Origin: Candidatus Binataceae bacterium
Lineage (GTDB): Bacteria; Desulfobacterota; Binatia; Binatales; Binataceae
Reading direction: 5' to 3'
NCBI GenBank assembly: GCA_036495685.1
Contig: DASXMJ010000155.1
Span: forward strand, 1 to 34,948
Length of the DNA: 34,948 bases
Shown here: positions 1-34,948 of the stretch, one piece after another
Layout: every line of letters starts with the position of its first letter
Position numbering within the stretch: position 1 is the stretch's first letter
Program-made: the position numbers and the translations under genes
The notes under the pieces: model-generated
Databases searched by the model: none
What the model was told of the DNA's origin: nothing
What the model saw: only the letters and a program-made list of their open reading frames with translations

Positions 1-1
1 C

Positions 2-649
2 CTGTCGGGCCGGGGAGAACATTTCTCCTCCGGGCATGACCTTGGCAGCCCCGACGAAAAAGCAGACGCGCAGCGACGCCCCTACGGAAAAGGTTTGCGG
101 GCGATTTATGAGCGGTCGCGACGGCTATTTCTGGACAACACGCTCCGTTGGCGGGACCTCGACAAACCTACGATCGCACAGGTGCATGGCTACTGCATTT
201 TTGGCGGATGGATGTTCGCGGCTGCTATGGATTTGATCGTAGCCGCGGAAGACGCGATGTTCCTGCCCTCGCTACTGCAGTATTTCTCGATTCCCTGGGA
301 CGTGCCCATTCGCAAAGCTAAGGAAGTCCTGTTCCAGAGCCGCTTTGTGCGGGCTGAAGAGGCAGCCCGACTGGGATTCGTAAACGTGGTGGTGCCTCGT
401 GAAAAGTTGGAAGAGGAAACGCTGGCGCTCGCGATGCGGATCGCTGAGAGCGATCGCATGACACTCAAGATGCTCAAATTTGCGCTCAACAATGCTCAAG
501 ATGCCATGGGCTTTCGAACCGCGGTTCGCAATGCGCACTCACACCACATGCTTGTGGGGGTGGGACCGTATCTGCGCGAAGCGGATCAAAGCAAGTTACC
601 AAAACGAATGCCGGGAGTTGGGCAGGCGCTGAATAAGCTCGGAAAGTAA
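2..649 (+). CDS. Crotonase-fold protein (enoyl-CoA hydratase/isomerase family), 5'-truncated by window edge
   Basis: The reading frame is open from base 2, so the gene begins before the window and only the last ~215 codons are seen. Crotonase landmarks are present: an oxyanion-hole stretch HFSSGHDL near bases 20-40, then VHGYCIFGG at about 179-205 (second oxyanion hole) and the D-L-I-V strand after it. The C-terminal helical region is complete and ends LNKLGK. In true enoyl-CoA hydratases the two catalytic Glu residues lie in GGGCE and QPE. Here the aligned residues are Met (in GGWMFAA) and Leu (in LPSLL), so hydration by the classical mechanism is doubtful; a hydrolase, isomerase or decarboxylase of the superfamily is possible. 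An internal TTG at 95 is in frame but is not the true start, because family homology extends upstream of it. Substrate unknown. Confidence 0.85.
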   Translation: MSGRGEHFSSGHDLGSPDEKADAQRRPYGKGLRAIYERSRRLFLDNTLRWRDLDKPTIAQVHGYCIFGGWMFAAAMDLIVAAEDAMFLPSLLQYFSIPWDVPIRKAKEVLFQSRFVRAEEAARLGFVNVVVPREKLEEETLALAMRIAESDRMTLKMLKFALNNAQDAMGFRTAVRNAHSHHMLVGVGPYLREADQSKLPKRMPGVGQALNKLGK

Positions 650-1011
650 CTCGTCTCTGTTTAAGCTAGCCAGCCGCGGCCCCATCTGTTTGCGCCCTTG
701 GGTCGGAGGGAAGCGAAAATTCTTAAGCGCGGCAATCGAGCTTGGCCCGAGAGAATCCGGCTCGTTGGCGGAGACTGCGGGGCCGCTCTCGACACGTAAC
801 TTAAGTTTCATTGTGAGGAAGCGGTTAAATTGACCGACATTCCCGATGATCGGGTCGGCAAAATCCGTCGCCGAGGGGGCGGTGTACCCTAGGCTTGCAG
901 AGACCCACCATTTGGGTGATTTAATTAAGGACGAGGGTGGAGGAGGTGGCAGATCGCGCCGAAGGGGTTGCAGGAGATGTCACCGCGAGAGTGGTCTGGG
1001 GAGGCGAGGGG
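650..1011. other. Intergenic region with one bulged inverted repeat
   Basis: No coding sequence is supported here. Bases 834-858 can fold as CCGA / TCGG outside CCCGA / TCGGG with a 3-nt loop (TGA) and a 4-nt bulge. There is no T-run, so it is not a clear terminator. An A+T-rich patch (ttaattaa) at about 920 could belong to the promoter of the following gene. Confidence 0.35.
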
Positions 1012-1602
1012 ATGAGTGAAAGATCGAGCAACCAAGAGGAAAAGCACATAAACCGCCGCCGTTTTCTGACCATGGGCTTGCTAAGCGCCGCACCGATTGT
1101 GGTCCCGGGCGCGGCGTGGGCGCGGATGCGGGTTAAGACTTCCAGCTCCAGCACGAGAGAACTGGCGCGCACCCTTAGCTTTTACAATTTGCACACCGGC
1201 GAACGCCTCACGACGGTCTATTGGGAAAAGGGTGAGTACCTCCCGGCCGCGCTCGACGAAGTCAACTACATTCTTCGCGACTTTCGGCAAAACGAAGTCA
1301 AGCCAATTGACCCCACTTTGCTCGATCTGCTGGTCACGCTTCGCGACCGACTGCAGTCCCAGGCGAACTACGAAGTCATTTCCGGGTACCGTTCACCGCT
1401 CACCAACGCAATGCTTCATTCTCAAAGCGAGGGAGTTGCCGCGCACAGCCTGCACATGGATGGCCGCGCGATCGACATTCGCCTGCCCGGCCGGCCGCTC
1501 GGCCTGGTCCGGTTCGCAGCGCTCTCGTTGCGGCGCGGCGGCGTAGGTTATTATCCGGGTCGCTTTGTGCACGTAGACACGGGCCGCGTGCGCTGGTGGT
1601 AG
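1012..1602 (+). CDS. YcbK/DUF882-family (peptidase M15-like) Tat-exported protein
   Basis: A 196-residue protein. The start ATG at 1012 was chosen because a GGAGG lies about 7 bases upstream and because it places a twin-arginine motif (RRRFL, residues 15-19) and hydrophobic stretch at the N-terminus; an in-frame upstream ATG at 937 would bury this signal. The mature domain has the metal-site pattern of the M15/YcbK fold: H148-x6-D155 within HMDGRAIDIRL, and H187-x-D189 in VHVDTG. These resemble the zinc ligands of D,D-carboxypeptidase-like murein enzymes. The expected role is cell-wall peptide metabolism outside the cytoplasmic membrane. The family is generally annotated DUF882 and few members have been assayed. 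The gene stands alone between opposite-strand neighbours. Confidence 0.85.
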   Translation: MSERSSNQEEKHINRRRFLTMGLLSAAPIVVPGAAWARMRVKTSSSSTRELARTLSFYNLHTGERLTTVYWEKGEYLPAALDEVNYILRDFRQNEVKPIDPTLLDLLVTLRDRLQSQANYEVISGYRSPLTNAMLHSQSEGVAAHSLHMDGRAIDIRLPGRPLGLVRFAALSLRRGGVGYYPGRFVHVDTGRVRWW

Positions 1603-1682
1603 ACTATTGTTTGTCCAGGCGATGTTAGGTTAAGCGCGCCCGCGAGGGCCGCAATCAGGCATCCTCTGACAGATAGTGGGCA

Positions 1683-2435
1683 CTAATACTTGGTGGCAAC
1701 CGCCACCAGACGCTCCGCCCTATGGTCGTAGGGGGTTGCGGCCAGGCTGCCGTAAGTCGCAACTTCGCTGAAACCAGCTTCCTTAAGTAACGTGCCAAGT
1801 TCGACGCCCGAGTACGGCCGCACCACCAGAGTGGATTCGCGCAGTTCCGTTCCTCGCAGTTGGATCCAGTGTGATTCGAGTTTTGACCATCCGTCGAGCA
1901 CTCGCCGTTCCTCGATCACAATGGTGCCATCCGCGCGTCGGTTCCAATCGCGCTCGCGGAATTTGGCCGCAACTACTTCCTTGCCGTTCATGTCTAAGGT
2001 GAGCTTCGCGCCGGACTGCAGAGATTCGTAGACGTTGCGTGCTACGCGCAAATCATCGGTGGCATCCTCGAAGTAGCCGAACGATGTGAACATGCTGAGC
2101 GCTCCATCAAAGGCTTCGCGCCGCACAAAAGCGCGCATGTCGCAGTGAACGAACTCGATGCTCAGGTTTTCCCGCGTGGCGCCATCACGCGCCTGTTCGA
2201 GATAGTGAGCGGTACGATCAACCCCAGTGACCCTGAAGCCGCGGCGAGCAAATTCAAGGGAATGGCGCCCAATGCCGCAGCAGAGATCCAGCACGCGGGC
2301 GCCCGAGCCAAGCTTCAGCAAGGCTACCAGCTGATCAACTTCGGCACGCGTCTGCTCAAGACGTGCGGGGTTGAACATGTGGTCACGAAAGGTTTCCCAG
2401 AAGGTATCGTCCTCGTACCACTCGGCCATAGGCAT
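1683..2435 (-). CDS. Class I SAM-dependent methyltransferase
   Basis: A 250-residue Rossmann methyltransferase. Motif I is RVLDLCCGIGRHS (residues ~47-59), followed by a V-T-G-V-D-R strand giving the acidic residue for the SAM ribose, and FVHCDMRAF as the next motif. The double-Cys LDLCCGIGRHS form is typical of small cytosolic methyltransferases of unknown substrate. The N-terminus carries two possible ATGs (2435 and 2429) behind a GAGGCGG; either could be used. It is transcribed with the esterase gene upstream (minus strand) but is separated from it by 183 bases, so co-transcription is uncertain. The acceptor cannot be inferred from sequence. Confidence 0.85.
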   Translation of the reverse strand: MPMAEWYEDDTFWETFRDHMFNPARLEQTRAEVDQLVALLKLGSGARVLDLCCGIGRHSLEFARRGFRVTGVDRTAHYLEQARDGATRENLSIEFVHCDMRAFVRREAFDGALSMFTSFGYFEDATDDLRVARNVYESLQSGAKLTLDMNGKEVVAAKFRERDWNRRADGTIVIEERRVLDGWSKLESHWIQLRGTELRESTLVVRPYSGVELGTLLKEAGFSEVATYGSLAATPYDHRAERLVAVATKY

Positions 2436-2618
2436 TAACCGCCTCGCTTTGACACGGTAGCCCAGAATTCTGTTCCCGGGGGCCGAATGCGACGGTTGCA
2501 GAAAACGAAGAAATCAAGGCGTGGGTCTCCCCGGCAGCTTTTTCTAAACCAGCTGGCAACAAGACCCATGCTTGGGTTCGTCGGCATCCCCATTACGGGG
2601 TCCGGAACTGGTGCTTCG

Positions 2619-3503
2619 CTACATAACCTTACGCAAGAAATCGAAGATGAGTTTTTGCGCTTCGCCGCATGCCGACAGATTCGACATCTGTATAAAGCCG
2701 TGCGGCATCTCGTCGAAGATGTGCAGCTCATGACGAATGTCCGCGCGCTTAAGCGCCTCGCCGATCGCGTGCGACTCCGGCAACAACGCATCGGCAGTCC
2801 CGCACACGACGAACGATGGGGGCAGGACGCCGGGCTTGATTGCTCCCAGTGGGCTGACCCGCGGGTCCTTCAACAACGAAGGAAAGTTGGCATTTCCCAC
2901 GTATGCTTTTGCCATTCCATCCATCGTGCCCTTGGCTCGTTCGAGAGTTGCCGGGAAATCGTACACACCGTAAATCAAAATCGCGGCCTTGGGTCTGGGT
3001 CCCGAATAGTTTTCGGCGGCCAGCGCGGTCAGCGAAGCTGCGGTGAGGTTGCCGCCAGCCGAATCTCCACCCACCGCGATCCTGTTGCTATCTCCCTTCC
3101 ATTGCCCGGCGTGGTCGGCGGTCCACTTGATCGCGGACACGCAGTCTTCCAAGCCAGCCGGGAACGGATGCTCCGGTGCCAGCCGATAGTCCACATTGAT
3201 CGTCAGGAAACCGGCCTCGGCGAACTGCATGCCAAGTTTGCGATGGGTCTTGGGGTTGCCAGCGACCCACCCGCCACCGTGCAGATAGACCACAACCGGA
3301 AATGGTCCGCTGCCCTTGGGGACGGCGATATCGGCGCGTAGATTTGGACGCAACTCGACACCCTCGTGCAGGGCGCCGATCTCCGGCAGGTCCTGGTTCA
3401 TCATCGGAGAGAAGGTGTCCATCGTGCTGCGTAATCCCGGAATGTCGGTGGGAATCGGCGCCGAAGCAAGGGCCTTCAGAAATTCGCGTTCTTTTTCCGT
3501 CAT
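2619..3503 (-). CDS. Alpha/beta hydrolase, hormone-sensitive lipase (family IV) esterase
   Basis: A 294-residue cytosolic esterase with all landmarks of the HSL family: HGGG oxyanion motif (residues 75-78), nucleophile Ser148 in GGDSAGGN, acid Asp238 in CGTADALLP and catalytic His268 in MPHGF. The NVDYRLAPEHPFP stretch is also diagnostic. It should hydrolyse short- to medium-chain acyl esters or similar xenobiotic esters. The start is supported by GGGAGGA about 6 bases before the ATG. Length is normal for the family. The natural substrate is unknown. Confidence 0.9.
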   Translation of the reverse strand: MTEKEREFLKALASAPIPTDIPGLRSTMDTFSPMMNQDLPEIGALHEGVELRPNLRADIAVPKGSGPFPVVVYLHGGGWVAGNPKTHRKLGMQFAEAGFLTINVDYRLAPEHPFPAGLEDCVSAIKWTADHAGQWKGDSNRIAVGGDSAGGNLTAASLTALAAENYSGPRPKAAILIYGVYDFPATLERAKGTMDGMAKAYVGNANFPSLLKDPRVSPLGAIKPGVLPPSFVVCGTADALLPESHAIGEALKRADIRHELHIFDEMPHGFIQMSNLSACGEAQKLIFDFLRKVM

Positions 3504-3699
3504 GGTCGTCCTCCCGAGGGTCTAAATGGGTAAGTAAGCTCTACTCGCAAAGCCCGGTCTCCGGCAACCGAATGGAAAGCTTGGTCCCGGAAACACCGCG
3601 CCCGCGTCGGCGGTGCGGCGACGGTCATTTCTGTAGATCGTGAAAAGGACGCGACGAGTTTTATCTCGGCGCCCTTGCTGTCACGCAAACAGAGGAGAC

Positions 3700-4032
3700 C
3701 TATTGCTGGGCGCCCTGACCCACCGCGGCTTTCACCAGGGTCTGCAATTCACCGCTCTCGTAAAGTTCGCGGATGATGTCGCATCCGCCGATGAACTTAC
3801 CATCTATGTACACCTGCGGAATTGTCGGCCAGTTGCTGTAATGCTTGATTTCCTCGCGCAGTTCGGGGTCGGCGAGAACGTCGGTGGTCCCAAATGGCAC
3901 ACCCAGTTCCTCGAGAATCTGCACCGTCGCCGCCGAGAATCCGCACTGTGGAAAACTTGCGGTACCTTTCATGAAGACTTGAATCTTGTTACCGCGGATC
4001 GCTGACTGGATTCGTTCAATTGCCTCGGACAT
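3700..4032 (-). CDS. grxD: Grx4-family monothiol glutaredoxin (CGFS type)
   Basis: A 110-residue protein with the single-Cys active site C30-G-F-S, a preceding FMKGT strand and the downstream WPTIPQVYIDGKFIGGCD segment that forms the glutathione and [2Fe-2S] binding surface. CGFS glutaredoxins bind a GSH-ligated [2Fe-2S] cluster and deliver it to acceptors, often as a heterodimer with BolA; bolA is immediately upstream, 5 bases away. A strong Shine-Dalgarno (GGAGG and AAGGA) lies inside that short gap, suggesting it can be translated at a high level independently. It is the last gene of the minus-strand run from 7371. Confidence 0.95.
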   Translation of the reverse strand: MSEAIERIQSAIRGNKIQVFMKGTASFPQCGFSAATVQILEELGVPFGTTDVLADPELREEIKHYSNWPTIPQVYIDGKFIGGCDIIRELYESGELQTLVKAAVGQGAQQ

Positions 4033-4037
4033 GGTCC

Positions 4038-4283
4038 TTACCTCCGATTTTCGTACTGCGCGGGCGTGAGGGTCCTCAGGGAAAGTGCGTGCACTCTCAC
4101 TCGCATCGCATCGCCAAGTGCTTTGTACACCGTTTGATGCCGCTCGACGAGGCCCTTGCCCTCGAACACCGTACTCACGATCAGTGCCTCGAAATGGTCT
4201 CCGCCGCCGGTGGTGTCTCTGACCTCGACATGAGCATCCGGGATTCCCTGCCGGATCAGAGTTTCAACTTCCTTCGCATCCAT
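4038..4283 (-). CDS. bolA: BolA/IbaG-family protein
   Basis: An 81-residue BolA-fold protein. It shows the GDHFEALIVSTVFEGK strand-helix, the conserved RHQTVYKAL turn-helix and the VHALSLRTLTP C-terminal strand typical of BolA/IbaG proteins. The His in VHALS is the usual cluster ligand in Grx-BolA complexes. Its 5-base spacing from the CGFS glutaredoxin gene fits the well-known functional pair in Fe-S trafficking. The apparent SD (CCGGAG) nearly abuts the ATG, so initiation may be weak or coupled to upstream translation. BolA versus IbaG subgroup is not settled here. Confidence 0.92.
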   Translation of the reverse strand: MDAKEVETLIRQGIPDAHVEVRDTTGGGDHFEALIVSTVFEGKGLVERHQTVYKALGDAMRVRVHALSLRTLTPAQYENRR

Positions 4284-4357
4284 CTCCGGTTATTTAACCG
4301 ACTACCGTGGCGCGATTCCACACCTGTGAAACGGCTTCCGCATATTTTCCGCGGTTC

Positions 4358-4936
4358 TCAGATACTTACGGAATTGCCGTCTTCGCTGTCTTTGGAACCT
4401 TTCGGGGCGGCACCCTTCATCAGATCCCTGGCGGTTTCGCTAAGCTCGCCGGGCCTTCCGGCTCCCATCACTTTTTGCACCAGGCGGCCGTCGCGACTGA
4501 TGAACAGAGTTGTAGGAATCGCCTCGACCCCCAGGGAATCGACCACCGGTGCACTCGCGACCAGCACCGGATAGTTGATCTTGAACTTGCGCACGAAAGG
4601 ACCGATATCGCGAATACCATCGCCCTGTATGGTGTCACACGCGACCCCGATGATCTCGAGGCCCTTGGATTTGTGGTAGCGCGAATAGAGGTCTTTCAAT
4701 TCCGGTATCTGCTTGCGGCACGGCGGACACCAGGTTGCCCAGAAATCGACGATCACCGGATGGCCGCGGAACTGGCTGAGCCGCATTGGGTTGCCATCCA
4801 AGTCCTGCAACTCGAAATCCGGCACCCTCGGCGCGCTAATGGGAATTACGCTTTGTGCAAACCCCGGCATGGAAACCGCCGAGCCAACGATCGCGACCGC
4901 CACCACCAGCAAACTTAGCCCGATCTTGGCCGGCAT
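4358..4936 (-). CDS. TlpA/ResA-like periplasmic thioredoxin
   Basis: The 192-residue reading starts at the ATG at 4936, giving an N-terminal hydrophobic segment (residues ~5-22) ending in SMPGFAQS, a plausible Sec signal peptide or uncleaved anchor. A longer in-frame ORF would run into the thiolase gene and is unlikely. The AhpC/TSA-like fold follows, with DFELQDLDGNP and the redox motif W-C70-P-P-C73, and the cis-Pro region AIPTTLFI. Such proteins reduce disulfides on c-type cytochrome apoproteins or other envelope proteins. It lies 40 bases after the thiolase and 74 before bolA on the same strand. The association with redox/Fe-S partners is consistent, but a dedicated client cannot be named. 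Confidence 0.9.
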   Translation of the reverse strand: MPAKIGLSLLVVAVAIVGSAVSMPGFAQSVIPISAPRVPDFELQDLDGNPMRLSQFRGHPVIVDFWATWCPPCRKQIPELKDLYSRYHKSKGLEIIGVACDTIQGDGIRDIGPFVRKFKINYPVLVASAPVVDSLGVEAIPTTLFISRDGRLVQKVMGAGRPGELSETARDLMKGAAPKGSKDSEDGNSVSI

Positions 4937-4976
4937 CCGGGAAGTGGCTCGGGTGGTAAAGAAGTGGGCCGCCACC

Positions 4977-6131
4977 TTACACCTGCTCGACGACCGTGGC
5001 GATTCCCTGACCGATGCCGATGCACATCGTCGCCACCCCCAACGCGACACGACGACGGTGCATCTCGTGGATCAGGGTCACCACCAGCCGCGCGCCCGAG
5101 CATCCGAGGGGATGCCCCAAGGCTACGGCGCCGCCGTTCACATTGAGCTTCTCTTCGTCGATCTTGAGGTCGGTGTTACACGCGAGAACCTGTGCGGCAA
5201 ACGCCTCGTTAATTTCGAATAAGCCGATATCCTTGATCCCGAGGCGGGCGCGGCCGAGCGCCTTACGGGTTGCGGGAACGGGACCCCATCCCATGATCTC
5301 GGGGCGCACGCCGACAACGGCGGTGGCGCGAATTTTGGCGAACGGTCTGAGCCCGAGATCGCGTGCACGCTCCGCACTCATCAGCAGCACGGCGGCGGCG
5401 CCATCGCTGATTTGTGAGGAATTGCCCGCCGTAACCTGTCCGTCGGACTTGAACGAGGGTTGCAGTGCGGCGAGCTTCTCGAGGCTGGTCTCCGCGCGGG
5501 GGCCCTGGTCGACGTCGACTGTGGGGCCGTCGGCCAACTTGATAGGGACGATCTCCTCTTTGAACCGATCGCGAGCGGCGACAGCGCGCTGATTGGAGCG
5601 CAGCGCAAAGGTATCCGACTGCTGGCGGGTTATCTTATACATGTCCGCAAGCCGCTCCGCGGTGAGACCCATAAAGAACATGTCGCGCGGAAACATCTCG
5701 AGCAGTTTGGGATTCGGCACGATCCCCGAACCCATCGGCACGTGGGTCATGTGTTCAACCCCGCCCGCGAGGGCGACCTCGCCGGCGCCGACCATGATCT
5801 CCTGGGCAGCGAAGTTGAGCGCCTGCAGACTCGAGCCGCATTGCCGGTCGATCGTGGTCCCAGCGACTTCAACCGGCAGCGCTGACAGCAACCCAATCAT
5901 CCGGGCGACGTTCAGACCCTGCTCGCCCGATTGATTCGCACATCCGAAGACTACGTCTTCGATCTCGGCCGGATTTACTTTGGGATTTTTCTCAAGCAGG
6001 CGGCGTATGCAATTCACCGCGAGATCATCGGCACGGATGTCTTTATAGTACCCCTTGTCCCTAGCAGCTCTGCCGATCGGCGTCCTTACGCCGTCGACCA
6101 CGACAACTTCGCGCACGAGGGATTCCTCCAT
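4977..6131 (-). CDS. Thiolase (acetyl-CoA acyltransferase, FadA-like)
   Basis: A 384-residue degradative-type thiolase. The acyl-accepting Cys98 lies in TTIDRQCGSS; the others are in NEAFA, GHPLGCSGA (His340) and CIGIGQG (Cys370). The start ATG at 6131 gives the standard N-terminus (REVVVVDGVRTPIGRA); the longer ORF to 6221 adds a non-homologous tail overlapping the upstream gene. Thiolytic cleavage of 3-oxoacyl-CoA (beta-oxidation, or 3-oxoadipyl-CoA at the end of aromatic degradation) is expected. It follows the CaiB/BaiF gene by 43 bases. Whether it serves the 3-oxoadipate made by the neighbouring aromatic operon is an inference only; family resemblance alone does not separate FadA from PcaF. 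Confidence 0.93.
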   Translation of the reverse strand: MEESLVREVVVVDGVRTPIGRAARDKGYYKDIRADDLAVNCIRRLLEKNPKVNPAEIEDVVFGCANQSGEQGLNVARMIGLLSALPVEVAGTTIDRQCGSSLQALNFAAQEIMVGAGEVALAGGVEHMTHVPMGSGIVPNPKLLEMFPRDMFFMGLTAERLADMYKITRQQSDTFALRSNQRAVAARDRFKEEIVPIKLADGPTVDVDQGPRAETSLEKLAALQPSFKSDGQVTAGNSSQISDGAAAVLLMSAERARDLGLRPFAKIRATAVVGVRPEIMGWGPVPATRKALGRARLGIKDIGLFEINEAFAAQVLACNTDLKIDEEKLNVNGGAVALGHPLGCSGARLVVTLIHEMHRRRVALGVATMCIGIGQGIATVVEQV

Positions 6132-6174
6132 TGCCGGATTTTGCCGCCGCCCCGTGAGGCGCCGGCGGAGACGT

Positions 6175-7371
6175 CTATATGATACTCCGCTTGCGCAACT
6201 CGGAAAGGTGCCAAGAATCATAGCCTAGCACACGCTCCAAGACGGCGTCGGTGTGTTCGCCGAGCGAAGGCGCACGGGTAGCAGGAATCGCCTTGGAGCC
6301 GGTGTTCTTGAAGGGAGAGCCGGGCACGATCAGATCCGGATACCCGGGATGGTCTGCCCGCAGAATCATGGCACGCTCCTGCAGATGCGGGTTACGGGTC
6401 ACTTCCTCGACGTTCGCGATCGGAGCGCATGGCACTGCGGCATCGCCCAGCAACCGAAGCCAGTGATCGCGCGTCTTGGTCATGAACCGGCGTGCGAGAA
6501 TTGCCTCGAGTTCCACATGATGCGAGGTGCGCTCCGCATTGCGGATGAAACGTGCGTCCTCCTTCAACTCAGGCATCTCGATCGCGTCGCACAATCGCTG
6601 CCAGATGGCTTCGTTGCCCGCACCCGCTACAAAGAAACCATCGGCTGCGCGGAATTGCTGAAAGGGCGTGATGGACGGATGGCGAGTGCCGAGCGGTCCG
6701 GGCACACGGCCCGAGACCGAGTAGCGCGCGAGCGCGTCTTCCAGCATCGCGACCTGACAGTCGAGCATCGCAACGTCGATATGCGTGCCCTTGCCATCGC
6801 GGTCGCGAATCCGCAGGGCGGCCAGGATAGCCGAAAGTCCATAGAGCGCAGCCGAGAGATCCCCGATTGAAACGCCGCAGCGGGTAGGTTCGCCGTCGGG
6901 CGGTCCCGTGATGCTCATGGTGCCGCCCAGCGCCTGCGCGACGATATCGTAGGCGGGCGCTGCGGCCATTGGTCCGGTTTGTCCAAAACCGGAAATTGAG
7001 CAAAGAATTACGCGGGGGTTGGCGGCCACCAGCGCCGGGTAACCGATGCCGAAGCGCTGCATGGTGCCGGGCGAGAAATTCTCGACTACTACATCAGATT
7101 TTGCCGTCAGCGACAGAAATATCTCTACCCCTTCTTGCCGGCGCAGGTCGAGGGTGACGCTCTGTTTGCCGCGATTGACGCTGTAGTAGTAGCCCGAGTC
7201 TCCGTTGGGAAGCATCGGTGCGAAGCTGCGCGAATCGTCCCCGCGTCCGGGTAATTCGATCTTGATGACCTCGGCGCCGAGGTCTGCGAGGTTCATCGTG
7301 CAGAAAGGACCGGCTAGCACCCGAGTGAGGTCCAGCACGCGAATCCCGGCCAAGGGCTTGTCTTCGATCAT
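6175..7371 (-). CDS. CaiB/BaiF family (type III) CoA-transferase
   Basis: A 398-residue family III CoA-transferase. N-terminal PLAGIRVLDLTRVLAGPF and GAEVIKIE are the family signature, and Asp171 in GVSIGDLSAALYG corresponds to the catalytic aspartate that forms the acyl-aspartyl intermediate. Family members move CoA between carboxylic acids (formate/oxalate, carnitine, bile acid, succinate/aromatic acid). It is first gene of the minus-strand run that continues with thiolase, suggesting activation of an acid that is then beta-oxidised. The acid is unknown. Confidence 0.92.
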   Translation of the reverse strand: MIEDKPLAGIRVLDLTRVLAGPFCTMNLADLGAEVIKIELPGRGDDSRSFAPMLPNGDSGYYYSVNRGKQSVTLDLRRQEGVEIFLSLTAKSDVVVENFSPGTMQRFGIGYPALVAANPRVILCSISGFGQTGPMAAAPAYDIVAQALGGTMSITGPPDGEPTRCGVSIGDLSAALYGLSAILAALRIRDRDGKGTHIDVAMLDCQVAMLEDALARYSVSGRVPGPLGTRHPSITPFQQFRAADGFFVAGAGNEAIWQRLCDAIEMPELKEDARFIRNAERTSHHVELEAILARRFMTKTRDHWLRLLGDAAVPCAPIANVEEVTRNPHLQERAMILRADHPGYPDLIVPGSPFKNTGSKAIPATRAPSLGEHTDAVLERVLGYDSWHLSELRKRSII

Positions 7372-7602
7372 TGTCTAAGAGCCGTCTCCCCAAACTTCCG
7401 AAGTTCTGTTTTTCCAAACTCTAGATCCGTTTGGGACATCGGCCCTGAGGCAGATACCCCGAATCGACCAAGCCAATCGCGGCGCACGAGCGGTGCCACC
7501 AACTCGCTTTAACCGGCGGAATGCGGCGCGCCTGGGCTCATCGATTGTGCGAACGTTGGAGCTCGACACGATCTTCCTAAAATAACCGTTCGAGCAGCAG
7601 AG

Positions 7603-8769
7603 CTAGCGCCGCCGTTGGCGCGCGGCTTCGCTCGCGCGCATCGCCTCCGCCGGGGTTACGATGAGCCGAGGCTCCTCGCGCGCTCGTTGCTGTTCCTCGG
7701 CGACCACATTGCCAAGTTGCATTCGGATGAATCCGACAATGAACGGGACGCGCTTCAGATCGGCGACGTCGCGAATCTTGGCCGCCGCCGCAGCTGCCCA
7801 GCCGGCCTCCTCGCGCTTGCCGTTCTTCAGTAGGTAGTAGGCGATGTCCTCAAACCGCCTCCGGATGCGTGCGCCGCTTTCAGCGCTCAGCAGATCAGCG
7901 ATCGCGCTCTCGACGATCTGGACGACACGATCCTGCTGTTGCATCTGGTTGAGGACAATCGTGCTTTCGTTGGCGCGGTTGAGCTCTTCCACGTAAGGAG
8001 CAACCAACGCGCTCGCGAGCTTCCATTCAAGCAGCGCGGGTTCCTTCAGCAGATCGAGCGAGGGATCTTTCGACGCTTCCGCAGCAAGTTCTGAATAAAT
8101 CGGATGTTGGAGGTCGGTTGGCGGCGACGAGTTGATAAGTTCCGCCCGCAACGCCAGAAAGTTCCCCACCTTGCCGCGACGCGCCTCAGGCGTGTGCCGA
8201 TAGGCTTCGCACAGCAGGAAGTCTGCCAACCGCCAGTCGGCATCGACCAGGCGCATGCCGGACCGTCGCTCCAGCTCCTCCCGCTCCTGGCGCAGCTCGC
8301 GACGCGTGATGTTGCCCGCGATCGCGCCGACCAGGCCCTCGTCCTCAGCGGTAATTCCCCACAGTCTGACCACGCCTCCCTGGGCACGCGGCTTGGTTAT
8401 CCAGACTATCCGGGCGCCTTCGGCATCAATGGGGGACAACAGGGCGCTCAGGTGGGACGCATCTGCTGCCGCCGTTGGGCGCGGTGCCGATGCGCGGGTT
8501 TCCCTTGGAGGCTCGATGCCGCGTTGATGGAGTTTGAACAGAGAGCGACGAATCTCACGGCGCAGCGGCCCCGCCGCCGCCTCCTCCATCTCGGCGAGCA
8601 TTGCCGCGGCGCCGCCGTCAGCTATGTTGCCGAGGGCGCGCGCAATTGCGGTGGATGGAATATCGGAGTTCCTCCGCAATTCGCGCAGTTTCGCAAGCGC
8701 AGTCGGAGCCGGCGCCGCGGGATCAAATCCGGCGGCGGCCAAAGCGGCGGCATCGTCCGGGGCAGACAC
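7603..8769 (-). CDS. Hypothetical protein, Ala/Glu/Arg-rich, 388 residues
   Basis: I do not recognise a family. Translation must begin at GTG 8769 because an in-frame TAG lies four codons upstream and the first Met is about residue 55. The N-terminal ~90 residues are Ala-rich helices in a HEAT-like pattern (ALGNIADGGAAAMLAEMEEAAAG), followed by a Pro/Thr-rich linker (~92-105), a possible alpha/beta section (ARIVWITKPRAQGGVVRLWGI), and a long helical charged C-terminal half ending in an Arg-rich tail (EAARQRRR). No signal peptide or membrane segment is seen. It is monocistronic, 231 bases from the CoA-transferase start and divergent from the monooxygenase gene. Confidence 0.7.
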   Translation of the reverse strand: MSAPDDAAALAAAGFDPAAPAPTALAKLRELRRNSDIPSTAIARALGNIADGGAAAMLAEMEEAAAGPLRREIRRSLFKLHQRGIEPPRETRASAPRPTAAADASHLSALLSPIDAEGARIVWITKPRAQGGVVRLWGITAEDEGLVGAIAGNITRRELRQEREELERRSGMRLVDADWRLADFLLCEAYRHTPEARRGKVGNFLALRAELINSSPPTDLQHPIYSELAAEASKDPSLDLLKEPALLEWKLASALVAPYVEELNRANESTIVLNQMQQQDRVVQIVESAIADLLSAESGARIRRRFEDIAYYLLKNGKREEAGWAAAAAAKIRDVADLKRVPFIVGFIRMQLGNVVAEEQQRAREEPRLIVTPAEAMRASEAARQRRR

Positions 8770-9063
8770 CCAGCTAGACTATGTGACGTTCCGCTCCCTT
8801 GTCCAAGGGAAGAGAAAACCGCGGTCTGGGGCAGATGGGCGACAGTTATCGACCTGGCAAATTCCCTGCCCAAACCTGGCACGCGGCCTCGATGATCTTT
8901 AAGACAAACTCGTGCGCTCGGCCGTTGCCTGGTTTGCGCATTCGGCTTGTCGATCCGCTGCACTCTCCTCGACGATCCGGTTTGAGAATTGAACGAACGT
9001 TTAGCTAATGTTGGAAGTCGCGCGCAGGCGCAATTCCAACCGGGAGCAAGGGAGTCGGCTGCC
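8770..9063. other. Divergent intergenic region, HpaB-like gene leader
   Basis: The space between the minus-strand unknown gene and the HpaB-like gene holds no coding sequence I can support. A short AACG-AA-CGTT dyad at 8992-9001 could be a half-site arrangement for a regulator, but it is too short to be convincing. An in-frame ATG at 8989 would extend the downstream protein by 25 non-homologous residues and was not used. Confidence 0.3.
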
Positions 9064-10452
9064 ATGATGACCGGAGAACAATACAAGAAGAGCTTGAACG
9101 ACGATCGCGAGACCTTCTTCGAAGGGGAGCGAGTCCGCGACCTGGTGACCCATCCGGTACTCGGGCCTTGCGCTTCGCGGGTGGCCGCGGGTTACGACCG
9201 CTGGTTTTCGCCTAAGCCCGACGCGGTCAGCCCGTTGATGGCGATTCCACATTCCGCCGCCGAGCTGAAAGACCGCATTCCGCTGACCCACGAATCCGAC
9301 ATAGTCTCGGCGGTCACCTACCAATCGATCATGACGCTGACCACCGCGGCCACCCGGATAGCCGACGCGCTGCCGCACTACGCGGAACGCATTCGTAGTT
9401 ATGTCCAAGGCGCACAGCACCGCGACATCCGAATAGTCGAATGCATTACCGACGCGAAAGGCGACCGGAGCCGTCCTCCCGGCAAACAGGACGATCCCGA
9501 TGCGTATACACACGTGGTCGATCGCCGCAAGGACGGAGTCGTCATCCGGGGCGCGAAGCTCCACATCACGGGCGCATCGCTCAGTCACGAGTTGATGACC
9601 ATTCCAACCAAGGCGATGAAGCCAGGGGAAGAATCTTACGCGATTGCGTGCGCGGTGCCGGTCAATTCGCCGGGCGTCAAGATCGTCGATACGACTTACG
9701 CTCCGCGGCACCCCGACAGCCGGGTATTTCCGATTTCTTCCCACATTCACATGCCGGAAGGGTTTGTGATGTTCGATGATGTCTTCGTGCCTAACGAGCG
9801 CATCTTCCTCGATGGTGAGTTCGCGCAGGCGGCGGTGTTCGCACACTCGCTGGGGTTGTGGGAGCGGTTAGGGGGTCTTTCCGCAATGGCGGAAGAGGCG
9901 GATCAGCTCGTCGGGTTTGCACAGCTAATCGCGGAGGCGAACGGTCTGGCCAAGGAGAGCCACATCAAGGAGAAAATCTCCGAGATGATAATTCACGCAA
10001 CCCTGGTGCGTGCCGCGCTGGAAGCCGCCATCGCGAATTGCAGCATTAACCCCGAGGGCGCTTTCCCCGACGAGCTCTACACCAACGCGGGCAAGTACCA
10101 CGCGGCAGCCAACTACAACGCGATGGTGCGGCATCTCCACGACATTTCTGGGGGATCGGTGCTGACCGCGCCTTCAATTGCCGACTTCGAAAACGAAGTG
10201 ACCGGCCCGCTGCTGCGAAAATACATGGGCACGATGAACGGGGTCGATGGCGAGTACCGCGCGCGCTTGTTCCATGCGATTCGCGACCTCACGGCCGACG
10301 CCTACGGCGGATGGAAAGCCGTGACCAACGTGCAAGCGGGTGGCGGCCTTTACGCGCAACGCATCGTGACGCGTAGATACTACGACCTGAAGGGCGCGAA
10401 GGAAAAAGCAATGCACGTCGCGGGCATCAAGGACCAGGTGTCCAGCAATTAG
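9064..10452 (+). CDS. HpaB-family (4-hydroxyphenylacetate 3-hydroxylase-like) FADH2-dependent oxygenase
   Basis: A 462-residue protein of the 4-HPA 3-hydroxylase / 4-hydroxybutyryl-CoA dehydratase superfamily: an acyl-CoA dehydrogenase-like fold with TDAKGDRSRPP, GVVIRGAKLHITGA and FDDVFVPNERIF. The dehydratase branch needs a [4Fe-4S] cluster bound by three Cys and one His. At the expected place the sequence reads LGLWERLGGLSA, without Cys or the His, so it is more likely a two-component flavin monooxygenase. Relatives hydroxylate phenols (4-nitrophenol, resorcinol, chlorophenols). Its position upstream of the hydroquinone/hydroxyquinol operon fits making one of those rings, which is inference. 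No flavin reductase partner is seen in the window. The ATG at 9064 is preceded by AAGGGAG. Confidence 0.85.
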   Translation: MMTGEQYKKSLNDDRETFFEGERVRDLVTHPVLGPCASRVAAGYDRWFSPKPDAVSPLMAIPHSAAELKDRIPLTHESDIVSAVTYQSIMTLTTAATRIADALPHYAERIRSYVQGAQHRDIRIVECITDAKGDRSRPPGKQDDPDAYTHVVDRRKDGVVIRGAKLHITGASLSHELMTIPTKAMKPGEESYAIACAVPVNSPGVKIVDTTYAPRHPDSRVFPISSHIHMPEGFVMFDDVFVPNERIFLDGEFAQAAVFAHSLGLWERLGGLSAMAEEADQLVGFAQLIAEANGLAKESHIKEKISEMIIHATLVRAALEAAIANCSINPEGAFPDELYTNAGKYHAAANYNAMVRHLHDISGGSVLTAPSIADFENEVTGPLLRKYMGTMNGVDGEYRARLFHAIRDLTADAYGGWKAVTNVQAGGGLYAQRIVTRRYYDLKGAKEKAMHVAGIKDQVSSN

Positions 10453-10954
10453 ACGCAGGTTGTAGAAGTACGGACGTTCGGATCCTCTCGGGCACGCTTG
10501 GTCGGTCGCAAACCTCGACCGACAGGACCCGGTCGGAGGACCTTGAGCGCGGGCTTGGATTCGACTGCCGTGGCGCATATGTCACGCCTCACAATCCACA
10601 TTCGTCGGCGCTCGCGGCGCGATGGGCCTCGTTCGTCACTGGCGCAGCGGAATGCTCGATTGTGCGGCAAGGCCTGAGCAGTCTTAGTCCCGGCCGATGA
10701 TGCCGGCGGAGAAGAATCGCGGGCACGCGCCGAGGGAAAAAGTCCGGGTGGCGCGGAGGTTTTAAGTCTTTGTAACGCGCCGCTCGGTCTGGTCGGCGGG
10801 CAACTTGCGAGCTCGCGGCGGGCATATTTCCACCGGGAGTCTCTGGTGGAGTAAGTTTCGGTCAATGGCTTAGAATGTGCTGGCACTTGGCGTCGGGTTC
10901 CGAGCGGGCTCTCCGTGAAGACCGTGGCGGGTGACTGGGAAAGGACCAAGCGGA
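10453..10954. other. 502-base leader region of the aromatic operon
   Basis: No credible gene: the only long open frame here, on the minus strand (10449-10991), is Arg/Ser/Pro-rich, overlaps the next gene and resembles nothing. The region must contain the promoter for the seven-gene operon. The most visible element is the dyad at 10829-10850, listed separately. I could not place a convincing sigma70 or sigma54 promoter; TGGCAC at about 10880 lacks a correctly spaced -12 GC. Confidence 0.4.
10829..10850. promoter_or_regulatory. Long inverted repeat, candidate operator
   Basis: TCCACC (10829-10834) pairs with GGTGGA (10845-10850), and the interior GAG/CTC continues the symmetry around a central T with two small mismatched positions. 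This 22-base dyad lies about 105 bases before the first gene of the aromatic operon. Such a spacing suits a transcriptional regulator (LysR, TetR or MarR type) or an mRNA hairpin; no regulator gene is present nearby. Confidence 0.35.
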
Positions 10955-12160
10955 ATGAAGATCGGCGGATTTTATGAGCATCAGCTTCCACGCCCGTGGA
11001 CGCGCGATTCGGAACATCAGCTCCTGAAGAACGCGCTCGAGCAGGTCGAGCTTGCCGACCGCAGCGGCTACGACTACGTGTGGGCGACCGAGCATCATTT
11101 CCTGGAAGAATATGCGCATTCCTCGGCGCCGGAGATCTTCCTGGCGGCCTGCGCGGCGCGCACCAAGAACGTCAGAGTCGGGCACGGCATCGTGCAGATG
11201 CCGCCCTATGTCAATCAACCGGCGCGGGTCGCTGAGCGTATCGCGACCCTCGACCTGATTAGCGACGGTCGATGCGATTTCGGCACCGGGGAAGGGGCTT
11301 GCGAGGTCGAGTTGGGCGGGTTCTCCGTACCACAGGAAGAGAAGCGCGCGCTTTGGTTAGAAGGGCTGCAGACGGCCGTGCGGATGTTGGTTGAGGAGCC
11401 GTTCACCGGCTTCGAGGGCAAGTATATCAAGGCTCCCAGCCGCAACGTGGTGCCCAAGCCCCTGCAGCAGCCTCACCCTCCGCTGTGGCTGGCATGCTCG
11501 CGGCGCGAAACGATTCTGCTCGCGGCCAAGCTCGGCATCGGCGCGTTGACCTTCGCGTTCGTCTCTCCCGACGAATCGCGCCAGTGGGTGCGCGACTACT
11601 ACTCGACGCTCGAAACCGAATGCGAACCGGTCGGCTACGCGATCAACCCTCAGATTGCAATGGCCTGCCCGTTTCTGTGCGATCGCAACGAGCAGCTGGT
11701 GCGCGACATGACGCACGAACACCACGGCTTCTTCATGTACGGACTCGGCCACTACGCATTCTTCGGGCACCATGAACCGGGCAAGACCAATCTCTGGGAG
11801 AGTTACAAGAATCAGCCGGTCAAAGTGAAAATCGACGACCCCCTGGCCTCAGCGTCGAACGTGCAAAACTGTGTCGGCACACCCGAGCAGATTCGGGCAA
11901 CGCTGCGTGGTTTCGAAGAATCCGGGGTGGACCAGGTTCTGTTTCTTTCGCAAGCTGGCAAGATTCCGCACGAGTTGCTCATGTCCTCGATAGACCTGTT
12001 CGGCCGCGAAGTTCTGCCCGCGATCAAAGAACGCGACCATCAGCGCGCAAAAGAAAAAGCTGCATTGGTGGAACGGCTCAGCGAGAAAGCGATGAAACGC
12101 AAAACCAAGCCCACGCCACCGCAGGCGCCGACGGTGATCCGGGCGGCCGGACATCACTGA
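10955..12160 (+). CDS. LLM-class flavin-dependent oxidoreductase (luciferase-like monooxygenase)
   Basis: A 401-residue bacterial-luciferase-fold (TIM barrel) protein. N-terminal MKIGGFYEHQLPRPW, WATEHHFLEEYA, VRVGHGIVQMPPYVNQPARVAERIATLDLISDGRCDFGTGEG (read in pieces) and GTPEQIRATLRGFEESGVDQVLF are class signatures. These enzymes use FMNH2 or F420 to oxygenate or reduce small organic substrates. The ATG at 10955 was chosen over the in-frame GTG at 10931 because AAGGA lies 9 bases upstream and it starts exactly at the first barrel strand. The last ~35 residues are a Lys-rich, disordered tail. It is the first gene of the hydroquinone operon, 19 bases ahead of the dioxygenase small subunit, so a role in producing or using the same aromatic is likely but unproven. 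Confidence 0.9.
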   Translation: MKIGGFYEHQLPRPWTRDSEHQLLKNALEQVELADRSGYDYVWATEHHFLEEYAHSSAPEIFLAACAARTKNVRVGHGIVQMPPYVNQPARVAERIATLDLISDGRCDFGTGEGACEVELGGFSVPQEEKRALWLEGLQTAVRMLVEEPFTGFEGKYIKAPSRNVVPKPLQQPHPPLWLACSRRETILLAAKLGIGALTFAFVSPDESRQWVRDYYSTLETECEPVGYAINPQIAMACPFLCDRNEQLVRDMTHEHHGFFMYGLGHYAFFGHHEPGKTNLWESYKNQPVKVKIDDPLASASNVQNCVGTPEQIRATLRGFEESGVDQVLFLSQAGKIPHELLMSSIDLFGREVLPAIKERDHQRAKEKAALVERLSEKAMKRKTKPTPPQAPTVIRAAGHH

Positions 12161-12179
12161 TTTCGGGGAGGATCGACAA

Positions 12180-12674
12180 ATGATGCGGCGTGGGACTCGA
12201 TTCGGCTCGCTCGAGAACTACGAAAAGGGTGGGGTGCAGGTCATCAGTGACGATCCGCGCAACTACGTCTTTTCGAATATCTTCGAAGTCGCTTCCAGGG
12301 CGCAACCCTACGAAAAGGTCGCGGTAGGCAAGAATCTCAAGTACGTGCTCGAAGCGGTTCGCGCGGAAGGACCCTCGCCGTGGTATTCGGCCTCGCACGA
12401 TGAGGCAGCCATCGTAATGGATGGGGAAGTCGAAATTCGTCTGGTGAAGCTTAAGCAAAAGCTCGTCGCTGAGGATCATGAGGGCACCACCATGCTGGAG
12501 GGGAATCCGCAGGGAGCAAAGATGGGCTACATCGTGGCCCGTCGCGGTCATATGGCCCTGCTTCCCAAGGGGGCCGCCTACCAGTTTCATGCCGCCAAGC
12601 CGGCGGTCATTCTACTTCAGACCATCCAGGGCGATCTGACGGTCGAGAAGTGGAAAGAGATCTGCGAGAAGTGA
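12180..12674 (+). CDS. pnpC: Hydroquinone 1,2-dioxygenase small subunit (PnpC/HqdA-like cupin)
   Basis: A 164-residue cupin. The barrel shows SPWYSASHDEAAIVMDGEVEIRL and a second strand pair HMALLPKGAAYQFHAAKPAVILLQT. Size (about 19 kDa), pairing with the next gene (about 37 kDa) and order in front of an aldehyde dehydrogenase and maleylacetate reductase match the PnpC-PnpD-PnpE-PnpF arrangement of para-nitrophenol and hydroquinone degraders. In those enzymes the small subunit supports the large, iron-binding one in an alpha2beta2 complex that cleaves hydroquinone to 4-hydroxymuconic semialdehyde. An excellent SD (GGGGAGGA) precedes the ATG; a second ATG follows directly. The call rests on context and the stronger large-subunit evidence. 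Confidence 0.82.
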   Translation: MMRRGTRFGSLENYEKGGVQVISDDPRNYVFSNIFEVASRAQPYEKVAVGKNLKYVLEAVRAEGPSPWYSASHDEAAIVMDGEVEIRLVKLKQKLVAEDHEGTTMLEGNPQGAKMGYIVARRGHMALLPKGAAYQFHAAKPAVILLQTIQGDLTVEKWKEICEK

Positions 12675-12694
12675 CCACAGGGCAAGAGGTCGCA

Positions 12695-13663
12695 ATGATG
12701 GCGGAAGAGCAAACCACTAACGAGTATGGCTACCGTTCCTTCGCGGTCGGCGGATTCAAGTTCGCGCGCGACGAATACTTCGCGCACGTCGCCTGGCCGG
12801 GCGGCACCCATACGATGTCGGTGGATGCGTTCCTGCGTGCGCTGATGCGCGATATCTCTTGGAGCTTCTTCTACGGGGTCGTCAACTTCGACCAAGTGTT
12901 CGGCACTACCAATCACTATGGCAACGTCGACGTATTCGCCGGCCTCTACAACGCCGGCTATCGCGCGCAAAACAAGCAGCATTGCGAAAATTTTAAGACC
13001 GAGGAAGTCCGCGCGGTGTTCGAAGCGATGCTCGACGACTGGACCAACGAGGGCTTCGATCCGTTCGCAGCACCCGAAGAGACCGGCACCCCGTTCGGGC
13101 CCAAACGCGGCAATAATCGCGCGGCGATCAATCGTAAGCGGCTGGTTGCAAACCGAATGACCGGAATGAAAGCCGACATTCCGCTCCGTAGCGACGCGGC
13201 CGGCAACGTTGTGAATCGGCAGTTTGCCGACGTGCCCCAGGACCAGCCCGAGGTTCACGCGGAGGCCGGCTTCGAGGATGAAGTTCACGCCTTCAACTTT
13301 TTTGCCTACGTGTCGCGTTCGGACGTTACCTGGAACCCGTCGGTATGTTCCGCGGTGAAAGACAGCCAGGTGTGCGCGACCACCGAAGAATTTATCCTAC
13401 CAATCATTCACGGAAACGATCGGGTCGAATGGTTCGTTCAGCTCAGCGACGAAATTCACTGGGATATTCAGGATCGCGACACCGGTGCGCCGCGCGCCCG
13501 CGTGGTGATGAAGGCCGGCGACGTGGCCGCGATGCCGGCCGACATCCGACATCAGGGGTATTCGCCGAAGCGTTCGATGCTGCTGGTGTGGGAGAACAAC
13601 GACGCCACTCTGCCGGAGCTATACGCAAATAAGAAGCTGAAACCCAACCCGGTGGATTTCTAG
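12695..13663 (+). CDS. pnpD: Hydroquinone 1,2-dioxygenase large subunit (PnpD/HqdB-like)
   Basis: A 322-residue protein that should hold the catalytic Fe(II). Near the C-terminal cupin it has IIHGNDRVEWFVQ and later PADIRHQGY. This gives Asn241-x3-Glu245 and His286 (start at 12695), an N to E spacing of 4 and N to H of 45. From memory, the iron ligands of the characterised PnpD are Asn258, Glu262 and His303, the same spacing, which is strong support. The enzyme would cleave hydroquinone between C1 and C2, giving 4-hydroxymuconic semialdehyde. The ATG at 12695 (or the adjacent 12698) follows AGAGG; an in-frame GTG at 12650 lies inside pnpC and is less likely. It begins 20 bases after pnpC. Confidence 0.88.
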   Translation: MMAEEQTTNEYGYRSFAVGGFKFARDEYFAHVAWPGGTHTMSVDAFLRALMRDISWSFFYGVVNFDQVFGTTNHYGNVDVFAGLYNAGYRAQNKQHCENFKTEEVRAVFEAMLDDWTNEGFDPFAAPEETGTPFGPKRGNNRAAINRKRLVANRMTGMKADIPLRSDAAGNVVNRQFADVPQDQPEVHAEAGFEDEVHAFNFFAYVSRSDVTWNPSVCSAVKDSQVCATTEEFILPIIHGNDRVEWFVQLSDEIHWDIQDRDTGAPRARVVMKAGDVAAMPADIRHQGYSPKRSMLLVWENNDATLPELYANKKLKPNPVDF

Positions 13664-13713
13664 TCGCGCACAACACGCGAGCCGGCTGGAGCAGAAATTC
13701 CTGGCAAGCCCTC

Positions 13714-15183
13714 ATGCATCTCGAGACCAAGTTATTTATCGATGGCGAGTTCGTCGCTGCTGCCGACGGCGCCACCATCGCAGTCCTGAATCCTCACGAC
13801 AATTCCCGGCTAGCCGAAGTCGCTGAGGCGCGCCCCGCTGATGTCGACCAGGCGGTCGCGGCCGCATGGAAAGCGTTTCCCGCGTGGCGCGCAACCGCCG
13901 CAGCTGAGCGCGGACGCTTGCTGCTCAAGCTGGCCGAGGCAATCGAAGCCCACGCCGACGAGCTGGCGAGAATCGAATCACTTGATACGGGTCATCCAAT
14001 CCGAGACACGCGGGGACTGGATGTTCCGCGCACCGCCGCCACCTTCCGCTACTTCGGCGGCATGGCCGACAAGCTTCAAGGCAGCGTTGTACCAGTGGAG
14101 CAAGGCCTCCTGAACTATGTGGTGCGGGAGCCACTCGGGGTGATCGGACAGATCGTGCCGTGGAATTTTCCGGTGATGTCCACAAGCTGGAAGATGGGTC
14201 CCGCGCTGGCGGCGGGCAATTGTGTCGTTCTGAAACCTGCTGAACTCACTCCGCTGAGTTCTCTGAAGGTTGCGGAGTTGGTGCGGGAGGTCGGCTTTCC
14301 GCCCGGGGTCGTCAATATCATTCCCGATTATGGCGCGGTCGCCGGTCAGTACCTCGCCGAGCATCCGCAGGTGACCAAGGTCGCATTCACCGGCTCGACC
14401 GTGACCGGACGTAAAATCGTGCAAGCGTCATCGGGTAACCTAAAACGTATTCAGCTCGAGCTTGGCGGCAAGGGCGCCAATATCGTGTTCGAAGACGCCG
14501 ACCTGAAGGCCGCGATCGGCGGCAGCGCGTTTGCCATCTTCCACAACCAGGGTCAGGCGTGCATCGCCGGATCGCGGCTGCTCTTACACAAACCGATCGC
14601 CGAGCCGTTTCTGGAGGGGTTTCTGCGACTAGCAGCCTCGATAAGGCTCGGCGATCCGCTCGATCCCGCGACCGAAATGGGCCCGCTGACCTCGATGACG
14701 CATCGCGAACGCGTACTCAACTATTGCGAGGTCGCGAAGCAAGAAGGTGGCGAGATTCTGATCGGCGGCAAGCCTCCCGCCGACCCCGGGTTGGCTCAAG
14801 GATGCTACGTTATGCCGACAGTCGTCCGTGCCCGCCCCTCGGATCGCGTCTGCCAGGAGGAAGTCTTTGGTCCGTTCGTGACAGTGACAACCTTCAAAGA
14901 TGAGACAGAGGTGGTCGCCATCGCTAACGACGGCGTCTATGGGCTGGGGGGCGGGCTCTGGACGCGAGATCTCCAGCGCGCTCATCGGGTTGCAGACCGA
15001 CTTTCCACCGGCATGGTCTGGATAAACTGCTATAAGCGGGTGAACCCGGGCTCTCCCTTCGGCGGCGTGCGCAACTCCGGCTACGGACGGGACATGGGAT
15101 TTGAGGCCGCGCTCGACTACACGGCTCCGAAGTCGGTCTGGGTCAACGTGGATGCCGCGATCCCGCCTTTCTATCGCCGCTGA
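13714..15183 (+). CDS. pnpE: Aldehyde dehydrogenase, probable 4-hydroxymuconic semialdehyde dehydrogenase (PnpE-like)
   Basis: A 489-residue NAD(P)-dependent ALDH with all catalytic landmarks: Asn151 in PWNFPVM, Lys174 in LKPAELTP, general base Glu249 in LELGGKG and nucleophile Cys283 in NQGQACIAGS. Placed directly after the PnpC/PnpD pair and before maleylacetate reductase, it is the expected enzyme oxidising 4-hydroxymuconic semialdehyde to maleylacetate. Substrate assignment is by context; ALDH sequence alone would allow other semialdehydes or betaine aldehyde. The upstream SD is weak, and the gene starts 50 bases after pnpD, the widest gap in the operon. Confidence 0.88.
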   Translation: MHLETKLFIDGEFVAAADGATIAVLNPHDNSRLAEVAEARPADVDQAVAAAWKAFPAWRATAAAERGRLLLKLAEAIEAHADELARIESLDTGHPIRDTRGLDVPRTAATFRYFGGMADKLQGSVVPVEQGLLNYVVREPLGVIGQIVPWNFPVMSTSWKMGPALAAGNCVVLKPAELTPLSSLKVAELVREVGFPPGVVNIIPDYGAVAGQYLAEHPQVTKVAFTGSTVTGRKIVQASSGNLKRIQLELGGKGANIVFEDADLKAAIGGSAFAIFHNQGQACIAGSRLLLHKPIAEPFLEGFLRLAASIRLGDPLDPATEMGPLTSMTHRERVLNYCEVAKQEGGEILIGGKPPADPGLAQGCYVMPTVVRARPSDRVCQEEVFGPFVTVTTFKDETEVVAIANDGVYGLGGGLWTRDLQRAHRVADRLSTGMVWINCYKRVNPGSPFGGVRNSGYGRDMGFEAALDYTAPKSVWVNVDAAIPPFYRR

Positions 15184-15189
15184 GGCGCC

Positions 15190-16254
15190 ATGCTGCGCTT
15201 TACATATCAGGCACTACCCGCGCGAGTCATTTTCGGTGCTGGCAGCCTGGAGCGCCTGCCCGACGAGATCCAGCTTCTGGGCGCTTCGCGCGCATTGGTG
15301 CTCGCCACACCTGAGCAGCGTGATCAGGCGCAAGCCGTCGCCGGTCGAATCGGTGCCCGAGCGGTGGGAGTGTTTGCGCAAGCAACCATGCACGTGCCAC
15401 TCGCGACGGCCGAGGCCGCGCGCGAAGAAGCTAAACGACTGAGCGCGGATTGCTGTGTAGCGGTGGGTGGAGGTTCCACCACCGGACTCGCAAAAGCCAT
15501 CGCACTCGTTTCGGCGCTTCCGATTCTTGCGGTGCCGACTACTTATGCGGGTTCCGAAATGACTCCCATCTGGGGATTGACCGAGGCCGGCATCAAGCGG
15601 ACCGGGCGCGACCCGCGGGTACTCCCCAGGACCGTGATCTACGATCCGCAGCTAACCGTCACGCTGCCGCCCCTGCTGTCTGCCACCAGCGGAATGAACG
15701 CGGTCGCGCATTGCGTGGAAGCACTGTATGCGGAAGATGCGAATCCGGTCATCTCACTGATGGCGGAAGAGGGTATTCGAGCGCTCGCAACCAGCCTTCC
15801 CGCAGTGGTTAAGAACCCACACGAAATCGAAGGACGCTCGCAAGCTCTGTATGGTGCGTGGCTTGCCGGTGCTTCGCTGGGCGCGGTGGGCATGGCGCTT
15901 CATCACAAGCTCTGTCATGTGCTCGGCGGCACCTTCAATCTGCCCCACGCCGAAACCAACACCGTCGTGCTGCCCTACGTGGTGGCATACAATCGGGCTG
16001 CCGCACCCAAAGCCATCGCGCGGGTTGCGCGAGCATTGGGTGTCGACGAGGGCGCGGCCGGCCTGTATGCGCTCGCTGCCTCCATGGGCGCGCCCACCAG
16101 CCTTGGCCAAATTGGAATGAAAGAAAGCGATCTGGATCGCGCCGCCGACCTCGCGGTGGAAAGTCCCTACTACAATCCGCGACCTGTCACTCGCGAGGGA
16201 GTTCGTGGGTTGTTGGAGTATGCATTCTGCGGGCGTCCGCCGACACCGCGTTGA
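15190..16254 (+). CDS. pnpF: Maleylacetate reductase
   Basis: A 354-residue iron-type alcohol dehydrogenase-fold protein with the maleylacetate reductase pattern: GAGSLERLPDEI, the dinucleotide motif AVGGGSTTGLAKAIAL (residues ~91-106), VPTTYAGSEMTPIWG and HKLCHVLGGTFNLPHAETN. It reduces maleylacetate to 3-oxoadipate with NAD(P)H. It is the shared step after both the hydroquinone branch (via the aldehyde dehydrogenase) and the hydroxyquinol branch (via the intradiol dioxygenase encoded two genes later). The start codon is 6 bases after the preceding stop, with the SD (GAGGC) overlapping that stop, so it is probably translationally coupled. Confidence 0.95.
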   Translation: MLRFTYQALPARVIFGAGSLERLPDEIQLLGASRALVLATPEQRDQAQAVAGRIGARAVGVFAQATMHVPLATAEAAREEAKRLSADCCVAVGGGSTTGLAKAIALVSALPILAVPTTYAGSEMTPIWGLTEAGIKRTGRDPRVLPRTVIYDPQLTVTLPPLLSATSGMNAVAHCVEALYAEDANPVISLMAEEGIRALATSLPAVVKNPHEIEGRSQALYGAWLAGASLGAVGMALHHKLCHVLGGTFNLPHAETNTVVLPYVVAYNRAAAPKAIARVARALGVDEGAAGLYALAASMGAPTSLGQIGMKESDLDRAADLAVESPYYNPRPVTREGVRGLLEYAFCGRPPTPR

Positions 16255-16269
16255 CGTGGAGCGTGAGTC

Positions 16270-17727
16270 ATGAAGAGCGGGACCTCTCAGTCAGCTGAAA
16301 TTCGCGCGCGTCTCAAACATCCGATTATCGACTCCGACGGGCATGTTGCGGAGTTCGAGCCGGCGTTTTTCGATTTCCTGAGGGCTACCGCGGGTGCTGA
16401 GATGGTCGAGAAGTTCAAGTCGCTAAGCGACAGTCCCTACTTCTTCCGGTGGTACCGTCTGACCCCCGCGCAGCGTCGCGACCTGCGCGCGCCGAGGATG
16501 CAATGGTGGGTACATCCCACCCTCCAGACTCTCGACCGGGCGACCAGTTCGCTACCCAAGCTGCTACATGAGCGCCTCGACGAAATGGGTCTCGATTTTA
16601 CGATCATCTACCCGAGCATGGGCATGTTCATGCTGCACATGGGCAACGATGAGATGCGTCCCATCCTCTGTCGCGCCTATAACGACATGCACGCGCAGTT
16701 GTTCTCGGCATACTCGGATCGAATGACCCCCGCCGCAATCATTCCCATGCATACCCCACGCGAAGCGATTGCCGAGCTGGAACACGCGGTACGGGACTTG
16801 AAGCTCAAGGCCATCCTGATGCCCTCCTTCGTCCGTCGCCCGGTTGCCGAAAAATCGGCACGCGGCTTCTGGTCTGACAACCTGTGCATCGACAGCGAGT
16901 ACGACTACGACCCGGTCTGGGCGAAGTGCCTAGAATTGAAAGTAGCACCGACCTTTCACTCGCCGAGTAGCGGGTTGGGATTTCGTACCTCGGTCTCCAA
17001 CTTCGTGTACAACCATATCGGCCACTTCGCGGCGTCGGCGGAATCCATCTGCAAGGCGCTGTTCCTGGGAGGGGTGACGCGACGTTTCCCGCAATTGCGC
17101 TTCGCATTCATGGAAGGAGGGGTTGCGTGGGCTGCGACGCTGTACGGGGATCTGATCGGGCATTGGCAAAAGCGCAATCTGGAGGCGGTGAGGAACCTGG
17201 CGCCCGACAAACTCGACCTTCCGCTGATGCGAAAGTTGTTTCAAGAATACGGCGGCGACTACGGCGAGGCGGCAGTCGCCCGCCTGGGCGAGGACCGGTC
17301 GCACTTGCTATGGGGCGGGCCGGAGGATCCGTCCACGCTCGACGAGTTCGCTCGCTGCGGCATCAGCTGCAAGGAAGATATCCGAGACCTATTCGCTACC
17401 AAGTTTTTCTTCGGCTGTGAGGGCGACGACAAGCTGACGGCGCTGGCTTTCGACGCGAAGAAAAACCCGATGGGCACCCGGTTGGGCGCTGTTTACAGCT
17501 CCGACATCGGACATTTCGACCTGCCTGATATGCGTGACGCAGCCAAAGAAGCCCACGAGTTGGTGGACGAGGGCTTGATTGACCGACGAGACTTCCGCGA
17601 TTTCGTTTTTGCAAATCCGGTGCACGCGAAGGCGGACGTAAATCCGGATTTCTTTAAGGGAACGATTGTAGAACAAGACGTTGTCCGTTTGCTGGCCGAA
17701 AAACCTTCGAAGGGTGGGCCGGAATAA
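16270..17727 (+). CDS. Amidohydrolase-2 family metal-dependent protein, candidate decarboxylase/hydrolase
   Basis: A 485-residue member of the amidohydrolase-related (PF04909-type) TIM-barrel group. The first metal motif is D21-S-D-G-H25, followed by YPSMGMFMLHMG, a central THx-type His in APTFHSPSS and a late SSDIGHFD that supplies the catalytic Asp region. Shorter relatives (~330 residues) include gamma-resorcylate and ACMS decarboxylases; this longer form, with a ~100-residue insertion, is common in environmental genomes and poorly characterised. Sitting 15 bases after maleylacetate reductase and 2 before an intradiol dioxygenase, it may decarboxylate a dihydroxybenzoate to a diphenol entering the pathway, as in gamma-resorcylate operons. 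This is inference. Confidence 0.82.
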   Translation: MKSGTSQSAEIRARLKHPIIDSDGHVAEFEPAFFDFLRATAGAEMVEKFKSLSDSPYFFRWYRLTPAQRRDLRAPRMQWWVHPTLQTLDRATSSLPKLLHERLDEMGLDFTIIYPSMGMFMLHMGNDEMRPILCRAYNDMHAQLFSAYSDRMTPAAIIPMHTPREAIAELEHAVRDLKLKAILMPSFVRRPVAEKSARGFWSDNLCIDSEYDYDPVWAKCLELKVAPTFHSPSSGLGFRTSVSNFVYNHIGHFAASAESICKALFLGGVTRRFPQLRFAFMEGGVAWAATLYGDLIGHWQKRNLEAVRNLAPDKLDLPLMRKLFQEYGGDYGEAAVARLGEDRSHLLWGGPEDPSTLDEFARCGISCKEDIRDLFATKFFFGCEGDDKLTALAFDAKKNPMGTRLGAVYSSDIGHFDLPDMRDAAKEAHELVDEGLIDRRDFRDFVFANPVHAKADVNPDFFKGTIVEQDVVRLLAEKPSKGGPE

Positions 17728-17729
17728 CC

Positions 17730-18611
17730 ATGAAAACACCAACCGCAGCTGGAATTACGCGTAATGCGATCGCCCGAATGTCGAAATGCAAGGACCCGCG
17801 CCTCAAGCAGATTGTTCGCTCCCTCATGAATCATCTTCACGATTTCGCGCGCGAAGTTAAGCTGACTCCCGAGGAATGGCTGGCCGGCATTGAGTTCCTG
17901 ACCGCCGTGGGCCACATCACGGATGAAAAGCGCCAGGAGTTTATACTGCTGTCGGATACGCTCGGGCTGAGCGCGGTCGTCGATCTGATGGCCAATCGCA
18001 AAGGCGAATCCACTGCGACTGATTCGAGCCTGCTCGGGCCCTTTTTTCGCCAGGGTGCCCCCATGTTTCCGATAGACGGAGATATCTCTCACGGCGCATC
18101 TGGCGAGAAGCTGATGGTAGCGGGGCGGGTATTGAACACCGCTGGCGAACCCGTCGCCGGCGCGCTGATCGATACCTGGCAAGCCTCCTCGGACGGAATT
18201 TATGACCTGCAGCAAAAGAATTCAGACCAAATGAATTTCCGGGGCCGCTTGCGAACCGGGGCGGATGGGCGGTTTCGCTTTCGCTCGGTTAAGCCCTCGA
18301 GCTATCCGGTTCCCTCGGACGGTCCGGTAGGAAAGATGCTGCGGACATTGGCGCGTCATCCCTATCGCCCGGCCCATGTCCACTTCAAGATCGCGGCGCC
18401 CGGCTACCGGACCCTGACCACCGCCTTATATGTCGCGGGAGACCGCTACCTGGACTCCGATGTCGTTTTCGGCGCGAAGAAGTCGCTCGTGGTCAGCTAC
18501 CGCGGTTCGGGAAGGAACGGGGCCGCGTCGACCATCGAATTCGACTTCGTCCTCGATTCCAAAGAATCGACAAAGAAAGGAAGACGCGGGCAGCTTGCGG
18601 CGTCAATGTAA
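17730..18611 (+). CDS. Intradiol ring-cleavage dioxygenase, probable hydroxyquinol 1,2-dioxygenase
   Basis: A 293-residue Fe(III) intradiol dioxygenase. The four iron ligands are visible: Tyr158 (DGIYDL), Tyr192 (SSYPVP), His216 and His218 (RPAHVHF). The N-terminal helical linker domain and LLGPFFRQGAP segment place it with the catechol/hydroxyquinol branch rather than protocatechuate enzymes. Next to maleylacetate reductase, hydroxyquinol (1,2,4-trihydroxybenzene) is the likely substrate because its cleavage product is maleylacetate; catechol or chlorocatechol remain alternatives. It is last gene of the operon, only 2 bases after the preceding stop, and is followed by a strong terminator hairpin. 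A basic tail (KKGRRG) extends the C-terminus. Confidence 0.9.
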   Translation: MKTPTAAGITRNAIARMSKCKDPRLKQIVRSLMNHLHDFAREVKLTPEEWLAGIEFLTAVGHITDEKRQEFILLSDTLGLSAVVDLMANRKGESTATDSSLLGPFFRQGAPMFPIDGDISHGASGEKLMVAGRVLNTAGEPVAGALIDTWQASSDGIYDLQQKNSDQMNFRGRLRTGADGRFRFRSVKPSSYPVPSDGPVGKMLRTLARHPYRPAHVHFKIAAPGYRTLTTALYVAGDRYLDSDVVFGAKKSLVVSYRGSGRNGAASTIEFDFVLDSKESTKKGRRGQLAASM

Positions 18612-18671
18612 CTCATCGTCGTACCGCGGCGAGCGTGACTCATCGCGGGAGTCGCTCTGCCCGAAACGAAC

Positions 18672-18697
18672 GAGGGCCCAGCAGATGCTGGGCCCTC
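18672..18697. terminator. Bidirectional hairpin terminator between convergent genes
   Basis: GAGGGCCCAGC and GCTGGGCCCTC form a perfect 11-bp GC-rich stem closed by an AGAT loop (12 bp if the A-T pair forms). It sits 60 bases after the dioxygenase stop and 31 before the ABC-exporter stop, so it can end transcription from both sides. Only a short T-run follows on the plus strand. Confidence 0.85.
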
Positions 18698-18727
18698 TTG
18701 GCTGACAGTAATTCGGCGCAGCCGCGA

Positions 18728-20617
18728 CTAAAAGGCGACCTGGTAGCCGTCCGCTTCGCGCTGTTGCGCCAGGATAAGGCCGCGGGTCTGTTCGCGGTAT
18801 AGCCGGGCATACGTTCCATTGCGCCGTAGCAGATCGTTGTGTGTGCCGACCTCGGCCACGTTGCCGTGGTCGAGTGCGACGATAAGGTCGGCGGTGACCG
18901 CGCTGCGCAGGCGATGGGCGATCAGGAAGACCGTGCGGCCTTCCATCAACCGTTCCATGGCCTCATGAATGAGGTTTTCCGACTCGGAGTCGACCGCCGA
19001 AGTTGCCTCGTCCAGGATGACGATCTTCGAGTCTTTCAGAAACGCGCGGGCAATCGCGAGCCGTTGGCGCTGTCCGCCTGACACCTTGACTCCGCGTTCG
19101 CCAATAATCGTGTCGAGCCCGTTTGGTGACTGTTCCACGAAGTCACGCAAGCTGGCCTGTTCCAGCGCCTGCCACATCATCTCGTCGGTCGCATCGGGAC
19201 GCGCGTAGAGGAGGTTTTCGCGCACGCTTGCACTGAACAGAAGCGCATCCTGAGTGACCATACTGACTGCCTGTCGCAGCGATTTGAGCGTGTAGTGACG
19301 CACATCTTTGCCATCCACCAGCACGCGACCGCCAGTCGCGTCGTAGAAGCGCGGAATCAGGCTAGAGAGGGTCGTCTTGCCGGCGCCGGAACGGCCCACC
19401 AGTGCGACTCGATACCCGCCGGGGATGTTGAGATCGATGCCCTTTAGAACCTCGCGACGCTCCGCACCATCGCGCGTGGGATATCCGAAATGCACGCCCT
19501 CAAAGGTCACCGCGCCGCGCTTGACCGGGAAGGGGCGGGCCAGCGGATGGTCCCCGATCTCAGGTTTCAGATCGAGAAAGGCGAACATCCTCTCAATTGC
19601 GGCGAGCGAACCCGATACGACGATCGAGAGCTGGGCGAAGCGTTCCAGCGGCACGTACACAAACTGCACATAGAGAAAAAACGCCATCAGGGTGCCCAGC
19701 GTGGTCGTGCCGCGTACGATCATGAGAGCTCCGACCCACAGCACCACCGCCGGTGCGGAACGGGTCAGAAGCTGGATAAGCATTTCCTGCGAAGCCGCCA
19801 GGCGCACCTTGTCGATCGAGCGCGAGTACATATCGCCACCCTGTTTCTGGAAGCGATGCACCTCGCGCTCCTCTCCGCCGAACGATTTGACGGTGGTCGC
19901 GCCAATGACGCGCTCGTGCACCTCGCCGGCTATCTCCTCAACCTTTTCCTGCATTCGATGGCTGACTGCCTTAATTCGCGGCGAGAAGATACGGATAAAG
20001 ACTACCCAGAAGGGCGCGATCGCGAGCGCTACCACCGCCAGGCGCCAATCCATTGCGAAGAGCAGGGCCACCACGATTATCAGCGAGGTTGCGTCCATCC
20101 ACACGTCGACGAACGCCGAATCGATGAGCTCGTTGGCGCGAGAAACGTCGTTGAGCACCCGGGAAACAATCGCACCTGCGGGATTGCGATCGAAGAATGA
20201 ATGAGGGAGCCTCTGCAGATGGGCGAACAGCTTGCACTGCAGATCATAGATGAGTCGATGACCGGCAAGACCCGCCCAGTAGTTGCGATAGTAGCTGGCC
20301 GCGGCCTGGGTCGCGTAGGCGAGCAGGAGCACGATGCTCAACGCGGCGAGCTTGCCCTGGACCGCCGTCCCCAACCCGAGCAGGTTGGCAATGGCGATAC
20401 ACCAGTGATCGATTTTGAGGCTGATGCCATCCGGATGGGGATGAGCCGCAAGCAGGACATCGACCACGTACCGGAAAGCGATCGGGAAGGCGAGCGGAAG
20501 GGTAAACTTGCCGATGCCCATCAGGGCGGCACCCACAACCAGCTGCGCGTTCGGTTTCAGAAAGGACAGGAACCTGAGCAACGGATGCTTCGAGGTCTCT
20601 TCAAGTTTGCCGTCCAT
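18728..20617 (-). CDS. ABC exporter (MsbA/lipid or multidrug type), fused TMD-NBD
   Basis: A 629-residue half-transporter. Residues ~1-340 form six membrane helices with the type I exporter coupling region (SFFDRNPAGAIVSRVLNDV). The ATPase follows: Walker A GRSGAGKTT, Q-loop MVTQDALLF, signature VSGGQRQRLAIARA, Walker B KIVILDEATSAVD and H-loop IAHRL. It would function as a homodimer exporting a lipid or amphipathic molecule. The MsbA family is a close match, but drug or glycolipid export cannot be excluded. It is monocistronic, divergent from the MFS gene and convergent with the aromatic operon; a role in exporting aromatics is possible but unsupported. Confidence 0.92.
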   Translation of the reverse strand: MDGKLEETSKHPLLRFLSFLKPNAQLVVGAALMGIGKFTLPLAFPIAFRYVVDVLLAAHPHPDGISLKIDHWCIAIANLLGLGTAVQGKLAALSIVLLLAYATQAAASYYRNYWAGLAGHRLIYDLQCKLFAHLQRLPHSFFDRNPAGAIVSRVLNDVSRANELIDSAFVDVWMDATSLIIVVALLFAMDWRLAVVALAIAPFWVVFIRIFSPRIKAVSHRMQEKVEEIAGEVHERVIGATTVKSFGGEEREVHRFQKQGGDMYSRSIDKVRLAASQEMLIQLLTRSAPAVVLWVGALMIVRGTTTLGTLMAFFLYVQFVYVPLERFAQLSIVVSGSLAAIERMFAFLDLKPEIGDHPLARPFPVKRGAVTFEGVHFGYPTRDGAERREVLKGIDLNIPGGYRVALVGRSGAGKTTLSSLIPRFYDATGGRVLVDGKDVRHYTLKSLRQAVSMVTQDALLFSASVRENLLYARPDATDEMMWQALEQASLRDFVEQSPNGLDTIIGERGVKVSGGQRQRLAIARAFLKDSKIVILDEATSAVDSESENLIHEAMERLMEGRTVFLIAHRLRSAVTADLIVALDHGNVAEVGTHNDLLRRNGTYARLYREQTRGLILAQQREADGYQVAF

Positions 20618-20916
20618 ATTCGTAAAACGCCTTTCGTTTCTCGGGAGTCTATTCCCCCGAACTCTCAGCCGGTAAACTGCAATCGGCGTGCCCCTTAGAT
20701 CCGGCGCCAGGATCCCTTAATTTCTTTGATTTTGGGGGGTATTTTGCGCAGGAACTGCACTTCGAACGCAGTTGGGCTGCCGCATTTCGTGAGGCTCGTT
20801 AGCTCAACTGGTGTACACGGTTTACGCTAGCGAGTAAGGGGGGGCGTGGCCGTGGCGCGACAACCAGAACAAAACAAGAATTTGGCCGGGCCAGGCGACG
20901 TTTCGGCCGTCTAGGG
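20618..20916. other. Divergent promoter region between ABC exporter and MFS genes
   Basis: About 300 bases without a supported gene. It must carry promoters for both neighbours. I see no convincing operator. A tRNA-like string near 20796-20815 was examined and rejected. Confidence 0.35.
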
Positions 20917-22263
20917 ATGGCTACCCCTCCAGCCGGAACCGATGTATCTGCCGCGGGCAGCGTCGCGGTTGGCTCGGGCGAATCGGTTCGCGAAACCTTC
21001 ACGATTATCTCGGCCATCGTTATCCTGCTCGTCTATCAGGGCTATACCCTCTCCATCGCCGGGATAGCTTCACCCTGGATTTCCAAGAGCTTCGCGCTCA
21101 ATCAGTCCAAGCTCGCCGAGCTCTTTGCCTGGATGTCGTTGTCGGCCTTTGGTTCGCTGGCACTTGCGCGCTGGGCCGACCGGGTCGGTCGACGCCGGAT
21201 TATCTTGCTCGGCTTGCTGCTCTCTCCTCTGCTCTCGCTGGCCAGCGCAGCGGCCGGCGGTCCCGTATCTTTCGCGATTTTTCAAATACTGATCGCGGCG
21301 CTTTTGGGCGGCTCGGTAACGTCCGCGATAGCTCTGCTGGCCGAGGAGCTTCCCATGAACCAGCGCGCCCGCGGGCAGGCCGCGGCCGCGACCGCCAGCG
21401 CAGTCGGCGGCGTGCTCGGATACTTCGTAATTCCGGTGCTGCTCAAACTCGGTTATTCATGGCGCTGGCTGTTCGCTCCATCCGTCGCGGGTATCGCGTT
21501 GCTTTTGCCGGTGGCTCGGATGCTTCCGGAGACGCAATGGGCGGAGCAGCGATCCAAAGGCACCACCACGAAAAGCCGCATCTACGACGTCTTCAACCTG
21601 ATTTATCGTCGCCGGGCACTGGCACTGATCTCGAACGCCGCGCTCGCCACGGTGGCGGGTACCGCAGTAAATGGGTGGCTCTACTACGAGGCAGTTTCCA
21701 TCATCGGACTATCGCCGACCAAGGCAAGTACACTGGTAGTCACCGGAATGCTGGTCGGTATGCTTGGCTTTCCGATTGGGGCCTGGACCTCGGAACGCTT
21801 CGGGCGGGTGCCCACCGTCACCTACTTCGGCGGTGCCGCCTGGCTGGGTGCAATTGCTTTCTACTGGTGGCCAAACGTGCCGTTCGCCTGGCCGATGGTG
21901 TGGCTTACCTCGATCTACTGCTGGTTCAAAGTCGGCTCCGGCATCATGACGGTGGGGGCAAACGCGGCGGCGACAGAGCTTTTCCCCGCCGCGCTACGCT
22001 CGACCATCATGGGCTGGCAGATGATCGTCGGGGCACTTTTTTCGATGCTCGCGCAGGCAATGATCGCTGCTTTGATTGGTCCGCTCGGCGGCCTTACCAA
22101 CGTGATTGGCTACTTAGCGCTGCTTGGCCTGCCCAGTGCGCTCATCTTCGGACTGTTCATCGATGAAACTCGTGGCTTGCCACTCAAGGTCGCCGCCAAG
22201 GAAGACGAGTGGGAGAAAGTTCCCGGTCGGGCGCCCCTGGCGGCTTCGCTGCACAAACCATGA
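20917..22263 (+). CDS. Major facilitator superfamily transporter (sugar/aromatic-acid porter type)
   Basis: A 448-residue, 12-helix MFS protein. After an Ala/Gly/Ser-rich cytoplasmic N-terminus (~25 residues), the loop between helices 2 and 3 has RWADRVGRRRIILLG, the classic MFS motif A. A PETQWAEQR stretch follows helix 6, and an equivalent TSERFGRVPTVTYFG repeats in the second half, with FIDETRG near the end. This pattern suits the metabolite:H+ symporter / aromatic acid group. Substrate unknown; it might import aromatics for the nearby operon, but it is on the far side of the ABC gene. Its stop overlaps the start of the kelch gene (ATGA at 22260), so the two are probably translated as a coupled pair. 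Confidence 0.9.
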   Translation: MATPPAGTDVSAAGSVAVGSGESVRETFTIISAIVILLVYQGYTLSIAGIASPWISKSFALNQSKLAELFAWMSLSAFGSLALARWADRVGRRRIILLGLLLSPLLSLASAAAGGPVSFAIFQILIAALLGGSVTSAIALLAEELPMNQRARGQAAAATASAVGGVLGYFVIPVLLKLGYSWRWLFAPSVAGIALLLPVARMLPETQWAEQRSKGTTTKSRIYDVFNLIYRRRALALISNAALATVAGTAVNGWLYYEAVSIIGLSPTKASTLVVTGMLVGMLGFPIGAWTSERFGRVPTVTYFGGAAWLGAIAFYWWPNVPFAWPMVWLTSIYCWFKVGSGIMTVGANAAATELFPAALRSTIMGWQMIVGALFSMLAQAMIAALIGPLGGLTNVIGYLALLGLPSALIFGLFIDETRGLPLKVAAKEDEWEKVPGRAPLAASLHKP

Positions 22264-24101
22264 CGACGCGCTTGAGCAGAAACGCACGGGTGCTTGCCGC
22301 GCTCAGCGTGGCATTGCTGATGGTCGGCTTGTGCGTCACAGGTGCGCCCGCCCGCACCCGTCATCGACGTCGAAAACCGGCGCCCACCTTGACGCCTACT
22401 GCAACCCCAACTGTCGTACTACGCCCGGTGGTGCTTATCACCGGAGGTACCGGTACCGTGGACGTGCCGACCGGCCAGAGCCCCGCGGTTCTCGATAGCG
22501 TCGAAATTTATGATGTCGAGAACGGTCAATTTCTGCCGGTCGAGAAAATGGACTCGCGCCGCGACCACCACGATGCGTGCAGGCTTACGGACGGCAGCGT
22601 GCTCATTGTCGGGGGAGTCGATGCCGTTCTGGTCCCCACGATCATGTTTCCTGGGCCGGCAATGCCCTGGATTCTGAAGTCGGCCGAAGTTTTCTCGCCC
22701 GAGGATGGCTTTGGCAAGGCCGTATACATGGGCGATCCGCGCGATGAGCCCACTGCGACAGTTCTCCGCGATGGCAAGGTTCTGGTCGTGGGCGGCAGCA
22801 CCGATGCAGCCGAACTGTACGACCCGAAGACCGGCGCCTTCGCAGCGACCGGAAAGATGGAGTTCAGTCGTTATCGACAAACCGCCACGATGCTCACCGA
22901 CGGGAAGGTTTTGATCGTGGGCGGAGGCGACCGCAAAGCAGAATTTTACAATTCCGCGACCGGCAAGTTTTCAGTTACTGGTTCGATGAGCAGCGATCGG
23001 ATTTACCACACCGCAACGCTCCTGACCGACGGACGCGTGATAATCGCAGGCGGGAGCCCATATTCGCGAAACGCGGCGCTCGACACGACGGAGTTCTACA
23101 GTCCGAAGACCGGACTTTTCAAATCAGGACCAAAAATGAAAGAGAGCCGCGCCGGGCATACCGCCACCCTCCTCAAAAACGATCTGGTTCTGATCGCGGG
23201 TGGGCACAACGACAACTCGGCCGAACTCTACAATCCCTCGAAAGGTAGCTTTGAGTCGACCGGAGCGATGAGCACGGGGCGTTACGGGCATTCGGCAACC
23301 TTACTGCCCGATGGCAAGGTGCTGATCGCGGGAGGATTCGATCTTACGTTCAAACCGCTGGAGTCCGCCGAACTGTACGATCCCCAAACTGGCAAATTTA
23401 CGGCCGCAGGTACGATGATCATGGCACGCGCTGCGCACACCGCTACGTTGATCTACGTGCGATGGCCAGTGAAGTGGGTCCTACCCACTCCGACCGCGAC
23501 CCCAACTCCCACCCCCACCGAGACGGCCACCCCGACGGCGTCGGCCACCCCTACAGCGTCGGCCACTGCTACCTCAACACCGACGTCAGTGGCTACGGCA
23601 TCCCGCAAGCCGCACGCCAGCGCAAAGCCCCCGGCGTCTTCTACAAGAAAACCAGCAACTCCCGCCATCGTGAAGAAAGCGGAAACTCCGAGGTCAACCA
23701 ACCCATCTGAAACGTCAACCCTTCGCGCGACCGTCACACCGAGGGAATCCGTAACTATACTGCCGACGTCTTCGACTACGGTTACCCCGACTGCCACGAC
23801 CGGCACTACGCCCGAAATTCAGAGCACGGCGACCGCGACGATGAGTCAGGCACCTACCGAAACCGGGACAGCTACGCCGACCACGAGCGAGGTCCCGACC
23901 GACACCCCCACGGCTACACCCACGACGAGCGAGGCTGCAACCGCTACTACCACGGCGGCGCCGACGATGAGTGAAGTCGCTACCGACACGCTTACGGCGA
24001 CGCCAACCACGATGCCCACCTCGGCCGGGTTTACCGGCACCGCAGGGCTACAAGCGACCGCGAACTCGACTCCCGGCGCCGAAAACGAACCGGCACCTTA
24101 A
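22260..24101 (+). CDS. Secreted kelch-repeat beta-propeller protein with Thr/Pro-rich tail
   Basis: A 613-residue protein. The ATG at 22260 gives a signal peptide (residues ~1-32, RNARVLAALSVALLMVG...GAPA); the upstream in-frame ATG at 22209 is inside the MFS gene. Seven blade-defining double-glycine strands follow: VVLITGG, SVLIVGG, KVLVVGG, KVLIVGG, RVIIAGG, LVLIAGG and KVLIAGG, each with a Tyr-rich (AELYDP, EFYSP) strand and an ATLL turn. This is a galactose-oxidase/kelch propeller of about seven blades, without the copper ligands of galactose oxidase recognised. The last ~205 residues are low-complexity Thr/Pro/Ala, including a 14-residue tandem repeat, probably a cell-surface stalk rich in O-glycosylation sites. 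No sorting anchor is seen. Function unknown. Confidence 0.85.
   Translation: MTTRLSRNARVLAALSVALLMVGLCVTGAPARTRHRRRKPAPTLTPTATPTVVLRPVVLITGGTGTVDVPTGQSPAVLDSVEIYDVENGQFLPVEKMDSRRDHHDACRLTDGSVLIVGGVDAVLVPTIMFPGPAMPWILKSAEVFSPEDGFGKAVYMGDPRDEPTATVLRDGKVLVVGGSTDAAELYDPKTGAFAATGKMEFSRYRQTATMLTDGKVLIVGGGDRKAEFYNSATGKFSVTGSMSSDRIYHTATLLTDGRVIIAGGSPYSRNAALDTTEFYSPKTGLFKSGPKMKESRAGHTATLLKNDLVLIAGGHNDNSAELYNPSKGSFESTGAMSTGRYGHSATLLPDGKVLIAGGFDLTFKPLESAELYDPQTGKFTAAGTMIMARAAHTATLIYVRWPVKWVLPTPTATPTPTPTETATPTASATPTASATATSTPTSVATASRKPHASAKPPASSTRKPATPAIVKKAETPRSTNPSETSTLRATVTPRESVTILPTSSTTVTPTATTGTTPEIQSTATATMSQAPTETGTATPTTSEVPTDTPTATPTTSEAATATTTAAPTMSEVATDTLTATPTTMPTSAGFTGTAGLQATANSTPGAENEPAP
23844..24011 (+). 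repeat. Four tandem 42-bp (14-residue) repeats in the kelch protein tail
   Basis: Within the Thr-rich tail four in-frame 14-residue units follow each other: SQAPTETGTATPTT, SEVPTDTPTATPTT, SEAATATTTAAPTM and SEVATDTLTATPTT. The DNA units start at 23844, 23886, 23928 and 23970. Divergence between copies shows they are not recent, but the exact spacing is kept. Confidence 0.85.
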
Positions 24102-24143
24102 GCGAGCCTCTCGAGGGCACGCTAGTTTTCGCAATCGGCGCGT

Positions 24144-26393
24144 CTACTTATGGATATTGACTTCGACCGTGCCTTGCCGGGCGAGAACCTCCACCGCCGC
24201 GGCGTTACTTGGCATGCGCCGAAAATTTAAGGAGACCGTTCCCTGTCCCACCTTCAGGTTTTCAACTTTTATCCAATCCAGCCAGGAGGGCAGCACGGGA
24301 GTCTCGATCGTTACGCTATTCTCAAAGCCCTGGATACGCATTCCGAGGATCGCCTGAAGGATCAGGAACACGCTGGCCGCCGCCCACGCTTGCGGCTGGC
24401 AGGCGACCGGATAAGGGACCGGACCGAGCTGAGGTTCGCGATGAAAACCGCAGAACAGCTCGGGCAGACTGCCGCTCCGGAAACTGACCGCCGCATCGAG
24501 CAGACCCTCGAGGATACGAATTACCCCGTCGCGATTACCACAACGCGCAAGCCCCAGCGCCGCGATCGCGTTGTCGTGCGGCCAGACGGAGCCGTTATGA
24601 TAGCTCATCGGATTATAGCGGCGCTCGGAATCGCTGAGCGTCCGGATGCCCCATCCCGTGAACATGTCGTCGAGCAGCAACCGCGCGGAGAGCTTCTGGC
24701 CTTGTGCGCCGTCCACGATTCCGGTCGCCAAGCAGTGGCCCGCATTGGAGCTCATCACCTTGCAGGCCTTCTTGTCGCCATCCAGCGCCAGCGCGACGGT
24801 CTGCTTCTGCTCGATCCAGAAGTCACGGATGAACTTGCTTTTCAGGGCGGCCGCCCGCTGGGACAACTTGCCCGCCAGCTCGATGTGCCCGAGGCGAGTG
24901 GCAACGCTGCCGATTTCGGTATAGGCGGCGTAGAGATAACCCTGCACCTCGCACAATGCGATGGGAGGCGCTGCCAGGGCGCCATCGGCGTGCGAGATGG
25001 AGTCGAAGGAATCCTTCCAGCCCTGGTTGGCTAGACCCTGCGGCGTTTCCCGCATGTATTCTAAGTAGCCGTCGTGGTCGCGGTCGCCCCATTTGTCGAT
25101 CCATTCGAGCGCCCGCTCGACGTTCGGCCACAAGTCGGTCGCGAGCTTAAGGTCTCCAGTTATCGAAACGTAGAGCCCGACCAGCCAGAGGAAAAGCGGC
25201 GTCGCGTCGATGGTGCCGTAATAGCGACCGAACGGAATCTCTCCGGTGGCTGCCATTTCGCCGGCTCGCATTTCGTGAACAATTTTGCCGGGCTGCTCAT
25301 CGCGCGCGTCGTCAACCTTGGTGCCCTGTAGCCCGGCCAGCATCTTGATCGTGCGCCCCGCGATGTCGGGGTTGAACTGCAACACCGACAGGGCCGTAAA
25401 GATGCTGTCACGTCCGAACAAAGTCGCGAACCACGGGATGCCGGCCATCATAAACGAGCCGCGGTCGGTGTGTGCGACGATCGAGGTTAGATCGGCTGCC
25501 GACCTCCGCAGCAGGAAATCCAGGATTCCGTGACTGGCGGTTATGTTGGCCCATCCCTCTCGCGCCGCGGCAATTTCACTGTGTCGCGCCGCCAGCGCAC
25601 CCTGGAAATTCGCCGGAGGGTTCACCATTAGAGGCCGCCCGGTGGCCTCCTCAATGCCGCAACTGACACGGACCTCCAGCTTCACACATTCGTCGGCTTT
25701 AAGTTCCAGGGCGAAAGAAGCGCGCCGATCGTCCAGTGCTTTAGGAAGAGGGTCGAACGTGATCTCAGTGAAGCGCGTCACCTTGTCCAGTCCGCGGTAA
25801 CGGAACCGGACGTGGCCGTCGCCGGTTTGGACGGGCAAATCCTGACCGCGCCGGCTTCGTTGCACACCCCGAACCTCGAATAAATCGGCAAAATCCACGC
25901 CAAACACCAGGTCAAACGGGAGCTTGGCCTGCGCGTGCGAGTAGTTGCTGACAACTAGACGGTGGTAGAGCGCGGCGTTGACTATCACCCAACTGCGCTC
26001 GATCTGAATCGAGTTGCGGGGCAGCTCGATCTTGCCCTCCGTTGCGGTGAGGTCCGGATTGGTCAGGTTGACTCGAAACTCTGCGTTATCGTCGCTCAGG
26101 TAGGAGTTGAGAAAGTAGGGGGCCTGGCCGGCGATGCTCATTTCGAACCCGCTTAGAAAACGCGTGTCCTTGAAGAAGAATCCCAATGCTTCGACGGGGG
26201 AATCTGCAATGTCGCCGCCAACCTCGAACACGGCAAAGCTTTGCGCATCGGCGAGCACCCGCGTTTCGCGACGCGAGGTCAGCGACGAAGCTAGAACGTA
26301 GAAATCCGGTCCGACTTTGAGAACGGTACGCGCCTTGGCCACGCCGGGCCCCTTGCGCGCTCGTTTTGCTGCGGTCTTGGTCTCCTGTTTCAT
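24144..26393 (-). CDS. Amylo-alpha-1,6-glucosidase / glycogen debranching-type enzyme
   Basis: A 749-residue two-domain protein. The N-terminal ~300 residues form a beta-sandwich of the GDE N-terminal (bis) type (FFFKDTRFLSGFEMSIAG, VLASSLTSRRETRVL). The C-terminal (alpha/alpha)6 barrel contains AGIPWFATLFGRDSIFTAL, GKIVHEMRAGEMA, YYGTIDATPLFLWLVGLYV, NQGWKDSFDSISHADG and YHNGSVWPHDNAIAALGL, hallmark loops of bacterial amylo-1,6-glucosidase-like proteins. The enzyme should remove alpha-1,6 branches from glycogen-like glucans or act on trehalose-linked polymers. It is 31 bases downstream of a GT4 glycosyltransferase on the same strand, a pairing often seen in bacteria and suggesting a glucan or sugar-stress module. 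A Lys/Arg-rich N-terminus (KRARKGPG) precedes the fold. Confidence 0.9.
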   Translation of the reverse strand: MKQETKTAAKRARKGPGVAKARTVLKVGPDFYVLASSLTSRRETRVLADAQSFAVFEVGGDIADSPVEALGFFFKDTRFLSGFEMSIAGQAPYFLNSYLSDDNAEFRVNLTNPDLTATEGKIELPRNSIQIERSWVIVNAALYHRLVVSNYSHAQAKLPFDLVFGVDFADLFEVRGVQRSRRGQDLPVQTGDGHVRFRYRGLDKVTRFTEITFDPLPKALDDRRASFALELKADECVKLEVRVSCGIEEATGRPLMVNPPANFQGALAARHSEIAAAREGWANITASHGILDFLLRRSAADLTSIVAHTDRGSFMMAGIPWFATLFGRDSIFTALSVLQFNPDIAGRTIKMLAGLQGTKVDDARDEQPGKIVHEMRAGEMAATGEIPFGRYYGTIDATPLFLWLVGLYVSITGDLKLATDLWPNVERALEWIDKWGDRDHDGYLEYMRETPQGLANQGWKDSFDSISHADGALAAPPIALCEVQGYLYAAYTEIGSVATRLGHIELAGKLSQRAAALKSKFIRDFWIEQKQTVALALDGDKKACKVMSSNAGHCLATGIVDGAQGQKLSARLLLDDMFTGWGIRTLSDSERRYNPMSYHNGSVWPHDNAIAALGLARCGNRDGVIRILEGLLDAAVSFRSGSLPELFCGFHREPQLGPVPYPVACQPQAWAAASVFLILQAILGMRIQGFENSVTIETPVLPSWLDWIKVENLKVGQGTVSLNFRRMPSNAAAVEVLARQGTVEVNIHK

Positions 26394-26424
26394 CAGACCG
26401 TGCCTTTTCGGGTTGGTCCCGCCG

Positions 26425-27531
26425 TTAGCGTCTTTTTGCAGGCTTCCTCATCGCGATCAGACGACGATAAACGCGCTCGTATGCTTGGGCCATCCTCTCG
26501 ACTGTGAATCGCTGCTCGAACTCCGCGCGAACCTTGGCGCGCGGCAATTCGACCGCCTTGCGCACCGCGGTCGCCATCTCATCCACCGTGCTTGCGATAT
26601 ATCCGCTGACACCGGGTTTCACGATTTCGGGTACGGATCCGTACGGCCGAGTGACGACCGGAGTACCGCACGCCATCGCTTCGATCATCGCCAGACCGAA
26701 TGGCTCAGGCCAATCGATGGTAAACAACAGCGCCGCCGCGTTGCCTAGGAAACCATTCTTCTCAACCTCGTTGATCTCACCGATGTATTCGATGTCGGGC
26801 GGCGCCAGATGCGGTTTCACTACTGCTTCGTAGTAGGCTTTGTTGGGGACGTCGACCTTGGCCGCGATCTTGAGTGGGATCCCGACTTTGCGCGCGACCT
26901 CCATTGCGAGATCCGGCCGCTTTTCCGGGGAGATTCTGCCCAGAAACGCCAGGTACTTGCCCGGACCGGGACTGAAGTGGAGCACGTCGTCTGGCAGGCC
27001 GTGATACACGGTTGCGCGCCAGTTCAGGAAGGGCAGAGGCGTGCGCTGTGCGTCGCTGATGGAGACCACCGGGGCCTTGCGATAGCGCGAGTAAATCGGC
27101 ACAAGCGCATCGATGTCGAGGCGGCCGTGCAGAGTGGTTAGCGACGGAATTCCCGGCGAAAGTTCCGCAAACGGGAACGTCCAATAGTCTACGTGACCGT
27201 GGATGATGTCGAAGTGTTGGTCAGCATTCCTGTAGGCATCGCTGATCATCGGAAAGTGGAGGAATACACCTTGCTCCGAGAGGCCCGCCAATCGTAGTGA
27301 TTCCGGATAACCAGCATGCAGTCGCGCCTTGGTTGACGAATCGCCCGAGGCAAACAGCGTAACCTTATGGCCACGCCGCACCAGTTCGTCGGCGAGATAT
27401 GCAACGACCCGCTCGGTGCCACCATAGAGCTTGGGCGGAACGCGCTCATAGAGCGGGGCAATCTGTGCAATCCGTAATGGCCTGAAATCGGAACGCGGCG
27501 GCCTGGTGTTCCTCGCTCTCTTACTTGGCAA
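26425..27531 (-). CDS. Glycosyltransferase family 4 (GT-B) protein
   Basis: A 368-residue GT-B glycosyltransferase. The N-terminal domain starts LRIAQIAPLYERVPPKLYGGTERVV (acceptor side) and the C-terminal donor site includes FLGRISPEKRPDLAMEVA and the E-x7-E-like segment EPFGLAMIEAMACGTPVVTRPYGSVPEIV. It transfers a sugar from a nucleotide or phosphosugar to an unknown acceptor. Initiation is probably at TTG 27531: there is no Met before about residue 150, and a strong AAAGGAG (plus-strand 27540-27546) lies 8 bases before the TTG. It is followed after 31 bases by the debranching enzyme gene, so both probably form an operon. Confidence 0.9.
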   Translation of the reverse strand: MPSKRARNTRPPRSDFRPLRIAQIAPLYERVPPKLYGGTERVVAYLADELVRRGHKVTLFASGDSSTKARLHAGYPESLRLAGLSEQGVFLHFPMISDAYRNADQHFDIIHGHVDYWTFPFAELSPGIPSLTTLHGRLDIDALVPIYSRYRKAPVVSISDAQRTPLPFLNWRATVYHGLPDDVLHFSPGPGKYLAFLGRISPEKRPDLAMEVARKVGIPLKIAAKVDVPNKAYYEAVVKPHLAPPDIEYIGEINEVEKNGFLGNAAALLFTIDWPEPFGLAMIEAMACGTPVVTRPYGSVPEIVKPGVSGYIASTVDEMATAVRKAVELPRAKVRAEFEQRFTVERMAQAYERVYRRLIAMRKPAKRR

Positions 27532-27833
27532 AACCCGTGCTCCTTTCGATTGCGGCGCCCGCGCGGCAAACAGCGATCAATCGGCCCACATATAAGCATG
27601 GTGCCACCGCGACTGGAACGACCGTCTTATGCAAGCTTCCGCCTGGCAAGTCCCCTTGGTGGAGCGATGCCGCGGCGCTACCCCGTCACGGTAGAGCCGA
27701 AACCACAGATCGCGCTGCTGCCGTGACTTTCAGTCACGCAAAATTCACCGACCGCACCATCGCGGTGTTCTTTCCCGGCAGTGCAACTGCAGATAGTTTA
27801 AATGAGGCTGGAATCGCTCCTAGGAGAAGCGCA
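27532..27833. other. Divergent intergenic region, GT4 operon / Rieske gene
   Basis: About 300 bases separate the divergent starts. Apart from the GT4 Shine-Dalgarno (27540-27546) and the Rieske gene's AGGAG (27822-27826), an AT-rich TAGTTTAAAT at about 27793-27802 is the best -10-like candidate. No gene is supported. Confidence 0.35.
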
Positions 27834-28904
27834 ATGACTTCCGATCTCCAGACTGACAGCGAGCTGGCCCGGCGCCTCGAGCAAGGTGAGACTTTGCCGG
27901 CGGCATGGTACGTGAGCCCCACGGTTTTTGCCGTCGAGAACGCAAATATCTTCCGCAAGTGCTGGCAGTACGTGGGTCACGCCGGGCAGGTGGGGAGAGC
28001 GGGCGATTTCTTCACCGCACGGTTGGGCGATATTCCAATCGTCGTAACGCGTGACGACAGCGGCGTGCTTCGCGCGATCGCCAACGTATGCCGGCACCGG
28101 GGAAGCGAGGTGGTGCTGGAATGTGCGGGCAATCGCAAGACCCTGCAATGTCACTACCACGGATGGACCTACAATCTCGACGGCTCGCTGCGGGCGGCGC
28201 CGCGCGCCAATGAGCAACCCTCATTCGCAAAGGAGAATCTCTCGCTGATCCCGTTCGCGCTGGAGCAGTGGGGGCCGTTGATCTTCGTGAACCCCGATCC
28301 TCTGGCGCGCTCGTTCCGCGAGATAAATGCCGGACTGCCCGCCCTGTTCGAGCGTGCCGGGTTAGAACTCGGTCGCCTGAGGATGGTGCGCCGCGACCTC
28401 TACGACTTGTCGGCCAATTGGAAAATCGTCATCGAGAATTTCAACGAGTGCTATCACTGTCCGGTCGCGCATCCGAAATTTTCGGAACTAATCGATACCG
28501 ATGCCTATAGTTCTGACACCGCGAACGAATACTTCTCCAGCTACTACGGACCGATTGTCGGTGTCAGCAACGGCGGCGTGAACTATGTCACCTTGTGGCC
28601 GACGGTGATGTTCGCGCTGTCTGCGAAGCCTCACGCGATGCAGGTGCTGCGCACCTGGCCGCTGGATGTTCATCACACGCGCGAGACCATCGACTACTAC
28701 TTCTCCGAAGAAGTGAGTGAAAACGAGATTCGCGAGTATGTCGAGTTGAGCGATCTGGTTCAGCGGGAGGACGTCGTGCTGTGTGAATCAGTGCAGCGCG
28801 GCCTGGATTCGGGCGTCATCAATCACGGCCAACTTATGCTCTCACGCGAACGTGGCATCCAGCACTTTCAGAAACTGGTACATCGCTTTGTATCGGGTGG
28901 GTAG
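27834..28904 (+). CDS. Rieske non-heme iron oxygenase alpha subunit (quaternary-amine/aromatic oxygenase type)
   Basis: A 356-residue oxygenase. The Rieske [2Fe-2S] ligands are C86-x-H88 and C106-x2-H109. The mononuclear iron site begins at Glu205-C-Y-His208-x4-His213 within ENFNECYHCPVAHP, with Asp313 (REDVVLCE) a candidate third ligand. In naphthalene-dioxygenase-type enzymes the residue three before the first His is a bridging Asp; here it is Glu, as in carnitine/glycine-betaine oxygenases, so demethylation or N-trimethyl substrates are more likely than ring dihydroxylation. ATG 27834 follows AGGAG by 7 bases; the longer upstream ORF lacks homology. No ferredoxin or reductase gene is next to it. 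Confidence 0.9.
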   Translation: MTSDLQTDSELARRLEQGETLPAAWYVSPTVFAVENANIFRKCWQYVGHAGQVGRAGDFFTARLGDIPIVVTRDDSGVLRAIANVCRHRGSEVVLECAGNRKTLQCHYHGWTYNLDGSLRAAPRANEQPSFAKENLSLIPFALEQWGPLIFVNPDPLARSFREINAGLPALFERAGLELGRLRMVRRDLYDLSANWKIVIENFNECYHCPVAHPKFSELIDTDAYSSDTANEYFSSYYGPIVGVSNGGVNYVTLWPTVMFALSAKPHAMQVLRTWPLDVHHTRETIDYYFSEEVSENEIREYVELSDLVQREDVVLCESVQRGLDSGVINHGQLMLSRERGIQHFQKLVHRFVSGG

Positions 28905-28919
28905 TTCCAGCGAGCGTCT

Positions 28920-29129
28920 TTAAGCCTTTACCAACGCAACCAGGTAAACCGACCGATCGGGCAGCCGGTAGGCGTGCGTATAGGGTGCCCATCCCTCGAT
29001 GGGCTCGATTAGCTCAGGCTCCCCGTCGATTCCCTCCAGTATCTCCTCCCAGTCCTCCACCTCCGCATCGGGAATGCGGTGGTATTTGCCGTTGCGCGCG
29101 AATACCATCACGCATCGGATCATTGCCAC
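28920..29129 (-). CDS. Small hypothetical acidic protein, 69 residues
   Basis: A compact ORF (MAMIRCVMVFARNGKYHRI..., ending VYLVALVKA) rich in Glu/Asp in the middle (EVEDWEEILEG). An AAGGA stands about 9 bases upstream of the ATG, and it follows the DDN-type nitroreductase gene by 15 bases on the same strand, both supporting translation. No domain is recognised. It converges with the Rieske gene 15 bases away. Confidence 0.55.
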   Translation of the reverse strand: MAMIRCVMVFARNGKYHRIPDAEVEDWEEILEGIDGEPELIEPIEGWAPYTHAYRLPDRSVYLVALVKA

Positions 29130-29144
29130 GATCCTTCTGGCTGG

Positions 29145-29558
29145 TCAGCCGACGCGTTCGAGGACCACAACGGGAATCTGTCGTGCCGTCTTCTTCCGGT
29201 AATCATTGAAGATCGGCATTTGCGAAGCCTGCTGATTGAACAAGCGCTCGCGCTCGGCTCCGCTTGGGAAGGTCGCCTTGGCCTGAAAACGCTCGCCGCC
29301 GATCTCCACCGTCGGAGTTGGATGGGCGACCAGATTATGGTACCAGGACGGATTTTTCGGTCCTCCCGCATAGGAGGCGATGATCACGTACTTGTCGCCA
29401 TCGCGCGAATAGACCAGCGGATTTACGTAGGTCTTGCCGCTTTTAGCACCCTTAGTGGTAAGCAGCACCATCGGCGCGCCCGCGAACTGACCACCGACGT
29501 TGCCGCCGTTGCCTCTGAATTCCTCGATAACCTTGCGATTGATCTCTTTCATGTCCAT
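29145..29558 (-). CDS. DDN-family F420H2-dependent nitroreductase/quinone reductase
   Basis: A 137-residue split-barrel protein of the deazaflavin-dependent nitroreductase (DDN, PF04075-type) family: GGQFAGAPMVLLTTKGAKSG, VNPLVYSRDGDKYVIIASYAGGPKNPSWYHNL and the C-terminal FPSGAERERLFNQQASQMPIF are typical. It uses reduced F420 (or a flavin) to reduce quinones or nitro compounds. Presence implies F420 in the organism. Reduction of quinones made during hydroquinone metabolism would be a plausible use but is speculative given the distance. Confidence 0.9.
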   Translation of the reverse strand: MDMKEINRKVIEEFRGNGGNVGGQFAGAPMVLLTTKGAKSGKTYVNPLVYSRDGDKYVIIASYAGGPKNPSWYHNLVAHPTPTVEIGGERFQAKATFPSGAERERLFNQQASQMPIFNDYRKKTARQIPVVVLERVG

Positions 29559-29627
29559 GCGAGTCGCTCCGAGTAGAAGTATTGCGAAACATCAGCATAA
29601 CCGATTTGGTTCACGAGCGCACAGGTT

Positions 29628-30335
29628 TCAGCTGTTGACGAACGCCGAGGGCGCTTCACCCTCAAGGTTCGAATACTTGGATTTCTTGTTAGCAAACCGA
29701 ATGAAAGCGACGGTGTCGTACAGTCCATGGCACAATATGACGGCCAAAAGACTGTATCCGCTGATGACAAACAAAACGCCGAACAGAACGGAAAGTTGCA
29801 CTATTATCGCGACCGCGCGCGAGCCCTGGTAGATATGAATTACGCCCGCTCCGGATGCCGCCAACCACACCGCGCACGCCGCAGCAATCGGAACCCCGAG
29901 CCAGGCGCGCAGCCACAACTCTATCGACCTTAGTACAATACCTCTGAAAGCAAGCTCTTCTAAAATTCCTCCCAGGACCCACGCGACCAGGATGCCGGCG
30001 ACCAGTTTCATGGTGGATTGCTGTATCGCCCGGAACGACTGCAGAGTGGGTGGCTCGGCAAACCATCGAGTCGCTAACCTGTCAGCTATGGGGCTGTAGG
30101 CGAGCATCAGGCCCCACCACACCAGCACAAGTCCAATCGCGACAAACGGCCGGCCCGGCATTCCGAGACCAAGTTCCTCGGCCGATACTGTGCCGCGGGC
30201 AAGTGCCACGGCTGTATAAAAGCCGATTGTAGAAAGCCCTCCGACCAAAACAATGGTCGAGCGACGGAAGCGTATGCCTACGATCCCGAGCCATATCGCA
30301 ATCAGGAGGAGCGCGGTGTGTTGGAAGGTCGTCAT
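29628..30335 (-). CDS. CPBP-family intramembrane metalloprotease (CAAX-like)
   Basis: A 235-residue protein with six to seven predicted membrane helices. The CPBP motifs are present: EEx3R in GGILEELAFRG (Glu126-Glu127, Arg131), a second His-containing helix (VIHIYQGSR) and a third (LCHGLYDTVAF). Members cleave or protect membrane or prenylated peptides. The start ATG lies just 10 bases before the 3' end of the degenerate tRNA-Sec copy on the same strand, with no clear SD, so transcription may read through that element. Confidence 0.87.
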   Translation of the reverse strand: MTTFQHTALLLIAIWLGIVGIRFRRSTIVLVGGLSTIGFYTAVALARGTVSAEELGLGMPGRPFVAIGLVLVWWGLMLAYSPIADRLATRWFAEPPTLQSFRAIQQSTMKLVAGILVAWVLGGILEELAFRGIVLRSIELWLRAWLGVPIAAACAVWLAASGAGVIHIYQGSRAVAIIVQLSVLFGVLFVISGYSLLAVILCHGLYDTVAFIRFANKKSKYSNLEGEAPSAFVNS

Positions 30336-30345
30336 ACGGCGACGT

Positions 30346-30440
30346 TGGCGGAGAGGGGAGGGGGGTCGAACCCCTCCGGCAACCGCAATGGCTGCCAGGC
30401 CGGTTTTAGGAAGACCGGTAGGCCACCAAGCCCCATTCTT
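30346..30440 (-). pseudogene. Degenerate tRNA-Sec copy (selC-like remnant)
   Basis: Reading on the minus strand, the T-arm, long variable arm, anticodon stem and 3' CCA resemble the intact selC at 31343-31438, with a 36-base exact match (30372-30407 versus 31367-31402). Defects: the anticodon loop is 9 nt (CTTCCTAAA) instead of 7, the D stem has weak or mismatched pairs, and the 8 bases at the 5' end do not pair with the 3' acceptor strand. Hence it is probably non-functional, a relic of duplication or of an att site. An aberrant variant tRNA-Sec is not fully excluded. Confidence 0.75.
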
Positions 30441-30453
30441 CGAGAGGCTTCTA

Positions 30454-31146
30454 TCACAAGCCGTGAAAAGGACCTAAATCCCTCTCACGTTGCTCGGGAG
30501 GCTTGAGCTCCTCTTGAATGATAGCTCCGTGCTGAGCGCCAACCGCCGGATCACCCGATTGCGAATTCACCTGGTCGCAGGCGTCGGCATCACCAAAAGC
30601 GCACGCTTCGTACAGCTTTTTCACTGAACTCGATGTGCTCGTCTTTGTGGCGGTCGTATCCGCCACGTATACGACACGAACGTCGAACTCCTTCGGTTTC
30701 TGCTGGTCCGGAAAAATGAATACGTTATTGTGCCGTCCACAGGCCGAAAAGGCGATGTGAAAGGTCTTGTCTGCCGGTTCTTCGACAGGTTTTTCCACTG
30801 TGTAGCCCCCGATCCCCAACTCACTCGTGTAAAAGGACTCGAGTCCCGCATAGGTTTCTCCTTGCGTCAAGAAATCAACCCGGCGCATCGAGCCTTGCAA
30901 GTCGGAAACTTCCGCGACGGTCGCGTGCGCGGGAATCGGGATGCTTTTGTCCCAATCGTTCGGGACACCATCGGGTAGCGGATGGGGATGAGCCAGGGCA
31001 TAGGCATCCACCTCGCACGGTTGGCTCGACTTGAGCGTCGAACAACTTGCGGATCCTCCGACAGTCAATACGACGCCAATGGCTACGGCGCAGCAATGAT
31101 TCCGGAAGTGGTCGAAACAGCCATGCGAAATTAATGGCGGTGTCAT
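30454..31146 (-). CDS. Hypothetical envelope protein with one Sel1-like motif
   Basis: A 230-residue protein that I cannot assign to a family. A hydrophobic stretch (AVAIGVVLTVGGSASC, residues ~20-35) ends in a Cys preceded by SAS, an imperfect lipobox that may mark a lipoprotein. Near residues 180-192 the pattern KLYEACAFGDADAC resembles a single Sel1-like repeat. The C-terminus is polar and short of recognisable motifs. The gene is enclosed between the intact and degenerate tRNA-Sec copies, so it could be cargo of a mobile element or simply flanked by it. A palindromic operator-like cluster lies upstream. Confidence 0.65.
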   Translation of the reverse strand: MTPPLISHGCFDHFRNHCCAVAIGVVLTVGGSASCSTLKSSQPCEVDAYALAHPHPLPDGVPNDWDKSIPIPAHATVAEVSDLQGSMRRVDFLTQGETYAGLESFYTSELGIGGYTVEKPVEEPADKTFHIAFSACGRHNNVFIFPDQQKPKEFDVRVVYVADTTATKTSTSSSVKKLYEACAFGDADACDQVNSQSGDPAVGAQHGAIIQEELKPPEQRERDLGPFHGL

Positions 31147-31178
31147 AGAGAGGCCTGCATCCTCGTCGCTCAGCGCAC

Positions 31179-31215
31179 TTGTCTATTTGTCGGTAACAAC
31201 TAGACAATTGTCTGG
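31179..31215. promoter_or_regulatory. Clustered TTGTCTA/TAGACAA sites, candidate operator
   Basis: The stretch contains TTGTCTA (31179-31185), TTGTC again, and a perfect 12-base palindrome AGACAATTGTCT (31202-31213). It sits 33-69 bases upstream of the start of the hypothetical envelope gene (minus strand). Repeated half-sites with dyad symmetry suggest a dimeric repressor; the regulator is not identified. Confidence 0.35.
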
Positions 31216-31342
31216 AGAAATGCAAGATTTCTCAACTGTTCATCGTCACGCGGACGACGAAATCAGTGGCATGCGCTTGGTCGGCCTTACGCTACCCGAT
31301 CGACCCGATGCTCTGGCGTGTCCCGAATAGTGGAGGCGTTTC

Positions 31343-31438
31343 TGGCGGAGGGGGGAGGGAGTCGAACCCTCCGGCAACCGCAATGGCTGCCAGGCCGGTT
31401 TTGAAGACCGGTGGGGCCACCGGGCCCCTTCCTCCTCC
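31343..31438 (-). tRNA. selC: tRNA-Sec (anticodon UCA), with encoded CCA
   Basis: The minus strand reads as a 96-base selenocysteine tRNA. Stem by stem: 5' acceptor GGAGGAGG with 3' CCCCCTCC (one A-C mismatch) and discriminator G plus CCA; D stem GGGGCC/GGCCCC with a 4-nt loop (CGGT); anticodon stem CCGGT/ACCGG with loop CTTCAAA (TCA at plus-strand 31402-31404); long variable arm GGCAGCC/GGTTGCC with loop ATTGC; T arm GAGGG/CCCTC with loop TTCGACT. The 8-bp acceptor, 6-bp D stem and long variable arm are the tRNA-Sec fold. It decodes UGA as selenocysteine when SelB and a SECIS are present. No selenoprotein was noticed in the window. Confidence 0.95.
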
Positions 31439-31497
31439 AAATATTTGATTTCATTGGCCTTTCGTTGAGAACTGGCTGCGCATTTCGAAGCTCAGTG

Positions 31498-32634
31498 CTA
31501 CCGATTTGTGACCGTTTTCTGCACCGATTTCGTGTTGGCCGGCTCGGTCTTTCGATGTTCCGCGAGTGTCTTGGCGGCTTCAATCAAGCGCTCGTCGTAG
31601 CTTTGGATGTACCTCTGAAACATGATGTCGGTCTTGTGTCCAAGCAGTGTCATTGCGACGGTTCTGGAGATCCCAGGCGTCGAATCGAGGCGTGTCGCAG
31701 CCGTACGACGAAAGTCGTGCATCAGTTTCCCGGGATAACCAGCCTCGTTAGCCGCTGCCCGCCACGCATCGTAAAGTGTACCGTAAGGGATCCGATCTCC
31801 CTCTCGATGAAACAACCACGGAATTGCGCGCCTTAGTTTGCCTTCGTCCTTACGAATTCGAGCAAGTTGGGCACTCACGAGCTCGCCAAGTTCTCCAATC
31901 AGGGGCCACTTGTATTCAGTGCGGTTTTTGGACGATTGATAATCAAGGATAAGGAATCCCTTCTCAAGGTCGACGTCAGTCACGCGGCGGGTTAGGACAG
32001 AACGCACCCTCCACCCCGTGATCTTTATGGCCTTGACCGCCGCGATCGCCCATGGTTGGAGCTCACCGATAATCTCTGCGAACTGCTTCTCCGAAACAAT
32101 TCCCTGGCGTGGTGGCGGCTCCTCGAGTTTTTTGATGCGCGGCACCATTCCATGCGATATCAAGCGATGCTCATCGTCCGCAGACAGCCGGAACATCTGA
32201 CCAAGAATTTGCATTTCTCGGTTCACGCTTGCGTTTGACGCTCCCTCACGTTTCCGCTGCGTCACGTATCGACCAATCGCGCCGCTTTGCGTAATTTCAA
32301 TTGCGCGCAGACCGCCGAAAAATTTATCAAGGTGCTTCGCTCTGGTGTCGAGGAACGTCTGAAGGGATGCACCGCGACCGTGCACGGCACAGTGGTCCAA
32401 GTACACTTGGCGCATCTGCTCATACGTTACCCTTTGGTCGCGAGTTAATCCCGATGCTCTGGCCAGAGCAAGGAATTCATCGCGCAACCGTTTAGCTTCT
32501 TTTAATGAACTTGTCTTGGTGGATTTCCAGAGTTTCCGACCGCTCTGATGCCAGACTATGTAGAGATTGGGACTATCGGCCCGGCGATAGAGATTTTCCG
32601 CAACTTTCACGCTGCCTTTTTGCTGTCGAGCCAC
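31498..32634 (-). CDS. Tyrosine recombinase/phage-type integrase
   Basis: A 378-residue integrase. The N-terminal half has an AP2-like/SAM-like DNA-binding region. The catalytic domain shows Arg209 in TGWRVRS, H306-x2-R309 in MHDFRRTAA, His333 in LLGHKTDI and the nucleophile Tyr342 in FQRYIQ. It catalyses strand exchange at an att site. Its end lies 60 bases from the 5' end of the selC gene, a site that is a classic integration target. An HTH excisionase-like gene overlaps its start by 28 bases, so expression of both is likely linked. The Glu usually after the first Arg motif is a Ser, as in some divergent integrases. Confidence 0.93.
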   Translation of the reverse strand: MARQQKGSVKVAENLYRRADSPNLYIVWHQSGRKLWKSTKTSSLKEAKRLRDEFLALARASGLTRDQRVTYEQMRQVYLDHCAVHGRGASLQTFLDTRAKHLDKFFGGLRAIEITQSGAIGRYVTQRKREGASNASVNREMQILGQMFRLSADDEHRLISHGMVPRIKKLEEPPPRQGIVSEKQFAEIIGELQPWAIAAVKAIKITGWRVRSVLTRRVTDVDLEKGFLILDYQSSKNRTEYKWPLIGELGELVSAQLARIRKDEGKLRRAIPWLFHREGDRIPYGTLYDAWRAAANEAGYPGKLMHDFRRTAATRLDSTPGISRTVAMTLLGHKTDIMFQRYIQSYDERLIEAAKTLAEHRKTEPANTKSVQKTVTNR

Positions 32635-32912
32635 TGCCTAAAACCCTTGCGATTAACCATCACCGATCGGCCGATCTTTCGGCAGAAGGAAAGCTCCTTC
32701 CAGTGGTCGTAAAAGAAAAAACGGCTCATGCCTAAAGTGCGCGCGGCTTCTGCCACTCCAATCCACTCCTGATCTTGAGTCGGTCTGAGCTCTTTGGCCT
32801 TAGCAACAAGCAAGGGTAATACTGCGGTTGCCGCGACAAGAGTTTCCTCCGCCTCCTCGGACGTCATCGCTGCAATTTCGTCGGCGCTTGGCAATTTACT
32901 GGGTGCGACCAC
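32607..32912 (-). CDS. Small HTH (excisionase/AlpA-like) DNA-binding protein
   Basis: A 101-residue protein. Residues ~50-95 read as a winged helix-turn-helix of the MerR/excisionase type: WIGVAEAARTLGMSRFFFYDHWKEL, then VMVNRKGFRQWLDSKK. Such proteins direct excision by phage-type integrases. The N-terminal 45 residues are acidic and unassigned. The stop lies 28 bases inside the integrase gene, giving a translationally coupled pair. Confidence 0.8.
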   Translation of the reverse strand: MVAPSKLPSADEIAAMTSEEAEETLVAATAVLPLLVAKAKELRPTQDQEWIGVAEAARTLGMSRFFFYDHWKELSFCRKIGRSVMVNRKGFRQWLDSKKAA

Positions 32913-33019
32913 CGAACTTCTCCGGTAAAAGACAGCATGTTCCCGAGTTAGAACGGCATATGAGCAATCGGTTACCCTCTTTCGATGAAACAGGGGGCAG
33001 GCGTGGGCCCGCCCGCCTT

Positions 33020-33454
33020 TTAGCTAGAAAACAGTTCCGATTCGGCCAAATCAGATTCAGCGACCTCGGTTCCCCTACCGCTATCCGGCGGCGAACCTAG
33101 GAACTGCACACGCGTGGCGACTACCTCAGTTCGTCGGCCGCTCTGCCCATTACTTTCCCACTCGCGGGTCTGTAGCCGACCCTCGACGAAGACTTGCCGG
33201 CCCTTTTTCAGGTACTCATTGCAGGTAAGCGCGACTTTTCCCATGACCACGATCCGATGCCATTCGGTTCGCTCCTGGCGTTTACCCTCCTTGTCAACGT
33301 AGACCTCGTCAGTGGCCACAGTGAAGTTCGCGACCGGTAAGCCTGCTGGCGTGTAGCGGATTTCCGGATCTTGCCCGAGATGCCCAATTAGTCGGATAGC
33401 AGGAGGGCCTTGCGGCCTATGCCCGCTGATGGAAGTGCGCGGCGAAGGAACCAT
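33020..33454 (-). CDS. ssb: Single-stranded DNA-binding protein, 5' end rearranged
   Basis: An OB-fold SSB is clear from residue ~19 on: AIRLIGHLGQDPEIRYTPAGLPVANFTVAT, the WHRIVVMGK strand and KKGRQVFVEGRLQTREW. The normal start (Met, Asn, hydrophobic strand) is missing; the first ~18 residues (MVPSPRTSISGHRPQGPP) have no SSB homology, and the first few codons are antisense to a short-chain dehydrogenase remnant starting about 33441. The C-terminus ends AESELFSS rather than the acidic DDxIPF tip used to recruit partners. It is probably cargo of the integrated element, and may be a pseudogene or element-specific SSB. Confidence 0.78.
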   Translation of the reverse strand: MVPSPRTSISGHRPQGPPAIRLIGHLGQDPEIRYTPAGLPVANFTVATDEVYVDKEGKRQERTEWHRIVVMGKVALTCNEYLKKGRQVFVEGRLQTREWESNGQSGRRTEVVATRVQFLGSPPDSGRGTEVAESDLAESELFSS

Positions 33455-33815
33455 CCTCGTGCTTTCCGCAACCGCGGCGATGCGTGGGAACGGTGGTCAA
33501 CATTCGCATGCGGCCGCCATGGGAGGACGACGCATGCTCTGCCAGACCCTCAACGCGGAATTCGCACCGAAAGGAATTCACGTCGCGCATATCGTGATCG
33601 ACGGGACCGTCGGACGGCGGGACACTTTGGGCAAAAATGCTCGCGCCGGAAAAGTTCCAACAGCTCAGAGAAACCCGCGGCAACGAACATGACGGACTGA
33701 TGCTGCCCGTGCAGATCGCAGAGACCTACCTACACGTTGCGCAACAACACCGATCACCTGGACCTTCGAGATCGACCTGCGGGCGTTCTCCGATCGTCCA
33801 CGGTGGAATCACTGA
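33441..33815 (+). pseudogene. Short-chain dehydrogenase remnant (3' part, two frameshifts)
   Basis: Three pieces together read as the C-terminal half of an SDR. Frame A from 33441: GEGTILVLSATAAMRG then NAEFAPKGIHVAHIVIDGTVG. Frame B after about 33640: APEKFQQLRE and LPVQIAETYLHVAQQHRS. Back to frame A from 33759: WTFEIDLRAFSDRPRW and a TGA at 33813. The same blocks occur in the neighbour at 33870-34635 (e.g. IAETYLQLHRQHRSTW). The N-terminal cofactor half is absent, cut off where the ssb frame begins. Confidence 0.78.
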
Positions 33816-33869
33816 GCGACTCTAGATCCCTCCTCACTCATCTCCTTTACACGAAAGGGGGCACGGAAC

Positions 33870-34635
33870 ATGACTCAATCTAATGAACGCGGGACTCAAG
33901 ACGTTGCACCGTTTGTCGGCGGCCCGGTATCAGCTCGAGTTGCGCCAGACTAGTCGCGAAAAACATATGCGCGTGGGCGTCGCAGCCAGGAACCCGGACA
34001 AACCGGTCCTGCAGAATCTCGAGAAGACGCACGGCGTGCGCCGCAACGCGTGCGATGCCAGCGAACCTGCCGCCGTGGAGCTGCTCTTCCAGAAGGTTGT
34101 TCGAGACCTTGGGGCTCCCATACTGGTTGTCAACAGCATTGACGGCCGGGTTGAGGGCATTTTGCGGAAAGGGATTATCGAAGCCGACCCGGGCCTGGCG
34201 CTCGAGACACTCAAGAACTCAGCATTCAGCGCCTTTCTGGTAGGTCAGCAGGCAACTCGACTCATGCGCGAAAACCAGCCCAACGCCAACGGCACGAAAG
34301 GAACGATCATCTTCACCAACGCCAGCGCGGCCCTTAAAGGTTTCCCCTTGAGCGGCGCCTTTGCGATGGAATGCCAGGCCAAGGCTGGACTCGCGCAAAG
34401 TATGGCACGGGAACTGATGCCGCAGGGTATCCATGTAGCCAATGTACCGATCGACGCCGCGATCGGCTGGACCCAGGAAGACCGTACCCGCGCCCACCGC
34501 CTGGCAGGCACCAGCGTAGACGACAACATGGCCGACCCGGACTACATCGCGGAAACCTATCTGCAGCTCCATCGTCAGCACCGGTCAACTTGGGCGTTCG
34601 AGGTGGTGCTACGGCCGTGGGTCGAGAAGTGGTAA
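33870..34635 (+). pseudogene. Second short-chain dehydrogenase, N-terminal frameshift
   Basis: From about 33960 the frame reads a full SDR C-terminal two-thirds: MRVGVAARNPDK, ACDASEPAAVELLFQKVVRD, LVGQQATRLM, GTIIFTNASAALKG, LAQSMARELMPQGIHVA, ending LRPWVEKW. The natural start seems to be ATG 33870 (SD AGGGGG before it), which reads MTQSNERGTQDVAPFVGGPVSA and stops at a TAG about 33950 in another frame. The glycine-rich Rossmann motif is therefore scrambled, and no YxxxK can be placed with confidence. The open frame from 33883 is not evidence of function. It is a tandem paralogue of the preceding fragment. Confidence 0.65.
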
Positions 34636-34948
34636 CTGGCTGTCCTGGCAAGCAGACCTAATTCGACGGAATTAGACGAAGAGGTCAGGCGTACTCGCAG
34701 GGCCTGTAGTGAGATGCTCACGCTGCAGTCTCCTGTTCCGGTCCGTGGTGCCGTTTGCAGTCGGAGTGGGATGATCGTCTGGGCAGCTGGGGCAGTTTCG
34801 CTAACATATCCTCAATGAGACGCGGACGTGAGACACAAATTCCGCCTCGTAGGGGCAGGAAGTCTCTACCTGAGACGATGCGGCTACCAGGTCTAGACGC
34901 TAACGAGACGCCGCCCCCTGCCCTGACCGGCTCGACCGCTCGGCCTTA
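34636..34948. other. 3' terminal intergenic stretch with one hairpin
   Basis: No gene is supported. CTAATTC (34658-34664) and GAATTAG (34669-34675) form a 7-bp stem with a GACG loop 23 bases after the SDR stop; without a T-run it is a weak terminator candidate. The remainder shows nothing I can identify. Confidence 0.35.

Follow-up and report, generated by a model that had tools for sequence, protein, structure and literature searches.

Organization of the gene cluster

The window analyzed here, a 34,948-bp stretch of the Candidatus Binataceae bacterium contig DASXMJ010000155.1 (assembly GCA_036495685.1), contains seven tightly spaced genes on the plus strand, with intergenic gaps in gene order of 19, about 20, 50, 6, 15, and 2 bp. 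The first gene (10955..12160) encodes an LLM-class flavoprotein of the bacterial luciferase family (LLM; PF00296, E 2e-49), the ATG of which at 10955 is preceded by AAAGGA, with an alternative GTG at 10931. The next two genes encode the PnpC/HapC/HqdA-like small subunit (12180..12674) and the PnpD/HapD/HqdB-like large, catalytic subunit (12695..13663, with the first in-frame GTG at 12650) of a predicted type II hydroquinone 1,2-dioxygenase. These are followed by genes for a PnpE-like 4-hydroxymuconic-semialdehyde dehydrogenase (ALDH, 13714..15183), a PnpF-like maleylacetate reductase of the iron-ADH family (MAR, 15190..16254), an amidohydrolase-2 protein of 485 amino acids from the ACMSD-like superfamily (AMH, 16270..17727; PF04909, E 4e-13), and a PnpG-like intradiol dioxygenase of the hydroxyquinol 1,2-dioxygenase type (IDO, 17730..18611). 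The first-pass annotation had described seven closely packed genes with these enzyme assignments; all seven lie where it placed them, and the assignments were borne out by profile and PDB matches.

A strong, GC-rich, terminator-like palindrome (18672..18697, 11-bp stem, loop of 4) is located between the last gene and a convergent ABC transporter gene. The region 10300-18900 contains no match to the sigma-70 consensus, a negative result that means little in an organism of this kind. The gene order is shared by further genera of the family and the dN/dS values are low, so that the arrangement is more than chance and the seven genes probably form a single operon. On the 5' side, a gene for an HpaB-superfamily protein (8989..10452, plus strand; PF11794/PF03241) is separated from the operon by 478 bp and probably represents a separate unit. 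This protein was considered as a hydroxyquinol-forming hydroxylase and rejected, as its best PDB match is a vinylacetyl-CoA isomerase, the gap is wide, and the gene adjoins the operon within the genus only (present at locus L031, with no match at L033 and L103 and no copy beside the operon in other genera).

Ring-cleavage enzymes and related operons

Over almost their full length, the PnpC- and PnpD-like subunits align with two hydroquinone dioxygenases of solved structure, 5m21 and 4zxa (small subunit: 5m21_A, E 3e-60, and 4zxa_A, E 8e-55; large subunit: 5m21_B, E 6e-140, and 4zxa, E 2e-129, in addition to PF18191), with no Pfam or NCBIfam model matching the small subunit. The two adjacent genes, homologous to HapCD/HqdAB/PnpCD, correspond to the small and large subunits that characterize type II (heterotetrameric) enzymes. 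The residues H254, N256, E260, and H301 of the large subunit (numbered from the GTG at 12650), at the His, Asn, Glu, and His iron-site positions of PnpD, are kept, and the same four residues occur in 116 of the 117 large-subunit rows collected, some of which come from overlapping loci. The ALDH matches 4go3/4go4 (E 2e-229), the gamma-hydroxymuconic semialdehyde dehydrogenase of strain WBC-3, a match second only to that of an unassigned ALDH, and the MAR matches 3jzd (E 1e-137) as well as 3hl0 (E 2e-113) and 3w5s (E 2e-111), both named maleylacetate reductase. For the IDO, hydroxyquinol-type PDB chains score E 1e-65 to 1e-76 (1tmx, E 4e-73; 3n9t, E 1e-70; 8r2x, E 5e-75) versus E 2e-38 for the best (chloro)catechol-type chain; the protein falls under every curated catechol or chlorocatechol equivalog cut-off and keeps the Fe(III) ligands Y158, Y192, H216, and H218. 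Judged from these matches, the IDO is nearer to hydroxyquinol enzymes than to catechol or chlorocatechol enzymes.

The PnpCD-like enzyme would open the ring of hydroquinone, or of a hydroquinone bearing substituents, to give 4-hydroxymuconic semialdehyde, which the ALDH would oxidize to maleylacetate, and the IDO would form maleylacetate directly from hydroxyquinol. That a hydroquinone route and a hydroxyquinol route converge on maleylacetate, as put forward in the first-pass annotation, is well supported by homology and by the predicted active-site residues. The MAR would then yield 3-oxoadipate, and this end product is supported by the clusters of relatives, since those of genera g7 and g13 carry CatI/CatJ-like genes for a 3-oxoadipate CoA-transferase-like enzyme and that of g13 also carries a PcaF-equivalog thiolase. 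No PF01144 CoA-transferase was found in the whole genomes of G000 (the genome of the window), G034, G019, G021, G052, and G053, all of which have the same operon, and 3-oxoadipate must therefore be activated differently in these six genomes. Overlapping genes for a family III CoA-transferase and a FadA-like thiolase (4977-7371, minus strand), divergent from the operon region, were considered as the lower end of the pathway; this role is possible, but the thiolase is nearest to FadA, scores below all equivalog cut-offs, and lacks a nearby counterpart on the contig from the same genus. The genome of the window has a further locus (L192, contig C19) that encodes an FAD aromatic hydroxylase, a maleylacetate reductase (59% identity), and an intradiol dioxygenase (about 50%), and appears to be an ordinary hydroxyquinol route. 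Divergent PnpC/PnpD proteins with about 48% identity and conserved iron ligands (L112, L113, L115, and L116), from a different family of the class, are encoded next to genes that, by sequence, appear to specify a 2-oxoglutarate dehydrogenase complex.

Both ring-cleavage enzymes occur together in the pnpCDEFG operon of Pseudomonas sp. WBC-3 (PMC5603801), pnpC1C2DECX1X2 of P. putida DLL-E4 (PMC4871426), pdcEDGFCBA of Pseudomonas sp. 1-7 (PMC3324391), and the pnp cluster of Burkholderia sp. SJ98, the report of which also names WBC-3 and DLL-E4 (PMC3485097). A role of both branches in nitrophenol degradation has been proposed for SJ98 and strain 1-7. In WBC-3 and DLL-E4, the hydroxyquinol enzyme is reported to serve 4-nitrocatechol only (PMC3485097). 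The first-pass annotation knew of no matching characterized operon. This holds for the LLM gene at the head and the AMH gene before the IDO gene, but not for the presence of both ring-cleavage enzymes in one operon of the same order (pnpCDEFG and pnpC1C2DECX1X2). It had overlooked that the C-D-E-F-G order of the window is the published pnpCDEFG order. The locus is, by gene content and order, a pnpCDEFG-type operon with an LLM gene added at its head and an AMH gene before G. The combination of hydroquinone and hydroxyquinol dioxygenases in one operon is already known, and the novelty resides in the conserved LLM and AMH-IDO additions.

Like the WBC-3 and DLL-E4 operons, the operon of the window encodes both hydroquinone dioxygenase subunits, the ALDH, the MAR, and the hydroxyquinol dioxygenase in the same order; those operons lack LLM and amidohydrolase genes, receive their substrate from PnpA, an FAD monooxygenase, with the reductase PnpB, and have known LysR regulators. 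Neither PnpA (nitrophenol 4-monooxygenase) nor PnpB was found within the operon of the window. The 1-7 and SJ98 clusters likewise combine the two cleavage routes, with proposed convergence on maleylacetate, but differ from the window in gene order, and the 1-7 cluster has a nitrophenol monooxygenase. The hapCDEFGHIBA cluster of Pseudomonas fluorescens ACB, for 4-hydroxyacetophenone, shares the type II hydroquinone dioxygenase and the 4-hydroxymuconic-semialdehyde dehydrogenase, and resembles the window also in a feeding step of an oxygenase followed by a hydrolase, for which we propose LLM and AMH here; in the hap pathway, this step is carried out by a Baeyer-Villiger monooxygenase and an esterase rather than by an LLM protein and an amidohydrolase (PMC3727088). 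The C-D-E-F-G order also occurs on one strand in the alpha- and beta-proteobacterial plasmids pSCLO_6 of Sphingobium cloacae and pNK83 of Caballeronia NK8 (in one of them with outer membrane genes after D), with proteins 45–71% identical to those of the window; these clusters end with a Rieske ferredoxin and have no LLM or AMH match. In the records of these Sphingobium and Caballeronia plasmids (L258 and L259), both hydroquinone dioxygenase subunits are annotated as "hydroxyquinol 1,2-dioxygenase," which is misleading. Azohydromonas (L042) has the order C-D-E-F-G as well.

Conservation of the added genes

PnpD is present in 27 of the 148 genomes of the class to which the window belongs. Further genera of its family share the order LLM-C-D-E-(F)-AMH-IDO, with 57–90% identity, and five genomes of this family show it (G034, G019, G021, G052, and G053). 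In G049 the same set is rearranged and accompanied by a CoA-transferase pair and PcaF, and G025 has C-D-E-F-AMH-IDO without LLM. The AMH-IDO pair thus lies in the operon in seven genomes of five genera (counting G049), with LLM in all but G025, while an LLM ortholog occurs in none of the three relatives without AMH-IDO in the operon (G037, G038, and G048), which have the hydroquinone core. Other LLM proteins adjoin this core in G037 and G048. The operon LLM proteins form one clade (86/89 support) apart from their nearest paralogs; for the operon amidohydrolases, monophyly was neither recovered nor rejected (AU p 0.289). Comparison with the same-genus genome G034 gave dN/dS values of 0.056 for LLM and 0.079 for AMH, with 0.036–0.143 for the core genes, indicating by sequence divergence that both added genes are under purifying selection. 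LLM and AMH-IDO are conserved add-ons to a predicted hydroquinone/hydroxyquinol operon that is otherwise well conserved and belongs to a familiar type. Viral contigs contained no relatives, and plasmid homologs of AMH and LLM were found in unrelated contexts (ABC transporters and polyketide synthases).

The genome of the window has 81 Bac_luciferase and 58 Amidohydro_2 matches, and because both families are so large, an LLM gene and an amidohydrolase gene may well be neighbors by chance. The number of amidohydrolase genes at most 500 bp from an LLM gene is six, compared with 0.96 expected and a maximum of 5 in 2,000 simulations with random placement on a single line of genome length, an approximation that ignores contig ends and operon structure. 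This excess speaks for a recurring partnership between the families, independent of this operon, within which LLM and AMH lie 4 kb apart. The operon offers a tractable handle on these two very large, nearly uncharacterized families of the genome, and it shows that a lineage without cultured members, represented here by metagenome assemblies only, has a complete predicted hydroquinone/hydroxyquinol pathway.

Possible roles of the flavoprotein and the amidohydrolase

We read the operon, with an even chance of being right, as a pnpCDEFG-type lower pathway to which LLM and AMH add an upper-pathway pair. LLM would oxygenate an aromatic precursor, and hydrolysis of the oxygenated compound by the metal-dependent AMH would supply the two cleavage routes with hydroquinone and/or hydroxyquinol. 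The pair would take the place of PnpA/PnpB of nitrophenol degraders, or of the Baeyer-Villiger monooxygenase and esterase in 4-hydroxyacetophenone degradation. Release of (hydroxy)hydroquinone is the most likely function of LLM and AMH, where we infer both this step and the growth substrate. More tentatively, and with a probability that we consider rather low, LLM and a Glu-type AMH may constitute, in this uncultured family, a new kind of upper module that releases (hydroxy)hydroquinone from an aromatic precursor. Such a module would be analogous to the monooxygenase and esterase of 4-hydroxyacetophenone degraders, but built of unrelated proteins from the large LLM and amidohydrolase sets of the genome. 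We counted in favor of the upper pair the co-occurrence of LLM and AMH-IDO among relatives, the neighbor excess in the genome, and Glu282 of AMH, and against it the retention of AMH-IDO without LLM in G025 and the little meaning of single adjacencies in large families. The products of LLM and AMH would enter a pathway with known later steps, so an assay can be designed.

The LLM family includes the type II Baeyer-Villiger monooxygenases (PMC4631483; PMC5395668), and large LLM sets in SAR202 have been read as putative enzymes of this type (PMC5395668). For LLM of the window, no close relation to the diketocamphane monooxygenases, which are of this type, was found, 4uwm matching only with E 3e-4; the proteins of solved structure closest to it give no hint of a phenolic substrate, and the operon encodes no flavin reductase. 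The sequence places LLM in the LLM superfamily only.

Alignment of 26 AMH sequences revealed that the metal-site motif residues D23, H25, H230, and D412, as well as E282, are invariant. The profile built from them weakly matches ACMSD, PtmU3, DitZ, and dihydroxybenzoate decarboxylases (PDB E about 1e-7 to 1e-9), with no relative of known reaction on phenolics among the sequences matched, and the AlphaFold model, from four aligned sequences, has a mean pLDDT of 41. H230 aligns with the metal ligand His174 of ACMSD, while D23-x-H25 and D412 were assigned by motif only. Glu282 occupies the position of His224 in human ACMSD, which is listed as a zinc ligand and is equivalent by motif to the catalytic His228 of the bacterial enzyme; DitZ also has Glu at this position. 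An ACMSD-type catalytic histidine was accordingly absent from all 26 sequences, which argues against an ACMSD-type decarboxylase and would fit a hydrolase better. We therefore favor, with roughly even odds, a hydrolase that is partnered with LLM and acts after the oxygenation.

Gamma-resorcylate clusters that pair a non-oxidative hydroxybenzoate decarboxylase with a hydroxyquinol dioxygenase and MAR exist, and AMH, which lies directly 5' of the hydroxyquinol dioxygenase gene and shares its superfamily with 2,3-dihydroxybenzoate decarboxylase and ACMSD (weak matches), could be such a decarboxylase, with LLM hydroxylating the decarboxylated phenol to hydroxyquinol. Glu282 is compatible with this role, since gamma-resorcylate decarboxylase (gamma-RSD) transfers the proton via Asp287 rather than a histidine. 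However, AMH is distantly related to these decarboxylases and much longer (485 versus about 330–340 residues), its metal motif D23-x-H25 has Asp where gamma-RSD has Glu8, and the invariant Glu at the ACMSD catalytic position also speaks against decarboxylation, so that we regard this role as unlikely.

A function of AMH below ring cleavage, hydrolyzing maleylacetate or 3-oxoadipate in place of the CoA-transferase/thiolase steps, is less probable still, yet the MAR and PF01144 losses leave room for it. Genera g1, g2, and g15 carry the operon AMH in genomes without PF01144 CoA-transferase, while the operons of g7 and G048 have a CatI/CatJ-like pair and no AMH. MAR orthologs were not found in the genomes G048, G052, and G053, the g15 genomes keep AMH without a MAR ortholog, and in G049 (L180:4500-5010) a MAR relic that has lost a large internal part and keeps the N- and C-terminal ends, now fused, lies between CatJ and AMH. 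On the other hand, G049 has AMH, CatIJ, and PcaF together, close AMH paralogs occur in many genomes far from any maleylacetate pathway, MAR is intact in the window, and the family III CoA-transferase and thiolase are encoded nearby on the other strand. AMH as an essential MAR substitute is contradicted by G048, which lost MAR with no AMH in its operon.

There is little probability that LLM, in place of a pathway oxygenase, is a reductase or detoxifying enzyme dependent on F420 or FMN (e.g., for quinone or side-product clearance). In favor of this role, hydroquinone is readily converted to benzoquinone, the operon has no identified benzoquinone reductase, and the LLM family includes F420-dependent reductases. 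Against it, the best NCBIfam scores of LLM are for FMN-type oxidoreductase subfamilies (all below cut-off). A CofD match in the genome says little about F420, as the same family also matches in E. coli.

Elsewhere in the window, a Rieske ring-hydroxylating oxygenase alpha-subunit-like protein is encoded at 27525-28904 (plus strand), and a tRNA-Sec gene (31343-31438, minus strand) lies directly beside a gene for a phage-type integrase (31498-32634, minus strand), a pair that is a typical integration site.
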